Source of the DNA: a virus
Virus record (IMG/VR): IMGVR_UViG_3300034104_005052
Coordinates: 1-64,000 of that record
Direction: 5' to 3' (one strand)
DNA: 64,000 bases
A program made the position numbers and the translations under genes. This document shows positions 1 to 64,000 of the stretch, one piece after another. How positions within the stretch are numbered: the first letter of the stretch is position 1; every line of letters starts with the position of its first letter. The notes beneath the pieces are model-generated. The model did not search any database, had not been told where the DNA came from, and was given only the letters and a program-made list of their open reading frames with translations.

Positions 1-3000
1 GGGGTTATAACTGGTGGAGTGGCAACAGATGTTGTGCGAACGGGAAATGAAATAAGAATAGACAATACTGGTGTAGTGGAGTTCAATGGTATAGTCGGAG
101 GGGCGACTCTTACTGGTGACTCAGGTGCTGTTCAAGGTAAAGGTAACAATAGAATCACAGTTCGTATTGCATCCGATGCATTAACAGGTGTTGCTTCGTT
201 TGATCCTAGTCACTTTACAGTTGGTACTTCAGGGCATGTAAGAAGTAAAGGTGTCATAACAATTAATAATCAGGCACCCGATGCAAATGGTAATTTTGAA
301 GTTGCATCTTCAACAACTACAGTGAATGGTGTCACAGGAATTGGTTTTGGTAATGACATTGGTTTGACTGGAAAGATCAACCTGACTGCTGGTTCAGGAA
401 TTTCAATCAGTCAAAGTTCTAGAACAATAACTTTCAGTAATACGGGTATTACGGGGGTTAGGGCTAAAAGTAATAGTGCTCCTGATGATTTTATTCACAC
501 TGGACTTTTAGTTATAACTGGTGGAAATGCTGTAAGTGTATTGAGTACAAACACAAATCAGATAAGTATTGATCTTAAGTCAGGATACCAAGTCACAGGT
601 GATACAGTAGTTGCAGGATACGGTATTGATGTTGTTTCTAGCAACAACCAAAAGACAATCAACAACAGAGGTGTCACCAGTTTCAATGGATTGACAGGGA
701 ATGTTACTTTAACTGGTGATGGTCAAGCGATTCAAGGTAAAGGTAACAATACGATTACTGCTCGTATTGCAACTACTGCGTTAACTGGTGTTGCTTCATT
801 TGATCCTAGTCACTTTACAGTTGGTAGTACAGGACATGTAAGAAGCAAAGGTGTCATAACTATTAATGGATCCTCACCTGATGTAGATGGTAATTTTACA
901 GTTGCATCTGCTACTGTTGTTACAGGTGATGGTGGTGCAATTCAAGGTAAATCAGATGCTTATATTACTGCTCGTATTGCAACTACTGCGTTAACTGGTG
1001 TTGCTTCATTTGATCCTATATTCTTTGGTATTGGTGCTTCAGGACATGTTCTACTTGCTTCAGGATACCAAGTCACTGGTGATACAGTTGTTGCAGGATA
1101 CGGTATCAATATTGTTTCTAGCAACAACCAAAAGACAATCAACAACAGAGGTGTCACCAGTTTCAATGGTTTGACTGGTAATGTCACTTTAACTGGTGAC
1201 GGTCAAGCGATTCAAGGTAAAGGTAACAATACGATCACAGTTCGTGAAGCAACCAATTCTCTAACTGGTGTTGCTTCATTCAACTCAAATCACTTCAGCG
1301 TAGTAAGTGGTGCAGTAAGTCTTGCTTCAGGAGTCACTGGTGATACAGTTGTTGCAGGATACGGTATTGATGTTGTTGCTGACGGCAAAACAAAGACAAT
1401 CAACAACAGAGGTGTTACTAGTTTCAATGGATTGACAGGGAATGTTACTTTAACTGGTGACTCAGGTGCTGTTCAAGGTAAAGGTAACAATAGAATCACA
1501 GTTCGTATTGCATCCGATGCATTAACTGGTGTTGCTTCATTTGATCCTAGATTCTTTGGTATTGGTGCTTCAGGACATGTTCTACTTGCTTCAGCATACC
1601 AAGTCACTGGTGATACAGTAGTTGCAGGAGACAATATTACAATAACAAGAGATGGTAACTCAGTTACTGTAAATTCAAATTCTGCATCTTCAACAACTAT
1701 AGTAAATGGTGTCACAGGAATTGGTTTTGGTAATGACATTGGTTTGACTGGAAAGATCAACCTGACTGCTGGTTCAGGAATTTCAATTAGTCAAAGTTCT
1801 AACACAATAACTTTCAGGGGTATTACTTCGTTCTACGGTCTAACTGGTCCCACCAGTGGAAATTTCCCAAAAGGAATTTCGGGAGCAGGACAAACTGGTG
1901 ATCGTTTGCTCATCGCCACAGGACCACCAGCAGATCCATTTAGAAATTACATAAGATTTGGAAATGCGTGGTTCCAAACAGGTGTTGTAGGAACTCAATC
2001 GAACAATGTTCGTATTGCATCCGATGCATTAACAGGTGTTGCTTCATTTGATCCTAGATTCTTCGGTATTGGTGCTTCAGGACATGTTCTACTTGCTTCA
2101 GAGTATCAAGTCACAGGTGATACAGTTGTTGCAGGATACGGTATCAATATTGTTTCTAGCAACAACCAAAAGACAATCAACAACAGAGGTGTTACTAGTT
2201 TCAATGGATTGACAGGGAATGTTACTTTAACTGGTGACGGTCAAGCGATTCAAGGTAAAGGTAACAATACGATAACAGTTCGTGAAGCGTCAACATCAGT
2301 TACAGGTGTTGCTTCATTCAACTCAAGTCACTTCAGCGTATCAAATGGTGCAGTAAGTCTTAAGTCAGAGTATCAAGTCACTGGTGATACAGTAGTTGCA
2401 GGATACGGTATCAATATTGTTGCTAGTAACAACCAAAAGACAATCAACAACAGAGGTGTCACCAGTTTCAATGGATTGACAGGGAATGTCACTTTAACTG
2501 GTGATGGTCAAGCAGTTCAAGGTAAACTTAATAATACGATAACAGTTCGTGAAGCGTCAACATCGGTCACAGGTGTTGCTTCATTCAACTCAAATCACTT
2601 CAGCGTATCAAATGGTGCAGTAAGTCTTAAGTCAGAGTATCAAGTCACTGGTGATACAGTTGTTGCGGGATACGGTATTGATGTTGTTGCTAGCAACAAC
2701 CAAAAGACAATCAACAACAGAGGTGTTACTAGTTTCAATGGTCTTACTGGTAATGTCACTTTAACTGGCGACTCAGGTGCTGTTCAAGGTAAAGGCAACA
2801 ATAGAATCACAGTTCGTATTGCATCCGATGCATTAACAGGTGTTGCTTCGTTTGATCCTAGTCACTTTGCAGTTGGTAGTACAGGACATGTAAGAAGTAA
2901 GGGTGTCATAACAATTAATAATCAGGCACCCGATGCAAATGGTGATTTTACAGTTGCATCTGCTACTGTTGTTACAGGTGATGGTGGTGCAATTCAAGGA

Positions 3001-6000
3001 AAATCGGACGCTTATATTACTGCTCGTATTGCATCCGGTACATTAACTGGTGTTGCTTCATTTGATCCTATATTCTTTGGTATTGGTGCTTCAGGACATG
3101 TTCTACTTGCTTCAGGATACCAAGTCACAGGTGATACAGTAGTTGCAGGATACGGTATCAATATTGTTGCTAGTAACAACCAAAAGACAATCAACAATAC
3201 GGGTGTCACTAGTTTCAATGGATTGACGGGGAATGTTACTTTAACTGGTGACTCAGGTGCAGTTCAAGGTAAAGGTAACAGTAGAATCACAGTTCGTCAA
3301 GCAACTAATTCTCTAACAGGTGTCGCTTCATTCAACTCAAGTTACTTCAGCGTATCAAATGGTGCAGTAAGTCTTTCAGGACCATTTCAAACTCCTGTAT
3401 TTGCAAATAGTACATCGGGATCGATTGAATCTTTATCTGTCCATTCAGGAAAAGCATTCATATCAACTCCAATCAGAACAAACTTGATCAAGCACAGTCA
3501 AGATTATGTTAGTGGGGTTTGGAATGTGTATTCGTCTGCTGTTGCTTCAAGTTTAGGTAATACAACTAATGGTTGGCCTAATGGTTCAACAGGTGGAATT
3601 CAAATTGCTTTTTCTGCTGTACCCAACGCCAACAACGGAATCTATCAAGTAATTCCAGATGTTGAAAATAATCAAGACTATACAGTTTCATGTTGGGCTA
3701 GATCAGATACAGGAGAAGGCAAAGCAAGATTTAGTTATTATGATGGCTCTACAAGTTATTTCTCTTCTGATTTCTTACTAAGCACCACTCCACAAAGAGT
3801 TTCATTTACATTTAGAACTAAATCAAGCGATGTTGGTTCAAATGTTGCTTTTGGTAATGGATCGGGTAATAGTGTAGGTACTGTTTACGCTTGGGGATTC
3901 CAACTTGAAAAGGGATCTGTTGCCACAAGTCCAATTCATAATGATACAGGATTATCAAAGAGTTCTGTTGCTGAAATAATTGCTATAGGTGATACTGCTC
4001 GTATTGCATCCGGTACATTAACTGGTGTTGCTTCATTTGATCCTATATTCTTTGGTATTGGTGCTTCAGGACATGTTCTACTTGCTTCAGGATACCAAGT
4101 CACAGGTGATACAGTAGTTGCAGGATACGGTATCAATATTGTTGCTAGTAACAACCAAAAGACAATCAACAACAGAGGTGTTACTAGTTTCAATGGTCTT
4201 ACTGGTAATGTCACTTTAACTGGTGACTCAGGTGCTGTTCAAGGTAAAGGCAACAATACGATTACTGCTCGTATTGCATCCGGTACATTAACTGGTGTTG
4301 CTTCATTTGATCCTATATTCTTTGGTATTGGTGCTTCAGGACATGTTTTACTTGCATCGGGATACCAAGTCACAGGTGATACAGTAGTTGCAGGATACGG
4401 TATCAATATTGTTGCTAGTAACAACCAAAAGACAATCAACAATACGGGTGTCACTAGTTTCAATGGTCTTACTGGTAGTGTCACTCTAACTGGTGATGGT
4501 GGTGTTATCATAGGTAAAGGTAACAATACGATTACTGCTCGTATTGCATCCGGTACATTAACAGGTGTTGCTTCGTTTGATCCTAGTCACTTTACAGTTG
4601 GTACTTCGGGACATGTAAGAAGTAAGGGTGTCATAACAATTAATAATCAGGCACCCGATGCAAATGGTAATTTTACAGTTGCATCTGCTACTGTTGTTAC
4701 AGGTGATGGTGGTGCAATTCAAGGAAAATCGGACGCTTATATTACAGCAAGAGTTGCAACAGAAAGTGTTACTGGAGTTGCATCTTTCAACAACAATTAT
4801 TTTACAGTTTCTGCTGGTGGTAGTGTTTCGATCATTGACCCTAAAATAAGTTTTGTGGATTCCGCTGGCCTAAGCACAGATATATACACTCTCGGTATTG
4901 GTGGTAATTACAGATCCATTAAGTTAAACGGTATCGATGGTGTTTCTGTTAAACTGGTGGAGGGCACACCAAATCCAATCAACGAATACACATTCAGAAA
5001 TACGGGTGTCACCAGTTTCAATGGTTTGACTGGTAATGTCACTTTAACTGGTGACGGTCAAGCGATTCAAGGTAAACTTAATAATACGATCACAGTTCGT
5101 GAAGCGTCAACATCGGTCACAGGTGTTGCTTCATTTAACTCAAGTCACTTCAGCGTATTAAATGGTGCAGTAAGTCTTAAGTCAGGAGTCACAGGCGATA
5201 CCGTAGTTGCAGGATACGGTATTGATGTTGTTGCTAGCAACAACCAAAAGACAATCAACAACAGAGGTGTTACTAGTTTCAATGGATTGACTGGTAATGT
5301 TACTTTAACTGGTGACGGTCAAGCGATTCAAGGTAAACTTAATAATACGATCACTGCTCGTATTGCATCCCATACATTAACAGGTGTTGCTTCGTTTGAT
5401 CCTAGTCACTTTGCAGTTGGTACTTCAGGGCATGTAAGAAGTAAAGGTGTCATAACAATTAATAATCAGGCACCCGATGCAAATGGTGATTTTACAGTTG
5501 CATCTTCAACAACTACAGTGAATGGTGTTACGGGAATTGGTTTTGGTAATGATATTGGTTTGACTGGAAAGATCAACCTGACTGCTGGTTCCAATTCAGG
5601 AATCTCAATCACTGGTGGCATAAATGACATTGGTGGTACTAATGTTCGTCAAGTAACTATTACAAACACAGGTATCACGGGGATTAGGTTTCTAACTGTA
5701 TTTGATGGAAACGATTCATATAAAACTGGTGCCATCACAATAACAGGATCTCAATACATATCGGTATCTTCCAATGATGGTACAACTATCGCAATAGTTA
5801 ATCAAGGTGTGTCCACACTTAACGGTCTCGTGGGTGCAAGAACTCTTACTGGCGACTCAGGTGCAGTTCAAGGTAGAGGCAACACTAGAATCACAGTTCG
5901 TGAAGCAACCGATTCTCTAACAGGTGTTGCTTCATTCAACTCAAATCACTTCAGCGTATTAAATGGTGCAGTAAGTCTTAAGTCAGGAGTCACTGGTGAT

Positions 6001-6990
6001 ACAGTTGTTGCAGGATACGGTATTGATGTTGTTGCTAGCAACAACCAAAAGACAATCAATAATAAAGGTGTTACTAGTTTCAATGGTCTTACAGGGAATG
6101 TTACTTTAACTGGTGATGGTCAGGCTATTCAAGGTAAACTTAATAATACGATAACCGCAAGAGTTCCAAATGATTGCGGAATTACCGGTGTCGTTGGTAT
6201 TAAATGCAGTAGTGGACTTGGTATCAATTCAGATGGTCTTATCTATCTTGACAGCGGGAGTCCTTGTATATCCTGCTTTGGTCTAGATGAATCTTTGTGT
6301 TTAGGACCAGATTGTGAATGGTGTGGAACTGAAAATCAATGCATTTGCCTAGGCCAATCTTGTGATGATATTATTGTTGGTCCTGGCCTGTTTCGAGCAA
6401 CAAATTCCGGTATGGGAGCATCTGCCAATTCAGATGGATCTTTGGCATATTTGTATTTGGATGTCAATAACCTTGCGACAATGGGTTCTACGATTGAATC
6501 AACAGATTCAGTTTTATTCTTCGATGCTAGTGAACCGGGTTTAATCAAAACCAAAAAGGCAAATGTTAGCAAGTTGATTTTGGATAATGACAACTTGTTT
6601 GAAAGTAAAACTCCAAGTCAACTCACAAGAAACACAAAATCATCAACAATAGAATTCTCTGTGGTTCTTGGTTCAATTGCACCCAATCAACAAGGATTGG
6701 TCAAGGGGGCTAGCGCACACGAATATATTGCACAAAACACGGTCAGATCCTTAAATGGAATGACAGGTGATCTTGAGTTCATGATTAATGGATGCACAGG
6801 TAGTGGAAGCGGAAAAATAACAATAACAGGAACTCAAAATGAAGTTAATGTTTCGACATCCTGTCCAACAATAGTCATAGGTCTTCCCGATAATGTAATG
6901 ATTCCTTATATTAGTGTTTCAGGAGCAACATTCACCGAAACCGTAAGTGCAAGTCTGTTTATTGGAAGTATCGTTGGAGGAACCTTCTAA
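1..6990 (+). CDS. Giant modular tail fibre / adhesin, 5'-truncated
   Basis: The frame is open from base 1 and the text before the first possible start (GTG at 19) still matches an internal motif (VITGG, seen again near residue 175), so the gene begins outside the window. More than 2,320 residues are visible. Most of the chain is a mosaic of short glycine-, threonine- and valine-rich modules: about 12 near-identical copies of TSFNGLTGNVTLTGD, about 12 of VTGDTVVAGYGI, and variants of LTGVASFDPSHF and GHVRSKGVITINNQAPD. Around residues 1120-1310 there is a single-copy, non-repetitive domain that looks like a phage carbohydrate-binding (CBM-like) module, with RTNLIKHSQD at its start and WGFQLEKG near its end. 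Residues 2055-2115 are cysteine-rich. No signal peptide or enzyme motif was seen. It is followed by two further adhesin-like genes. Role as a virion-attached fibre is inferred from composition and neighbours. Confidence 0.75.
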   Translation, partial: GVITGGVATDVVRTGNEIRIDNTGVVEFNGIVGGATLTGDSGAVQGKGNNRITVRIASDALTGVASFDPSHFTVGTSGHVRSKGVITINNQAPDANGNFEVASSTTTVNGVTGIGFGNDIGLTGKINLTAGSGISISQSSRTITFSNTGITGVRAKSNSAPDDFIHTGLLVITGGNAVSVLSTNTNQISIDLKSGYQVTGDTVVAGYGIDVVSSNNQKTINNRGVTSFNGLTGNVTLTGDGQAIQGKGNNTITARIATTALTGVASFDPSHFTVGSTGHVRSKGVITINGSSPDVDGNFTVASATVVTGDGGAIQGKSDAYITARIATTALTGVASFDPIFFGIGASGHVLLASGYQVTGDTVVAGYGINIVSSNNQKTINNRGVTSFNGLTGNVTLTGDGQAIQGKGNNTITVREATNSLTGVASFNSNHFSVVSGAVSLASGVTGDTVVAGYGIDVVADGKTKTINNRGVTSFNGLTGNVTLTGDSGAVQGKGNNRITVRIASDALTGVASFDPRFFGIGASGHVLLASAYQVTGDTVVAGDNITITRDGNSVTVNSNSASSTTIVNGVTGIGFGNDIGLTGKINLTAGSGISISQSSNTITFRGITSFYGLTGPTSGNFPKGISGAGQTGDRLLIATGPPADPFRNYIRFGNAWFQTGVVGTQSNNVRIASDALTGVASFDPRFFGIGASGHVLLASEYQVTGDTVVAGYGINIVSSNNQKTINNRGVTSFNGLTGNVTLTGDGQAIQGKGNNTITVREASTSVTGVASFNSSHFSVSNGAVSLKSEYQVTGDTVVAGYGINIVASNNQKTINNRGVTSFNGLTGNVTLTGDGQAVQGKLNNTITVREASTSVTGVASFNSNHFSVSNGAVSLKSEYQVTGDTVVAGYGIDVVASNNQKTINNRGVTSFNGLTGNVTLTGDSGAVQGKGNNRITVRIASDALTGVASFDPSHFAVGSTGHVRSKGVITINNQAPDANGDFTVASATVVTGDGGAIQGKSDAYITARIASGTLTGVASFDPIFFGIGASGHVLLASGYQVTGDTVVAGYGINIVASNNQKTINNTGVTSFNGLTGNVTLTGDSGAVQGKGNSRITVRQATNSLTGVASFNSSYFSVSNGAVSLSGPFQTPVFANSTSGSIESLSVHSGKAFISTPIRTNLIKHSQDYVSGVWNVYSSAVASSLGNTTNGWPNGSTGGIQIAFSAVPNANNGIYQVIPDVENNQDYTVSCWARSDTGEGKARFSYYDGSTSYFSSDFLLSTTPQRVSFTFRTKSSDVGSNVAFGNGSGNSVGTVYAWGFQLEKGSVATSPIHNDTGLSKSSVAEIIAIGDTARIASGTLTGVASFDPIFFGIGASGHVLLASGYQVTGDTVVAGYGINIVASNNQKTINNRGVTSFNGLTGNVTLTGDSGAVQGKGNNTITARIASGTLTGVASFDPIFFGIGASGHVLLASGYQVTGDTVVAGYGINIVASNNQKTINNTGVTSFNGLTGSVTLTGDGGVIIGKGNNTITARIASGTLTGVASFDPSHFTVGTSGHVRSKGVITINNQAPDANGNFTVASATVVTGDGGAIQGKSDAYITARVATESVTGVASFNNNYFTVSAGGSVSIIDPKISFVDSAGLSTDIYTLGIGGNYRSIKLNGIDGVSVKLVEGTPNPINEYTFRNTGVTSFNGLTGNVTLTGDGQAIQGKLNNTITVREASTSVTGVASFNSSHFSVLNGAVSLKSGVTGDTVVAGYGIDVVASNNQKTINNRGVTSFNGLTGNVTLTGDGQAIQGKLNNTITARIASHTLTGVASFDPSHFAVGTSGHVRSKGVITINNQAPDANGDFTVASSTTTVNGVTGIGFGNDIGLTGKINLTAGSNSGISITGGINDIGGTNVRQVTITNTGITGIRFLTVFDGNDSYKTGAITITGSQYISVSSNDGTTIAIVNQGVSTLNGLVGARTLTGDSGAVQGRGNTRITVREATDSLTGVASFNSNHFSVLNGAVSLKSGVTGDTVVAGYGIDVVASNNQKTINNKGVTSFNGLTGNVTLTGDGQAIQGKLNNTITARVPNDCGITGVVGIKCSSGLGINSDGLIYLDSGSPCISCFGLDESLCLGPDCEWCGTENQCICLGQSCDDIIVGPGLFRATNSGMGASANSDGSLAYLYLDVNNLATMGSTIESTDSVLFFDASEPGLIKTKKANVSKLILDNDNLFESKTPSQLTRNTKSSTIEFSVVLGSIAPNQQGLVKGASAHEYIAQNTVRSLNGMTGDLEFMINGCTGSGSGKITITGTQNEVNVSTSCPTIVIGLPDNVMIPYISVSGATFTETVSASLFIGSIVGGTF
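75..6160 (+). repeat. Interspersed near-identical coding repeats
   Basis: The DNA encoding the fibre modules is repeated almost base for base, for example ggatacggtatcaatattgt and ccaaaagacaatcaacaaca recur many times with only scattered synonymous changes. Copies are arranged in changing order rather than as one fixed tandem unit, as expected from repeated recombination or gene conversion among modules. Confidence 0.9.
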
Positions 6991-6993
6991 ATA
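6987..6993 (+). promoter_or_regulatory. Putative late promoter motif CTAAATA
   Basis: CTAAATA overlaps the TAA stop of the giant fibre gene and lies 10 nt before the ATG at 7004. It matches the motif found ahead of many other genes here and is close to the T4 late promoter consensus TATAAATA. Confidence 0.5.
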
Positions 6994-7003
6994 GGTATAG
7001 ACT

Positions 7004-8392
7004 ATGTCAAAACAAAGCACAATTCAACATTATTTCTCACTCACTCCCGCAGGCGTACCCGCAGGCGCAGGAATGACTTATGGAGAAATTGCCATCAATG
7101 TGGCAGATGAAAAACTATTCATTGAAAATCTAAATGGTGATGTGATTTCCTTATCACAGACCAAAGATCTCTCGGGTGCATTTGCTCACTCAGATCAAGT
7201 CGTGACTTCTGTGAATGGTGTTACTGGTGCCATTACAAATGTTGCCGTTACCAACACAGAACAAACTTTCACGGGATTGCAAACATTTGCAAATGGAATT
7301 TCAGGAGCAGGAGCAACATTTGCAAGTGATATAACGATCCACGGAATTCGTGTTGGAAAGGGAGCAGCAGGAGATCTCAATAGTATAGTGGTTGGAATGT
7401 CTGCATGTCCGGCAGGAACATTCAATGTTGCCATAGGTAGAGAGGCAATGCGTGATTCTGTTAGTGCAATCAATAATGTTGCAATAGGATATCATGCAGC
7501 GAGAGATATTCAAGGAGGAATCAATAATGTTGCTATAGGAGCAAACGCACTAGATGAAAATGAAAATGGCTCTGTTAATGTTGCCATAGGTTCTCTTGCG
7601 CTTTCTGAATCTACAAACAGCAATCAGAATACTGCAATAGGATCATCTTCTCTACAAAACACTACCACTGGATTTAGAAATGTAGCAATTGGTTATCTGG
7701 CTTTAGAAAAGAATACTTCCGGTGTAGCGAATGTTGCAATCGGCCACGCAGCAGGAGCATATCGTGGCGATTTAGATTTTCTTTTTCCAAACGATTTAGA
7801 CAACGAAGACAACAATGTAGGCCCGTTCAACAGAACAACAGGTACTGGCGGAATTTATATTGGCCAGTGGTCAAGAGCATCTGCCAATGGTAATGTAAAT
7901 GAAATTGTGATAGGCACAAATGCTCTGGGTCTTGGATCAAATACAGCAGTCATCGGTGCAACCGCACAAGTTTCCGCAACTATTTACGGAACATTAAATT
8001 TACCCGGTGGTTTAAGTTCATCATCCAATTCTACACTTTCAGGCGTTAGAATTGTAAATGAGGGGATTTATTGGAATGGATCGCAGAGAACTGTTGGGGT
8101 CAGTTTCCTCAACGGCCAAGTTCAAACGCTAACTGGAATTGGTTCGGGCGCAACAGGAATGACTGCAATTTATTTTGTAGATGCGCCTTCGACTGGTGCG
8201 GCATCTGTAACGGTGATCATCACAAACGGTGGGCAAATGACAGGCAATCAAGACTTTTGGAGTTCGAAGATTGAATGGCCTGGTGGCGTGAAGCCATCAC
8301 TATCTTTAGGGGGAGTTGATGTTGTGTCATTCCTAACTGTCGATGGTGGAACAAACATATATGGATTCCTTGGTGGATTGAACTTCTTATGA
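7004..8392 (+). CDS. YadA-head-like tail fibre protein
   Basis: The 462-residue product begins with a segment common in phage fibres (AGMTYGEIAINVADEKLF) that probably anchors it to the virion. Residues about 125-270 contain at least six NVAIG-type repeats (NVAIGREAM, NVAIGYHAA, NVAIGANAL, NVAIGSLAL), the left-handed beta-roll repeat of trimeric autotransporter heads that also occurs in phage fibre and endosialidase-chaperone proteins. The C-terminal 110 residues have no recognised motif; no autocleaving chaperone domain was seen. It overlaps the next gene by 4 nt (ATGA), so the two are translationally coupled. Role as a trimeric receptor-binding fibre is inferred. Confidence 0.75.
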   Translation: MSKQSTIQHYFSLTPAGVPAGAGMTYGEIAINVADEKLFIENLNGDVISLSQTKDLSGAFAHSDQVVTSVNGVTGAITNVAVTNTEQTFTGLQTFANGISGAGATFASDITIHGIRVGKGAAGDLNSIVVGMSACPAGTFNVAIGREAMRDSVSAINNVAIGYHAARDIQGGINNVAIGANALDENENGSVNVAIGSLALSESTNSNQNTAIGSSSLQNTTTGFRNVAIGYLALEKNTSGVANVAIGHAAGAYRGDLDFLFPNDLDNEDNNVGPFNRTTGTGGIYIGQWSRASANGNVNEIVIGTNALGLGSNTAVIGATAQVSATIYGTLNLPGGLSSSSNSTLSGVRIVNEGIYWNGSQRTVGVSFLNGQVQTLTGIGSGATGMTAIYFVDAPSTGAASVTVIITNGGQMTGNQDFWSSKIEWPGGVKPSLSLGGVDVVSFLTVDGGTNIYGFLGGLNFL

Positions 8393-9270
8393 TTGGCGTT
8401 GTAAGAGCAGCATCAACTTCAAAAACAATATACAACTACCAACTCATATCCGAAACACAATTCGGGGCGAGTGCGGGGGCGCAATCATATTCTATTCCCG
8501 CAGGAACTATTTACATTGACATAGAAATGTTTGGTGGCGGTGGCGGCGGTGGAGCGGCAAACTCTTTCACCTTTAATAGAAATACATGGTACAGTGGGGC
8601 AGGCGGTGGTGCTGGAGGTGGTTATGTGAGAGCAAAATATTTTGGTGATGCGGACGGGAAAGATGAGGTGGTTGGTGCTATAACAGGAAATATGCAGGCT
8701 GGAGATACAATACACTTTACTGTTGGTGCGGCTGGTGCAGGAGCCGCTGCAAACGGTGGTTGGGGTGCAAGTGGTGGAGCAACTTACTTACAGTCTCACC
8801 AAAGAAGTGGGACAACAATACTAACATTTGCTGGATTAACTGCATCTGGTGGAGGTGGCGGTCAAGGTGGAAGAGTTGATGGTGGTAGAGCCATTGGAGG
8901 TGCAACTGCTCAATCTGTATCATCTCTTAGCATATATTTTATAGATGGAAGTGCATCAAGATCTGGTGTCGTTGGTGGATTGACATCAACATCAGGAAGT
9001 TTTGGTGGCACTGGATCATCAGGAGCAGTCTCTGGAATAACATCAAGTATTTCTTCATATCAGAATGGCGGTTCGGGCGGCAATTTTGTGACGAACCAAC
9101 AACCTAGAAATGGCACATCAACAATTGATCAGAGACAGTTTCCATACCTATACACCGGTGTTGCTGGTGGTGGCGGTGGGGGTGGTTATAACGAAGCAGG
9201 AACTGGTCTTACTGCTAGACAAGGTGCAACAGGTGGAATTGGTGCAGTTGTAATCAGGGCATATGGATGA
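8389..9270 (+). CDS. Glycine-rich tail fibre / adhesin protein
   Basis: The 293-residue product has the signature of phage glycine-rich fibre domains: a hydrophobic strand (SYSIPAGTIYIDIEMFG) followed by a polyglycine stretch and many GGxGG turns through to the C-terminus, ending GGIGAVVIRAYG. Such domains form polyglycine sandwich tips in some phage adhesins. No enzyme motif or membrane segment was seen. The ATG overlaps the stop of the preceding fibre gene, and its own stop overlaps the next start, so it is in one operon with both. Receptor binding at a fibre tip is the likely role. Confidence 0.7.
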   Translation: MIGVVRAASTSKTIYNYQLISETQFGASAGAQSYSIPAGTIYIDIEMFGGGGGGGAANSFTFNRNTWYSGAGGGAGGGYVRAKYFGDADGKDEVVGAITGNMQAGDTIHFTVGAAGAGAAANGGWGASGGATYLQSHQRSGTTILTFAGLTASGGGGGQGGRVDGGRAIGGATAQSVSSLSIYFIDGSASRSGVVGGLTSTSGSFGGTGSSGAVSGITSSISSYQNGGSGGNFVTNQQPRNGTSTIDQRQFPYLYTGVAGGGGGGGYNEAGTGLTARQGATGGIGAVVIRAYG

Positions 9271-9839
9271 CAAGAATTAAAGTAAATATTCCTGAGGGTA
9301 AGATTGGAGAGTGGTCTATCAAAAAATTTACGGGAGACCACACTACAATCTACAATCAAGCACATAATCAAGAAACAACTAGATTATATCATAATGATAA
9401 TGAAGTATATGATGAATATACATTTCTCATTCATGATGTCTATGGACCAATTATGCAAGACACTATGTCCGAGTACCGTGAACATGAGCCTCTTTGGGGT
9501 GGTGCGACAGGAGATGTTCTTATAGCGGGTCTAGGAATTGGATTTGTCAATCAAAAATTAATAGACAATCCAAATGTAACATCAATAACTATAGTAGAAA
9601 AAAACAAAGATGTGATTGATTTAGTTTGGCCGTATTGTCCTAAAAATCAATCATTTACTTTAGTTCATGCTGATATAGAAACATGGACTCCACCGCAAAG
9701 ATCACATTGGAACTATGCTTGGTTTGATTCTTGGGGAGGCGATAATCAAATGAATTTAACAGATTATCAACAGTTTATCACCAACAAATATCAACCCTAT
9801 TGTGATACCATTGGTGTTTGGAATCCAATACTTTTTTGA
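9267..9839 (+). CDS. SAM-dependent methyltransferase-like (spermidine synthase-like) protein
   Basis: The 190-residue product contains a Rossmann-fold SAM-binding core: motif I at residues 83-92 (DVLIAGLGIG), an acidic residue ending strand 2 (TIVEKN, Glu111) and a post-motif segment around residues 130-155 (LVHADIETW). The layout is like the catalytic half of spermidine synthases and related methyltransferases. The N-terminal 70 residues resemble the beta-rich lead-in of that group. The substrate cannot be told. The gene overlaps the glycine-rich fibre gene by 4 nt, so it is made with the adhesins; modification of a virion or host component is one possibility, polyamine chemistry another. 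Confidence 0.6.
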   Translation: MTRIKVNIPEGKIGEWSIKKFTGDHTTIYNQAHNQETTRLYHNDNEVYDEYTFLIHDVYGPIMQDTMSEYREHEPLWGGATGDVLIAGLGIGFVNQKLIDNPNVTSITIVEKNKDVIDLVWPYCPKNQSFTLVHADIETWTPPQRSHWNYAWFDSWGGDNQMNLTDYQQFITNKYQPYCDTIGVWNPILF

Positions 9840-9854
9840 TCTTTTGAATAGTCC

Positions 9855-9883
9855 TTGCTATTAGCACAATGGTGCTGTATCAT
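9855..9883 (+). promoter_or_regulatory. Candidate sigma70-like promoter for the RNR gene
   Basis: TTGCTA, a 17 nt spacer and TATCAT lie upstream of the reductase. The spacer holds a small inverted repeat, AGCAC-AATG-GTGCT (9863-9876), which could be an operator. The -35 match is only moderate. Confidence 0.35.
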
Positions 9884-9886
9884 GGT

Positions 9887-9893
9887 CTAAATA
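9887..9893 (+). promoter_or_regulatory. Putative late promoter motif CTAAATA
   Basis: CTAAATA lies 24 nt before the reductase ATG, with a Shine-Dalgarno sequence (AAGGAG) in between, and directly after the candidate sigma70-like -10 box. The gene may therefore have tandem promoters. Confidence 0.45.
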
Positions 9894-9917
9894 CACCGCA
9901 CAACCAAGGAGTGAAGT

Positions 9918-11879
9918 ATGTCTGACGAGATTCGACTGCCGACCGAGTACCAGCAATTTATTCATTTATCACGCTATTCAAGATGGCTTGAAAATAAGGG
10001 ACGAAGAGAAACTTGGGAAGAGACAGTCAATCGCTATTTCAACTTCTTCGATAAGCACCTTGCAATTTTTACTAAAGGAAAGTTGTCGAAGGCAGAGCGT
10101 GAAGAACTTCGTCAGGCAGTTCTTAACCTTGAGGTGCTTCCTTCAATGCGATGTCTCATGACAGCAGGTGAAGCCCTTGAACGAGACAACATTGCTGGAT
10201 ACAACTGTGCCTATGTTCACATCAATCGGGTTCGTGCATTCGATGAGATTCTCTATGTTCTCATGTGTGGTACGGGGGTTGGATTCTCTGTCGAGCGTCA
10301 GTTTGTTGAGAAGTTACCCACCATTGCCGAAGAGTTCAGCGATAGCGATACCCTCATCAATGTTGCCGATTCAAAGCAGGGTTGGGCAAAGGCTTTCCGT
10401 GAACTGATCAGTCTTCTCATCGTAGGTCAGATCCCCAAGTGGGATGTGTCAAAGGTTCGTCCTGCGGGTGCTCGACTGAAGACATTCGGTGGCAGAGCAT
10501 CTGGTCCTCGTCCACTTGAAGATCTATTCAAGTTCACCGTGGAGACTTTCCGAAAGTCTGCGGGTCGCAAGTTGACTTCAATCGAATGTCATGACATTGT
10601 TTGCAAGATCGCAGAGATCGTAGTTGTCGGGGGCGTTCGTCGCTCGGCACTCATTTCACTTTCAGAACTTGGCGATGAGCGAATGCGTAATGCCAAGAGC
10701 GGTGCTTGGTGGGAGGCAAATCCGCAACGGGCACTCGCAAACAATAGCGTTGCATACAAGGAAAAGCCTGAAATCGGAACTTTCATGCAGGAGTGGCTGT
10801 CTCTCTACAACAGCAAGAGTGGTGAGCGTGGTATCTTCAATAGAGCCGCAGCACAAAAGACTGTTTCAAAGTTAGGTGATCGTCGTGATCCTAACCATGA
10901 ATTTGGAACGAATCCCTGCTCTGAAATCATTCTTCGTGATCGTGAGTTCTGTAATCTTACGGAGATCATCATTCGTCCAACAGACACCGTAGAAGATCTT
11001 CTGAGAAAGGCTCGTATTGCTGCCATTCTAGGTACGATGCAAGCATCACTCACTAATTTCCAATATATTTCTTCTGAGTGGTCGAAGAATTGTAAGGAAG
11101 AAGCACTTCTTGGCGTTTCCATGACTGGTCAGTTGGACAACAAGATGATGCTTTCGATGTCTGATAATAGTGATCTTCTTTTGCCGTCTTCACTACCAAA
11201 TATTCTTGAGACCGTGAAGAACAAAACCATTGAAGTGAATGCAGAATGGGCAAAGAGACTTGGTATCAATCCCGCTGCTGCAATTACATGTGTCAAGCCT
11301 TCGGGAACTGTTTCTCAGTTGACTGATGCTGCTTCAGGAATGCACCCAAGACACAGTCAATACTACATTCGCACGGTTCGTGCAGACATCAAAGATCCCC
11401 TCTGTCAGATGATGCAGGAGGCAGGATTCCCTTCTGAGCCTTGCGTAATGCGTCCCGACCACACTAGAGTATTTTCATTCCCCATGAAGTCTCCTGATGG
11501 GTGTTTGACACGCAATGATCTAACTGCAATTGAACATCTGAATCTTTGGTTGACCTATCAGAGACATTGGTGTGAACATAAGCCGTCTATTACCATTACC
11601 GTTCGTGAACACGAATGGATGGATGTTGGTGCTTGGGTGTATGAACACTTTGATGAGGTGTCTGGAATTTCCTTCCTGCCCCACAGCGACCACTCATACA
11701 AGCAGGCTCCGTATCAAGATTGCACAAAGGAAGAATATGAAACCCTTTTGGCTCAAATGCCAAAGAATGTAAACTGGTCTGATCTCTCCAAGTATGAGAA
11801 GGAAGATAGAACGGCTGGATCTCAAACCTATGCTTGTTCAGGAGATAAATGTGAATTGGTGGATTTGACATCCTCATAA
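9918..11879 (+). CDS. Class II (adenosylcobalamin-dependent) ribonucleotide reductase
   Basis: The 653-residue enzyme reduces ribonucleotides to deoxyribonucleotides for phage DNA synthesis. It resembles the monomeric B12-dependent triphosphate reductases. The expected cysteines are present: Cys97 (GYNCAYVH), Cys334 and Cys345 (NPCSEIILRDREFCNL, 11 residues apart as the thiyl-radical and redox cysteines of the Lactobacillus enzyme are), and a C-terminal pair Cys640/Cys645 (CSGDKC). Asn332 and Glu336 complete the active-site loop. The substrate loop GTGVGFSVER and the motif VKPSGTVSQ are also seen. No small radical subunit gene lies nearby, which fits class II. No intein or intron is present. 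A Shine-Dalgarno sequence AAGGAG precedes the ATG. Dependence on cobalamin from the host is inferred. Confidence 0.9.
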   Translation: MSDEIRLPTEYQQFIHLSRYSRWLENKGRRETWEETVNRYFNFFDKHLAIFTKGKLSKAEREELRQAVLNLEVLPSMRCLMTAGEALERDNIAGYNCAYVHINRVRAFDEILYVLMCGTGVGFSVERQFVEKLPTIAEEFSDSDTLINVADSKQGWAKAFRELISLLIVGQIPKWDVSKVRPAGARLKTFGGRASGPRPLEDLFKFTVETFRKSAGRKLTSIECHDIVCKIAEIVVVGGVRRSALISLSELGDERMRNAKSGAWWEANPQRALANNSVAYKEKPEIGTFMQEWLSLYNSKSGERGIFNRAAAQKTVSKLGDRRDPNHEFGTNPCSEIILRDREFCNLTEIIIRPTDTVEDLLRKARIAAILGTMQASLTNFQYISSEWSKNCKEEALLGVSMTGQLDNKMMLSMSDNSDLLLPSSLPNILETVKNKTIEVNAEWAKRLGINPAAAITCVKPSGTVSQLTDAASGMHPRHSQYYIRTVRADIKDPLCQMMQEAGFPSEPCVMRPDHTRVFSFPMKSPDGCLTRNDLTAIEHLNLWLTYQRHWCEHKPSITITVREHEWMDVGAWVYEHFDEVSGISFLPHSDHSYKQAPYQDCTKEEYETLLAQMPKNVNWSDLSKYEKEDRTAGSQTYACSGDKCELVDLTSS

Positions 11880-11884
11880 TTCAG

Positions 11885-11892
11885 TATAAATA
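11885..11892 (+). promoter_or_regulatory. Late promoter, exact T4 consensus TATAAATA
   Basis: TATAAATA is identical to the T4 late promoter core and lies 14 nt before the ATG at 11907. The downstream gene has no clear Shine-Dalgarno sequence. Confidence 0.65.
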
Positions 11893-11906
11893 ATATCGGG
11901 TATATT

Positions 11907-12269
11907 ATGCAAACTCTTGCGATACAAGCACTTTGGTTAGGATTTATCCTTTACCTTCTCTACGAGACATCGGCAGTATATTCCTATATTTCATCTTGGC
12001 CGATGAGACTTTTTAAGAGGTGGAGTAAAATTCACCAATATGAAAAGACAGCAGCAGATTCAATCAGTTACTGTGATTGGATGCTGTCTCATCACAACAA
12101 ATCTTTCTTAGTTAAATTGTTGTCATGTAGATATTGCTTTGGGGTTTGGTTATCATTAGGTATCTGTATGATAACAAATTCACCTGAAAATATACCGATT
12201 GTGTATTTTGGTGGACAATTAATTTGCTCTTTGTTTGCATTCGCTGAAAGGAAAATGAGAGATGAATGA
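11907..12269 (+). CDS. Small membrane protein of unknown function
   Basis: The 120-residue product has a hydrophobic N-terminal segment (residues about 5-24) and a second one at about 85-112, separated by a basic, probably cytoplasmic loop. Between them is a CRYC motif (LLSCRYCFGVW) similar to the CxxC-in-membrane pattern of DUF1360-like proteins, but I cannot assign a family firmly. It overlaps the next gene by 8 nt and sits in a three-gene unit with an unknown protein and a metallopeptidase. The late promoter suggests late synthesis. Confidence 0.55.
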   Translation: MQTLAIQALWLGFILYLLYETSAVYSYISSWPMRLFKRWSKIHQYEKTAADSISYCDWMLSHHNKSFLVKLLSCRYCFGVWLSLGICMITNSPENIPIVYFGGQLICSLFAFAERKMRDE

Positions 12270-12561
12270 GATTATATTCGAAGGTCCGGATGATTTGTAC
12301 AATAAAATTGGCGACAAAGCGTTAGATGGTGAGGCACATAAACCTCTCATCAGTATCCATGCAACAATCAGAATGTTTAGAGATCCTAACACTTGCAGTT
12401 GCAAAAAGGGGAAAAAGGTTCAAGATAAAATCGTAGGCATGTACATGTCACTTCCGCCGTCGATTAGAATTGATCCTTTCCGTGAAAATATAAAAGCACT
12501 TTTTGACAACTCAGTTTTAATTTTTAAGATCAACGGCTTGGAGTTTGCACGGATAGAATAA
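12262..12561 (+). CDS. Hypothetical protein
   Basis: The 99-residue product is not recognised. It contains a short Cys-x-Cys basic patch (CSCKKGKK) near residue 45 and otherwise mixed alpha/beta composition, with no membrane segment or signal peptide. Its ATG overlaps the preceding gene by 8 nt and its stop overlaps the next ATG (TAATG), so it is clearly part of the same translated unit. Confidence 0.55.
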   Translation: MNEIIFEGPDDLYNKIGDKALDGEAHKPLISIHATIRMFRDPNTCSCKKGKKVQDKIVGMYMSLPPSIRIDPFRENIKALFDNSVLIFKINGLEFARIE

Positions 12562-13160
12562 TGGCATCTACGAACAATATATTTGTTAAGTTCGTTAGAG
12601 AGACACTTCGTGAGAATGGTCTTGAACTAAATCTAAAAAACACAAAATTCGTCAAAACCGATGGATCTATGTGTTGGGGGTTTTTTGACGAAAAGCAAAT
12701 ATGTGTAGCAAAAAATAATCCCCGATGGATTGAAGTTTTGGCTCATGAGTATTCCCATTTCATTCAATGGAAAAGGGGAACCGAATTATACAAAAAATGC
12801 TTTGGTCCGACTAACAACTATGCCGATGTTGTTGAGGATTGGCTTATTGGTAAAGATTTTGATAGTAGAAGAGTTAAAAAAGCATTTGAAACATATCGGT
12901 CTATGGAACGAGAATGTGAAAAGATTACTGTGAAGGTGATGCAGCGACACGGTATAAAATTTGATTTGGAGAGATATACTCAAGAATCGAACTGTCACAT
13001 TTACATGTACCATTACATGGAAAGAAGAAGAAAAAGTTCATTCAATAATGAGCCGACGAAAAACTGGAGAATCGTAAGGCAAATGCCTTCATCTTTCAGA
13101 GTTCAGTCGCATAAAACCCTACCAAAAGAAATAGATGCAGTAATGGATAGTCTATTGTGA
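12561..13160 (+). CDS. HExxH zinc metallopeptidase-like protein
   Basis: The 199-residue product has a zincin active-site helix at residues 57-70 (IEVLAHEYSHFIQW): His62 and His66 are candidate zinc ligands and Glu63 the catalytic base. A second helix at about 110-122 (ETYRSMERECEKI) offers a glutamate as third ligand, as in gluzincin-like SprT or DUF45-type proteins. There is no signal peptide, so it would act in the cytoplasm unless released at lysis. The C-terminus is basic. The substrate is unknown; capsid or tail processing, or a host target, are possible. It overlaps the preceding gene by one base. Confidence 0.6.
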   Translation: MASTNNIFVKFVRETLRENGLELNLKNTKFVKTDGSMCWGFFDEKQICVAKNNPRWIEVLAHEYSHFIQWKRGTELYKKCFGPTNNYADVVEDWLIGKDFDSRRVKKAFETYRSMERECEKITVKVMQRHGIKFDLERYTQESNCHIYMYHYMERRRKSSFNNEPTKNWRIVRQMPSSFRVQSHKTLPKEIDAVMDSLL

Positions 13161-13164
13161 GATA

Positions 13165-13171
13165 CTAAATA
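13165..13171 (+). promoter_or_regulatory. Putative late promoter CTAAATA, leaderless spacing
   Basis: CTAAATA ends exactly 7 nt before the ATG at 13179 and no Shine-Dalgarno sequence fits between them, so transcription would start at or next to the start codon. Confidence 0.55.
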
Positions 13172-13178
13172 GTAGGCT

Positions 13179-15935
13179 ATGGCTCACTATAGACTATTCA
13201 ATGCATATCCTTCTTTTGGATCCACTTTTACCGAAAATGATGTAGTACTGAATAACCCCATTCCGAATTACGGAATGATGGCTACACATTTGACCGACTA
13301 CTTCGAAAATCAAATGTCTGAAACTACGGTTTCTGGTACCGATTATCTGTCGGCATTTATTGCATCAAATAAGAGTCTGACGAGTATCGTTGAATCTGAC
13401 ATGACCGCAATGGCAAATGATGTCTCAATAGATTTTGGAATAACTTCATCTACTATTGGGTATGCTGCATTGGATTTCCGTGGAGAGTCATGGAAATATC
13501 TAATTGGCGATGGAATCATTGGACCGAGCAATATCAACAACACACCAGCATTTACTGAAACATTGAATGCTGCAACAAATATACTCAACTTCTTTAGAGG
13601 AAAATACCCTTCAATTAAATGGGCATTTGTTGGATTACCTCACCTTCCAAAGTACACATGCTTTGCTCCTACTGCTGGTTCGTCTTTTTCATGGGGTGAA
13701 GGTCTCACAAATAATCCGGGTACAACAAACAATCACTGGGACGCATCACATCCAACGGGGCCATCAGGCATGTCAGGGTCTTACGGTGATAGAATATTTG
13801 AATGGAACCATACTCCTAGTAATTTGGCTGCATTCTATAAATCAAGAGTCATCGAAAGAACAAGACCAATACTAGAGGCTTCTGGTTGGTTGTGCCCCGA
13901 CATTAATCCAGTTGGAACGGACAGTACGCAATTCGGATACTATGTCCATTCAATCTTTGCTCATAACTCATATACAACTGAGTTAATTAGAACTGCAAAA
14001 GAGTTTTCTCAATCTAGACTTGTGGATTGTAAAATTATTCCAGTGTTTAACAGTATGATGAGGTCTAGGGAAAGTCATGTGTTTGACGATCCATTTGGTC
14101 AATTCAAAATAAGACGAGAAACTGAACCTGGTGGACCAAATATAGACATTCAATATCTCGCAGGATTCTCAGGTGGGTCGGGCAGTTTATATGCATCCGA
14201 CATTGACTTGAGTCTCTCATTTTTAAGATCTGCCATGCTTGAGCCTGCCGCACTGAATGGAGCAGTAGGATTTATTTACGAGGATAACATTCCTCTTATG
14301 GTAAATTTTGCATGTACTGGATCAACATCACACACTGCTCAAGAAGAAGAGGCAATACTTAGAGCAAAAAATTTCATATCTAACACCGTCTATGATAGAA
14401 CCGATATATCTTTAATTCCTTGGACATCGGTTAAAAATGAAGTTCTAAGTGTATTATCTTACAAAATAACAGCAGCACAACTTAGAGTCATATCCGAATC
14501 AATTCCTATAGGAAACTCTTGGTCATTTGTGGACAACAGAATTCAAGTTCCAGATGGAGAAAGTGTTGATGTTTCAGAATATAGAAGTGTCTTCTGGAAA
14601 AGATGTAATGCAGGGGTATGCACCGATGCAGGAGAATCATCATTCCGAGAATATAGAGAATCAAATCCATTAATTGCTGAGTGTGATGGTTGTGGTCCCC
14701 CACCACCCGACTGCAATCGTGGTGCTTGTTGTTATGAAGAGGGTGGTGTAGGTTTTTGTGGGGATGACATATGTGAAGGTGATTGTGCTGGTAATTTTAT
14801 TCCACTGAGTTCAAATGTATGCGGAGCAGGAGTTCCAATCACATGTGCAAATCTCGGTGGTGCTGGTGTGGGAGAAGCAGCACCATGTTCAGAAGTAGGA
14901 TTTGAAAACCGTTGTTGGACAGATATCATAGGACCACCACCTCCACCTGATCCGTGTTGTGTTGCACAAGGTCTAGATCCAGAAAAACCTTGCGTTGAAG
15001 TTAAGATTTGTTCTTATGACTGCACATTCTGCGACAATATTGATCGAGACTGTGATGGAATTCCAGATGCACCAAACGGTTGCGCCTCGCCTCCTCTTCC
15101 ACCAGGTACTATAGAAGAGACAACAAAAGAAAGAACATGTAGAAAGTACCGAATTGCGGCAGGAGCATGTTGCTGTGTAGATTGTACAGGATTTCCTGGC
15201 GATACTCCTGGACTTGATAGAGATCCTCCGCAGTGTAGTGAAGGTCCAGCAGGAGGTCCACCAAACGGTCAATTTGGAACATTTGGTGGAATAGCAGGAG
15301 CAATTCGTTGTGGTCAAAACGATACCTCAACTTTACCGCTTGCTCCTGGTGGTTTTCAGTTTTGCCACGATCCTGCTCAACCTTGGCTCGACAAAGATGG
15401 TTGTCTGAAACCATGTGAAAACTTTGCATCGGTTTCAAATGATCTATGTGAATGTTGTGCAGAAAGATCTCCGAGTGGATATGAAAATCCCGATGGCACA
15501 CGATGTTGTAATACTGACTCAGGACTCAGTTTTTTATGCCCTAGAGATAACTGTTTTCAACCATGTGTAAATGGTGGAGGAACAGAGTTAGACTGGCAAA
15601 CAATTACTGAATCTTTATTTCAAAGTTTGTCTTTAGAACAGCAAAAATTAGTTGCAGAAGACATCTATAATTTCAATCTATATGGACATTTAGATGCAGA
15701 GACAAAACTAATTGTTGAAAACATAGCAAAGAGAACTAGGAGATTTGGATTATCAACTATGAGAGATAGAGGCCAAGTGATGAACACTATTTCTCTTTAT
15801 GAAGATATTACCAATCCAAGGAAAAACACAGTTCTTAATCTAAAGAATAATTACTTACCTTCAGTCGAAACAGTCAATAGAATCAAATCGGAGTTTGCAT
15901 TTGACAGATTCTTATTGCCAATCTCATATAAGTAA
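13179..15935 (+). CDS. Large cysteine-rich virion-like protein
   Basis: The 918-residue product has three parts. Residues 1-480 are soluble alpha/beta with blocks such as YAALDFRGESW and KWAFVGLPHLPKY that could be a TIM-barrel glycoside-hydrolase-like fold, though no catalytic pair can be named. Residues about 490-800 are very cysteine-rich, with proline stretches (GPPPPP), a GACCY motif like the GACC modules of planctomycete secreted proteins, and an Asp-rich DRDCDGIPD loop like thrombospondin-type calcium repeats. Residues 800-918 are helical and basic without cysteines. Many cysteines suggest disulfides or metal binding in a particle exposed outside the cell. A virion or fibre-linked role is inferred from size, late promoter and neighbours. 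Confidence 0.55.
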   Translation: MAHYRLFNAYPSFGSTFTENDVVLNNPIPNYGMMATHLTDYFENQMSETTVSGTDYLSAFIASNKSLTSIVESDMTAMANDVSIDFGITSSTIGYAALDFRGESWKYLIGDGIIGPSNINNTPAFTETLNAATNILNFFRGKYPSIKWAFVGLPHLPKYTCFAPTAGSSFSWGEGLTNNPGTTNNHWDASHPTGPSGMSGSYGDRIFEWNHTPSNLAAFYKSRVIERTRPILEASGWLCPDINPVGTDSTQFGYYVHSIFAHNSYTTELIRTAKEFSQSRLVDCKIIPVFNSMMRSRESHVFDDPFGQFKIRRETEPGGPNIDIQYLAGFSGGSGSLYASDIDLSLSFLRSAMLEPAALNGAVGFIYEDNIPLMVNFACTGSTSHTAQEEEAILRAKNFISNTVYDRTDISLIPWTSVKNEVLSVLSYKITAAQLRVISESIPIGNSWSFVDNRIQVPDGESVDVSEYRSVFWKRCNAGVCTDAGESSFREYRESNPLIAECDGCGPPPPDCNRGACCYEEGGVGFCGDDICEGDCAGNFIPLSSNVCGAGVPITCANLGGAGVGEAAPCSEVGFENRCWTDIIGPPPPPDPCCVAQGLDPEKPCVEVKICSYDCTFCDNIDRDCDGIPDAPNGCASPPLPPGTIEETTKERTCRKYRIAAGACCCVDCTGFPGDTPGLDRDPPQCSEGPAGGPPNGQFGTFGGIAGAIRCGQNDTSTLPLAPGGFQFCHDPAQPWLDKDGCLKPCENFASVSNDLCECCAERSPSGYENPDGTRCCNTDSGLSFLCPRDNCFQPCVNGGGTELDWQTITESLFQSLSLEQQKLVAEDIYNFNLYGHLDAETKLIVENIAKRTRRFGLSTMRDRGQVMNTISLYEDITNPRKNTVLNLKNNYLPSVETVNRIKSEFAFDRFLLPISYK

Positions 15936-15953
15936 TACAGAAAGGAGAAAGCC

Positions 15954-16067
15954 ATGTCAGAATTTCTAGGTACAACTTGGTGGAGTGTCCTCATGTTTAT
16001 TGCTGGTGCTTTGATCGGTGCGCCACTTTGGAAGTGGGTATCGTCAAAAATGCCTTGGAACAATTGA
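15954..16067 (+). CDS. 37-residue single-pass membrane protein
   Basis: ATG at 15954 follows a strong Shine-Dalgarno sequence (AAAGGAG) and encodes 37 residues with one hydrophobic helix (residues about 9-26, TWWSVLMFIAGALIGAPL) and a short basic tail (KWVSSKMPW). I recall short proteins of similar composition in marine T4-like phages, but the function is unknown. It is followed by a rho-independent terminator. Its strong ribosome site and tight fit between the large gene and the terminator argue that it is real. Confidence 0.6.
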   Translation: MSEFLGTTWWSVLMFIAGALIGAPLWKWVSSKMPWNN

Positions 16068-16091
16068 GTTCCTTAAAATAATAAACGGACC

Positions 16092-16118
16092 AACGGGGGG
16101 AGAAATCCCCCCGTTTTC
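16092..16118 (+). terminator. Rho-independent terminator
   Basis: A 9 bp stem (AACGGGGGG at 16092-16100 with CCCCCCGTT at 16107-16115), loop AGAAAT, then TTTTC. It ends the unit that includes the 918-aa and 37-aa proteins. Confidence 0.85.
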
Positions 16119-16135
16119 AATAGTATCTTCGTGAA

Positions 16136-16142
16136 CTAAATA
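16136..16142 (+). promoter_or_regulatory. Putative late promoter CTAAATA, leaderless spacing
   Basis: CTAAATA follows the terminator and ends exactly 7 nt before the ATG at 16150, leaving no room for a Shine-Dalgarno sequence. Confidence 0.55.
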
Positions 16143-16149
16143 GATTGAA

Positions 16150-16353
16150 ATGCCAAAACTTTATACAGATCTTCTCAAATCCCTTGAAGAGTGGGTTGCA
16201 CACACCGCAAGGGTATCATCACGACTTAGCACCCGCACAGACCTCTCCATTAAGGCTAAGAAGCCGAGCGTGATACAACCGACACAAGTTCCCTTCTCCA
16301 AGAAAGAGAAGGCTCGTAGGGGCATACACGGCTTCCAGATAGGAGAAAAATAA
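16150..16353 (+). CDS. Small basic hypothetical protein
   Basis: The 67-residue product is rich in Lys, Arg and Ser, has a helical start (LYTDLLKSLEEWVAHTARV) and a basic tail, and matches no family I recognise. Support for it being real comes from position: it begins 7 nt after a late promoter motif, and its TAA overlaps the ATG of the 1276-aa gene, whose Shine-Dalgarno sequence (AGGAG) lies inside it. Confidence 0.5.
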   Translation: MPKLYTDLLKSLEEWVAHTARVSSRLSTRTDLSIKAKKPSVIQPTQVPFSKKEKARRGIHGFQIGEK

Positions 16354-19300
16354 TGGCTTTTCATGGATCTCAAGGGTTTTTTAGATTTAAAGGTGCTACA
16401 TCCATACCGCAAAAAGAGGTTGGAATATCGGGGGATTCAAGATACACAAGAGAATTTTTAGATCGTGAACCCATCACCATACATGCGCCATTTAATTTAA
16501 CGAGTACATTCAAAAGAGGAGATACCCCTTTTGGATTTTCTTTGCCATTCTCATATATTCAAGATGAGTGGGATACAGTACCTGGAATTCCTAATGATTT
16601 CTACAACCTAAAGTTTTCTCCAGATTTGGTGTGGAACACATATGCATCCTTACAGGAAAATGGTGATCATGTTTTTATGGAGGAAAAAGATGGTTACATT
16701 TATATTTTGAGAAATGTAGTTCTTGCTGGTCTTACTCAAGAAAATGCTGGAATACCTGTCGTATATGATGATGAAATTGGATCTTTTTTGTCGGTTCCAT
16801 ATCTTTGGGGATCCGTCATAGAGGGAATTCACAGTGGAGCAAGAAGATTTATTGTTGGCCCCACGAAGAAATTTGTATCTAATCCCTTTTATGGAGAATA
16901 TGACTCAACATCATTAGATATTTTGGGAGATTATGGTGATATTGCTTGTGCTGGCACTGGAGATTTTGCAGCAGGGCAAATGCTTTTGGTTATGCCTGAA
17001 TATGGAACGACTGGAGTATATGATGAATCTAGACACAACATATTCAATTACTCAGCAGATGTTCGGGTTGTATCAGGAAATTCCACTCCACTGAATTCCA
17101 ATTTCCTACCACAAACTCCTTTCTCAACCGAGAATATTGATTACTCTGGATTTAGACTTAGAGACAGAAAAAAACTTCCAGTTCCATATTTTGCAGCAGA
17201 TGAAGAATCGCTAATCTCAATGGTGAATGGTACTACTGTTGAACCAGATAGAACAGTTTACGGAACAAGTGGTAATCCCCAAACCCCACCATTCATTTCA
17301 TTTGTCAGTTGGAAATACACAGGTTTTAATGCAAATCCCACAAGAAGACATGCATTTGCAATCACAAAAAGACACTTGCTGTCTTTATCTACGCCATTTC
17401 ATAACTATGCATACTCACCCGATAATCCATATGCAAAAGATCCATTTGGATTTGCTAATGCAGTTACAGGTTTTGTACCATTTACTGACCACCAACCTGG
17501 CGACAAAGTATATTTCTATGACAAAAACGAAAATCGTGTCATAGAAAGAACTGTGGTCGCAACACTCCCTTTCGATGTTAAAACTGTACACGAAACCTTA
17601 AATAAGATAGTAAGCGGTGCATACCCGAGACTTGAATCAACTTGGACAAATGTATATATTGAAAACTGTGTAATTTATACGGATCCAGCAGGAGTAACTT
17701 ATAATACCCCCTGCTACGAATACACACAACTGGAAGAGGGATACAATACGGAAATTGCTTTTGGGAATTATGATTATGTAGTAAACTATGAAGGGTCTCC
17801 TATCGGAGGGACAGGAGATATATCTGAGTTCGACTCAGGAAGCGAATTCGAAGATAAATGGCTAAAAACATATCCAGAAATAACAGGCACAGAAAGCAGT
17901 CTTGAATATGCGGAGATGTTTAGTAGGATTAGAGATAAGTTTGTGCAAAATGCTTTGTACAAAGATAATTTTAGCGGATTCGATGAAAAGTCATTTGGAC
18001 CTACATCTTTCTTCGAAGTTGTACCTTTCAACTATAACTTAGGAATTGAAACTGGTGGTGTAACATCCACCACTGGAGTAGGGTGGTTTGATTCTCTAAT
18101 GCCTCAAAACTATCCGATTAGAAATATGGTTGGAGGTTTACCGATAAACCTCTACACTCTCAATAATCCATCTGAAACTAACCCACTTGCACTGCAAAAA
18201 AGTTTAGGTAATAAGTTTCAAGAATCTGTTGCATTCGAAGACTCAATCACTGATGTGAATCCGACAAGAGAAAATATAAGATCCTCGCAAGCAAATCAAA
18301 ATATTGGTGTTGTTGGATATTCGGCTGAACAATCACTTGAAGAATCCGATCCTGAACCAGAAAATCCAACAGGATCCATACCTCGGATGGAAGTCGATTC
18401 CACTCTGCCAAATTCAACAATAGATGAACAATTTTACTATTTACCAACAGCAGCAAGAAATGCGATCAGAGAATATTTTCCGCATGGTTTAAACAATATA
18501 TTCTACGGAAGTTTCAATGCTAATGATAAATTTAGGAGACTTTTGACATGGGAATATCTAACTAGTCATTTTAAGGGACTAATAGATGGAAAGTGCAGCA
18601 TTCATTTATTGGATCAAGATCTTCCTGATGGTGTAAGACCAATATCTCTGTTAGATGTAAGAAGATCTGAATTACATAAACATGAGATGTTTGTTGATGA
18701 CCAAATGAGGGGATTTATTGCAAAAAATTGCCCACCACAAACTACATTCTTTCCACTTCAATATTTTGGTAATGTTGCGATTGCCGGATGTCGAAGAGAA
18801 TATGGAACTATAAATTTCGCAAGAACATATGCAAATCCTTATGGTGAATCCATGCTCAATATGCTGTTATTTAGAGTGGGAAGATGCGGGGATAATATAT
18901 CTAATGTTCTAGACGATTGTGGAGAAACCGGAAACTCATCGTCGGGACCAGAATGTAAATGGGGAGTTTTCCAACTTAGTGTTGGATCTAATTTCCCAAT
19001 ACTTAGCAACGACGGAAATGATCGTGGGCTGATGTTCCCTGATGTAACTACTCAGACTAATTGTTATGATTGTTGGTATAACGGAAATGATACGATTGAG
19101 CGGTCTTTGCCGATAAATGCAAAAAACGAAGACAAATTAAATGATCTGACTATTACAAAATCCTCTTGGGGCGGTCAAGATTTACCAGGCCCACTTTTCA
19201 CATATGGTAAAAGTGGATCTCCAATACTTTCTAGAATAGTAACACAAAGTTTATATGGGTCTTCAGATTTTGATTATCGGTATCTTTATGATTATGTTGT

Positions 19301-20183
19301 AACGGGACACAAAGGAGATGATATACAGGTTGGGGATGCTATATTCCAAAACTTTGCGGGAGGAACTGGAATATGCTCGTATCCCTTTGACAGTACATTT
19401 GGTTTTGTTTTTGCATACTCTAAAGATACAGGAAGACTTTTACTTTCCAGTAGAACATCTCACCCCGTTCTTTCATCTGATATTTTAATCAGATGTGATG
19501 AAACTTTGAGACCAGTGGGTGCAACATACGGAACTACATCTGGATATGTTCAAGGCACTTTGGGATTCCAATCTTGTGAAGAAATATCTCCATCAACTAG
19601 TGCTGGTGGATGGAAATTCAATCATTACTTAGGTAGACCAGGATATGGGTATACAAAGAAATCATCAGGGCTACCATATCCAAATGACACCGAAGTTGCG
19701 TCTTGGATGAGTATTGAAAGAGGCGGACCAAGAGTGCTTGGAAACTTTTGGTGGTATGGTCTTTGGTATGAAGGATTCCCACAATCAAGAATACAGAATA
19801 GTAAAAAAGATGATTGTACATTTGCAGAAATAGAAGACCCTGTAGCATCAAGCAACGAATTGTATCTTGGAACTCATAATATGGGGATGTTCTTATCTGA
19901 TCAACCAATCTACTATAGATCAGCAGATCCCGATGATCCGAATAAATACTATTACTTCGGTAAAGTGGAAGATATTTTTTACAGAATGTTGAATGATTTT
20001 AATGATGAAAACGGTGTGACGGGGGACTATAGATGCACAAAGGAAATCATCAAATTTGATGGTGAATCCGATGCATACAATTATCCAAATTCCATAAGAG
20101 TTCCAGTATTGAAGTCTCAACACCCATCGCTAACAAGAATTTATGCTGGTGTTAACATAAAAGAGACAGAGTTCTTAAAGTGA
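16353..20183 (+). CDS. Very large hypothetical virion-like protein (1276 aa)
   Basis: The 1276-residue product has no motif I recognise. It is rich in aromatic residues, Gly, Asp and Asn, has no membrane segment or coiled coil, and few cysteines outside residues about 845-915. Composition is that of a beta-rich structural protein. The first 100 residues contain many Phe/Gly pairs (FHGSQGFFRFKG). It is translationally coupled to the preceding small gene (TAATG) and followed by a separate promoter, so it shares a two-gene late unit. A tail- or fibre-associated role is an inference from size, composition and predicted late expression. Confidence 0.5.
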   Translation: MAFHGSQGFFRFKGATSIPQKEVGISGDSRYTREFLDREPITIHAPFNLTSTFKRGDTPFGFSLPFSYIQDEWDTVPGIPNDFYNLKFSPDLVWNTYASLQENGDHVFMEEKDGYIYILRNVVLAGLTQENAGIPVVYDDEIGSFLSVPYLWGSVIEGIHSGARRFIVGPTKKFVSNPFYGEYDSTSLDILGDYGDIACAGTGDFAAGQMLLVMPEYGTTGVYDESRHNIFNYSADVRVVSGNSTPLNSNFLPQTPFSTENIDYSGFRLRDRKKLPVPYFAADEESLISMVNGTTVEPDRTVYGTSGNPQTPPFISFVSWKYTGFNANPTRRHAFAITKRHLLSLSTPFHNYAYSPDNPYAKDPFGFANAVTGFVPFTDHQPGDKVYFYDKNENRVIERTVVATLPFDVKTVHETLNKIVSGAYPRLESTWTNVYIENCVIYTDPAGVTYNTPCYEYTQLEEGYNTEIAFGNYDYVVNYEGSPIGGTGDISEFDSGSEFEDKWLKTYPEITGTESSLEYAEMFSRIRDKFVQNALYKDNFSGFDEKSFGPTSFFEVVPFNYNLGIETGGVTSTTGVGWFDSLMPQNYPIRNMVGGLPINLYTLNNPSETNPLALQKSLGNKFQESVAFEDSITDVNPTRENIRSSQANQNIGVVGYSAEQSLEESDPEPENPTGSIPRMEVDSTLPNSTIDEQFYYLPTAARNAIREYFPHGLNNIFYGSFNANDKFRRLLTWEYLTSHFKGLIDGKCSIHLLDQDLPDGVRPISLLDVRRSELHKHEMFVDDQMRGFIAKNCPPQTTFFPLQYFGNVAIAGCRREYGTINFARTYANPYGESMLNMLLFRVGRCGDNISNVLDDCGETGNSSSGPECKWGVFQLSVGSNFPILSNDGNDRGLMFPDVTTQTNCYDCWYNGNDTIERSLPINAKNEDKLNDLTITKSSWGGQDLPGPLFTYGKSGSPILSRIVTQSLYGSSDFDYRYLYDYVVTGHKGDDIQVGDAIFQNFAGGTGICSYPFDSTFGFVFAYSKDTGRLLLSSRTSHPVLSSDILIRCDETLRPVGATYGTTSGYVQGTLGFQSCEEISPSTSAGGWKFNHYLGRPGYGYTKKSSGLPYPNDTEVASWMSIERGGPRVLGNFWWYGLWYEGFPQSRIQNSKKDDCTFAEIEDPVASSNELYLGTHNMGMFLSDQPIYYRSADPDDPNKYYYFGKVEDIFYRMLNDFNDENGVTGDYRCTKEIIKFDGESDAYNYPNSIRVPVLKSQHPSLTRIYAGVNIKETEFLK

Positions 20184-20185
20184 TC

Positions 20186-20192
20186 CTAAATA
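20186..20192 (+). promoter_or_regulatory. Putative late promoter motif CTAAATA
   Basis: CTAAATA lies 20 nt before the ATG at 20213, with a Shine-Dalgarno sequence (CAGGAG) in between. Confidence 0.5.
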
Positions 20193-20212
20193 AAGCCACA
20201 GGAGATTATGCT

Positions 20213-20521
20213 ATGGACAATGTTAAATTAATTAGAATGGTTTCGGGTGAAGAAGTGATTGCTAAGGTGCTTGATGAAACTCAAGATGGTGGACTTGTTC
20301 TCAAGAACCCATGCATTCTGCTTCCTGCTGGTCAGGGTAGACTTGCCCTAGTTCCTTGGATGCCTTATGCGGAAACAGAAAACATGGAAGTTCCGTCTAA
20401 GGTGGTTGCTTTCCAAGTCACTCCCAAGATTGATTTGGTCAACGAATACAACACGATGAACAGCGGTCTCATCGTTCCTGACAAGAGTGTTGCATCACCG
20501 AAACTGACTTTGGTCGAGTAA
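20213..20521 (+). CDS. Sm-like (LSm/Hfq-fold) small protein 1
   Basis: The 102-residue product (MDNVKLIRMVSGEEVIAKV) looks like the Sm-like beta-barrel proteins of marine T4-like phages: a short first strand, a conserved SGEEVIAKV turn and strand, a bent strand with the acceptable-loss pattern LKNPCIL, and a hydrophobic WMPYAE segment. The start is set by CAGGAG upstream of ATG 20213; an in-frame ATG at 20180 would lie in front of the promoter motif. A second protein of the same design lies at 24151-24516. RNA binding is suggested by the fold, not shown. It is followed by two hairpins. Confidence 0.55.
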   Translation: MDNVKLIRMVSGEEVIAKVLDETQDGGLVLKNPCILLPAGQGRLALVPWMPYAETENMEVPSKVVAFQVTPKIDLVNEYNTMNSGLIVPDKSVASPKLTLVE

Positions 20522-20535
20522 TCTGGCCGTCTAAT

Positions 20536-20597
20536 AAGGACAGATTTCGCAGAATCTGTCCTTCTGAGAAGGACACCTTTTGGGTGTCCTTTTCTAT
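20536..20597 (+). terminator. Double hairpin terminator between convergent genes
   Basis: First stem AAGGACAGATT (20536-20546) with AATCTGTCCTT (20553-20563); second stem AAGGACACC (20569-20577) with GGTGTCCTT (20583-20591), followed by TTTCTATTT. The second has the T-rich tail of a rho-independent terminator for the + strand. It also sits just downstream of gp46 on the - strand. Confidence 0.75.
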
Positions 20598-22304
20598 TTA
20601 CGACATCTTACTGTAATTGCCCTTCTTGGATAGTTGAACATGTCGCTCAAACTTATCTTGAAGAACTTCCTTGGATTTGTGGCTGATGACAAAAACATTT
20701 ACATTGTGACCACGCATGCCATTCATGATCTCCAAGAACGCTTCTGTTGATGTATCGTCTAGCGATCCATCTAAAACCTCATCTAGAATCAGTAAGTTAG
20801 TGGAGAGTGAGTTCTTGATCTCTGCCATGGCTCTCCAAGCAAACAGAAGTGCCAGATCGATCTTCCGCTTCTCACCTTCGCTGAAAGAAGCATATGTGAA
20901 TACATCACGGTGTCGAGACTTGATGGTTTCGTTGAATTCATCGTCAAGATTAAAGTTGACGAAGAAATTCATCATACTCAAATACTTGTTGATCGTTCTA
21001 TTGATGACTGGAATATAATGCTTGATAATTTTTTTCTTGATTCCACCATCTTTCAGCAGGATAGACGCAAGGCCCAAGTAATGATTGTCCTCTACAAGTT
21101 CTCTCTTTGAATCAAGTACTTCTGATTCTTCACTTTCAAGACGAGACAGTTCTTTTTCGTCTTGAATCAACTTTGTGGTGTTCCCCCCACGCCCACGAAC
21201 TTTACCAATATAATCATTAAGAGAATCGATATCAGATGTTTTCTTATGGATTAATGACTGAAGTGCAGAAATCTCCAACAGAACATCTGTAATTGTGTTC
21301 AGTCTATCATCGACCTCTTTATACTTGATCATCAATTCCGAAAGACCATCATTTAAATCTTGAGACTTCTTACCCTTTGATTGTACAGTTGTCTTCTTAA
21401 ACTCTTCATCGATTGACTGTGAGCATGTCGGACACTTGTTATTACTTTCATAGAATTGAATCTCTTTCTTGAGAGAAGAGATCTTCTTTTCAATCGTACC
21501 TTTCAAAACAATGCATTCCTCACGCTTCTTGGAGATTAAATCTTTATCCGCTACACTTTCGAACATAGTTTCGATGGTTTTAGTCATCGATTCGATTTCT
21601 TTTCGGTGTTTCTCAATCTCTACATTTGTACGATCAATTTCCTGTGTTTCCCACTCTTTATCTGATAGAGTTCTTTTTCTTTCGTCTTCGATGATCTTTC
21701 TTTGGTTCTTGACCCTCTCCTTAGCAATAGCCAACTGTGTGTCGATCTGCACCGACTCTTCCTTGATCTGGCTGGTTCTTTCCTTGAGAAGGGTATTCAT
21801 CACGGAGAACACTCCGATGTCTAGAATCGACTCTACGACCGCTCTACGCTCTGCTGCGGGTAATCGCATGAATGGGATATAATTGGCAGAACCTAGTATA
21901 ACTACCTGACAAAAAGACTTATAAGACATGTGGAGAATCTGTTCCTCTAGAATCTTTTGTCCATCCCGTGCTTTTGCTTCTTGATCTAGGAGTTTATCGT
22001 CTTTCCAAATCTCAAAGATCTTGGGTGACTGCCCACGAACGATTTTGTATTCGTTCTTTTCATCCGAGAACTCCAATTCAACAACACAATCTTTTTCATT
22101 GACTGAGTTAGTTAACTGTGGTAAGTTGATATTTCTGTATGGCTTATTGAAAAGAGCAAATGTCAAAGCGTCGAGCAAAGTACTCTTACCTGAACCATTC
22201 TCACCGCTGATTAGGGTTGTTGATGCATCTGTTAGAGATAGTTCTGTGAAATTATTTCCTGTGCTTAGAAAGTTCTTCCACCGAATTTTCTTGAAAGTAA
22301 TCAT
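20598..22304 (-). CDS. 46: Recombination endonuclease subunit gp46 (SbcC/Rad50-like)
   Basis: The 568-residue ATPase is the T4 gp46 homologue, partner of the gp47 nuclease in processing DNA ends for recombination-dependent replication. Walker A is GENGSGKS (residues 34-41), a coiled coil spans about 180-440 and is interrupted by a zinc-hook CPTC, the ABC signature is SEGEKRK, and Walker B is LLILDE. Length is close to T4 gp46 (560). Its ATG overlaps the stop of gp47 by 4 nt, so the two are coupled, as in T4 relatives. Confidence 0.95.
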   Translation of the reverse strand: MITFKKIRWKNFLSTGNNFTELSLTDASTTLISGENGSGKSTLLDALTFALFNKPYRNINLPQLTNSVNEKDCVVELEFSDEKNEYKIVRGQSPKIFEIWKDDKLLDQEAKARDGQKILEEQILHMSYKSFCQVVILGSANYIPFMRLPAAERRAVVESILDIGVFSVMNTLLKERTSQIKEESVQIDTQLAIAKERVKNQRKIIEDERKRTLSDKEWETQEIDRTNVEIEKHRKEIESMTKTIETMFESVADKDLISKKREECIVLKGTIEKKISSLKKEIQFYESNNKCPTCSQSIDEEFKKTTVQSKGKKSQDLNDGLSELMIKYKEVDDRLNTITDVLLEISALQSLIHKKTSDIDSLNDYIGKVRGRGGNTTKLIQDEKELSRLESEESEVLDSKRELVEDNHYLGLASILLKDGGIKKKIIKHYIPVINRTINKYLSMMNFFVNFNLDDEFNETIKSRHRDVFTYASFSEGEKRKIDLALLFAWRAMAEIKNSLSTNLLILDEVLDGSLDDTSTEAFLEIMNGMRGHNVNVFVISHKSKEVLQDKFERHVQLSKKGNYSKMS

Positions 22305-23371
22305 ACAGACTGCGCCTCCATGTACAGTTCACGAATGATGTTCTTTAGTCTAGTTGGATCTTCGATCCCCTCTGTCCTATCAATCTCTTCGCAAATCAAA
22401 CTCAATGTGTCTTTGGACAAATCAACTTTCTCTACCGTGTTAACAGTCTTGTTGGATTGAGTTTGATCCAATATCGAAATTGAATGTGAACCTTCTTCAT
22501 TCAATTTATCAATCACACGATCCAACATGAATGGGTTTGTCTTCTTCTCAATAACTAGTCTGACAAATGTGTTTTTGAAATAGTTCCAATCAATTGAACC
22601 ATCGAAGAAGTCTTTATGTTCTTCATCGTTGTAGGTAAACTGTGTGAAAAGTCGAATTGGATTCTGAATATATTCAACCTCACCAGTATCAGTATCAATT
22701 ACATGAAATCCTTTAGGCTCATGCAAGTCACCAAAAGTGATCTGATATTGTGTACCAAGATAGTGGATGTTGCCTTTACTGTGTCTGCAATGGAAATGTC
22801 CGCTGTAAACAGCATCGTATCCCGAAAGAATACCAGGATCCATACCATCATGGTGTTCAACACCACGAAGCACTTCGTATCCCGACAACTCAAAGTGGCC
22901 CATGAGAATCTTTGCATCTTTCTTTGCAATGAAATCTAGGCACTCTTTCTCATTTGCTGTAGTTATCCAAGGAACCATTCCAATTCGAAGTCCCTTGATT
23001 TCGACAACTCTTGGTTCAAAATAGAAATTCCAATTGTGGCAAAGGCCCGAATGGTAAAACAACTCTTGAATGGAGTTGACTTCGTTGGTGTTCTTATAGA
23101 AAACATCGTGGTTACCTGGAATGATGTCTAGAGTGATTCCCAATTCCAACAAAGGAGTAATGAACCTCTTGTGAACGACATTTAATGTGTGAAAATTAAC
23201 ATACTTGCGACGATCCATAAGATCACCCAAGTGAATGACATTTCGTATGTCATGCATACGCATATATGGGAAGAACACTTTCTCAAAGAACTGCATGAAG
23301 TGTTCTAGAAAAATCGGGTTGTCGTTACGAGCACCGAAGTGCGTGTCGTTTATGATTGCTATCTTACCCAT
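22301..23371 (-). CDS. 47: Recombination endonuclease subunit gp47 (SbcD/Mre11-like)
   Basis: The 356-residue product is the nuclease partner of gp46. The calcineurin-like phosphoesterase motifs appear in order: NDTHFG (residues 8-13), HLGDLMDRR, IPGNHDVF, a GHFELSG block and YSGHFHCRH, together giving the Asp/His/Asn ligands for two metal ions. Length matches T4 gp47 (339). It lies 1 nt downstream of the gp55 gene and overlaps gp46, so gp55-gp47-gp46 form one transcription unit. Confidence 0.95.
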   Translation of the reverse strand: MGKIAIINDTHFGARNDNPIFLEHFMQFFEKVFFPYMRMHDIRNVIHLGDLMDRRKYVNFHTLNVVHKRFITPLLELGITLDIIPGNHDVFYKNTNEVNSIQELFYHSGLCHNWNFYFEPRVVEIKGLRIGMVPWITTANEKECLDFIAKKDAKILMGHFELSGYEVLRGVEHHDGMDPGILSGYDAVYSGHFHCRHSKGNIHYLGTQYQITFGDLHEPKGFHVIDTDTGEVEYIQNPIRLFTQFTYNDEEHKDFFDGSIDWNYFKNTFVRLVIEKKTNPFMLDRVIDKLNEEGSHSISILDQTQSNKTVNTVEKVDLSKDTLSLICEEIDRTEGIEDPTRLKNIIRELYMEAQSV

Positions 23372-23372
23372 C

Positions 23373-23960
23373 TCACTCCATTAAATCTTCTAGATTTTGC
23401 TTGGTAGATTTACGCTTACGCCTTTTCTTCTTGATCACCTTGTTTTCTGAAGTGCCTTCGAAATTTCTGACATCGTTATCACTGAGTGAAAAATAATCAG
23501 CATAAGGATTTTCACTTTTAGGTTCCGAATCAGATAACTTACTATCTTCCATCATTCTATTTCTGAATTTTCCAGTTTTATCAGAATTTTCGAAACACTT
23601 CATTTTGACAAAGAGTTGCTTCTTCTCTTTCATTATTCTACGAAGAAATGCGTAGTAAATTATTTGAGTAAAAAAGGCAAAAGGGTTCTTTGATTTCTTT
23701 TCGTCAAAATTTGTGGTGTACATTATACAATTTTCAATGCCATCGGATATCATCTCCTCTTTGAAAATGTAATTAGCAAAATTGGGTTTCTTCGCTAAGT
23801 TGAGTGCGATATCTAAAAAGCACTGTCCAATATAATTGGACACACCTGGAGGCTTTTCTCCATTTTTCTTTGCTTTGGTGTGTAATTTTTTATGTTCAAT
23901 AAGTTCCTCTAGGAACTTTTGATTGTCGATATAGTGATTTTCTTTTTTTCTTTTAGCCAT
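23373..23960 (-). CDS. 55: Late-transcription sigma factor gp55
   Basis: The 195-residue product matches T4 gp55 (185 aa), the small sigma-like factor that directs host RNA polymerase to late promoters. Visible similarities are the central region YIFKEEMISDGIENCIMY and NPFAFFTQIIYYAFLRRI, corresponding to sigma region 2 (core binding and -10 recognition). The N- and C-termini are highly basic (KKKRRKRKS near the end), with an acidic middle. It heads an operon with gp47 and gp46. It is the likely reader of the CTAAATA/TATAAATA motifs in this window together with gp33. Confidence 0.85.
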   Translation of the reverse strand: MAKRKKENHYIDNQKFLEELIEHKKLHTKAKKNGEKPPGVSNYIGQCFLDIALNLAKKPNFANYIFKEEMISDGIENCIMYTTNFDEKKSKNPFAFFTQIIYYAFLRRIMKEKKQLFVKMKCFENSDKTGKFRNRMMEDSKLSDSEPKSENPYADYFSLSDNDVRNFEGTSENKVIKKKRRKRKSTKQNLEDLME

Positions 23961-24091
23961 GTTATTGGGTGTAGTTTAACCTGAATATTCATTTTGTAAA
24001 GACTGTAGTTTCATTTTTGTAAAAATCTTTAGGATTATAATGTAAAGAACTGTTTTTGTGTGCTACATATCCTTGGGTTACAAGGAACCAA

Positions 24092-24152
24092 AGTACTTAA
24101 GTACTATATTACCCTATTAAGTAAGATATAAAGTATCAAGTACTTAAGTACT
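24092..24152. repeat. Pair of identical 14 bp palindromes upstream of gp55
   Basis: AGTACTTAAGTACT is a perfect palindrome present at 24092-24105 and 24139-24152, with one extra matching base on each side, centres 47 bp apart and AT-rich DNA between. The second overlaps the stop codon of the Sm-like gene. The 190 bp gap 23961-24150 holds no other gene; a weak TATAAT -10 (24034-24039, - strand) has no clear -35. Confidence 0.8.
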
Positions 24153-24516
24153 AGGCGAGTTCTTCGCCTTCATCCTCGTCATCAAAAAAATCGTCTTTTG
24201 CGTCTTCAAGATCATCATTTGCATTGAATAGATCAAATCTGATTTTTGCTTCATTGTAGTCCTTTAGGACATCATTGTATGGATTGGATATGCAAACTAC
24301 CATTTTTTCAGGAACAATGTACATCTCGTCTTTTGAAAATTCCATCCAAGGTTTTAGTAACATCATTGGTTCTGCTGGTTTGCCCTTTTTGTCCATTGTA
24401 GATACAAATGATATAGACATGGGTCTTTCTAGTTGATAAATCTCATTGGTTTTGGCTATACCACAGATTAAAGTTTCGTTACTAACAAGTCGAACAATCC
24501 TGATTGGATACATCAT
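24151..24516 (-). CDS. Sm-like (LSm/Hfq-fold) small protein 2
   Basis: The 121-residue product (MMYPIRIVRLVSNETLICGIAK) has the same plan as the protein at 20213-20521: an initial IRIVRLVSNETLICG strand-turn-strand, then RPMSISF and a WMEFS segment aligning with the first protein's WMPYAE, then a helix and a very acidic tail (DDEDEGEE). An Sm-like barrel is likely. Its ATG overlaps the uvsW stop (4 nt), so it is expressed with uvsW. Function is unknown; a nucleic-acid-binding role is an inference. Confidence 0.5.
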   Translation of the reverse strand: MMYPIRIVRLVSNETLICGIAKTNEIYQLERPMSISFVSTMDKKGKPAEPMMLLKPWMEFSKDEMYIVPEKMVVCISNPYNDVLKDYNEAKIRFDLFNANDDLEDAKDDFFDDEDEGEELA

Positions 24517-26036
24517 GGTTTGTCCTTTCCATAAACAGGCAACTTAACAATTTTGTACGGGAATCCTTCTTCGTCGTATAATTTCATTCGTGATAAGAAG
24601 TGTTTGAAGGTATAGTTTACTTCATCTTCCCAATGTAAATCGTCTGCTATATCGTATAACTTTGCGATATCTTTGTTTTCTGATTTGCGAAGTTGTCTAC
24701 CGATGCTCTGAAGGATTCGAATCCTACTCTTGGATGGACTAGCGAAGATCAAATTTTTCAAAGACTTGATATTAATCCCTGTGGAAAATGTCCCATATGA
24801 AGCAACAATAATTGCATTGTCTTCTTTTTCTACAATGTGGCGAATTTGCTCACGGTCATCCACATCAGTTTCTCCTGCTACGAAAAACACTTTACGGTTT
24901 TCTATTTCAATAGGAGCCATCTTACGAATCATCTCATACAGAGGCTTACCGTGTTTCTCGACATACTGAAACAGAACAAGAGTGTTGCCTCTTACGGATG
25001 TTGCGAGTTTAGAGATCATGAAATTGCGTTTTTCACAGTTGACAATCCAATCAATTTCATGTTGATAATCTAGACCTCTTAAGGCTTCACGAATCTCTTG
25101 TGGATATTTGAACAGTACGCATTCGATTTTCAACGCCGTTAACAGTTCCCTCTCCATTAGTTCTTTTGTGGATACAACTTTGTTGACAGGTCCAAATAAA
25201 CCTTCGATGCACAACTTGTGGATCTTCGTTCCGTCGAGTGTTCCCGTAAGAGCAATTCTGTAGGGACAATCAACCAACTTGTTCATGATAGTTGTTAGCG
25301 ATTGCGACTTGAATAGATGCGCTTCATCGCCTATAACAACCTCAAAATTGTCAAACCAAGCACGGGGCATTTTGTAAATAGATTGCCATGTGGAGATGAC
25401 TATCTGACGATCTGTTAGTTTAGCCACACCACCATGAATTTTGTGACAGTTTTTGTGAACTTCCCATCCCGAGTTTTTTGAATAGTCATCGAAGTCTGCA
25501 TACATCTGTGCAACTAGCGAGATTGTGGGAACAACTATGAGTATCTTTCTCGACGGATTAATTACATTTTGATAGTAGCGGCATAGACTATAGATGATTA
25601 AACTCTTACCACTAGCAGTTGGAGACAGAAGCACACAACGAGACTTATTGATAGCGTGACAAAACGCATCTACTTGGTGGTCATGTGGATCAAGAGGTTG
25701 GTCTCCTGCTTTGGGTTTGAGGCTCCTGATGAAATCTTTGGCCTTTTCGCAATTTATTTTGATTTCGGGACTTGCTAGTAGTGAGTCCACTTCCATTGTG
25801 TACCCACGCTGCTGCGAGAAAGAGGCAAGATATTCAATTAGTCCCGCAGGAAGAAGTCCCGAGTGTGCGTTGAATAGCCTGATTTTACCATCCCAGTACT
25901 TGTTCTTAAAGGCAGGAGTGAACTTAGCACCTGGAACATCATAAGTAAAATAGTCTTGCAACTCATATGCGATTCCATTGTCTGCAAGGACACGGATAAA
26001 CGCAGAGTTTACATGACGAACACCTATCACATTCAT
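24513..26036 (-). CDS. uvsW: DNA/RNA helicase UvsW
   Basis: The 507-residue SF2 helicase matches T4 UvsW (about 500 aa), which unwinds R-loops and branched DNA and drives the shift from origin- to recombination-dependent replication. Motifs in order: an N-terminal domain with KFKPAF-like KFTPAFKNKYWDG, Walker A SPTASGKS, motif Ib VPTISLV, DEAH box GDEAHLF, motif III ALTGTLDG, and motif VI SIGRQLRKSEN. A CTAAATA motif ends 7 nt before its ATG, consistent with T4 uvsW being a late gene. It follows uvsY directly. Confidence 0.93.
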   Translation of the reverse strand: MNVIGVRHVNSAFIRVLADNGIAYELQDYFTYDVPGAKFTPAFKNKYWDGKIRLFNAHSGLLPAGLIEYLASFSQQRGYTMEVDSLLASPEIKINCEKAKDFIRSLKPKAGDQPLDPHDHQVDAFCHAINKSRCVLLSPTASGKSLIIYSLCRYYQNVINPSRKILIVVPTISLVAQMYADFDDYSKNSGWEVHKNCHKIHGGVAKLTDRQIVISTWQSIYKMPRAWFDNFEVVIGDEAHLFKSQSLTTIMNKLVDCPYRIALTGTLDGTKIHKLCIEGLFGPVNKVVSTKELMERELLTALKIECVLFKYPQEIREALRGLDYQHEIDWIVNCEKRNFMISKLATSVRGNTLVLFQYVEKHGKPLYEMIRKMAPIEIENRKVFFVAGETDVDDREQIRHIVEKEDNAIIVASYGTFSTGINIKSLKNLIFASPSKSRIRILQSIGRQLRKSENKDIAKLYDIADDLHWEDEVNYTFKHFLSRMKLYDEEGFPYKIVKLPVYGKDKP

Positions 26037-26043
26037 TCATTCG

Positions 26044-26050
26044 TATTTAG
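26044..26050 (-). promoter_or_regulatory. Putative late promoter CTAAATA for uvsW, leaderless spacing
   Basis: On the - strand CTAAATA overlaps the uvsY stop codon and ends exactly 7 nt before the uvsW ATG (26036). No Shine-Dalgarno sequence fits. Confidence 0.6.
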
Positions 26051-26484
26051 GTTACACCAGACATGAACTTACGCCACTCAATGGCGTTGCGAATGACCCA
26101 TTGACGATTGTTGATTCCTTTGAGAATAGAATCTAGATAGTCAACTTTTTGTTTTTGCATGTCAATTTTCGTTTGTATCTTGATCAAATCAGCATCTGAA
26201 TCAAGATAGACATCCATGTCTTGCCGAAGAATTCTGTGGTCAAATTGCTCCCAACCCAAAGCGGTAAGTTCATCCTTTGACATCTTACCCGAATAGTACT
26301 CCCATTTCTGTCTTCGAAGGATTTTGTAATCAGCCTCATGCTTTCTTAGTATGAGAGATTCGTCGTGGAAAATATTGAGATACTTTCCATGCAGTTGAGG
26401 AATTCGAACGGATTCATCTGCAAGTTCAGTTCCGTCCATTTTCAGGTCGGTTTCGGCCATTTCACGGATTCTTTCAATATTCAT
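26047..26484 (-). CDS. uvsY: Recombination mediator UvsY
   Basis: The 145-residue product matches T4 UvsY (137 aa), which loads the UvsX recombinase onto gp32-coated single-stranded DNA. The helical body has the family blocks LHGKYLNIFHDESLILRK, KWEYYSGKM and the C-terminal helix region KVDYLDSILKGINNRQWVIRNAIEW. It heads the uvsY-uvsW-Sm-like unit on the - strand, behind a strong sigma70-like promoter whose -10 ends 7 nt before the ATG. Confidence 0.85.
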   Translation of the reverse strand: MNIERIREMAETDLKMDGTELADESVRIPQLHGKYLNIFHDESLILRKHEADYKILRRQKWEYYSGKMSKDELTALGWEQFDHRILRQDMDVYLDSDADLIKIQTKIDMQKQKVDYLDSILKGINNRQWVIRNAIEWRKFMSGVT

Positions 26485-26491
26485 TGCGTAA

Positions 26492-26519
26492 ATTGTATCC
26501 TCAAATCCTGAAATGTCAA
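26492..26519 (-). promoter_or_regulatory. Sigma70-like early promoter for uvsY
   Basis: On the - strand: TTGACA (26519-26514), 16 nt spacer, TACAAT (26497-26492), then 7 nt to the uvsY ATG. The -35 is a perfect consensus. The spacing predicts a leaderless transcript. Confidence 0.7.
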
Positions 26520-26530
26520 TACATAATAAT

Positions 26531-27100
26531 ATGAGAGTTTATGGAATAGATTATTCTATGACTTCTCCAGCCATTTGTTTATTTGATGGTGAGGAGTGGT
26601 CTGTAAGATACTTGACTTCAACTTCACGACATGTGAAAGAATATCAATTTCAAACTTTAATGGGTAAGATTAGTATAGTTGGAGACCCACACAAGGAATT
26701 GTGGAAAACTCAAGAGCATAGATTTCATGATATTTCAGAATGGGCGATGGCTTGTATTGATGATGTTCATGCTAAAATCGTGATAGAAGATTATGCCATG
26801 GGGTCTAAAGGTAAAGTTTTCCACATAGCAGAAAACTGCGGCTTGTTGAAACACAAACTGTGGAGTGAGGGTTTCAAGTTTGAGACAATCGCACCAACAT
26901 CTTTAAAGAAATTCGCTACAGGTAAAGGCAATTCTAATAAAGACATCATGCATGCTCACTTTATTAAAGACACAGGGGTCGATCTCATGAAAGAGATGAC
27001 CCCTAATGCCAAGGACTGCATCAGTCCAGTTTCAGATGTGGTTGACTCGTTTTACTTAGCCAAATGGGCTAATCATACGGCCAAAGATCTCGTTGTGTAG
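26531..27100 (+). CDS. RuvC-like Holliday junction resolvase
   Basis: The 189-residue product has the RNase H-fold resolvase pattern: VYGIDYS at the start (first Asp), VIEDYAMG in the middle (Glu), and SPVSDVVDSFYLAKW near the end (Asp pair). Such RuvC-like enzymes occur in marine T4-like phages and would cut branched recombination intermediates before packaging. Start choice: an in-frame ATG at 26513 adds six residues but overlaps the opposite-strand -35 box; the ATG at 26531 gives the usual M-x-V-x-G-I-D beginning. No good Shine-Dalgarno sequence precedes either. It lies divergent from uvsY and converges with the next gene, overlapping it by 28 nt. Confidence 0.8.
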   Translation: MRVYGIDYSMTSPAICLFDGEEWSVRYLTSTSRHVKEYQFQTLMGKISIVGDPHKELWKTQEHRFHDISEWAMACIDDVHAKIVIEDYAMGSKGKVFHIAENCGLLKHKLWSEGFKFETIAPTSLKKFATGKGNSNKDIMHAHFIKDTGVDLMKEMTPNAKDCISPVSDVVDSFYLAKWANHTAKDLVV

Positions 27101-27510
27101 ATTTTAGGGAAAGCCTTTTCAACCATTTCCTTATCGATTCCGTATGAATACTTGAAAGATCCCTCAAACATAGACTTGAGCATTTCCGTTTCCTTTTTGG
27201 AAATGGATTCAAGAATCTGAATCAGGATTTCATCCTTTCGTTTAGCGGAAAGGTTGTATTCTTCTTTGAAAATGTAAAGTCTTCGAACTTCAGCCCAAAG
27301 CGAAGATGGTGCTAATCCATCAGGACTGCCGTCTTCGGTGAAATCCGGTAGGGTCTTTCTATACCAAGAAGTTCCATCGAATGCATATTTCAACAGTTCT
27401 CGCATGGCTATTGTGTTATTTGCTTGAAGACCACGAACAATATCTTGCGGTCCTTTGGCCTTGTTCTTAATATCAATTAGAATTTCTGCAATAGTTAAAT
27501 TCGCTGACAT
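27073..27510 (-). CDS. DUF6433-like protein, resembling the T4-type DNA ligase N-terminal domain
   Basis: The 145-residue helical product resembles a family of short T4-like phage proteins similar to the N-terminal region of phage T4-type DNA ligases: an opening helix with ILIDIKNKAKG, a block LKYAFDGTSWYRKTLPDF, and a second helical half. It has no nucleotide-binding lysine motif, so it is not a ligase itself. Assignment is from memory of the family and moderate. It lies 2 nt after rnh on the same strand. Its 3' end overlaps the convergent RuvC-like gene by 28 nt. Confidence 0.5.
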   Translation of the reverse strand: MSANLTIAEILIDIKNKAKGPQDIVRGLQANNTIAMRELLKYAFDGTSWYRKTLPDFTEDGSPDGLAPSSLWAEVRRLYIFKEEYNLSAKRKDEILIQILESISKKETEMLKSMFEGSFKYSYGIDKEMVEKAFPKIYTTRSLAV

Positions 27511-27512
27511 GT

Positions 27513-28352
27513 TTAAAACTCCTGTAAGTGTTCAATAAGCAAACGCATATTGTTTTCTATCATATATGGTAATATCTTTGATCGATTGCCTTCAGAAGGG
27601 ACTTCGAATTCACGCATAATTGCGGTTTCAATTCTATCCGGAATTCGTGAAAAATCGATCATGGTCTTGTTGCGTTCGTAGTTTCGAAGCATTTCATCTG
27701 TGCAGAATGTATTTAGCGGAACCTGAATCCATTCAACAAGTTTCTTCTCGTAAATGGGTTTTTGTCGTTTACTTTCGACAAAAACAGAATCGTCCGATAG
27801 GAAATTGGGAACTCCATCGCCACTATCTCCCTTCATGATATGGCGTATAAGTTCCTCTCTAGGATTTTCGCAGACGATAAATTCTTTCGTCCGAGGACAC
27901 CATTGCTTCACATTCGGCAGGCTCTGTAGTTGGAAGAAGTCGTGGTCTGACGATACAATCAGATGCTTCCCTTCAAGATTCTTTGAAAGGACTGCAATGA
28001 TGTCATCACCTTCACACGAATCAACTTCCATCAGTTTATAGGGGAAGACATCCTTCAACTCTTTTTTGATCTGACGCAGAATGTCCCATAACTGATCCCA
28101 GTTAATATCGGACTCTTCCCTAACCTTTTTTCGATTGGCCTTGTATTGTGGAAAGATATCCTTGCGCCACGCCCGTACACGGGAGTCATAACACAAAACT
28201 GGTTCGCCGTATTCACTTGAGAACTTGAGTCTGATAAGTCTAACGCTATTCACTACCATATGACGAATGAGACCAATATCCATATTGGGCTTGCCCTTAG
28301 ACTCAGCCATCAAGTTGGCAATAGTGATTTGATTCATGTCCAAAAGGATCAT
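27513..28352 (-). CDS. rnh: RNase H / 5'-3' flap exonuclease (T4 Rnh-like)
   Basis: The product (279 aa from ATG 28352) matches T4 RNase H (305 aa), the FEN-1-like 5' nuclease that removes RNA primers from Okazaki fragments. Acidic metal-binding blocks are ILLDMNQ, CYDSRVRAWRKD with downstream EESDINWD, VDSCEGDDIIAVL, SSDHDFFQL, and the H3TH-region KGDSGDGVPNF. An apparent upstream TTG start at 28388 is rejected because that TTG is the first three bases of a perfect -35 box. The ATG is 7 nt after the -10 element, so the transcript should be leaderless. Confidence 0.88.
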   Translation of the reverse strand: MILLDMNQITIANLMAESKGKPNMDIGLIRHMVVNSVRLIRLKFSSEYGEPVLCYDSRVRAWRKDIFPQYKANRKKVREESDINWDQLWDILRQIKKELKDVFPYKLMEVDSCEGDDIIAVLSKNLEGKHLIVSSDHDFFQLQSLPNVKQWCPRTKEFIVCENPREELIRHIMKGDSGDGVPNFLSDDSVFVESKRQKPIYEKKLVEWIQVPLNTFCTDEMLRNYERNKTMIDFSRIPDRIETAIMREFEVPSEGNRSKILPYMIENNMRLLIEHLQEF

Positions 28353-28359
28353 ACCGAAC

Positions 28360-28388
28360 AGTATACAGTCAAAAACTTTAGTTGTCAA
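28360..28388 (-). promoter_or_regulatory. Sigma70 consensus early promoter for rnh
   Basis: On the - strand: TTGACA (28388-28383), 17 nt spacer, TATACT (28365-28360), then 7 nt to the ATG. Nearly perfect sigma70 consensus. It is back to back with the + strand promoter. Confidence 0.8.
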
Positions 28389-28391
28389 GAC

Positions 28392-28420
28392 TTGACAACG
28401 ATTAAATATGGCTGTATATT
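28392..28420 (+). promoter_or_regulatory. Sigma70 consensus early promoter for the 28.5-30 kb block
   Basis: TTGACA (28392-28397), 17 nt spacer, TATATT (28415-28420). Its -35 box is only 3 nt from the -35 box of the divergent rnh promoter. It leads into a leader of about 60 nt before the ATG at 28485. Confidence 0.8.
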
Positions 28421-28427
28421 ATGCGAA

Positions 28428-28449
28428 AGCCCAATTTGGATGTTGGGCT
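28428..28449 (+). other. Leader hairpin
   Basis: AGCCCAA (28428-28434) can pair with TTGGGCT (28443-28449) across an 8 nt loop. It would form at the very 5' end of the transcript from the promoter at 28392-28420 and could protect the mRNA. No T-tract follows, so it is not a terminator. Confidence 0.5.
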
Positions 28450-28484
28450 ATCGTAAATTTGCAAGATAGAAAATAGGATAGAAA

Positions 28485-28715
28485 ATGTCTAAGAATCATC
28501 AGGGCGTTAGTGTTCAGAAGGTTTATGTTCATTCACTGGATAAGGTTGCGACTGTTCGCAAGGTGGAAGAGGATCCTGTTTGGGGAACACAGTATTTCGT
28601 TAGTACTTACTCCCGAGAATGGGGACCGGAATTCTTTTGGGTGAAGAGTAGTGATGCACAGCCTATGGCAACCCTTAAGGGAAGTTCGTCAAATTCTGAT
28701 TCAGATGTTGACTAA
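28485..28715 (+). CDS. Small hypothetical early protein
   Basis: The 76-residue product is not recognised. Its middle has alternating beta-strand-like segments (KVYVHSLDKVATVRKV, QYFVSTYS, EFFWVKSSD) and the tail is Ser/Asp-rich (SSSNSDSDVD). It is the first gene after a strong sigma70-like promoter, with an AGGAT ribosome site, so early expression is likely. Its stop overlaps the CTAAATA motif before the FmdB-like gene. Confidence 0.55.
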   Translation: MSKNHQGVSVQKVYVHSLDKVATVRKVEEDPVWGTQYFVSTYSREWGPEFFWVKSSDAQPMATLKGSSSNSDSDVD

Positions 28716-28718
28716 ATA
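28712..28718 (+). promoter_or_regulatory. Putative late promoter motif CTAAATA
   Basis: CTAAATA overlaps the stop of the preceding gene and ends 11 nt before the ATG at 28730. It could add late transcription of the block that ends in gp33 and gp32. Confidence 0.4.
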
Positions 28719-28729
28719 CAAGTAGTACT

Positions 28730-28987
28730 ATGCCATTCTATGACTACATTTGTAGGGCTTGCAACCATGAATTCGAAGAGATGCTTCGTATTGATGATCG
28801 CAAGAAGCCAACCAAAAAGCCTTGTGAAAAATGTGGTCAAAAGAAGGTAGAACAGATAATTAAAGAGGCTCCATCTGCTTGCGACCCTATTCGGGTTGGC
28901 AGCGTAGGCAAGGTGGATAATGGCTTCAGAGAAGTACTATCTAAAATAAAGAAAGCGCATCCACGCCACAAAATGCGTGATTACTAG
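28730..28987 (+). CDS. FmdB-type zinc ribbon protein
   Basis: The 85-residue product begins MPFYDYICRACNHEFE, the hallmark of the FmdB / CxxC-CxxC zinc ribbon family. The zinc knuckles are Cys8-x2-Cys11 and Cys32-x2-Cys35 (CEKCG). The C-terminal half is basic and ends with SKIKKAHPRHKMRD, replacing the usual serine-rich tail. The family's role is unsettled; nucleic acid binding is plausible. It lies 3 nt before the exonuclease gene. Confidence 0.75.
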   Translation: MPFYDYICRACNHEFEEMLRIDDRKKPTKKPCEKCGQKKVEQIIKEAPSACDPIRVGSVGKVDNGFREVLSKIKKAHPRHKMRDY

Positions 28988-28989
28988 TA

Positions 28990-29673
28990 ATGAAGTTGAA
29001 TTCAGTCGAATTAGAGGGTAAGGGTAGATACTATCAATCCCCAACAACACTTCGTTGGTATCCATCGGTTACCACAGTTGTCAACCATGAAATGGAAGAT
29101 TTTTGGCGTGAGTGGAGGAAAAATCCACAAAATCTTGCCAATTCGAAAAAGGCATTAGCGAGAGGTAATCGTCTACATCAAGTGATGGAAGATTATCTTG
29201 GTGAAAATAAAACAATACCAACTGATCCATTCGATAGGATGAAGTTTGATCTGCTGAAGCCTTGTTTGGACAAAATAGGCAAGATTCGTGCAATTGAAAC
29301 TTCAATGTGGTCAGATAAAATTTTACTTGCGGGAAGAGTAGACTGTATTGCTGAATACGATGGCAAGTTGGCTGTAGTAGATTTTAAAACCGCAGGCAAA
29401 GACAAGAGTAAAGATCAGATTCTCAATTATTTTCATCAGACAACTGCATATGCATACATGTGGAATCAAAACTACGATCAAGATGATTTGATTGAGAGAG
29501 TTGTCATTTTGATCGTTACGGACGATGGTACAATACAAGAATTCGTTGAGGATCCATCTGACTATAAAAAGTCAATGTTCGATGTTATAAAGACTTACTG
29601 GGATAAATATTCATTCAGAGAAGTACAGGAGATAGCAAATGAAATTCATCAAGCGACTATTCAGTTCGGGTGA
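28990..29673 (+). CDS. PD-(D/E)XK exonuclease
   Basis: The 227-residue product has the nuclease core Glu103 ... Asp118 (GRVDCIAEY) ... Asp131-x-Lys133 (VVDFKTAG), plus a downstream Gln/Tyr helix (HQTTAYAYMW). This is the pattern of Cas4/RecB-like and MGME1-like exonucleases; in marine T4-like phages such a gene sits beside gp33 and gp32, as here. It may degrade host DNA or process phage DNA ends. Its 3' end overlaps the next gene by 35 nt in another frame. Confidence 0.75.
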   Translation: MKLNSVELEGKGRYYQSPTTLRWYPSVTTVVNHEMEDFWREWRKNPQNLANSKKALARGNRLHQVMEDYLGENKTIPTDPFDRMKFDLLKPCLDKIGKIRAIETSMWSDKILLAGRVDCIAEYDGKLAVVDFKTAGKDKSKDQILNYFHQTTAYAYMWNQNYDQDDLIERVVILIVTDDGTIQEFVEDPSDYKKSMFDVIKTYWDKYSFREVQEIANEIHQATIQFG

Positions 29674-29851
29674 AGTGTTGCCGCCAGCAAAAATTGAAAA
29701 GTATCATTGTGTTCGTTTCATGACCGAAAAGGGTGAACAACTTGGTCTTTTACTGACACATGAAGAGTTCGAAAGAGCAGTTTTTAGATGGGTTCAGACT
29801 ATAGAGTCTATGCCCATACAAGAAGATCCTGAACAGGAAGGGATGATTTAA
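29639..29851 (+). CDS. Small conserved-type hypothetical protein before gp33
   Basis: The 70-residue product starts MKFIKRLFSS and contains a short beta core (YHCVRFMTEKGEQLGLLLTHEEFERAVFRW). I recall proteins of this shape next to gp33/gp32 in marine T4-like phages, with no known function. It overlaps the exonuclease gene by 35 nt and its stop overlaps the gp33 start (TAATG). A Shine-Dalgarno sequence (AGGAGA) precedes its ATG. Confidence 0.6.
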   Translation: MKFIKRLFSSGEVLPPAKIEKYHCVRFMTEKGEQLGLLLTHEEFERAVFRWVQTIESMPIQEDPEQEGMI

Positions 29852-30090
29852 TGGGATCAATTATGAATATAGATCACGACTTCTCAAAAGAAGTCGAAGA
29901 ACTTACCCGAACAAGAAATAACGGTAAATACATGGAATCAATCATTGATTTGTGTGAAAAATATGGTATTGAGCCTGAGTCGGCTGCAAAGTTGCTCTCA
30001 AAACCTATCCGTGAAAAACTCAAGAGTGAATTTGAATCGTTGAATATGGTTCGTGGAAAAAGAAAAACCACGAAGTTACCTCTTGACTAA
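29851..30090 (+). CDS. 33: Late transcription coactivator-type protein gp33
   Basis: The 79-residue product resembles gp33, the T4 protein that binds the RNA polymerase flap and couples gp55-directed late transcription to the sliding clamp. The similar core is NGKYMESIIDLCEKYGIEPESAAKLLSKPIREKLKSE in its ordering of helices (quoted from residues about 24-58 in pieces: YMESIIDLCEKYGI, AAKLLSKPIREKL). It is shorter than T4 gp33 (112 aa), as in cyanophages; a hydrophobic clamp-binding C-terminus is not obvious, the end being KTTKLPLD. Position directly before gp32 supports the call. Confidence 0.65.
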   Translation: MGSIMNIDHDFSKEVEELTRTRNNGKYMESIIDLCEKYGIEPESAAKLLSKPIREKLKSEFESLNMVRGKRKTTKLPLD

Positions 30091-30110
30091 TGTGATATCT
30101 TAGTTACAAT
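30083..30110 (+). promoter_or_regulatory. Sigma70-like promoter for gp32
   Basis: TTGACT (30083-30088), 16 nt spacer, TACAAT (30105-30110). It lies inside the end of the gp33 gene and just after it, 38 nt before the gp32 ATG, with AAGGAG in between. Confidence 0.6.
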
Positions 30111-30148
30111 TCAAACACATCGCTACACTTAAAATACAAGGAGATACA

Positions 30149-31072
30149 ATGTCATTCGCTAATTTGAAGAAAAATGCTCAAACCGGTATTGATAAACTAC
30201 AGAAGGAAATGGAAAAGCAGGGCGGCAAGGAAGGTGGCTATCAAAAGGATGATCGCTTCTGGTCGCTTGAGCGAGACAAGAGTGGAAATGGTATGGCTGT
30301 GATTCGTTTTCTTCCGGCAGCCGATGGTGAAGAGATTCCCATGATTCGGGTTTTTAGTCACGGATTCCAAGGCAAGGGTGGATGGTTCATCGAAAACTGT
30401 CCAACGACACTTGGCCGCAAATGTCCTGTTTGCGAGGCAAACAATGAACTTTGGAACAGCGGCATCGAATCCAACAAGAAGATTGCCCGTGATCGTAAAC
30501 GCAAGTTATCTTATATCAGCAACATTCTTGTGGTTTCCGATCCCGCAAATCGTGACAACGAGGGAAAGGTCTTTCTTTTTAAGTATGGTAAGAAGATCTT
30601 TGATAAGTTGCAGGAAGCCATGAATCCTTCCGATCCCGATGAGCCTAAGTTTAATCCTTTTGATTTTTGGAAGGGAGCCAACTTTAAGTTGAAAGCACAT
30701 ATGGATTCAGGGTATGTTTCCTATGAAAAGAGCGGCTTCTCTGCTCCTGCGCCACTCTTTGAGGGTGATGATTCTAAGTTGGAAGCATTGTGGAAGAAGG
30801 AATATGCTCTTAAGGAGTTTGTTGCGGAAGATCAGTTCAAATCTTATGAAGATCTTTCGGCAAGATTCACACAGGTTTCGAAGGCATCTTCTGCCGCATC
30901 TGTAAAGGCAGAAGATTCCGAGCCAGAGGACTTCCGTACTAAGATGGGGAAGGCTAATCAGATTGCCGAATCGTCTTCCAAGAAGACTACTGCAAAGAAG
31001 AGTGTTGTTGATGACGATGATGAATCTGAGGCACTTTCGTACTTCCGTAAGTTAGCGGAAGATGATGAGTGA
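30149..31072 (+). CDS. 32: Single-stranded DNA-binding protein gp32
   Basis: The 307-residue product matches T4 gp32 (301 aa). The N-terminal basic segment (residues 1-20) is the self-association arm. The core contains the zinc site His71 (FSHGF), Cys84, Cys92 and Cys95 (CPTTLGRKCPVC), comparable with His64, Cys77, Cys87 and Cys90 of T4. The C-terminal region is flexible and ends strongly acidic (VVDDDDESEA, AEDDE), the usual site for contacts with other replication proteins. A strong Shine-Dalgarno sequence and its own promoter and terminator point to high, independent expression. Confidence 0.95.
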   Translation: MSFANLKKNAQTGIDKLQKEMEKQGGKEGGYQKDDRFWSLERDKSGNGMAVIRFLPAADGEEIPMIRVFSHGFQGKGGWFIENCPTTLGRKCPVCEANNELWNSGIESNKKIARDRKRKLSYISNILVVSDPANRDNEGKVFLFKYGKKIFDKLQEAMNPSDPDEPKFNPFDFWKGANFKLKAHMDSGYVSYEKSGFSAPAPLFEGDDSKLEALWKKEYALKEFVAEDQFKSYEDLSARFTQVSKASSAASVKAEDSEPEDFRTKMGKANQIAESSSKKTTAKKSVVDDDDESEALSYFRKLAEDDE

Positions 31073-31113
31073 TAAATACTCATAACCCCACTAAAGATAG
31101 CATCTTTGGTCCG

Positions 31114-31143
31114 ACAACCCCCGAAAGGGGGTTGTTTCTTTTT
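31114..31143 (+). terminator. Rho-independent terminator after gp32
   Basis: ACAACCCCC (31114-31122), GAAA tetraloop, GGGGGTTGT (31127-31135), then TTCTTTTTA. It ends the gp33-gp32 unit; on the other strand there is no T-tract. Confidence 0.9.
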
Positions 31144-31160
31144 ATATGATTCAATGAATA

Positions 31161-33998
31161 TCAGAACAATCCGTTTGGATGAGCCATTCCTGTCGATTGC
31201 CTGAAAGTGGGTTCCGTGTTTCTCGGTGGTTGTGGTGCAATTATATGCGGTCGTGATCCGCCTTTGTTATTAACACTACTTATGTTCATATTTGTTGTGG
31301 TTACATTTGTTTGGGTATTTTGACCGTTGCGTGTATTTGGTTTGAGTGCTTTTTGTTTTGTTTCATATTCATCTTTTAGTTTTTTCCCCATTGGACCCAA
31401 TGTATTTTCATCAAAAGAAAAATCACGAAGAAATGGTGTTTCTGTTGGAGTGAACAACTTAGGTCCAGATAATAGGGGTTGATTTGTTTTTATTGCTGTC
31501 TCGGGAGTCGCTGATTGAGAAGATCCTGTAAAAAACTCAAAAGTTGCTGTTGCAATTTTGACAGCAGGTATGTTTTTGATGCTGTTGGTGACCAATTCTT
31601 TAGACAGTTTGATCACATTTGTAATTGCATCAAAAAAAGATTTGACTTCCTTTTTTAATTTATTGTGTAATTTTGGAATTATTGATTTAACGGCATCAAA
31701 AATAGATTCAACATTTTCCGTAAAATCATCGACTAGTTTTGGAACTACCGACGATATCACTGCCCAAATTTTTTCTGACAGACTTACCAAACCCTTATAG
31801 ATTAATGTAATTGGATTATAGTTGAGTAAAAATGATTGAAGTTTTTCAATGCCCTCTATTATAAAGGTTTTCATGTTATCAATAATTTTTTTCGCTGCGG
31901 ATATTCCATATTTGATTCCCTGATATAACAGATTCGGAAGACTATATTTCCACAAAAGCATTAATGTTTCTTTAGCAGCATTTATAATTGAATTGAAGTT
32001 ATTGTAAATCCACATGACTCCTTGGACAAGCAATCCTATGGGGCTGTACTTGAAAATCAATTTAATCGCATTGTATGTGTGTTCTAATATTTTTTTGAAC
32101 GCCTTTGTTATGGAGTCAATTATGTTATTCATGAATTTATAGATTTTATCGAAACCTATTAATCCTAGAGTTAATCCATCTGTAATTCCGGCAAATATTC
32201 CGACAAGTAATCCTCGTATACCATCTTTTTTAAATCCTTTGAACGCACCTATGACAGCATCGATTAATGTCAACACTATCGTAAGTGGGAGGAATGCTCT
32301 ACCAATTAATGAAATGATTGGTCGAAGAACTCTGAGAAATCTGAATAGACCACTCATTATTCCATAACCAAGTCTGAATGAAGTCATAAAGATTTTGAAT
32401 ATTTCTATGACAGGAGCGAAAACAGATTTTAGTATCTTTATGAATCCTAATGCACCAAATTGTACATCTTTGATTATCGCAATAAAAGTAGTAAAAACAC
32501 CTATTGTTCTATTAATTACTGATACAAAGTATCTACCTATAGCAGTTCCATTTTTGATAAAGATGAAAAATGATTTCATCCCATTGATCATTTTGTTTAT
32601 CGCTGGAAATGTTTCTTTCAAATACAAGAAAAATCTTGATATGATTCCTCCTCCTTTGAAAGCAGATGTAATCATTCCGAATACTTCTGCTATTGCGGCA
32701 GATACCATTCCAACTATCAATCCCGTGGCAAATGTTATAATCGCAATGAGTTTAAACAACCAACCGCCTTCTCTCATAGTATCCCGTAAACCTATTATGT
32801 GAGCATCTATTATTTTTACATTTGCTTTGAGATCTTTATACCATTCGGGTAATTCCTTCATCTCTTTTTTGTCCTCGACTGCTTGCCTGTTCTGTCTTTC
32901 AACAGCGGCTATTTGAATCAAGGATGCCTGCTCAATATTCTTGAAAATACTTATTTGTTTGTTTAATTTTTGCGTTTCTTCTCGGAATTGTTTTTCTGCC
33001 AATCTTTCTGCACGAATCTCTGCGACTCTTTCATTAACACCTTGCTTTACAATTGTTTCATATATGGATTTTTGTATATTCTCTTTTTGGATTGAATCCC
33101 TCATCTCTGTGAGTTTTTCAATGATCTTATCTTGGGTTTTCTGTTCCTTAGCCCAATTTGCCTTGAAAGCCATGACAGCAGTTTCGTCTTTGAGATCTAC
33201 TCCTGATTCAATCATAGCATCACTAAGCATTTTTTGAACAACAGAAAGACTTTGTATGTTTGCTCCGGTTCTTTCAATTAGTCTATTAATAGTATCTTCG
33301 TTTGATGATCCTTTAATTTGTTCAAGTGCATTACGAACTTCTTGAGCAAGTTCTTTGGTTTCATTATTTTTTTGATTTTCTTCTTCGTCTTTTTGTTTCT
33401 GCTTTGCTTCAATTTTATTTCTGTCAGACAGTTCTTTTTCCGCTTTTAATTTTTCATCCTCTTCTTTTTTAGACTGCTTTAGAAATTCTTTCGACCAATT
33501 CTTAAATTCAACCAATATAGTTTTATCTTTGATTTTAGCATCTGATAGTGTGTCTGCGATTTGTTTTGTGAGATCTAAAGAGGCATCAAGTTCTTTTTTT
33601 ACTACATCTATCTGTGTTTTTGAATCAATAGCAATCATTTCAATTGCATCTGTGATTTGCCTTTGAGTTCCCGCTACATCGGTTTGAATTTCTCTTAACC
33701 TATTTGTAGACTCGGATCTTGATAGTTTGGCTTCTTCGTACTGCTTTATTGCTATAGCAAGAGCAGCAGTATCTCCCTTCAGTTCTGCCTCCAACTGTTT
33801 CTTCTTTGCATTCAATTCCTCACGCTGCGAGGATTCAATCTTCTCTGTGAGTTCTTTGATATATTTGGTCTGAAACTCTTGATTGTCCAATTGATTTCTC
33901 AATAGTTCAACCATTTCACGATTATATGAACCAGACCATTGGCTATCGCTTCCTGGTGCGGTTTGATTTTTGGGATTAGTTTCGCCTTCGTTTGCCAT
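31161..33998 (-). CDS. Tail tape measure protein (gp29-position)
   Basis: The 945-residue product has the typical plan of a tape measure protein. Residues about 20-420 are charged coiled coil (repeated KEL, EEK and AEK heptads). Hydrophobic, membrane-active segments follow at about 430-470 (IAIITFATGLIVGMVSAAIAEVF) and again at about 560-640. The remainder is helical with repeated aromatic/Lys helices, ending in a disordered Asn/Thr-rich tail. It lies directly downstream of the gp26-like gene and its frameshift partner, the position of tape measure genes after their chaperones. It is longer than T4 gp29 (590 aa), suggesting a longer tail. Confidence 0.7.
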   Translation of the reverse strand: MANEGETNPKNQTAPGSDSQWSGSYNREMVELLRNQLDNQEFQTKYIKELTEKIESSQREELNAKKKQLEAELKGDTAALAIAIKQYEEAKLSRSESTNRLREIQTDVAGTQRQITDAIEMIAIDSKTQIDVVKKELDASLDLTKQIADTLSDAKIKDKTILVEFKNWSKEFLKQSKKEEDEKLKAEKELSDRNKIEAKQKQKDEEENQKNNETKELAQEVRNALEQIKGSSNEDTINRLIERTGANIQSLSVVQKMLSDAMIESGVDLKDETAVMAFKANWAKEQKTQDKIIEKLTEMRDSIQKENIQKSIYETIVKQGVNERVAEIRAERLAEKQFREETQKLNKQISIFKNIEQASLIQIAAVERQNRQAVEDKKEMKELPEWYKDLKANVKIIDAHIIGLRDTMREGGWLFKLIAIITFATGLIVGMVSAAIAEVFGMITSAFKGGGIISRFFLYLKETFPAINKMINGMKSFFIFIKNGTAIGRYFVSVINRTIGVFTTFIAIIKDVQFGALGFIKILKSVFAPVIEIFKIFMTSFRLGYGIMSGLFRFLRVLRPIISLIGRAFLPLTIVLTLIDAVIGAFKGFKKDGIRGLLVGIFAGITDGLTLGLIGFDKIYKFMNNIIDSITKAFKKILEHTYNAIKLIFKYSPIGLLVQGVMWIYNNFNSIINAAKETLMLLWKYSLPNLLYQGIKYGISAAKKIIDNMKTFIIEGIEKLQSFLLNYNPITLIYKGLVSLSEKIWAVISSVVPKLVDDFTENVESIFDAVKSIIPKLHNKLKKEVKSFFDAITNVIKLSKELVTNSIKNIPAVKIATATFEFFTGSSQSATPETAIKTNQPLLSGPKLFTPTETPFLRDFSFDENTLGPMGKKLKDEYETKQKALKPNTRNGQNTQTNVTTTNMNISSVNNKGGSRPHIIAPQPPRNTEPTFRQSTGMAHPNGLF

Positions 33999-34015
33999 GG
34001 GGAGTCTACTTTAAG

Positions 34016-34177
34016 TTAAGATTCTTTCTGCTTTTCCATCATTTCTTTTTCTTCTTTAAGGTGATGAATTAACATTTCTATGTAAATTCGACGCTCCCAA
34101 GGAATCATTCCTTCTATTTCTGTTAGCGAATACTTGTGGTGTTGCATTAGAGAAAAGTTTGTTTCGTAATGATTCAT
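34016..34177 (-). CDS. gp51-like tail chaperone extension, probably made by -1 frameshift
   Basis: This 53-codon frame (MNHYETNFSLMQHHKYSLTE...) is open upstream of its first ATG right back to the slippery site at the end of the gp26-like gene. The block YSLTEIEGMIPWERRIYIEML is like short proteins found between gp26 and the tape measure in T4-like phages; the charged tail is KEEKEMMEKQ. No Shine-Dalgarno sequence precedes its ATG, so expression as a C-terminal extension of gp26 (predicted fusion of 298 aa) is more likely than independent translation. It mirrors the lambda G-T arrangement. The tape measure gene starts 17 nt later. Confidence 0.65.
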   Translation of the reverse strand: MNHYETNFSLMQHHKYSLTEIEGMIPWERRIYIEMLIHHLKEEKEMMEKQKES

Positions 34178-34200
34178 TAGACTATCATGGGAGGTCGCTA

Positions 34201-34911
34201 TTAGAAAAAATCAGCCACCCCCTTAAGGGTAATTGTATTTTCGTGTCCACATCCACTACACTTAAAAGACACTTCTTTCGTCAGTTGAGGCATCGTTTCA
34301 AAGAAAGAAGATATTTTCCTGAATTGACTTTGAGATAAAGACTCAATGAACTCAGTTACATCAGTCACACCAACATCTTTGGCTGTGAATGTTTGCTCTG
34401 GTGTATAAATTTTATCAACACACAACGCAACTAATGTAAACATCTTTTCGGTATCTGTCTTTTTTTCCTGCATCTTTTCGATGTCGGAATAGGTTGGACA
34501 CCTCATTTCAATAATTGTGCTATCGTTGAGATTAATCTTGCTGTTGTGTTCGGGATTAAAATCTGGATTAAGTTCAGTAAGATTTACATTTACTACATTT
34601 GAATGTTGACAGGCAGAACATTTAATTTGAGGATTCGCAGTTTCTCCAACAGACTTTGTTCGTATATTCACGAATAAATATTCAATATCAACAAGTGCTG
34701 CCTCAGTCATATTAATTTTACCAAATGTACACGCTGCTACCACATCTTGCATCGCTTTGTATATCTCTTTTTCATTTTTCGACTCTGATGCTATAAGCAG
34801 TATTTTTTCCTCTTTAACAAGAAAAGGTCTGTATGTGATTTTTTTCTTGTTGCTTGGAAGAATCAGTTCATATGTTGGTGTTGTTGCTACTAAGTTAGTC
34901 AGTGTTCCCAT
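34201..34911 (-). CDS. 26: Baseplate hub / tail chaperone protein gp26-like
   Basis: The 236-residue product belongs to the T4 gp26-type baseplate protein family. The N-terminus (TYELILPSNKKKITYRPFLVKEEKILL) is diagnostic. Two CxxC knuckles, Cys98/Cys101 (IKCSACQ) and Cys218/Cys221 (FKCSGCG), probably form one zinc ribbon. The last sense codons GAT TTT TTC TAA contain a slippery heptamer, so part of the translation may continue in the -1 frame. Whether it acts in the hub, as in the older T4 assignment, or as a tape-measure chaperone, as the frameshift suggests, cannot be decided from sequence. Confidence 0.85.
   Translation of the reverse strand: MGTLTNLVATTPTYELILPSNKKKITYRPFLVKEEKILLIASESKNEKEIYKAMQDVVAACTFGKINMTEAALVDIEYLFVNIRTKSVGETANPQIKCSACQHSNVVNVNLTELNPDFNPEHNSKINLNDSTIIEMRCPTYSDIEKMQEKKTDTEKMFTLVALCVDKIYTPEQTFTAKDVGVTDVTEFIESLSQSQFRKISSFFETMPQLTKEVSFKCSGCGHENTITLKGVADFF
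34204..34224 (-). promoter_or_regulatory. Programmed -1 frameshift signal
   Basis: On the - strand AAGGGGG (34224-34218, Shine-Dalgarno-like), 7 nt, then T TTT TTC (34210-34204) read in the gp26 frame, immediately followed by TAA. The -1 frame after the slip reads CTA ATA GCG and stays open into the 53-codon ORF. Confidence 0.7.
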
Positions 34912-34935
34912 TTTATTTAATCTCCCTATGTTTTA

Positions 34936-35916
34936 TTATAGTTGTCCTAAAAATCCTTGTCCCTGTGAGATAAAAGTAAGTGCTTGATTGAATATGTTTC
35001 TTATTTCGTCATTTGGATTTTGTCCAGGAAGACCATCAACTTTTGGTTTTATTAGTCTTCCATCAACGCCTTTAGGCACATTACTACGCTGATCATACTT
35101 TTTTCTCTCTTCTATTTTTTCAAGCATTGACTGCGTTTCTCTTCGCTGAATCTGCTCCCAATCCCTGATAGCATCTTCTGCTGTGACATTAACTAGTCCA
35201 TTTCTAACAAAATTTTCGTTACTATTAACAAAAGGTATTTCTGACGGATCTTTTAATGTCCGTGTGAATCTTCCTTGACTGTCTATGACAGGTATTCCTA
35301 TATCTTTTGCCGGAGATTCTCCTCCACGAAGAACTTCACGGTACATAAAATCCACTTTCATTTTTAGTGGTTCTATACTTTGTGTGTAGTTTAGTGATCC
35401 ATTATTGAGTACCACGCTGTAAGGGTACACTTCTGTCAACTTTATACTATTTGCCCCTAAATCTTGTCCTAAAAATTCTATCGCTTGGTCTAAACTTTGA
35501 ACAAAAGAGGGGAGTTGCATGATGTATATCGAACATGATTTGGCGTAGTCATCATAAAATCCAACTTGTTTCGTTTTTGGATCTACTATTAGATTTTGCC
35601 ACTTTTCAAACAAGTTTTTTTCAAACATGTCAGTTAACACATTAAACTCAAATGAAATACCAGATGTGTTGTTTGAATTTATTCCATATGGAATCAGTCT
35701 AGTTGGAGTTGAGATATCCATTTCATGAGTAAAAAAAGATTTTGCCGGTAATGTGACCGAACTAACCGTTAAGGCAAGTCTTTCTTTTATTTCTATCGAT
35801 GAATACCCCAAATATCTGGCCACACTAGGGGGAACATCAATCAACATGACAAACCTATTGGGCCGCATTACGCCCTTTTGTCTGATTGCACTATAGAATT
35901 TGTCTACAAAGGTCAT
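34936..35916 (-). CDS. Tail-tube-like baseplate protein (gp54-like)
   Basis: The 326-residue product has the tail-tube-fold pattern of T4 gp54/gp19: an N-terminal helix and RPNRFVMLIDVP strand, VTLPAKSF (the strand before the hairpin loop), FEFNVLTDMFEKNLFEKWQNLIVD (strand, helix with the conserved Trp), and a KMKVDFMYREV strand. The C-terminal 120 residues are a charged, partly disordered extension. Baseplate-tube initiator gp54 is the best fit by position near gp48, gp26 and the tape measure; the major tube gp19 is shorter. It starts just after the preceding gene's stop. Confidence 0.6.
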   Translation of the reverse strand: MTFVDKFYSAIRQKGVMRPNRFVMLIDVPPSVARYLGYSSIEIKERLALTVSSVTLPAKSFFTHEMDISTPTRLIPYGINSNNTSGISFEFNVLTDMFEKNLFEKWQNLIVDPKTKQVGFYDDYAKSCSIYIMQLPSFVQSLDQAIEFLGQDLGANSIKLTEVYPYSVVLNNGSLNYTQSIEPLKMKVDFMYREVLRGGESPAKDIGIPVIDSQGRFTRTLKDPSEIPFVNSNENFVRNGLVNVTAEDAIRDWEQIQRRETQSMLEKIEERKKYDQRSNVPKGVDGRLIKPKVDGLPGQNPNDEIRNIFNQALTFISQGQGFLGQL

Positions 35917-35921
35917 GGCTG

Positions 35922-36521
35922 TTACTTAGAGTATTTATTTGCCCATTTCCAAACTTGTTCACGATTTGCACCACGGAATCTTTCAATAGGCATGAATGGC
36001 ACAAATTTCCATTCGTCAGACGATATGACATTTGCTTTGGTCACCACACAGTTGAAATAGTACTTTTTTATTGCTGCTTTGAACGGCTTCATATTAGAAG
36101 CGGATTTCAAGTATGAATATGTAACTTTAAACATTGCGGGGGGATTTTTCGCATAATTAGGGTTGTTAGTCATTGTCAGAAGATTGTTTAAAAATGTTGC
36201 CCTAACCCTCGGTGCTAGGTAGTGTAAGTTTAGTCCAAGAAAATGGTTTCTCATTTTATGAATCATTATTACAAGAGGGAATTCATCCCAAAATGGTAGT
36301 TCTAATTTAGTTTTTGGGTTGTAGCCAAAAAAAATCATAGTTCCGATTCTTGGTTGATTGATACCTACACTTGCCATACTTTGGTTAAAATTTTGAGGAT
36401 TCATTTGAGTTTGAATTTTACTCAAGTTAGTAGCCAACCAATATGTTGCCGCATTAGATTGAATATCTTTTCCGGATTGATTAAATTCTTTTACGACTTT
36501 TCCGACTTCTCGTTTACTCAT
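35922..36521 (-). CDS. T4-like conserved structural/assembly protein of uncertain function
   Basis: The 199-residue product contains PRIGTMIFFGYNPKTKLELPFWDEFPLVI and LGLNLHYLAPRVRA (given here as separate conserved-looking blocks around residues 56-85 and 95-108), a combination I associate with a conserved T4-type late protein, possibly related to the DNA end protector gp2, but I am not sure. The rest is basic (KPFKAAIKKYY, WKWANKYSK), fitting contact with DNA. It lies directly downstream of gp4, overlapping it by 8 nt, in the late - strand tail/head-completion unit. Confidence 0.5.
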   Translation of the reverse strand: MSKREVGKVVKEFNQSGKDIQSNAATYWLATNLSKIQTQMNPQNFNQSMASVGINQPRIGTMIFFGYNPKTKLELPFWDEFPLVIMIHKMRNHFLGLNLHYLAPRVRATFLNNLLTMTNNPNYAKNPPAMFKVTYSYLKSASNMKPFKAAIKKYYFNCVVTKANVISSDEWKFVPFMPIERFRGANREQVWKWANKYSK

Positions 36522-36990
36522 TACTGGTTCCGTTCTTTGTGAATAAATTGTCCTCAGTCAGAATTTTAAACTCCCACCCTTTATCCTCACAAATTTTTCT
36601 AGCAGCGTTCCATTTTGCAGAATTAATCATCCAATTTTTCATTTCTGTTAGTTTTGACTTGGACACTTTTTTTGACTTGGGCGGATTTGGTTTTTTAGTT
36701 TGTGATTTGGGCTTAATTTCTATGAGGTATACTCGTTTATTTCCATCTTTCGACAAAACCTTTATCCAAAAATCAACAAAGTATCTGTGAACTTTTCCAT
36801 CTATTGGTGAGGTATAGGGAATAATAACTTCCTCCGAAGACCATTCCAGCACCGATGAGTTTTCGTCACAAAACAACATGAACTTTCTTTCCCAAAGTGA
36901 ACGATAAAAACAGTTGTTGGGGTCTCCTTTGTATTTTTGTGGGTTTTTTGGTTTGTAGCACCCCTTATAACTTGCGTTTGATCTACGGAT
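36514..36990 (-). CDS. 4: Head completion protein gp4, apparent AUC start
   Basis: The product (158 aa from ATC 36990) matches T4 gp4 (150 aa): YKGCYKPKNPQKYKGDP, FYRSLWERKFM, LEWSSEEVIIPY, HRYFVDFWIKV and YLIEIKPKSQ follow the same order as in T4, with a PD-(D/E)XK-like Asp...Glu-x-Lys core. The only in-frame ATG (36879) would remove the conserved first 37 residues. Upstream of it the frame is open to a stop at 37018, with no ATG, GTG or TTG. A perfect AAGGAGG lies 5 nt before ATC CGT AGA, so AUC is the likely initiator. A late promoter motif precedes it. Confidence 0.8.
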   Translation of the reverse strand: MRRSNASYKGCYKPKNPQKYKGDPNNCFYRSLWERKFMLFCDENSSVLEWSSEEVIIPYTSPIDGKVHRYFVDFWIKVLSKDGNKRVYLIEIKPKSQTKKPNPPKSKKVSKSKLTEMKNWMINSAKWNAARKICEDKGWEFKILTEDNLFTKNGTSNE

Positions 36991-37002
36991 TTTTACCTCC
37001 TT
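36988..37002 (-). promoter_or_regulatory. Shine-Dalgarno AAGGAGG before AUC start of gp4
   Basis: On the - strand AAGGAGG (37002-36996), spacer TAAAA, then ATC (36990-36988). This is the strongest ribosome site in the neighbourhood and has no AUG, GUG or UUG behind it. Confidence 0.75.
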
Positions 37003-37014
37003 ATAACTTGAGTT

Positions 37015-37021
37015 TATTTAG
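37015..37021 (-). promoter_or_regulatory. Putative late promoter CTAAATA for the gp4 to tape-measure unit
   Basis: CTAAATA on the - strand, 24 nt before the gp4 AUC codon. It is divergent from the motif at 37033-37039, 11 nt away. Confidence 0.6.
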
Positions 37022-37032
37022 GTAGTTTTCGT

Positions 37033-37039
37033 CTAAATA
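37033..37039 (+). promoter_or_regulatory. Putative late promoter CTAAATA for the baseplate operon
   Basis: CTAAATA on the + strand, 5 nt before the gp48 ATG (37045); no Shine-Dalgarno sequence fits in between. Head-to-head with the motif at 37015-37021. Confidence 0.6.
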
Positions 37040-37044
37040 CAATT

Positions 37045-38226
37045 ATGAATCAGTATCCATTTGACCCACTTAATCCATGGTATGACAGCGATCTGCAACC
37101 GGTGCCCAAGCCTCCGAAGCCGAATCCAGCATGGCCCTGGGGCGAAGACGAATATGAAAATGCTTTCTCAGATTCAGGGGACACAAGCACAATTAGATCA
37201 CCACCGCTGTATTATCCTGATGATCTTGGTCAGACCGATGATCTTCAATATATGATGCGGTTTACCATTTATGATACCGGCGGAATTGAGTTGAGAAGAC
37301 ATAGACAGAAGTTCACAGAAAATCAAAATGAATTGACTAGGATGTTTCAATCTAGAGAGCAAAGTGAAAGGGAAGATCCAAATGCGAGCATATCCCTTGC
37401 CCAACTTGTGAAACTTGCTAAAGTATCATTTGATACAACAGTAGATAATGTTTTAAACGCTTTTGGTGGCGACAGTTCGGGGTTTAATGTGAGCGGAGCG
37501 GCAAAAGGCAGGGATTCTTTTGTTGAGGAGGCATCGGGATTTGCTAAACTAACTGAGGAAGTTCAGAGCATATATCTTTACATTCCTGGACAAATAAATG
37601 TGTCTTACAAATTTGATTATGAAGATGCTGACCTAACTTCGTTAGATATATTAAGAGGACTTAGAAGTCTTACTGAAACTCAAACTAGTACTTCGGCTGA
37701 AGTTCAAGCAGAACTGGCTAAAACTGTTGGAATGGCCGCTTTGAAAGTTGCAGATGAAACTATAGAACTTGTTGGTGGGCAAGAGATATTTGCGAACAAT
37801 CAGGCTGCGGCAACAAGGGAGATTAGAAATCCTTTTGTTGTGCATTTGTTCAAAGGAGTCGGAAGAAGAACATTTAGATTTGAGTTTGATTTTTTCCCAA
37901 GATCACAAACCGAAGCAGTTATTATTGAAAGAATAGTAAATACATTCAAGTTGTACGCACACCCAAATAGATCTAAGGGTGGGAGATTTCTCGATTTCCC
38001 CGCTGAGTTTCAGATCGAATTCTTATACAAAAATGCTGAAGTTATTCGTATGCCTAAGATAATGAAATGTGCTTTGACTTCGATAAGCACCGACTATGGT
38101 GAAAAAACATTTACATCTACAATTGTTGATTCAGAGGGTAAAGTGTCTCCCACAAAAATCAAACTCAATTTAGAATTCAGCGAACTTGAACTTTTAACAA
38201 GAGAACGAATAGCAAGAGGAGCATAA
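37045..38226 (+). CDS. 48: Baseplate tail-tube cap protein gp48
   Basis: The 393-residue product resembles gp48, which caps the baseplate hub and starts the tail tube with gp54. The first 60 residues are proline-rich and probably unfolded. The tail-tube-like core contains IYLYIPGQINVSYKFDYED and the most conserved stretch RTFRFEFDFFPRSQTEA ... IVNTFKLYAHP, followed by FQIEFLYKN and a final strand-rich region. It is the first gene of the long + strand baseplate operon and lies opposite gp4. The next gene starts 2 nt after its stop. Confidence 0.85.
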   Translation: MNQYPFDPLNPWYDSDLQPVPKPPKPNPAWPWGEDEYENAFSDSGDTSTIRSPPLYYPDDLGQTDDLQYMMRFTIYDTGGIELRRHRQKFTENQNELTRMFQSREQSEREDPNASISLAQLVKLAKVSFDTTVDNVLNAFGGDSSGFNVSGAAKGRDSFVEEASGFAKLTEEVQSIYLYIPGQINVSYKFDYEDADLTSLDILRGLRSLTETQTSTSAEVQAELAKTVGMAALKVADETIELVGGQEIFANNQAAATREIRNPFVVHLFKGVGRRTFRFEFDFFPRSQTEAVIIERIVNTFKLYAHPNRSKGGRFLDFPAEFQIEFLYKNAEVIRMPKIMKCALTSISTDYGEKTFTSTIVDSEGKVSPTKIKLNLEFSELELLTRERIARGA

Positions 38227-38228
38227 TC

Positions 38229-39134
38229 GTGGCATATTTTGGCAACTTTCCAAATCTAGCCTACCCGATAGTCATCGATGGTAAGACTGTTCGTATTAAT
38301 GCAAAGAACATTACCGTAAGAGCAAAGTTTCTAGACTATGTGAAAACATCACAGGTATCCTATCGTGATTACACTATAAAAGATGGTGATCGTCCTGATA
38401 CACTTTCTTATCGTTTATATGGAAGATCGGATTTACATTGGGTTATATTGATCTTCAATGAAATACTGAATCCCTTTTTTGATTGGCCTTTAACATCCGG
38501 TGACTTGAACCGAATGATTAAAAACAATTACAAAGGAAAAGCGATATTCATCAACTCAAAGGTAGCAAAATTCGGAAATAGGTTTGGAATTCTGGAAGCA
38601 GCAAATGAACAATTATGGTATGAGGTCGGACAGAGAGTAACACAAACTAGAGGCTCGTCTATTGTACACGGAACTGTAAAAAGTTGGGATCCTAATTTAT
38701 ACAAAATTGTTTTGGACTCTGATACTATAACTGGATCCTTTTCTATAACTCCAAATATCACAAATTTTAACTCCGAAATTTTGGATTTAACTCACAATAG
38801 AACTGATGGTCTAAGCATATATGCTTCTGTTGGAAAAGTAGTCGAAGATAATATTTACTCTGTGCATCATTTTGTTGACACAAACACAGGTGATATTGTT
38901 GATCATCATGCACTCATATCCACTTCAGATGGGAGTATTGTAAATTCTAGCATCATGGACAGATATGCAGTTTATGGGAACGAAGTTATACCGTTGGCGA
39001 ATAGAAACATCGTTTCGGTGTCGAATTATCAGTATGAGACAGAAAAAAATGATTCCCTTCGAAACATCAAGATAGTTCGACCTGAAATTATTGACTCTGT
39101 TATCAAAGACATGAGGAGTTTGTTAAGTGATTAA
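38229..39134 (+). CDS. 53: Baseplate wedge protein gp53
   Basis: The 301-residue product begins with GTG. The conserved gp53 block is at residues 45-85: SYRDYTIKDGDRPDTLSYRLYGRSDLHWVILIFN, given here by its key features (RPDTLSYRLYG, LHWVILIFNEILNPFFDWP), a LysM-like segment that links wedges in the baseplate. Beyond residue 110 the protein is beta-rich and less familiar; T4 gp53 is shorter (196 aa), so there is a C-terminal extension. It overlaps the next gene by 8 nt. Confidence 0.88.
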   Translation: MAYFGNFPNLAYPIVIDGKTVRINAKNITVRAKFLDYVKTSQVSYRDYTIKDGDRPDTLSYRLYGRSDLHWVILIFNEILNPFFDWPLTSGDLNRMIKNNYKGKAIFINSKVAKFGNRFGILEAANEQLWYEVGQRVTQTRGSSIVHGTVKSWDPNLYKIVLDSDTITGSFSITPNITNFNSEILDLTHNRTDGLSIYASVGKVVEDNIYSVHHFVDTNTGDIVDHHALISTSDGSIVNSSIMDRYAVYGNEVIPLANRNIVSVSNYQYETEKNDSLRNIKIVRPEIIDSVIKDMRSLLSD

Positions 39135-40440
39135 ATCAACTGATAAATTTTACACGGCAGGAGATGTTGTAGTTGATGAAATTCGTCTTGTGTCTTACTC
39201 AGGACTTGAAGTCGATTTGAGAAAGATTGTTGGAGACTTTTCAATCACAGAAGACATGTTTTCAAACTCTCTATCAGGATCACTAGTGATAGCCGATTCG
39301 ATGAATTTGGTTAAAAACCTCCCAATAATAGGTGATGAAGACTTGTATATTTCTTTCTACACTCCTGGCGTAGACAGCAAACCAAGAAAAGTTCGATTCA
39401 AAATCTATAAAGTCTCATCATATATTCGTGGACAGGGGGCTGCAAATGTACTCATTCGTGTTGAGTTTATGTGTCCCGCATTAGTATTATCGAACAGGAC
39501 TAGGCTGCGTAAAGTTTTTAGAAATCTCCCCGTGAACGAAATGGTTAAAACTATTTACTCTGAGATGCGAGATAAGGAAAAACAAAGGAATTTAGATCTT
39601 CCCGAACTTTTAACAGACGAAACATTCGGATCAACTACAGTTTTGATTCCAAATTGGTCTCCTTTTTATACCATAAATTGGCTTGCAAATAGAGGAGTAT
39701 CAGAGTCGAATACGCAAATTGCGGACTATGTTTTTTATCAAGATCTTGATAAGTATAACTTTGTTCCCATTTCCAAACTGAAAAAATTAAGTCCCATTTG
39801 CACATATAAAAACGCACCTGGTGGATTTAGGTCGGCTAGTGGTGATCGGATGTTGGAGTCGGAACTTCGTAATATTATAGACTACTCTGTACGAGATTTA
39901 GGAGATAAAGTTGATGAGACAACTATGGGAGTTTATGCATCAAATATGCTTGTACATGAAGTAAACACAAAATCATACTTCATGTACAATTACACTTATA
40001 AAGATGCCTTTGACAACGCTCCTAGTTTAAATAAAGGTAGAATGTTGCCATATTACAGTCCAATTCAAAAATCATTTGATGCTCATGTTAAGTATTATGA
40101 TAAGTCTTATTTTCAGTTCAGTAATCATGAAGACGCATCTGGAATTGATAGATTTTTGAACAGACAATCTCAGATGCATCAGATGAATTCTATGACCATG
40201 GTTTTAAATGTATATGGGGATACAACTATAAGAGTGGGTAATGTAATCAGACTTGAGTTTTTTACGCAAGAATATAGTAAATACAGAGATGATTTTTTGG
40301 ATGAATATTTGACTGCTAATTATATGATTACTGCAATAGTACATAATGTAACAGATGGGGTTCATACTATGAAAATGACTGTCGCAAGAGACAGTTATGG
40401 TAGTGAATTACCGGATATTAAAGAGAAAGTTATAAGATGA
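39127..40440 (+). CDS. 27: Baseplate hub protein gp27-like
   Basis: The 437-residue product begins with GTG overlapping the gp53 end; no in-frame ATG occurs until residue 44, after conserved-looking sequence. It has the layout of gp27/gpD-type hub proteins: strand-rich domain 1 (FSITEDMFSNSLSGSLVIADS), LYISFYTPG, a second domain with LIPNWSPFYTINWLANR (the helix after the proline pair as in T4 PWTSTFENYLSYV), and a final barrel ending YMITAIVHNVTDGVHTMKM. It is followed by gp5, its partner in the cell-puncturing device, with a 4 nt overlap. Confidence 0.8.
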   Translation: MIKSTDKFYTAGDVVVDEIRLVSYSGLEVDLRKIVGDFSITEDMFSNSLSGSLVIADSMNLVKNLPIIGDEDLYISFYTPGVDSKPRKVRFKIYKVSSYIRGQGAANVLIRVEFMCPALVLSNRTRLRKVFRNLPVNEMVKTIYSEMRDKEKQRNLDLPELLTDETFGSTTVLIPNWSPFYTINWLANRGVSESNTQIADYVFYQDLDKYNFVPISKLKKLSPICTYKNAPGGFRSASGDRMLESELRNIIDYSVRDLGDKVDETTMGVYASNMLVHEVNTKSYFMYNYTYKDAFDNAPSLNKGRMLPYYSPIQKSFDAHVKYYDKSYFQFSNHEDASGIDRFLNRQSQMHQMNSMTMVLNVYGDTTIRVGNVIRLEFFTQEYSKYRDDFLDEYLTANYMITAIVHNVTDGVHTMKMTVARDSYGSELPDIKEKVIR

Positions 40441-41606
40441 GATTAAGACCCGATTTCATAGGACTGAATGGATTTCTTTGGTGGCATGGTGTTGTCGAGG
40501 ACATAGAAGATCCCGAAAAAATGGGCAGACTTCGTGTTAGAGTGTTAGGTTGGCACACCGATGACAAGACATCTGTTGGAATCCCAACAGAGGATCTTCC
40601 GTGGGCGACAGTGCTTATGCCTATCACCACATCTTCTATGACAGGATTAGGAAGATCACCAACAGGAATTCTACCGGGATCTTGGGTAATCGGGTTTTTC
40701 TTGGACGGAGAAGCAGCACAGCAACCATTTGTGCTTGGTTCTTATGGTGGAATTCAGAAACCCGATATTGCTCTAGGTTTAACAGCAGTTGCTGGACTTG
40801 ATCAAGTTCCATACAACGATTTCAAAATTAAACCCAAATCACTTCAAAATAGAATCATGAATAATAAAGTGGGATTTAGAGATCCATCAGGATTTTACCC
40901 AATAGAAGGGAGAATGGGAGAACCAGACACAAATCGTCTTGTAAGAAACGAGAACATAGATTGGACGGTCGTTAAAAAAAAGAGAGATGAGGTATTGGAT
41001 TGTGATACTGCTCTTTATGGATATTGGCAGGAACCATACACCCCATATGCGGCCAAGTATCCATATAATCATGTCGTAGAATCTCAGTCCGGTCACATTT
41101 TCGAAGTGGATGATACAACGGGTGCCGAAAGAATTCACACATATCATAGATCGGGAACATTCGATGAGATCCATCCAAATGGCAGTCAAGTTCATAAAGT
41201 TGTTGGGAATGAATGGAACATTACTTTAAATGATAGACTTATTTTAGTTCGTGGTAATGCATCATGGAACACAGATAGGTTGATGAAGATTCGTGTTGGT
41301 AAAGATCTAGGTAAAAACGGGCATTTTGAGATTGAAGTCGAGGGGGATATGAGAGTCCTTGTTAAAGGCAACACCATCATGGAAACTCAAGGTAACTTCC
41401 TCCACAAGGTCAAAGGCAAATACACAACATCAAGCGAAGGGAATATGTTGTTCGTTGCTCCAAGAATAGATTTAAATCCAAATGGATCATCAGCGCAAAA
41501 AATACAAACTTTTCTGACTAAACTGAGAGGAACTATTAGGAAAGTAGTTCGTGATACTATTGATGTTGTTAGGTTTAACGGAGCCATGAATAGGCGTAGG
41601 AATTAA
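40437..41606 (+). CDS. 5: Baseplate central spike gp5, without lysozyme domain
   Basis: The 389-residue product has an N-terminal OB-fold (FLWWHGVVEDIEDPEKMGRLRVRV, then DLPWATVLMP and PGSWVIGFFLDG) typical of gp5/VgrG. The C-terminal part (residues about 220-370) is the triple-stranded beta-helix region, with GHIFEVDDTTGAERI, GTFDEIHPNGSQ and repeated short strands (VEGDMRVLVKGN, VKGKYTTSSEGN). The T4 lysozyme insert between the two is absent; the linker of about 90 residues has no catalytic Glu motif. This matches cyanophage-type gp5. It is followed by a gene 1 nt later. Confidence 0.88.
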   Translation: MRLRPDFIGLNGFLWWHGVVEDIEDPEKMGRLRVRVLGWHTDDKTSVGIPTEDLPWATVLMPITTSSMTGLGRSPTGILPGSWVIGFFLDGEAAQQPFVLGSYGGIQKPDIALGLTAVAGLDQVPYNDFKIKPKSLQNRIMNNKVGFRDPSGFYPIEGRMGEPDTNRLVRNENIDWTVVKKKRDEVLDCDTALYGYWQEPYTPYAAKYPYNHVVESQSGHIFEVDDTTGAERIHTYHRSGTFDEIHPNGSQVHKVVGNEWNITLNDRLILVRGNASWNTDRLMKIRVGKDLGKNGHFEIEVEGDMRVLVKGNTIMETQGNFLHKVKGKYTTSSEGNMLFVAPRIDLNPNGSSAQKIQTFLTKLRGTIRKVVRDTIDVVRFNGAMNRRRN

Positions 41607-41607
41607 T

Positions 41608-42192
41608 ATGCTAGGACCAAGACCATTTAAAAGACTTCTTCCTAAATCAAAAGACACGAAACCTCCTGTCTTAAGCGTTGATAATATATCAGCAGAATTT
41701 TTTGGTCTTGGTGAGTCGCCTACACTAGATCTACCATCTACTTTAGACCAATCTTTAGTGAATGAGCAATTACTCGACAATCCGTCTTTGGTGATTGAAA
41801 ACACCGTATCTATATTTCCGAATAATGAATTTTTGAGTGATGTTGCTGTGGGCATACCGATACCGAATCAGACTGATAGTAGTGCATTTGGTGGTGGTAT
41901 TGGCACACAAAATTCAGAACAGCGACAGACATTTAATCAGACCTCATTAGATCGTCAAGAGAGTGTAGTTCTTATGCAAAACACTCTTTTATCGCCGCTT
42001 GTAGTTACGGGAAATATAGTATTTCAGGAACTTGGAACTAAGTTGAAATATTCAAAGGAACAGTCTAACAAGTTGAACGAAATACTTTCCACACAATTTC
42101 AATTGTTAAATTTAGATACTCAGGTCGTAGTTGATCCTCCAACATTTTTGTCTCCAGATCCACCATTTGTTTTAGATGGGGGTGAATTCTAA
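41608..42192 (+). CDS. Hypothetical protein in the baseplate operon
   Basis: The 194-residue product is not recognised. It is acidic, rich in Leu, Pro, Ser and Asn, and looks largely extended in its first 120 residues, followed by a helical stretch (LVVTGNIVFQELGTKLKYSKEQSNKLNEIL, given by position about 128-157). The end is proline-rich (PPTFLSPDPPF). Its place between gp5 and the spike-tip gene suggests a spike or hub accessory role, which is only an inference. Confidence 0.55.
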   Translation: MLGPRPFKRLLPKSKDTKPPVLSVDNISAEFFGLGESPTLDLPSTLDQSLVNEQLLDNPSLVIENTVSIFPNNEFLSDVAVGIPIPNQTDSSAFGGGIGTQNSEQRQTFNQTSLDRQESVVLMQNTLLSPLVVTGNIVFQELGTKLKYSKEQSNKLNEILSTQFQLLNLDTQVVVDPPTFLSPDPPFVLDGGEF

Positions 42193-42194
42193 TT

Positions 42195-42890
42195 ATGCCG
42201 ATGACGCATAGCGGCCAATATCCGATAGAATACTATTACCCTGGATTAGGTATCGGTCCCAACTACAATCCCATTGGATTTGGTCCAACATCGGAAAACT
42301 GTAGATTTACATGGACCGATTCAGGTAGAACATTTGGAAGAAAACCAATCTATGAAAAACAATTTGTCGGTCAATGTATAGACATTAGTGTTGAGGCGAA
42401 CTACACAAGATGTGTTGATTCTGTTCTAAATGGGACATATGATCCGCCATTTGCCGGAGCAGATGAGATTCCCGCTCAATGTTGCCCAACTGCTAGTGGA
42501 CCAATAAAATATGCAGTTATAGGTGGAGAGTTTCCGCCGAGTTTAGTTTTGGACATAGACACAGGAAAGATGTTCGGCCAAATAGATTCTTTACAAGAAA
42601 TATCCCCCAACAGATTTGGATATTTCGATAAGACAGATTTTAGTAATGTCGATTATCTAGATGGATCGATAGGTGGCGGAAAGATATTTTTTACGATTAG
42701 GGCTTTTGATTCTGGAAATACATCTGATTTCTCTGACAAGGAATTCACATTTCATGTTAGAACAAATTGGGCTTTGCGAAGAGATAGGATGCTACTAAAT
42801 ATAAACAATCAATCTTATTTGGATGACATGAAAAAACAAGGATTCTTTACAGGTCCAGGATGCGACGAATACGAAGACGATATTTTCTGA
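42195..42890 (+). CDS. Protein with putative Ig / cadherin-like (He_PIG) domain
   Basis: The 231-residue product has a C-terminal segment (residues about 105-190) like He_PIG domains: GGEFPPSLVLDIDTGKMFGQ followed by FFTIRAFDSGN and KEFTFHV, the sequence order of the 'G-PPGL-LD-TG-I-G' fold. The N-terminal half is aromatic and has three Cys pairs or singles (QCIDIS, TRCVDS, QCCPTAS). It precedes the PAAR gene by 9 nt. A baseplate-surface role is inferred. Confidence 0.6.
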   Translation: MPMTHSGQYPIEYYYPGLGIGPNYNPIGFGPTSENCRFTWTDSGRTFGRKPIYEKQFVGQCIDISVEANYTRCVDSVLNGTYDPPFAGADEIPAQCCPTASGPIKYAVIGGEFPPSLVLDIDTGKMFGQIDSLQEISPNRFGYFDKTDFSNVDYLDGSIGGGKIFFTIRAFDSGNTSDFSDKEFTFHVRTNWALRRDRMLLNINNQSYLDDMKKQGFFTGPGCDEYEDDIF

Positions 42891-42899
42891 AAGGTTATA

Positions 42900-43184
42900 A
42901 TGCCCCCAGTTCACAGATTAAGAGACATATGCACAGGACATGGATGCTATCCACCAAGACCGAATAGGTCTGCGTCTGCAAATGTCATTGTAAACAGTCG
43001 TGGATGGCATCGTAAAGGCGACTCATGGAAAGTCCATTGTTGCGGGGGGTGTCACAGTAGTGTAACTTGTAAAGGATCATCGACTGTATTTGTTAATAGT
43101 AGACAAGCGGTTCGGATCGGGGATCCTGTTTGTTGTGGCTCTGCCACAGCAACGGGATCAGAAAATGTATTTTGTGGAGACTGA
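42900..43184 (+). CDS. PAAR-type spike tip protein
   Basis: The 94-residue product fits the PAAR family that sharpens gp5/VgrG spikes: GHGCYPPRP near the start, VIVNSRGWHRKGD, then VFVNSRQAVRIGDPVCCGS and a final GSENVFCGD strand. It is unusually cysteine-rich (CC-x2-C at HCCGGCH, plus CKGSS and CCGS), so metal or disulfide stabilisation of the tip is likely. It lies just after the He_PIG-type gene and 2 nt before gp25, near gp5. Confidence 0.8.
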   Translation: MPPVHRLRDICTGHGCYPPRPNRSASANVIVNSRGWHRKGDSWKVHCCGGCHSSVTCKGSSTVFVNSRQAVRIGDPVCCGSATATGSENVFCGD

Positions 43185-43186
43185 TC

Positions 43187-43579
43187 ATGGCAGAAATTAA
43201 CGAAAATGCAGCAGATCTTGATATAAATTTTGCAAGAAATTTTTTCACAAATGATGTCACTAGATTTACAGGTGACGCAGCAATACGCCGAGCACTTAAG
43301 AATTTGGTTCTCCTTAAATCAAATGAGAAGCCATTTCATCCAGAAATTAATTCTGGTATAGCAGATCTTCTTTTTGAGAACACCTCCCCCATAATTGTTC
43401 AGGAAATCAAAAAACGAGTCGAAAAGGTCATAAGAACATACGAACCTAGAGTTAGTAGAACTATGATAAAATTGCAATATGATATAGACAGAAGTGAAGT
43501 CAAAATAAGCATAATGTATACAATAAAAAACATCAAAAAAGTCTTTGACACCACGATAACATTACAGAGGACAAGATAA
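43187..43579 (+). CDS. 25: Baseplate wedge protein gp25
   Basis: The 130-residue product (from ATG 43187, right after the PAAR stop) is the gp25/GpW-like lysozyme-fold wedge protein: DINFARNFFTNDVTRFTGDAAIRRALKNLVLL-type N-terminal half (key blocks VTRFTGDAAIRRALKNL, KPFHPEINSGIADLLFEN) and a C-terminal IRTYEPRVSRTMIKL helix-strand. A longer upstream reading in the same frame lies inside the PAAR gene and is rejected. Length is close to T4 gp25 (132). Its stop overlaps the gp6 ATG (TAATG). Confidence 0.93.
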   Translation: MAEINENAADLDINFARNFFTNDVTRFTGDAAIRRALKNLVLLKSNEKPFHPEINSGIADLLFENTSPIIVQEIKKRVEKVIRTYEPRVSRTMIKLQYDIDRSEVKISIMYTIKNIKKVFDTTITLQRTR

Positions 43580-45513
43580 TGTCAGATACAAAAATCAATG
43601 ATTTAGATTTTGACAGCATCAAGTCTAGTCTAAGAGACTACTTGAGAGGACAAGAGCAGTTCAAAGATTATGACTTCGAAGGGTCTACTTTAAACATTCT
43701 TTTAGACCTTCTAGCGTATAATACGCATTATCAGGGATTCTATGCAAATATGGTTGCAAATGAAGCGTTCCTAGACTCTGCAATAGTGAGAAACTCTGTG
43801 GTGTCTTTAGCGAAACATTTGAACTATAGACCTAGATCAAAGAAAGCAGCCAGAGCAGTTGTAAATATTGAAATGATTCCAATTAACAGTGCTAGGGGTG
43901 GAGTTCCTGCATCTGCAACTGTGGCAGCCAACAAAGAGTATCTTCCTCCGGGAAAATCTTTCAGTGCTAGAGATGCGTTAGGTAAAACTGTAAACTTTGT
44001 TAACCTAGAGAATTACAGGTTCTCGGTTGTTGGTGGAAGATTTTTCATCAATAACGCTATTTTATATGAGGGTAATATACAGACATCTTCATTTGTAGTG
44101 AATGTAAAAGATGTTAATCAAAAGTTCATAATTGATGACGATGATATCGATATTGATACTCTATTTGTAAAAGTTCAAAGATCAGTTAGAGATACGACAG
44201 GCATAGAGGATGTTTGGTTTAGAGCGTTAGATGTTAATAAACTTGATGGAAATTCATTGGCATTTTTTGTACAGGAGGCAGAGGGAGGCAAATGGGAAAT
44301 ATATTTTGGTGATGGGATAGTTGGTAAAAATGTTGAAAATGGAAACTTGATATCAATAATTTATTTGCGAACTAATGGAACTCTCGGAAATGGAATAGGC
44401 AACACAGATACCGAGCAGAACAGAACATTTACAACAACAAATACAGATACATCACAGTACATAGTTTCAGTAGTCCGTGATGAAAATGGTAGACCATCTC
44501 CATCATTTGGTGGTTCTGAGCCAGAATCCATCAATTCAATCAAGTATTACGCTCCAAGAAACTATCAAGCACAAGATCGTGCGGTCACATCCACGGACTA
44601 TCTCGTTTTACTTGCCAAAGAATATTCACTTAGATCAGAATCATTTTTAGTTTGGGGTGGTGAGGAAAATGATCCCCCGAATTACGGTAAGGTCTTTATT
44701 TCAGTCAAACCAAAGAATTCATCTAAGTTGTCTATAACTGAAAAACAAGCGATATCAAAAAGTATTTTGAGTCCTTTGAATGTTCTTACGGTTAAACCTG
44801 AGGTTGTAGATGCGGATGTAACATACATCAATCCCTCCGTAACAGTTTACTATGATCCGAGATTGACAACATCTTCAGCAGACAGTTTATCACAGGGAAT
44901 AAGAGATAAGATAATAACATTTGGTGATATTAATTTAGACCAGTTTGGAAAAAATTTCAGACAGTCAAAGTTTAGTTCTTACATTGATGGGCTTGATGCA
45001 TCTTTTAATAGCAGTAGCATTTCTTTACTTCTTGAAAAAAGGTTTGAGGTAAAATTCGGGCAGGCTCTTCCCTATAAAATTAAGTATGACAACAAACTGT
45101 TTCATCCAATTGATGGGTATCCTCCAATTATTAGTTCATCTGGATTTTTTCATTTAGATTTAACCGCCACATCATTAATTAAACCTACCGTAGTTGCATA
45201 TTTTGATGACGATGGTTATGGAAATATTAGAATTTATAAGTTGATAGGTAGTGAAAGAGTATACTTAAAAAGAAAAGCCGGAACTGTCAATTATGAAACC
45301 GGTTTAATTGAGATTAAATCATTTACACCGTTAGGTATTCCTGATGGTACTGTTGAAATTAATATATTAGCCAAACCCGATAAGGGGGATATCTTTGTAA
45401 GAAGAAATCAAGTTCTAGTAATTAATACTGACAAGATAGATATTACAATGGTTCAGGAGAAATCGGTTATTGATAGAAAGGCAAGTGACACAGGATTCCC
45501 TTTCCTGACTTGA
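43579..45513 (+). CDS. 6: Baseplate wedge protein gp6 (J-like)
   Basis: The 644-residue product matches gp6 of T4 (660 aa), which forms the ring joining the wedges. Conserved blocks are FEGSTLNILLDLLAYNTHYQGFYANM near residue 35-60 (key: LNILLDLLAYNTHY, FLDSAIVRNSVVSLAKHLNY), WEIYFGDGIVGK about residue 240, and APRNYQAQDRAVTSTDYL about residue 325. This is the gpJ-like baseplate core. It is coupled to gp25 upstream and followed by gp7 after 6 nt. Confidence 0.95.
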   Translation: MSDTKINDLDFDSIKSSLRDYLRGQEQFKDYDFEGSTLNILLDLLAYNTHYQGFYANMVANEAFLDSAIVRNSVVSLAKHLNYRPRSKKAARAVVNIEMIPINSARGGVPASATVAANKEYLPPGKSFSARDALGKTVNFVNLENYRFSVVGGRFFINNAILYEGNIQTSSFVVNVKDVNQKFIIDDDDIDIDTLFVKVQRSVRDTTGIEDVWFRALDVNKLDGNSLAFFVQEAEGGKWEIYFGDGIVGKNVENGNLISIIYLRTNGTLGNGIGNTDTEQNRTFTTTNTDTSQYIVSVVRDENGRPSPSFGGSEPESINSIKYYAPRNYQAQDRAVTSTDYLVLLAKEYSLRSESFLVWGGEENDPPNYGKVFISVKPKNSSKLSITEKQAISKSILSPLNVLTVKPEVVDADVTYINPSVTVYYDPRLTTSSADSLSQGIRDKIITFGDINLDQFGKNFRQSKFSSYIDGLDASFNSSSISLLLEKRFEVKFGQALPYKIKYDNKLFHPIDGYPPIISSSGFFHLDLTATSLIKPTVVAYFDDDGYGNIRIYKLIGSERVYLKRKAGTVNYETGLIEIKSFTPLGIPDGTVEINILAKPDKGDIFVRRNQVLVINTDKIDITMVQEKSVIDRKASDTGFPFLT

Positions 45514-45519
45514 TAGAAG

Positions 45520-47706
45520 ATGTACGAAGATAAGTCTAAACAAATTTCTAATCTTGTAGCGGGAAGACTTCCTGAATTTGTTAGGGTCGATCATCCAACA
45601 TTAGTTGCATTTCTTGAAACATATTATGAGTGGTTGCAAAAAAAAGAACGGGGCAAGCAAATTGTTAGCCCGATGCTTTTACAGGATATAATTGATGTAG
45701 ATAAAAGTTTGGATGATTTTATCAGTCAATTCAAGAAAGAATATTTGTTCGATTTTCCCGAGCAGTTGGCTGTATCTAAAGAAACTGGAAATCCAGTTGA
45801 TATCAGAAAACTAATTAAAAACATTAAATCATTTTATAGAGCAAAAGGTACAGAAAAGTCATACGAATTTTTGTTTAGAATTTTGTATGACACAGCAGTT
45901 GAATTTTATTATCCAAAGACCGATATTCTTCGGGTTTCTGATGGTAAGTGGTTACAGAAAACATCTATTAAAGTAACCAATACATTGAATGATCGTATAT
46001 TTGAATCTATTGGTAGGATCATCTATCAGAAAAACGAATTAGGTCAGATAGTATCATCGGGGAAAGTCATTGATGTTTCGCTTTATCGTGAGGGGCAGAA
46101 TGATGTCGCTGAATTAATAATTTCAGGCCGCAACGGCTCATTTACTCCTGGAAGCAAGGGTATAGATTTTAAAACTGAAAATGGAGAAACACTACATGAA
46201 CTTAGAGTTTATGATGTGGTTGCATCTGTAACTATTTCGAACGGTGGATCTAACTACTCAGTTGGAGACAAAGTCTTTTTTACTTCTGCCGCAGGAGACA
46301 GCGGCGTTGGCGCACGGGGTTCTGTCTCACTTGTCGATGCCACAGGAAAAATTAGACGAATCAAAATTGAAAATTTTGGTATCAATTATCTCATCTCTCC
46401 AACAGTAAATGTGCAGTCTATTAGTGGTACGGGATTCGTTGGGGTTGCAAATACAGGAGCAATTTGTGAATATGAAGGGTACTACATAAATACTGATGGA
46501 AGAGTTAGTACCAATAAAGTCTTACAAGACAATCATTATTATCAAGATTATTCGTATGTTTTAAAAGCAGAAATTGTTATTGACGAATATCGTGAGTCAA
46601 TCAGAAGACTTGTTCACCCTGCTGGTATGGCAATGTTTGGACAGGTTCTTATCAAACGCTGCGCCCGTGAAGATCTAGATCAATCATCCGCTTTAATTAA
46701 ATTTGAAGTTCCTGTGATTGGTCACTACACACCGTACACATTCAATACATTTGACAACTTACCTGACTGGTTTTCTATTCCAGGAACAGGAGCATCATCG
46801 GGATATAATGTTCATGTTGGATACAATCCCGCCAAACACGACTCTTTAATACAAGCAATTGGTCTTTCGCCCGTTCCAAGACAAATCGGAAACCCAATAG
46901 CAAATATCATACCATTTGTTGAGGCTACAGGACCATCTTTTACTCCACTTGGTCTTACCGGTTACAAAACTGCCGATCCATTCTGGATCATTTATGAACA
47001 TCCAAATAGGAAGATAAGCGACATAGTCATTGCACAAGTTTGGAAAAATCAAATAGATGATTTCACACAATGGCCTGAGTGGACCACTATAACGGGTGGC
47101 TCTCCTCCTGTAGGTTGGACTGCGGATTTTTATGGTGCATCGGGAACCTCTGCTGTTAACAAGAAATATGCTCTACTGAAATATAACGAATTATCTGCTT
47201 TTAGAAAAATAACTGCAAGAGCATTTTTTAATATGCCGATTGGTAATGAATTTGATTGCAGAACAGAGGATAGGATTAGATATGCGAAACCGATTGTTTC
47301 GTTGATATATCCACTAAACACACAAAGAGTTTTTACTCCTGGCAGATGTGAATTTAATGCTGGAATTTTGATTAGTAACTATGAAAATTTACCTAGATTT
47401 GGTGTTACTTCAGCAAGTAAAATAAGATTCACACTTTCAGGGTCAAAGAATGAAGTTAAAGTTATCAACATAAATGATAGAAACTGTTTGTTCCAGAATT
47501 TGACAGATGGTCCTTATTCATTGAAGGTTGAAGTTACCGATAGTAATGGGAAGGGAATACAAGGAATATCAGATACGGTGGTATTTGAGTTTTATTGTAG
47601 TGAACCAGTTTCACTTGGCGGTAGTGGCGGATCTGAGGATGCGGAAATTGACAGAATTATTTCTAGTATATCTGGACAAGCACAAGATCCGCTCGGGTTC
47701 ATTTAA
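45520..47706 (+). CDS. 7: Baseplate wedge protein gp7-like
   Basis: The 728-residue product occupies the gp7 position between gp6 and gp8. The N-terminal 130 residues are typical of the marine T4-like protein annotated there: LVAGRLPEFVRVDHPTLVAFLETYYEWLQ (key words PEFVR, FLETYYEWL), DFISQFKKEYLFDFP and IKSFYRAKGTEKSYEFLFRILYD. The middle is beta-rich with GG-x-NYSVGDKV and FGINYLISPTV motifs, and the C-terminus from about 590 looks like an Ig-like domain (PYSLKVEVTDSNGKG). It is shorter than T4 gp7 (1032). Baseplate membership is likely; identity with gp7 less certain. Confidence 0.7.
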   Translation: MYEDKSKQISNLVAGRLPEFVRVDHPTLVAFLETYYEWLQKKERGKQIVSPMLLQDIIDVDKSLDDFISQFKKEYLFDFPEQLAVSKETGNPVDIRKLIKNIKSFYRAKGTEKSYEFLFRILYDTAVEFYYPKTDILRVSDGKWLQKTSIKVTNTLNDRIFESIGRIIYQKNELGQIVSSGKVIDVSLYREGQNDVAELIISGRNGSFTPGSKGIDFKTENGETLHELRVYDVVASVTISNGGSNYSVGDKVFFTSAAGDSGVGARGSVSLVDATGKIRRIKIENFGINYLISPTVNVQSISGTGFVGVANTGAICEYEGYYINTDGRVSTNKVLQDNHYYQDYSYVLKAEIVIDEYRESIRRLVHPAGMAMFGQVLIKRCAREDLDQSSALIKFEVPVIGHYTPYTFNTFDNLPDWFSIPGTGASSGYNVHVGYNPAKHDSLIQAIGLSPVPRQIGNPIANIIPFVEATGPSFTPLGLTGYKTADPFWIIYEHPNRKISDIVIAQVWKNQIDDFTQWPEWTTITGGSPPVGWTADFYGASGTSAVNKKYALLKYNELSAFRKITARAFFNMPIGNEFDCRTEDRIRYAKPIVSLIYPLNTQRVFTPGRCEFNAGILISNYENLPRFGVTSASKIRFTLSGSKNEVKVININDRNCLFQNLTDGPYSLKVEVTDSNGKGIQGISDTVVFEFYCSEPVSLGGSGGSEDAEIDRIISSISGQAQDPLGFI

Positions 47707-47717
47707 AGGAACACCAA

Positions 47718-48557
47718 ATGGCTGAAATAAATGCATCATATATTAAAAGACAAATAGCCAAATTGGCATATCAAGATCCAAGGGGAGATGGATTTGAAAG
47801 GGTATTTCCAGATATACCTGTTGATCCTGGTGTAAACCAAGACTGTTGCGCCACAGACGGGGGAACAAATCCGATGGATATGCCCTGCGCTGGAATGTTT
47901 GTTTATATTTGGACTACACTCGTACCCGCATGTCTAAGAGAACAAAAAATAGTGGATGATCCTGCACCATTCCTACAGAACGATAGTGTTCAAGCATTTC
48001 AATTTTTACTTGCAGAGATGCAAAACTACTTAATCAAAAATCCGTCTTGGAGACCAGAAGATTTAAGTTTGTCTCCCGAAGATTTTGACCGTTATAATGA
48101 TGCAAACGACGATTTTCCTGTAACAATCCCTCCACACCTATATTTGGGGGACTGGGACTGTGAAATTGATATTTGGAAAATTATACCATACAGCGATACA
48201 AATTTCGACTGGCCACGGGACGAGACTGGAGAACCAATTGGGCCAAATCTGCCAGGCGACCGTGCCAACAGAAAAATTAAACTACAGGAAATACTTCAGT
48301 GTTTTCGTAGATTTTATGCATCAGTTTTGGCGCAACAGGGCGAACACACTTTAAATTGGGATCTCAACAATCCATGTTGTTCTATTGCAAATTTGAATAA
48401 AATGATGACCATAATGAGACTTTTTGCTTGCCTCAGCACCATAACAGAGGGGAATATTCCTCACGCCGCCGGTGGAACTCGTATTATTTCAGATAAACTT
48501 AGACAAAAAATGATAAAATGTATAAATTGCATCGATAAGAAGTGTCAATTAGCGTAA
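47718..48557 (+). CDS. Hypothetical protein in the baseplate operon
   Basis: The 279-residue product is not recognised. It is mainly helical and has cysteine pairs (QDCCATD, NPCCSIA, KCINCIDKKC), the last close to a CxxC-x3-C arrangement at the C-terminus. It contains no membrane segment. It lies between gp7 and gp8 and ends the first part of the operon, as a promoter motif follows. A baseplate-associated role is inferred from position only. Confidence 0.5.
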   Translation: MAEINASYIKRQIAKLAYQDPRGDGFERVFPDIPVDPGVNQDCCATDGGTNPMDMPCAGMFVYIWTTLVPACLREQKIVDDPAPFLQNDSVQAFQFLLAEMQNYLIKNPSWRPEDLSLSPEDFDRYNDANDDFPVTIPPHLYLGDWDCEIDIWKIIPYSDTNFDWPRDETGEPIGPNLPGDRANRKIKLQEILQCFRRFYASVLAQQGEHTLNWDLNNPCCSIANLNKMMTIMRLFACLSTITEGNIPHAAGGTRIISDKLRQKMIKCINCIDKKCQLA

Positions 48558-48612
48558 CTCTAAACAAATACTCGTACCAATAACAATCAAAGTTTTAACT
48601 CAAATTTGCTTT

Positions 48613-48619
48613 CTAAATA
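48613..48619 (+). promoter_or_regulatory. Putative late promoter motif CTAAATA
   Basis: CTAAATA ends 9 nt before the gp8 ATG (48629), with no Shine-Dalgarno sequence in between. It lies in a 71 bp gap without a gene. Confidence 0.55.
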
Positions 48620-48628
48620 GGAATAGCC

Positions 48629-50965
48629 ATGCCAAGTTGCGACCCATTTCGTCAAAACCACAGACGCTTCATAGCAGATACTATATTGGATGAATATAGT
48701 GATTTATCCGATGAGAATTTTTTTCTCTGTATTGGAAAGGTAACCCCTTGGGGAATAACAGGATCTGATTTTCCCCCACAGTCAGTAGATTCCGTTCAAG
48801 ATGAGACAAACTTTTGGCGGAATCTTATAGCAGCAAAAAGAATAAACAAATCTGATTGTTCTATGCTTGTTAGACGAATAGATTGGAATCCAGGAGAGAT
48901 ATATCAACCATATAGAAATGACATAGATTTATTTGATGATGTTGAGCCTGCTAGGTTTTATGTCTTGGTAGACGAAGAGAGGGTTTATGTTTGTGTAGAT
49001 AATAATCTTGGAAATCCCTCTACAGTTCCTCCAACTCACACGGACACGATTGTTCGTAAGTTGTCCGATGGGTATAGATGGAAGTTTCTCTATCAAGTAC
49101 CTGAAAGCAAAAGAAAGTTTTTGACAAAATCTCGGACTGGAGCATTAGGTTATATTCCAGTTGAATTTGTAGAATTTCTTCGTGTAAATGATGATAGATT
49201 TTTGCAATGGGAAGTTCAAAATTCAGCAGTTGATGGCAAGATTGAATTTGCTTATATGGATGAAGCAGCAAAAGCATATTGGGTTAGTACATTATCATGC
49301 ATACTTCCATCCAGTGCAAATTTAGTAACCTTGAACGCTGCTCCCGGTGCAACTACAGTTTATATTGCTGCTCCTGAGTTAACTCCTAATTCCGCTCTTT
49401 ATAATGATATGATTATTTCATTTGACGGTGGACCCGGACAGGGACAGAGAAGACAGATTAAAGATTATACATGGCAGGGAACTTCCGCAAAAATTTTTAT
49501 AGATCCTTTAGTTTTAGGTTTATCCGGTACATCCGATCCCAACAAACAATCATATTTTAGCATTCAACCGAGAATTACAGTCAGAGGTGATGGTAAAGCA
49601 TATGAAAACATCAATAACCCTGACATAAAAACTGCCGATTTTCAAATCAAATTTGGGGAGACTGCAAACACAGACTTGGAATGTAGTGTTGTGTCACCAA
49701 GATATATTAAAAGTATTGAGATTGTAGATGGTGGAAAGAACTACACATTTGCCGAACTTGATATCCCTAAAGGATTAACTACATTAGTTTCTAACACACC
49801 ATTTGAATATACAGATCTGAAAAAAGTTTTACACGCAGTTATACCGCCCCCCGGAGGTCATGGTGCTAATCCTCTCCGTGAACTTGGTGCAGCATCATTC
49901 ATGATTGTTAAAAATTATGAAAGAGATGAAGACGGCAAAGTAGATACTGACAATGATTTTAGACAATTTGGTATTCTAAGAAATCCCATTTTGAGTGAGA
50001 AGCAAGTCAGAATTAAATTCAATCAGGCTGGCCTCAGCGGTTCGTTCACTGTTGGTGCAACTGCAATGCAGATGACTGGTGCGTATGGTGCGCCTTATGG
50101 TAAGGTAGTCGAGTGGTGTCCTGGATATTCAGGTGTAACGGCGACTAGTGAATTAGTTCTTACGAATATTCGTGGGGGCACATTTGCTGCGGGTGCTACA
50201 ATGTCAGGACTTACCATTTTCGATGTTGTTACGAAAACTGTTGCTGGCTCTGAGGCGAGGCACTTATTAAATCTAACTCTGACACCTGAAAATGTAGAAT
50301 TTTTATCTGTCGGTGGTGACTATAAGAGAAAGCATTTTGCACATGGGGTTGGAGATAGAAGGGTAAATATTCCACAGTCGAGAGCCTCCGGTGAAATTTG
50401 CAGTTGGCTTGCGTCTGGAGGAACACTTCTATATGGAACCTTGAAACTGGAAAATCCCAAAGGGAAATTCTACATCGGTGAAACAGTTCTTCAGACAGAA
50501 CCATATTTCTCGGGATCTAATGGATCTACGGGCCAAGGTAAAATTTATGCAATTGACACAGAAGTTTGCTGTTCACCCGCAACATACGATTTAACCACTT
50601 CTTTAACACTTTATGGTGAGGGTTTCGAAAACGATACTTTCTATAAAGATTCTTTTGTCTCTTTCCTGACAGGATCAACAGAGGGTAATGGATATATTGT
50701 TGATTGGAATCCCGTTACCGGAGGAACAAGTGGTGTTCTTCGTCTTGCAGGGGTTCAGGGTGATATAGTTAAAGGTCAATTAATCGATTACACCACTTTA
50801 GGGGCATCAGGAACTACCGTTACCATAAGTGGGTCAGTTCTTTCGGTGGATCACTCGGGAGAACTTAAATATAGGTCTGGAGAAGTGCTATACATACAGA
50901 ATATCAAACCTATACAAAGGGATTTGGAGCAGAGGGAAGAAATCAAACTTGTCATCGATTTCTAA
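48629..50965 (+). CDS. 8: Baseplate wedge protein gp8, enlarged
   Basis: The 778-residue product matches gp8 at both ends. The N-terminus has FFLCIGKVTPWG ... PPQSVDSVQDETNFWRNLIAAKRI and VRRIDWNPGEIY, then SDGYRWKFLYQVPES; the C-terminus ends HSGELKYRSGEVLYIQNIKP ... REEIKLVIDF, which parallels the T4 gp8 ending MRHSGEMIYMENRPP. T4 gp8 has 334 residues, so the insert between these, residues about 240-740, is extra and consists of beta-rich repeats of the type GxTxGxxxxG. It heads the second part of the operon behind its own promoter. Confidence 0.88.
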   Translation: MPSCDPFRQNHRRFIADTILDEYSDLSDENFFLCIGKVTPWGITGSDFPPQSVDSVQDETNFWRNLIAAKRINKSDCSMLVRRIDWNPGEIYQPYRNDIDLFDDVEPARFYVLVDEERVYVCVDNNLGNPSTVPPTHTDTIVRKLSDGYRWKFLYQVPESKRKFLTKSRTGALGYIPVEFVEFLRVNDDRFLQWEVQNSAVDGKIEFAYMDEAAKAYWVSTLSCILPSSANLVTLNAAPGATTVYIAAPELTPNSALYNDMIISFDGGPGQGQRRQIKDYTWQGTSAKIFIDPLVLGLSGTSDPNKQSYFSIQPRITVRGDGKAYENINNPDIKTADFQIKFGETANTDLECSVVSPRYIKSIEIVDGGKNYTFAELDIPKGLTTLVSNTPFEYTDLKKVLHAVIPPPGGHGANPLRELGAASFMIVKNYERDEDGKVDTDNDFRQFGILRNPILSEKQVRIKFNQAGLSGSFTVGATAMQMTGAYGAPYGKVVEWCPGYSGVTATSELVLTNIRGGTFAAGATMSGLTIFDVVTKTVAGSEARHLLNLTLTPENVEFLSVGGDYKRKHFAHGVGDRRVNIPQSRASGEICSWLASGGTLLYGTLKLENPKGKFYIGETVLQTEPYFSGSNGSTGQGKIYAIDTEVCCSPATYDLTTSLTLYGEGFENDTFYKDSFVSFLTGSTEGNGYIVDWNPVTGGTSGVLRLAGVQGDIVKGQLIDYTTLGASGTTVTISGSVLSVDHSGELKYRSGEVLYIQNIKPIQRDLEQREEIKLVIDF

Positions 50966-50980
50966 TAAGTAAGGTAAAAA

Positions 50981-53900
50981 ATGCCATCATATATTCCAGA
51001 ACTATTCAATACTGACCCTTATTACGATGATTTTAGCGAGAGCAAAAAGTTTCTTCGTATTATGTTTAGACCAGGATTTGGTGTTCAAGGTCGTGAACTA
51101 ACCCAACTTCAAACAATCTTACAGAATCAGATTGAAAGATTCGGTAATCATGTCTTCGAAGAAGGGAGCATGGTTTTAGATGGTAAGATAACAGTTAATA
51201 GTTTGAGATTTGCCCGTGTTTCGGGGCTGTCGGGAACAAATGATGTTTCTGATTTTCTCGGTACGATAATTTCTGCTGGAGGCAAGGCTAAGGCTAAAAT
51301 TGTTCATACTGAGAATGGGTACACGGCATCATCGATTGACAATATTCCAGTAGTATTTTTTGAATACTTAGAAGGCGGAACCGCTTTTGCTTGGGGCGAT
51401 TACATTGGCGGAACGGCAGGAAATGGAACATATGTTGTCGCTAGCATTACAGGAGCAACATCAGGAGTTGTTCCTCCAACCGGAACGGCATTAGTTGTTT
51501 CTGTAGATAGCGGAGTTCGCTTCACAGAAGGATTTTTTGTACTGAATGATGCACAGTCTATCGGTGCTTATTCGCTTTCTGGTTCTGCTGGGTCTCAAGT
51601 TAGAATGTACGGATCGCCTACGACAAGAGTCGGTTTAAATGTCGTAAAGGGATTTGTTCAAGCGGAAGAAGATACATCGCTAAATGACCCCGCATTTGGA
51701 TCTTACAATTACAACGCACCAGGCGCAGATAGATTCAAAATTGATCTCAATATAGTTCAATATGGATTTACTGCGGCAAATACAAGTGCAACTGACAACT
51801 TCTCACGAAAAGACTTCATAGAATTTTTACGATTAGTTAATGGGAGTCCAATTAAGATAGAGAAGTATCCTGATTACGCTGTTCTAGAGGATACATTAGC
51901 AAGAAGAACATATGACGAGTCTGGAAACTATACAGTTCGTCCATTTGAACTGAACATGGTAGATGGACCTGGCATCAGCGGTGATGGTGCTACCGCAAAT
52001 CTTTTTGCAGATTTAGAACCAGGAAAAGCATATATTTTTGGATATGAGTTTGAAACTCAAGGAATAACAAGACTTCCTATCAATACAGCCAGAGATGCTG
52101 CACATGTCAGAACAATAACTGACAAATATTTCAATAGATCTTTAGGTCCATATTGCAGAGTTCAATTTACAAATATTGCAAGTTCTTTGACTGGAATTGC
52201 ATTTGATGACGAGCAACTTGTCTATCTTGGTAGAGGCATTTCAGGTGCTGCAAGAGATCAGATAGGCACAGCAAGATTGCGTTGGATAGAACCTTATAGT
52301 GTTGCCAATAGTGTCTATAATTTACATCTTTTCAATGTTGAAATGTCTGGAACCGCATCGTTTGACGATGTGACTAGAATTCATCACGCATCTTCGGGGA
52401 CAGCACATGCATTTTCAGTTACTGGAAATGATGGTTTAATCAACCTACAGAATAGTAATCTTCTGTTTGAATATCCAACGGGAACAAGAGGTAAAACAGT
52501 AACTGATGCTAATTATTCAATCGCAGGCTTCTTTGAAGTGACACTAGGGGCAGGAAACTTCCCCTCCGTCGGATCAAATGGTTCAAGAGGTGTTGTCAAC
52601 ATCACTGATTACACTGCAAGTGCGACTGATGTTGCATTCTCTGTTCCACAAGACTATACGGTTTTGCCAGATGAAGATGTCATGGCATTCACTAGAAGTG
52701 GATTGCCAATTGGTGGGACTGCCTACAGAAGAAATGACCAAGAACTTGATCTGACTTTAACGGGACCAGGAGTTATATCTGGAGAAAAGGTGTATATCGT
52801 AACATCAATCGATGTCCGTGCGCTTGATTACCCTGATCTTCGTAGAAATAAGACTGTCGTAACCGAAAATATTGGATTTACTGCTGCTGGCGGATTTACT
52901 GGAATATTTTCTGGATTAACAACAGATCAATACAATAACAGTGTTCTGTATCTTGCAGGAAAAGTGGATGTTTTTGATATCATATCTGTTACAGGAGTCA
53001 AAGACACAACAACACAACTAAAGCAATACTTCACATTTGACAATGGACAAAGAGATAATTTGTATGATTGGTCTAGACTGAGTTTATTGGCGGGAGTCAC
53101 TGGAGTTACAGGTCCATTCCAAGCAACGATAAAGAGATATGAGAGATCTGGAAATCGTGGACCATTCATAGTTGATTCCTATCCTTCTCCATACTCTGAT
53201 ATTCCAAAATATTCTAGTAGAACAACTGGAAAGATATATGATCTAGCAGATGTGATCGACTTTAGACCTGATCGTGGTTCAAGTGGTAATGTCGTTGGTT
53301 ATCCTTGGTTCCCAATCAATACTGCTGCAAACGATCAACTTTTCTCGTATCAACACTATCTTCCAAGAACAGACAAAATTGTTTTGAATAGAGATAGAAC
53401 ATTCTCAGTAATTAGTGGAGTTCCGAGTCTTGATGCTCAATCTCCACCTGATGATCCGAATGCAATGACACTCTACTCAGTTACGGTGAATCCATATACA
53501 TTCGATAAGAAAGATGTGTCTATTAGATTCGTGGAAAATAAGCGTTACACGATGCGTGATATCGGTGAACTGGAAAAGAGAATAGAAGCAGTAGAATACT
53601 ATACAACATTGACGCTTCTTGAACAAGAGGCAAAATCCATATCGATTGTCGATGACAGCAATATTGAAATTCCTAAGAAGGGTATTTTAGTCGATCAATT
53701 CAAGGGACACAATATTGGTGATGTCACCAACTCAATGTATGCTGCATCTGTAGATTTTGAGAAGAATGAACTTCGTCCTCCATTTGTTTCTCGGGTTTTT
53801 GCGCTCACGGGGCCATCAGAAATCTCAGGACTGACAACTTCGGGTGACGGAATCGTGACTTTGAACTATACGACACAGGCAGAAATAGTTCAGCCTCTCA

Positions 53901-55930
53901 CTACAAGAACATATACAATTAACCCATCAAATGTTTTCAATTACCTTGGCTCTCTGATGCTGTCTCCTTCTTGTGATTTCTGGTTTGACACAGGAATTAC
54001 TCCATCAGTAAAGGTCAATGTTGATGGTGAAAATGATGCTTGGCAATCAGGCGATGGTTTCGGTACACAATGGAACGATTGGGAATCAATTTGGTATGGT
54101 CGTGAAGTTGCTAATGAGGTCAATACAAAACAAAATATTGTTGACACGAAGAATTCAGTGGTTGCAGGAACTAAAGGTCTCAGTTTAGGAAACACATTTA
54201 AGTCTGGTGTTCCCGAAGGGATAAAGAGAAAGTCTATCTCTAAAGTCATCCGAAAAGATGTCGTTCCTTATATGCGAGACAAAACAATAACAATGAATGC
54301 GTATGGCCTAAAGCCAAATACTAAATTCTATGTGTTTGTTGATGATGTTGATATCACAGCATATTGCACAGGTGGTTCACAAATCACAAGTGAAAAGGGT
54401 GAGATCAGTAATCTGAAATATATTATGAGTCAGGATGTGGAAAATGAGTTCTTAACTGGCCGTAGAGTTTTCAGAATCACCGACAGTAGTACTAATACTG
54501 TCTCTGAGACAACTATGGCCGCTGACGCTATTTTCAATTCATCGGGAAGTATTGATACTTTACCCGAAGATGAGATACTCTCAACTCGCTCTGCTATTGT
54601 TCGTCGTAGATCGACAAAGTCGAATAAAATTCAGTCTAACTTGACAGAGTTATTATCTACAGATTTCTTCGGTTATACCGAGCCAATGAGCCAGACTTTC
54701 TTTGTGGATCCTGTTAAGTATCCCGATGGTGTGTTTGTGAAAACCGTTGGCGTTGCATTTGCAGGAAAAGATAGTGATCCAAATTCTGCGATTACTCTTA
54801 TGATAAAGCCAACCCAAAGTGGATATCCACACCCCTCAAAGGTGATGCCATTTGGACAAAGGACTCTGTATTCTTCAAGTATTACAACAACGGAAGACGG
54901 ATCTACAGAAACAACATTCGATTTCTCAAGTCCAGTTTATCTTCTTCCGGGTAGAGAGTATGCAATTGCTATTGCAACGAATAGTAGTGATTATATTGTT
55001 TTCGGTGCGTCTATCGGTAGTGATCTAATTCGTCTTAGTGAAGGTGACCCAATACAAAAGGCAACTAAACAACCCGCAATACGCAGCATATTCTTGCCGC
55101 AAAATACAGGCAGTCTTTCGAAGAAAGAAACAGATTCCTTAAAATTCTCAGTATATCTTTGCAAATTCTCGCCGCAGTCTGGATATGTGAAATACGAAAA
55201 TAATCATGAATCTTATGGATCTGACACTAAGTTCGATCTCATGAGAATCAATATGAACTATATTTCACCATCAAACACTTCGACCACATTTAGTGAAAGA
55301 GGGTTGTTAGGTGACATTGGCGGTTCTTTCATCGCTGCTCAAGCAAATAAAAATTTGAATCGTCCAACTACAAGATCAACGAGAAACATGGGGACAGGTA
55401 AATTCTCAGAAGTTAGAGCAAATATGATCGGAAATGCTTATGTTTCTCCTTCTCTTGATGTGGAAACATCGCACTATCTTGTAGTTGAAAATAAAGTAAA
55501 TAATAACTTCGTTGTCGCTACCAATCGTGAATTGTTCCCTAATAATCTGGGCGCAACAGCACCTAGCGAAGCAAGATACATCACTAAACAAGTAACTCTT
55601 GAGCCAGGATTTGAGGCAACAAATGTTCATGTTCAGATGTCTCTCTGTAATCCATACGATTCATCTATTCAGGTGTTTGTGAGACCACTTCCTGTTGGGG
55701 AAGGTGATTTTAGTAGTATTGGTTACACTCAATTGAATACTACTGACTCAGGATATTCACAAAATTCTGATGAGTTCAGAGAAGTGCTTTATACGAGTGA
55801 CGGATTGGGACTCTCTAAATTTAGGGCGTTCGCCATAAAGATTGTAATGTATTCGTCATGCACATCGACTTTACCAAGCGATCCGAGATCTCTACCAAGA
55901 ATTAGAAATCTAAGATTGGTGGCTACATGA
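50981..55930 (+). CDS. Large DUF4815-type virion protein
   Basis: The 1649-residue product begins with the DUF4815 signature: YYDDFSESKKFLRIMFRPGFGVQGRELTQLQ (key words PYYDDF, FRPGFGVQGRELTQLQTILQNQ). The rest is beta-rich with no membrane segment. Notable blocks are KFYVFVDDVDITAYC near residue 1120 and a jelly-roll-like FVKTVGVAFAGKD ... LLPGREYAIAIATNSSDY region at 1245-1345, which may be a receptor- or fibre-contacting domain. Such proteins are common in marine T4-like phages next to gp8 and are thought to be baseplate or fibre-attachment components. The ATG is overlapped by none; the stop overlaps the next start (ATGA). Confidence 0.75.
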   Translation: MPSYIPELFNTDPYYDDFSESKKFLRIMFRPGFGVQGRELTQLQTILQNQIERFGNHVFEEGSMVLDGKITVNSLRFARVSGLSGTNDVSDFLGTIISAGGKAKAKIVHTENGYTASSIDNIPVVFFEYLEGGTAFAWGDYIGGTAGNGTYVVASITGATSGVVPPTGTALVVSVDSGVRFTEGFFVLNDAQSIGAYSLSGSAGSQVRMYGSPTTRVGLNVVKGFVQAEEDTSLNDPAFGSYNYNAPGADRFKIDLNIVQYGFTAANTSATDNFSRKDFIEFLRLVNGSPIKIEKYPDYAVLEDTLARRTYDESGNYTVRPFELNMVDGPGISGDGATANLFADLEPGKAYIFGYEFETQGITRLPINTARDAAHVRTITDKYFNRSLGPYCRVQFTNIASSLTGIAFDDEQLVYLGRGISGAARDQIGTARLRWIEPYSVANSVYNLHLFNVEMSGTASFDDVTRIHHASSGTAHAFSVTGNDGLINLQNSNLLFEYPTGTRGKTVTDANYSIAGFFEVTLGAGNFPSVGSNGSRGVVNITDYTASATDVAFSVPQDYTVLPDEDVMAFTRSGLPIGGTAYRRNDQELDLTLTGPGVISGEKVYIVTSIDVRALDYPDLRRNKTVVTENIGFTAAGGFTGIFSGLTTDQYNNSVLYLAGKVDVFDIISVTGVKDTTTQLKQYFTFDNGQRDNLYDWSRLSLLAGVTGVTGPFQATIKRYERSGNRGPFIVDSYPSPYSDIPKYSSRTTGKIYDLADVIDFRPDRGSSGNVVGYPWFPINTAANDQLFSYQHYLPRTDKIVLNRDRTFSVISGVPSLDAQSPPDDPNAMTLYSVTVNPYTFDKKDVSIRFVENKRYTMRDIGELEKRIEAVEYYTTLTLLEQEAKSISIVDDSNIEIPKKGILVDQFKGHNIGDVTNSMYAASVDFEKNELRPPFVSRVFALTGPSEISGLTTSGDGIVTLNYTTQAEIVQPLTTRTYTINPSNVFNYLGSLMLSPSCDFWFDTGITPSVKVNVDGENDAWQSGDGFGTQWNDWESIWYGREVANEVNTKQNIVDTKNSVVAGTKGLSLGNTFKSGVPEGIKRKSISKVIRKDVVPYMRDKTITMNAYGLKPNTKFYVFVDDVDITAYCTGGSQITSEKGEISNLKYIMSQDVENEFLTGRRVFRITDSSTNTVSETTMAADAIFNSSGSIDTLPEDEILSTRSAIVRRRSTKSNKIQSNLTELLSTDFFGYTEPMSQTFFVDPVKYPDGVFVKTVGVAFAGKDSDPNSAITLMIKPTQSGYPHPSKVMPFGQRTLYSSSITTTEDGSTETTFDFSSPVYLLPGREYAIAIATNSSDYIVFGASIGSDLIRLSEGDPIQKATKQPAIRSIFLPQNTGSLSKKETDSLKFSVYLCKFSPQSGYVKYENNHESYGSDTKFDLMRINMNYISPSNTSTTFSERGLLGDIGGSFIAAQANKNLNRPTTRSTRNMGTGKFSEVRANMIGNAYVSPSLDVETSHYLVVENKVNNNFVVATNRELFPNNLGATAPSEARYITKQVTLEPGFEATNVHVQMSLCNPYDSSIQVFVRPLPVGEGDFSSIGYTQLNTTDSGYSQNSDEFREVLYTSDGLGLSKFRAFAIKIVMYSSCTSTLPSDPRSLPRIRNLRLVAT

Positions 55931-56124
55931 AAGTACCCGTTAAAAATAACAAAATGGTTCGGGATACAAAAACCAATGCCATTCTCTCAGTCGATATTGA
56001 TGCCATTAAGGCATACGAAGAGAAGAGAAGAAAGATTCAGACCGAAAGAGATAGACTAAATAGGCTAGAACTAGAGGTATTGGAACTTCGTTCCATCATA
56101 GATCAATTAAGGAATAAGCCATAA
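55927..56124 (+). CDS. Small coiled-coil protein
   Basis: The 65-residue product has a short basic start (MKVPVKNNKMVRDTKTNAIL) and then a helix with leucine heptads (RDRLNRLELEVLELRSIIDQL). It overlaps both neighbours by a few bases (ATGA before, TAATG after), so it is translated with the DUF4815 protein and the collar fibre. An oligomerising connector or chaperone is plausible; function is unknown. Confidence 0.65.
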   Translation: MKVPVKNNKMVRDTKTNAILSVDIDAIKAYEEKRRKIQTERDRLNRLELEVLELRSIIDQLRNKP

Positions 56125-59100
56125 TGTCCTGCACATGTACCGGCAACTGCGACCTAATTAATATTTCAAATTTAGTCCTATCGGACACATTTCATACATG
56201 GTACGATAGAACAAATGAGATAATTGATGCTATAAATCCACTACAAATCTATGATGTTAATGTTGGGCAAACTGATGGTGGTTTGACTTTAAATTCAACT
56301 TGCGTGAATGGTGACACAAACGGTGTCATTACTTTGAAAGTATGGCCTGGACCCGGAATTGGTGTCGGTACAACATTAACTCCAAATTACTATCTAAACC
56401 ACACGATGATAGATGTGTCAAACATGTTGACACTCGGCGTGACGGGTTTCTCAGATGCGATTGTAGCAAATAGATCACTAACATCATTCCCGAACATAAA
56501 CGACTGGTTTATAGTCAGTGATACTCTTGATAATAGACTTGGTTCGGGTGCAGGAACTCCTAAGAGAATTAGCGCACAGCACATTCTGCCCCCAACTGTC
56601 TATTTGCCTCCTGGATTTCAATTCAATGGTAATGTCAGTATAAATGGAAATTTGAGTGTTCAAGGTACTGCATCAAATGTCGATTCAAATGATCTTCGTA
56701 TAGAAGATAAAGTAATTGAACTTGCATACCATAGAATCGTTGCTATCGATGTCACTGGTCCAACATATGGGGGATTCCCCGCACAAGGTGCTACCTTCTA
56801 TTATTATGATCCTGGAGTGACTAATCCAACTGATTACACCACTAGTGGTCAAGTTAGTGAAGTAAATTTCTATCCATCGTTTACAACACTAAAATTACAT
56901 AACTTTGTTTTTGGTGGAGTAAATGATATTGTATCGGGAGGCAGTATCAGCATCACGGGAACTGTTCTTGATTTCTCAATGATTGCTGGACCAACTACTA
57001 CTGAAAATTTCTATGGTGATATTGAGTTGGATGAAGCGGGGATAAGAGTTCGTGGTTCGGATAGTGATAAACACTTCATATGGGTTTATGAGCAAGGACC
57101 ATATCAAGAAGTAGTGAATACATTCATGGCAGACACCAATCTTGGTGTCAGCGGCACAGATTTACACATTTATTCTTCAAGATTTAAGGCATTTGGTTAC
57201 TACGACCCAGATGTTGCGGCTTACAAAGATGATTATAATGATAAGTTCCATTTCATCGGCCATGAAGGAGCAAATACTTCAATAAGACTCGGTGGATTGG
57301 GTACAGGAGGATCTTTAGATGCTCCGTATGGATATTGGGGTATTACAAGATATAACTACGGTTCTACGGGTTCACAGCAGCCTCTTGTATTCTCTTTCAA
57401 ACAGAGTTTAAATCACGGGGAACAAGACAAATTCACGATTTGGTCGGGAGCATCGGGTCCACAATATCCTTACATCACAGGACCAACGGGACAAAGTGAT
57501 AATGCAATAGACCATTTTGCACAAAGACTGAATGTCGATTTCTTAGATGGTGCACACGGCACTACGATGCCAACGCCATTCAGCATTCCTGTTGCAAGAG
57601 CAAGTGGAACGATTGATCCAGGCTGGATTGACTTCGATAATTCATCAATCGGTAAGTGTTACTCTGTAACTGCTCATAGTTTTGTAATTGGTGATGTTGT
57701 AAGACTTGATCCGGATAATTTAACAATAACTGGTGCGATTGCAACGAGTCCTGAAAATGCAGAAGTATTGGGTATCGTTAGTAGAGTTGTGAATGCTAAT
57801 AATTTCTGTGTTACGACTAAAGGATACATATCAGGTCTTACTGGTACTGCATCTTCAAGAATCGCATCGATTCTTCCATTGGCACCCGGAAATGCATACT
57901 TTTTGAGTGCAGACAATGTTCGTGGAATGATTGCTGATCCTGATGGTGGGGCAAGTCAACTCCAACTTGGTGAAATTCGTAAGCCACTTATAGTTGCACT
58001 CGGTCCAGATAGTGCCTATGTTCACAATTATCTTGGTGCTGTATTTGGTGGAATTCCAAGTGGAGGCGGTGCAGGCGCAACAGGAACGCTGAGTGATGTT
58101 GTTGATATTCAAGGTCTGATGCCGGTAGGGATCATACAGCCTTTTAGTGGAGAAATTGAATATATTCCATCAGGGTGGTTGCTATGTGATGGTAGAAGAC
58201 TCGAAAAATCATTGTGGACAGAACTGCATACCGCTATTGGGCAGAAGTTCTATGCTGATGGGACATTGAATAGTTCTTATAACCCTAATGTTGGGGGTAA
58301 TGTTCCGATAGATATTGCAGGATGGAATCGTGGACTTTTAGTGAATGATGCAGTTACTGTCGAGGCAACTGTAGGTGGAGTCCTGAGAGAATCGGACACA
58401 TTTGTTACATCTGTAAATGGAACAACTGTAAGTTTTGACGAAAACACATTTGCATATGAAACTTTCAATGGAGCAACTTCGTTTAGAATTAGAGGTAGAC
58501 TAAAGACTCCATCTGAAAGTTATACAAGCGTTTTCTTTATTCCCGACTTACGCCGTAGAATTCTTGTTGGTGCAACTAAAGGTCTGACAGGTTCCCTTAC
58601 ACCGAGTATTTCTGTCGGTGATATTGGTGGAACGAATCAAGTTACTCTGTCTGCTGCAAATATTCCACCGCATGAGCATAGACTAACATCTGCATCTATC
58701 AATACTGGTTTAGACGCTGAAATCGGAGTTGGTTTTGGTCAACCAACTTCGGACAGTACTGTTGATACTTACTTTACTGCCCGTGGCCCTCTAGGGGTAA
58801 GTACAGCACAGCCATTCGATAACATGCAAGAGTATGTTACTGTTCATTGGATTATTCGTGCACAGAAGGGTCTTAGTGCAATTATCCTTACAGGACATAA
58901 TCATGATGATCGTTATGTTCGCTACGATAGTTCACAGACAGTCACATCCTCACAAAGAAATACATTTAGATCAAATGCACATGTTTTGAGTGATGGATCT
59001 GACGGTGGGGCAACATTCGCAAATAGACTCACCATAACAGGTGGTGCCGTCATAGGTGACAATGGTTCTTCACTATTGATTGTTCGATCAGGAGCCTCAT

Positions 59101-60224
59101 TTGGCGGCGGTGCGACATTTAATGATGTCAGTATAGTGAAATATCCGTTCTCATCGGGTGGGTTGACTCACAAGGGAGTCATCAGTTCTGACAATATCAG
59201 TAACTATACAAGATGGTCTATTCGTGGAAATCCATATTCTGAAGCATCAAATGGATATGGTGATCTTCTAGTTGAAAGTGGTTGGTCTGGTTCTTCTTGG
59301 AACACACTTTCAACTGTTATTGCACCTATGAGTCAGGCTGCGATTAAAGTTCGTGGCGGAACCATTGGTACTTCTTCCATTGCAATTTTCAATGACAACG
59401 CTCTTGGTGCAACTAATGATGCTTGCTCTCTTTTAATGTATGGGAAGGGAACTGCATCTGACGATGTAAATGAGGTAAAGTTCTCCTCTGGAATTAGAGG
59501 CAGAATTGATCGTGCAGAAACTTCAAGTACGATTACTAGGAAATTTAGTATTGTTCTTGGTGGTGGATCTTCGCCAAATGCCGCAGAAGATGTTTTCACT
59601 TTCACAAGAAAGGATAGTACACCTGCAACTGTTGACATTAACATTCCTAAGGGACTTGCTACTATAACTAGCCCGTCATCTTATGTTGTTCTTGATTCAA
59701 ATAACAATTTGAAGAAAGTTACCACAGTAGTAAGTGCACCAAATATACCAGGAGCCTCTAATACGCTGACAGGTGCTGCATCATTTGACAGTAGACATTT
59801 CCAAATCGGTTCTACGGGACATGTGGTCAGTAAGATTACGGTTAATGGGCAAATTCCTGATAGTGATGGAAATATTACTATTGATATACCAACACCAACA
59901 ACATCATTTGGTGTTAAGGCACACGGTTCATATCAATTAAATGGGAGTACTATTAGTACGATAGTATCGGGGAATCTTTCATTCAGTATACCTACTGGTG
60001 GTCAAATTGGAAGAGTGCGATGTACATTCACCACGCCTATGACTAATACTAATTACACTGTAGTTGTAACTCCTCTCCGTCCGGCTAATTGGGGATCTTC
60101 ACAAATTGTTAATTCAGCCATGGGAGTTTGGCAAGGATCTAAGACAATAACTCATTTTGATTTGATTGCAGATTCAACTTTTAGTCCAGGACCAAATTCA
60201 TCCGAAGTGGTGGTTATAGGATAA
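56124..60224 (+). CDS. Tail collar-domain fibre protein
   Basis: The 1366-residue product starts with a Cys-rich tag (MSCTCTGNCDL). Residues about 150-215 carry a beta-repeat (NGNVSINGNLSVQG). A phage tail collar domain lies at about 670-905: PVGIIQPFSGEIEYIPSGWLLCDG, FIPDLRRRILVGA and the NIPPHEHRL metal-ligand motif (key parts). Then GHNHDDRYVRYDSSQ resembles the His-rich repeats of gp12-type short fibres. Near residue 1215 the LTGAASFDSRHFQIGSTGHV module is the same as in the giant fibre at the start of the window. A gp10/gp12-type baseplate fibre role is inferred. Confidence 0.75.
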   Translation: MSCTCTGNCDLINISNLVLSDTFHTWYDRTNEIIDAINPLQIYDVNVGQTDGGLTLNSTCVNGDTNGVITLKVWPGPGIGVGTTLTPNYYLNHTMIDVSNMLTLGVTGFSDAIVANRSLTSFPNINDWFIVSDTLDNRLGSGAGTPKRISAQHILPPTVYLPPGFQFNGNVSINGNLSVQGTASNVDSNDLRIEDKVIELAYHRIVAIDVTGPTYGGFPAQGATFYYYDPGVTNPTDYTTSGQVSEVNFYPSFTTLKLHNFVFGGVNDIVSGGSISITGTVLDFSMIAGPTTTENFYGDIELDEAGIRVRGSDSDKHFIWVYEQGPYQEVVNTFMADTNLGVSGTDLHIYSSRFKAFGYYDPDVAAYKDDYNDKFHFIGHEGANTSIRLGGLGTGGSLDAPYGYWGITRYNYGSTGSQQPLVFSFKQSLNHGEQDKFTIWSGASGPQYPYITGPTGQSDNAIDHFAQRLNVDFLDGAHGTTMPTPFSIPVARASGTIDPGWIDFDNSSIGKCYSVTAHSFVIGDVVRLDPDNLTITGAIATSPENAEVLGIVSRVVNANNFCVTTKGYISGLTGTASSRIASILPLAPGNAYFLSADNVRGMIADPDGGASQLQLGEIRKPLIVALGPDSAYVHNYLGAVFGGIPSGGGAGATGTLSDVVDIQGLMPVGIIQPFSGEIEYIPSGWLLCDGRRLEKSLWTELHTAIGQKFYADGTLNSSYNPNVGGNVPIDIAGWNRGLLVNDAVTVEATVGGVLRESDTFVTSVNGTTVSFDENTFAYETFNGATSFRIRGRLKTPSESYTSVFFIPDLRRRILVGATKGLTGSLTPSISVGDIGGTNQVTLSAANIPPHEHRLTSASINTGLDAEIGVGFGQPTSDSTVDTYFTARGPLGVSTAQPFDNMQEYVTVHWIIRAQKGLSAIILTGHNHDDRYVRYDSSQTVTSSQRNTFRSNAHVLSDGSDGGATFANRLTITGGAVIGDNGSSLLIVRSGASFGGGATFNDVSIVKYPFSSGGLTHKGVISSDNISNYTRWSIRGNPYSEASNGYGDLLVESGWSGSSWNTLSTVIAPMSQAAIKVRGGTIGTSSIAIFNDNALGATNDACSLLMYGKGTASDDVNEVKFSSGIRGRIDRAETSSTITRKFSIVLGGGSSPNAAEDVFTFTRKDSTPATVDINIPKGLATITSPSSYVVLDSNNNLKKVTTVVSAPNIPGASNTLTGAASFDSRHFQIGSTGHVVSKITVNGQIPDSDGNITIDIPTPTTSFGVKAHGSYQLNGSTISTIVSGNLSFSIPTGGQIGRVRCTFTTPMTNTNYTVVVTPLRPANWGSSQIVNSAMGVWQGSKTITHFDLIADSTFSPGPNSSEVVVIG

Positions 60225-60227
60225 GTT

Positions 60228-60569
60228 ATGGCAATATCGATCAACAGAGACATGGATCAAGGATCAGACTTTTCTTTCTCTTATATTGTAAGAGGAAGTG
60301 ACGGGTCTCCCACGGACATTTCAATAGGTTATACAGCATATTCACAGATGCGTAGATTTTACTCGTCAACAACGGGAGTCAATTTAACCACATCAATAAC
60401 AGGATCTACGGGCAATATTATAGTTTCTATGTCAGCAACAAATACTGCAAACATAAAGGCAGGAGTTTGGTTTTATGATGTGGAATTACATTCGAATGGC
60501 AGTGAAAATGTCCAAAGAGTAGTTCAAGGAATGATAACTGTTTATCCAGAAATTACGAAAATTTCTTGA
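60228..60569 (+). CDS. Small beta-rich virion protein
   Basis: The 113-residue product is a single beta-sandwich-like domain: DMDQGSDFSFSYIVRGSDG, GYTAYSQMRRFYSST, and the ending GVWFYDVELHSNGSENVQRVVQGMITVYPEIT (key words). This resembles the N-terminal domain of siphophage upper baseplate (BppU-like) proteins and is common after fibre genes in marine T4-like phages. It follows the collar fibre with a 3 nt gap and precedes a promoter motif. It may act as an adaptor between baseplate and fibre. Confidence 0.6.
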   Translation: MAISINRDMDQGSDFSFSYIVRGSDGSPTDISIGYTAYSQMRRFYSSTTGVNLTTSITGSTGNIIVSMSATNTANIKAGVWFYDVELHSNGSENVQRVVQGMITVYPEITKIS

Positions 60570-60597
60570 ACATCTTATATCATCTCATAATCGATTG

Positions 60598-60604
60598 CTA
60601 AATA
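60598..60604 (+). promoter_or_regulatory. Putative late promoter motif CTAAATA
   Basis: CTAAATA lies 33 nt before the glycosyltransferase ATG at 60638. Confidence 0.5.
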
Positions 60605-60637
60605 GTTCAGACTCAACAGTTCATAATGGAGATTAAA

Positions 60638-61834
60638 ATGGCTGAAACAGCGATTCTTGAGCCTACGATTCAAAACACGCAAACTAAGACGAATAAGAGC
60701 GGAATTCCTACGGTCAACCTTTGCATGATTGTAAAGGACGAGGCACATGTCATCGAAAGATGTCTTGCTTCCGTTCTTCCTGTGATCGATTATTGGGTTA
60801 TTGTTGATACAGGTTCAACTGACGGAACGCAGCAAAGAATTAAGGATTTCTTTGATCGAAATGGCATCCCCGGTGAACTACACCAAAGCACTTGGACAGA
60901 TTTCGGAACGAATAGAAGCGAGGCTCTAGAGTACGCCCAAAAGACAGGGCACGACTATAGCCTCATGATTGATGCAGACGAGATTCTTGTTTTCGATCCT
61001 GGCTTTGATCCACAGACTTTCAAGAAGGGTCTAACTGCTGATCTCTACAATGTGTTTGCAATGTTTGGACAGACTAAGTACCATCGTCCACAATTGACAA
61101 GCAATCACAAGAAATTCTACTACCGTGGAATTCTTCATGAGTATGTTGATTGCCATGATCAGATCTCAACTAGAGATTTTGCCCGTGGATTTATCAATAC
61201 TCCAATTCAAGATGGTAATAGATCTAAATCTGCTGATAAGTATGAGAAAGATGCAAGAGTATTTGAGGCAGCACTTGAATCAGGTAAGGTCGATGAGAAG
61301 GATCTAAACCGATATCATTTCTATCTTGCTCAGTCATACCGTGATTCGCAGCAGTGGGAAAAGTCACTTTCTGCATACTTGAAGAGAGCAGAACTTGGTG
61401 GTTGGAATGAAGAAGTTTTCTACTCGTACTATCAGGCGGGTAGAATCATGGAAATTCTCAACAAGTCATTCGATGAAATCGTCAAGACATATTTCCAAGC
61501 CTACCAGGCTGCCCCTTGGAGAGCAGAGAGCCTATGGGCTGCTGCTAGACTCTGTCGGACATACTGCCGCTGGGATCAGGCTTATCGCTTCGCCAAGCAG
61601 GCATTAAAGATTCGATATCCTGAAGGTGCTTTGTTTGTTGGTCAAGGTATCTACGAGTGGGCAATCCTTGATGAATTTGCTATTTCATCATATTGGACTG
61701 AGCATTATCGTGAATCTCGTCTAGCATCAATGCAACTTTTAAATGATGGTAAGTTCCCGCAAGACCAGAAAGAAAGAATTGAAGCAAACCTCAAGTTCGC
61801 CACGGAGGCTCTGTTAACAGAGCCAAATGGGTGA
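60638..61834 (+). CDS. GT2-type glycosyltransferase with TPR-like C-terminus
   Basis: The product (398 aa) has a GT2 (GT-A) domain at residues 25-190: LCMIVKDEAHVIERCLASV, VIVDTGSTDGTQ and the DxD site at 112-114 (MIDADEIL), followed by YYRGILHEYV. From about 215 to the end there are helical repeats (YHFYLAQSYRDSQQWEKSLSAYLKRAEL, AARLCRTYCRWDQAYRFAKQAL) like TPR units. The start is chosen at 60638 because GGAG (60628-60631) lies 6 nt before it and overlaps the earlier in-frame ATG at 60626. Sugar donor and acceptor are unknown; glycosylation of a virion fibre or of DNA/host surface is possible. No membrane segment. Confidence 0.8.
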   Translation: MAETAILEPTIQNTQTKTNKSGIPTVNLCMIVKDEAHVIERCLASVLPVIDYWVIVDTGSTDGTQQRIKDFFDRNGIPGELHQSTWTDFGTNRSEALEYAQKTGHDYSLMIDADEILVFDPGFDPQTFKKGLTADLYNVFAMFGQTKYHRPQLTSNHKKFYYRGILHEYVDCHDQISTRDFARGFINTPIQDGNRSKSADKYEKDARVFEAALESGKVDEKDLNRYHFYLAQSYRDSQQWEKSLSAYLKRAELGGWNEEVFYSYYQAGRIMEILNKSFDEIVKTYFQAYQAAPWRAESLWAAARLCRTYCRWDQAYRFAKQALKIRYPEGALFVGQGIYEWAILDEFAISSYWTEHYRESRLASMQLLNDGKFPQDQKERIEANLKFATEALLTEPNG

Positions 61835-61861
61835 TACTTGGTGGACTGAGTAGTTTGCTGT

Positions 61862-61868
61862 CTAAATA
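61862..61868 (+). promoter_or_regulatory. Putative late promoter motif CTAAATA
   Basis: CTAAATA lies 24 nt before the ATG at 61893, with AAGGA in between. Confidence 0.5.
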
Positions 61869-61892
61869 GTCAAGTTACATAAGGACTAACGG

Positions 61893-64000
61893 ATGGCATT
61901 TAGCGCACTACCAATTCAAGGGGGCGGATCCAGTGACGGACGCTCCATCAGAAACACTATCACGCAAGTCGGCCACTCCTTTCAGCCAGGAATGGTTGTC
62001 AGGCGTGATAGTGCTACTGGTTTATATGTTGTTGCCAGAGCAAATACTATAGCAAACTCAAACTCATGCGGTATAGTTGAGTCTGTTACTGCAAACACAT
62101 TTGTTCTTGTTTACCAGGGAGAAATGGATTTTGGTTCTGCTACAATATCAATTGATGACGGTTCGACTAGTTTAACAAATGGTTTTGTGTACTATCTTTC
62201 ACCTGGTAGTGGTACACAGGGCTATCTGACACCTACTGCACCTACTGATCAGTCAGCAATTTATCATCCTCTTTTTGTAGCAACTGCAAATAAAAACGGA
62301 TTAGTAATTAATGCATTACCTAGACCAGGTGGTGGCGGTGGAGAAGGATCTTCTCTTTTCACACCTGTCGGCTCTATAATTTCTTGGGGCGGCAAGGCAA
62401 ATGAAGTTCCTCAAAATTGGATGTTGTGTGCTGGTGATGCACTAGGCAAGAGCGAATATTCTACGCTTTATAGCAAGATAGGCGATTCATATAAGATAAT
62501 TGGTTTGGAAAATGCAATTTCAACTGGAGTAACGGCTAATGATAGACTCAGTTTGAAGTTCATTGAGGAACTTGAAGATAAACCAGCAGCGGGTCCGGGA
62601 AGCAGTAATATACACAATATTGTTGTCGGATCAAAATATAAACTGAGTTGGAATGCAGATGACAGCATTGTTGTTGCAGATGTTGTTGCCATTGATGACC
62701 CCAATAAAACTGTTACATTTAGATATATCAATGACCATCCAGATACTACAACCGCTCACACATCAACTCGTTTTGGTGATTTGAGCGGTGGAGTCGTATC
62801 AACAATTACAGTTCAATCTCTAGCACATGGAGAAGTGACTGGAATTACTAGTGACTATTTCTTCGTTCCTGATCTTCGTGCTAGAACCATATTCGGAGTA
62901 GGATCAAGTGTTGGATTGACTTCAACGGGATTTAGTCGTGGTGACATTGCAGGATCTCAAACGCATCTTCTTACAGAAGATGAAATGCCGAGTCACTCAC
63001 ACGACAGTAAAGTCACCTCTACTACCACATCAGCAGGATCATACTATTTAAATGTTGCCGCAGGACAACCCACACAAGCCGCTACATTCCAATCAACTTT
63101 AGCATCTTCAGAAGTAACAGGTAGTGATGATGCGTTTAGCATCTTGCCACCTTATGTTTCTTGTAATTGGATTATTCGTTGGAAAAATCCTGGCGGGATT
63201 TTGATAGATGAATGTCTTCCTGGTCCAACCGGTCCAATGGGAAATACAGGTAATACTGGCCCAACAGGACCGCCCGGCCCTCCAGGACCGGGTGGCGGCG
63301 GTGGACCTCCTGGTCCTCCTGGTGAAAATGGCAGCAATGGTCCTCCTGGTCCTCCAGGTGAGGCATGTCCCTGCGAAGCAACAGAAGGGGCTTTCCTTGA
63401 GACATCAGTTTTCGTTGGAGAAAACACGATTTATGATGGCAGCAGAATTCCTCCTGTAACATCTACTACACTATCTCGTCTCTCGGGATCCGTTAATCAT
63501 CCTACTAATTGGAATTATTTTACAGATAGACTAACGAACAACAACACACCCTTCTCTCAATTCTTCAATGGGGTTCAGCATTTCAATGAAATCAATCCGC
63601 AAGAACCTGCTGACCTAACACAACTTGAAAGTTCATATAGATCTGTTTTCGCTATGCCAACTCGGTATCAGGAAAGAGATATAAGTAGCACAACCAATTT
63701 AATACTGGTTGAGGAAAGAAAAGACGAAAACTCAAAGCAAATGAATTTCGTCTTCTTGCCCGGTGTCTATGAGATGGACAAACCCTTCTCAGTATTCGGG
63801 ACGAGAAAAATAGCAATTGGCGGTGGGCCTGGATCCGTTGTTGAAATCCCGATAAGTCAAGTTGGAATTGATTATGCTTATTCTGCCACAGGTGCTACGG
63901 AAAACAATCGTTTCTACTTGAAGTGTCTTGCTAGTACAACCGGACACGCAAACCCATTAGTTGCAACGGGAAATTATGCACTCATTGAAGGTAGACACTT
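61893..64000 (+). CDS. Collar-domain and collagen-like tail fibre, 3'-truncated
   Basis: ATG at 61893 opens a frame that is still open at the window end (702 complete codons). Residues 1-150 are a beta-rich N-terminal domain ([22 protein letters not shown]) ending in a Gly-rich hinge. Residues about 155-430 are a tail collar domain: [51 protein letters not shown] and [12 protein letters not shown] (key parts). Residues about 444-492 are collagen-like Gly-x-y repeats ([20 protein letters not shown]) ending at CPC. The following region looks like the start of a beta-helix ([16 protein letters not shown]), typical of receptor-binding or depolymerase fibres. A host-binding fibre is likely. Confidence 0.75.

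Follow-up and report, generated by a model that had tools for sequence, protein, structure and literature searches.

Phage depolymerases carried on tail spikes and tail fibres usually combine an N-terminal anchor with a trimeric beta-helix. Among the glycan enzymes that help phages to pass the host capsule are the PL16 (HylP type) hyaluronate lyases, which the available sections of one article describe as trimeric triple-stranded beta-helix lyases (PMC11669647). In the accessible parts of two articles, GH56 hyaluronidases, which use a Glu/Asp catalytic pair, are attributed to animals and venoms, and the hyaluronidases of phages are classed as PL16 lyases (PMC12254123, PMC11669647). The literature on GH56 retrieved with phage terms reports no phage GH56 in its accessible parts. 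For disulfides in virions, a crAss-like phage provides a precedent (PMC10172136); the bonds described in the available part of that article are few and join subunits.

Here we describe a 918-amino-acid (aa) protein encoded in a window of 64,000 nucleotides, taken from a 72,068-bp IMG/VR record. The phage is T4-like: T4-type PHROGs match several proteins of its baseplate and tail, and, among the matches listed, its gp6-like protein is nearest to those of pelagiphage HTVC008M and Methylophilales phages (34–37% identity). We suggest that the 918-aa protein is a disulfide-hardened, glycan-directed accessory of the virion of T4-like phages, encoded by an optional late gene, a reading that we regard as evenly poised between right and wrong. 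Similar to tail-spike and tail-fibre depolymerases, the protein is accessory, variable, late and probably directed at the host surface, but it has the enzyme-like part at its N-terminus, and it matched none of these families. It differs from the PL16 enzymes in its barrel model and in the lack of a PHROG match, and from the crAss-like phage in that up to 20 bonds are possible within one stalk. Three parts can be distinguished in the protein, namely an N-terminal domain (N-domain) modelled as a barrel, a cysteine-rich stalk and a C-terminal domain, as follows.

13179 to 15935, plus strand: the 918-aa open reading frame (ORF), with an ATG start and homologues in 13 IMG/VR contigs
13179 to 14470, plus strand (about aa 1–430): N-domain, a GH56-hyaluronidase-like beta/alpha barrel as judged from conservation, the model of a homologue and a fold search
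14604 to 15566, plus strand (aa 476–796): cysteine-rich stalk, with 40 Cys, polyproline hinges and GACC at aa 515 and aa 662
15042 to 15068, plus strand (aa 622–630): DRDCDGIPD, calcium-loop-like and present as a single copy
15579 to 15932, plus strand (about aa 801–918): C-terminal domain without Cys, a candidate docking or assembly part

No family in Pfam, PHROGs or NCBIfam was assigned to the window protein, and Pfam and PHROGs returned no convincing family for ten members of its own family. Profiles of PL16 hyaluronate lyases and beta-helix tail spikes in Pfam and PHROGs were unmatched by the window protein, and none was convincing in the ten members. Across 50,697 cultured-phage records, tblastn found no match for the whole protein or for its cysteine-rich part, and the other two parts gave only E-values of 2 to 4. 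A direct scan of viral contigs with the single 918-aa protein yielded no relative, and the BFVD viral models yielded no match at E ≤ 0.001. Homologues were reached by using the neighbouring ribonucleotide reductase (RNR) as bait, which led to a homologue in 9 of the 50 records searched, these records being those of the loci retrieved up to that stage with RNR or with the 1,276-aa protein encoded nearby as queries. Profile scans of viral contigs with three different parts of the N-domain returned 13, 13 and 12 loci on the same 13 contigs. By the patterns tried, the family therefore comprises these 13 contigs, all from uncultured phages, and the window. It falls into group A (the window, L004, L005, L007 and L006, the last cut off at the contig end) and group B (L014, L012, L016, L015, L008, L097, L099, L104 and L105), and similarity between the groups is confined to the N-domain, at about 30%.

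The gene occupies a variable site that is bounded by two conserved genes.

9918 to 11879, plus strand: B12-type RNR, the conserved near flank of the variable site
12561 to 13160, plus strand: upstream neighbour, a HEYSH metallopeptidase-like protein (weak match to DUF6782, E = 0.012)
13165 to 13172, plus strand: late-promoter-like CTAAATAG, before the 918-aa gene
15954 to 16067, plus strand: 37-aa ORF with a hydrophobic stretch, kept in L002 and L003, in which the site is empty
16353 to 20183, plus strand: 1,276-aa partner in the same optional stretch, absent from L002
20598 to 22304, minus strand: gp46-like recombination protein, the conserved far flank of the variable site

Half of the RNR-to-gp46 loci compared (8 of 16) carry a gene with the N-domain and the other eight do not; these 16 were drawn from 80 RNR loci, with the 64 that lack a gp46 match (short or rearranged, and including the empty-site L003) omitted. 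The interval between RNR and gp46 spans 8.3–8.9 kb in group A, 4.3–4.4 kb in group B and 0.85–2.1 kb where the gene is missing. The metallopeptidase-like neighbour is kept in relatives without the 918-aa gene. For example, L002 retains this neighbour and the 37-aa ORF and has 46 nt in place of the 918-aa gene, and the same 46-nt site is found in L003. The gene is thus optional and is not needed for virion building. Where it is present, it diverges far faster than the genes that flank it: between the window and L007, RNR is 99.7% and gp46 96% identical, versus 43% for the 918-aa protein and 35% for the 1,276-aa protein. By analogy, such rapid change would resemble that of host-surface tools. 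Its presence or absence between near-identical phages also provides a natural experiment on host range. The stretch from 9918 to 22304 as a whole is an RNR–gp46 hotspot of optional genes in T4-like phages, with 0.85 to 8.9 kb of cargo across 16 loci. The 1,276-aa protein in this stretch matches no Pfam or PHROGs family, and its GKSGSP motif hints at a protease-like fold.

The original prediction of an enzyme-like N-domain is made likelier by structural modelling. Using a 14-sequence alignment with the homologue L012 placed first, we obtained a model of L012 (pTM 0.68, mean pLDDT 60) in which strands and helices alternate; a 10-sequence alignment with the window protein first gave a low-confidence model (pLDDT 40, pTM 0.29). 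When the L012 model was compared with the PDB, Foldseek placed six GH56 hyaluronidase chains at ranks 1–6 (E = 2.9e-5 to 1.1e-3; next match, 5.5e-3). The same GH56 chains took ranks 1–6 in VIA-align, with Z scores of 17.4–13.9 over about 250 residues and rmsd values of 3.9–5.0 (next fold, Z = 10.8). The GH56 hyaluronidases (human HYAL1, 2PE4; PH-20, 9JUB; bee venom, 1FCQ; wasp Ves v 2, 2ATM) are the best fold match of the N-domain by both programs, and the (beta/alpha)7 barrel of GH56 is recognizable with moderate confidence in the model of L012. The resemblance had been noted from motifs before the fold search was run: similar-looking barrel-strand motifs occur in the same order, and the Asp of the GH56 DxE motif is kept in the phage family when the two are aligned by eye.

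Sequence profiles gave no such similarity. HHalign scored the N-domain profile against HYAL1 at 15.9, which compares with a mean of 15.4 and a maximum of 23.0 for shuffles and is no better than the scores of 85 E. coli ORFs (maximum, 20.6); there was no HHalign signal against HYAL1 or PH-20. None of 10 family records matched PF01630 at E ≤ 10, and GH56 was absent from an hmmscan of 10 members. A PDB sequence search with the N-domain returned only noise (E = 0.78 and E = 2), and the same search with its profile returned nothing. Because HHalign gave no signal, it is only the fold that carries the likeness to GH56.

Across the 14 members, the N-domain has invariant D99, D111, D188, D241, D303, D369 and R297, as well as six invariant Trp residues; R101 is nearly invariant (Arg in 13 of 14, Gln in L097). 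In an alignment made by eye on the motifs, D-[LF]-R-G (D-L-Q in L097) occupies the place of the GH56 D-x-E. The catalytic pair of HYAL1 is D129/E131. The phage proteins keep the Asp (D99), and the Glu position is taken by Arg in 13 of the 14 and by Gln in the remaining one. The GH56 acid Glu131 therefore appears to be lost in the phage family, and GH56-type activity may be lost with it. Given this apparent loss and the null results with HHalign and PF01630, we regard the N-domain as modelled as GH56-like in fold and not as a GH56 member. It is further set apart from GH56 in being phage-borne and fused to a cysteine-rich stalk and a C-terminal domain.

The model places three Asp residues, invariant in 14 of 14 members, at or adjoining the C-terminal ends of barrel strands 95–100, 241–243 and 363–365; they are D100, D245 and D366 in the numbering of the L012 model, and D99, D241 and D369 in the window protein. 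The three strand-end Asp residues form a possible active site in the model, and catalysis by the N-domain is our guess. An active glycosidase of a new family, in which a GH56 barrel with a rebuilt, Asp-based site is displayed on a stalk whose disulfides, as many as 20, do not lock until after lysis, seems unlikely to us. If it were true, animal hyaluronidases and the phage family would both have branched from a single older fold, and the stalk would be a virion part triggered by oxidation. A phage branch would shed light on how the fold arose and give glycan enzymes a new scaffold. Alternatively, the barrel may be catalytically dead and serve as a lectin-like receptor-binding head, so that the phage adsorbs without cutting, a possibility that we consider real but doubtful. 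Consistent with this, the motif alignment has Arg or Gln in place of the GH56 acid Glu in all 14 members, the six Trp are invariant, and phages that are otherwise nearly identical have diverged fast in this protein, as is typical of receptor binding. However, the three Asp at or adjoining strand ends and Arg297, all of them invariant, look like an active site that has been kept, and proteins that only bind rarely retain this number of polar residues when their identity is as low as about 30%.

The 44 cysteines of the 918-aa protein are unevenly distributed, with 4 in aa 1–475, 40 in aa 476–796 and 0 in aa 797–918. The other 41 ORFs used in the window contain 170 Cys in 18,665 aa, and no 321-aa stretch of them has more than 12. 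Measured against the Cys content of these ORFs, 40 Cys in 321 aa has a binomial probability of about 3e-32, which together with the maximum of 12 elsewhere excludes chance as the source of the cluster. The original prediction was thus correct in describing dozens of cysteines in about 300 residues with few in the flanks, and the sequence elements that it named are all present: GACC and DRDCDGIPD at the positions given above, and polyproline hinges as runs of Pro at aa 507–510 and aa 586–590.

Its description of a calcium-loop region is not supported by comparison with relatives. Thrombospondin type 3 proteins have tandem DxDxDG loops with conserved Cys, whereas the window protein has one DRDCDG, which the close relatives of full length (L004, L005 and L007) lack at this position; a DSDGD stretch occurs elsewhere in L005 and L007. 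Gene exchange with planctomycetes, with its hint of the host, is likewise unsupported. Under this explanation the cysteine-rich modules came from planctomycetes or bacteria like them and mark the host or community, which we now think highly improbable. GACC does occur twice in the window protein, but the first site is GVCC in L004, L005 and L007, and the second is VCCC in L005 and L007. Nor is there an array of repeats: an all-against-all blastp of the proteins encoded in the window detected no internal repeat in the 918-aa protein, which is therefore not an array of one module, and the two GACC sites do not amount to repeated modules with fixed spacing. The cysteine-rich part had no significant match in phages or in plasmids (best plasmid E = 3, with matches at E = 3–4). 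With the patterns tried, the genome collection yielded no N-domain: none of 60 pattern matches to its profile was confirmed as a bacterial relative. A PDB sequence search with the cysteine-rich part matched 4-amino-4-deoxychorismate lyase (E = 0.0078), which we attributed to composition.

To compare members, Cys were counted after residue 445, leaving out L006, which is cut off at the contig end. Group A has 40 (window), 40 (L004), 36 (L005) and 36 (L007); in group B, L014, L012, L008, L015, L099, L104 and L105 have 20 each, L016 has 18 and L097 has 12. The count in the rich part is even in 13 of 13 homologues, compared with 7 of 13 for the N-domains, which fits full disulfide pairing. The 13 counts are not independent, as several members are close relatives (we roughly estimate that nine may count as independent), and a simple probability of 2^-13 would thus be too strong. 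This part of the protein diverges fast in both sequence and Cys number; 29 Cys columns are common to the window protein, L004, L005 and L007. Some losses involve two cysteines at once: C548 and C570 are jointly absent from L005 and L007, and a C..C pair of L012 is jointly absent from L016, L099 and L015. Vicinal CC pairs are many and CxxC pairs are few. We infer that the stalk cysteines are disulfide-bonded, with up to 20 bonds.

A scaffold loaded with zinc or another metal, which would be stable in the reducing cytoplasm, could also explain the cysteine-rich part. It would account for counts divisible by 4, as seen in 12 of the 13 members, and would suit a protein that is made in a reducing cytoplasm and has no export signal as judged by hydropathy. 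The 18 Cys of L016, the many CC and few CxxC pairs, and losses of Cys in twos and not in fours all argue against such a scaffold, which we judge quite improbable; L016 and the losses in twos favour disulfides over metal.

Each group has its own C-terminal domain, and no similarity was detectable between those of groups A and B (HHalign score of 12.7, reached by 17 of 100 column shuffles). The arrangement in L097 (L097:5992–8973) is different. There, the N-domain protein is shortened, with a short 12-Cys tail and without the C-terminal domain, and it is the next in-frame ORF, of 412 aa from its ATG and with a GDSGSP motif, that carries the C-terminal domain of group B. This assignment has an hmmsearch E-value of 1e-29 with a model that included that same sequence, and blastp gave 28–34% identity to other members (best E = 1.8e-11). 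The domain can therefore be exchanged between neighbouring proteins. A trypsin-like fold for this ORF, considered on account of GDSGSP, was unsupported by Pfam and by a PDB sequence search, and the ORF has no match to the 1,276-aa protein.

We infer that the 918-aa protein is located on the virion, that it docks by its C-terminal part and that its target is a glycan. It might otherwise be a non-virion late protein that is freed at lysis and acts in the medium, for example by clearing capsule or slime, although we hold this to be unlikely. The position of the gene between RNR and gp46, outside the tail operon, and the optional nature of the gene would be expected of a free protein. Against this, tail-spike and repeat-protein genes are located 5–13 kb upstream, and the conserved C-terminal domain, found on another protein in L097, suggests docking. 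The protein at window positions 19–6990 is 2,323 aa long, has many diverged internal repeats and adjoins a tail-spike-like gene; one ORF of L004 shows many separate matches to it.

The CTAAATAG motif occurs seven times in the window, at positions 6987, 13165, 16136, 48613, 56056, 60598 and 61862, always on the plus strand and each time shortly before an ATG. Four of the seven copies are 5–60 nt from the start of a listed ORF (p of about 4e-6), and the motif precedes the tail-spike-like gene and a baseplate wedge gene, among others. The late core of T4 is TATAAATA, to which [CA]TAAATA is close, and all 14 homologue genes have [CA]TAAATA within 60 nt upstream (CTAAATA in 11 and ATAAATA in 3). 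Judging from these positions, CTAAATAG is likely to be the late promoter of the window phage. Simple hydropathy found no signal peptide or membrane span in any member (maximum 19-aa value, 1.61). With no export signal, the disulfides should form mainly after lysis. A virion appendage that oxidizes after release, as originally proposed, is made likelier by the lack of an export signal, the motif upstream of 14 of 14 genes and the parity of the Cys counts, even in all 13 homologues counted.

For a disulfide-hardened virion accessory, we envisage the following course. The protein would be expressed from an optional late gene in the variable site between RNR and gp46, made in the cytoplasm and docked on the virion, presumably by its C-terminal part. 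Oxidation of the stalk cysteines would follow after lysis. The barrel would then be held out by the stalk as a head that resists proteases and seawater and that would bind, and probably cleave, a host-surface or extracellular polysaccharide. An even number of cysteines, maintained over fast-changing sequence, may serve as a simple and checkable mark of a part of the virion that might harden once it is released.

Other cysteine-rich proteins are encoded by the window phage and its relatives. A 279-aa protein with 12 Cys (4.3%) and without a Pfam match is encoded amid the baseplate genes of the window (47718–48557). In related phages, a second, unrelated-looking group of proteins is encoded upstream of RNR (L008:7507–9879, L018:1905–3659, L009:8179–9906 and L017:8150–9904); its members have 32–43 Cys, located at the N-terminal end.
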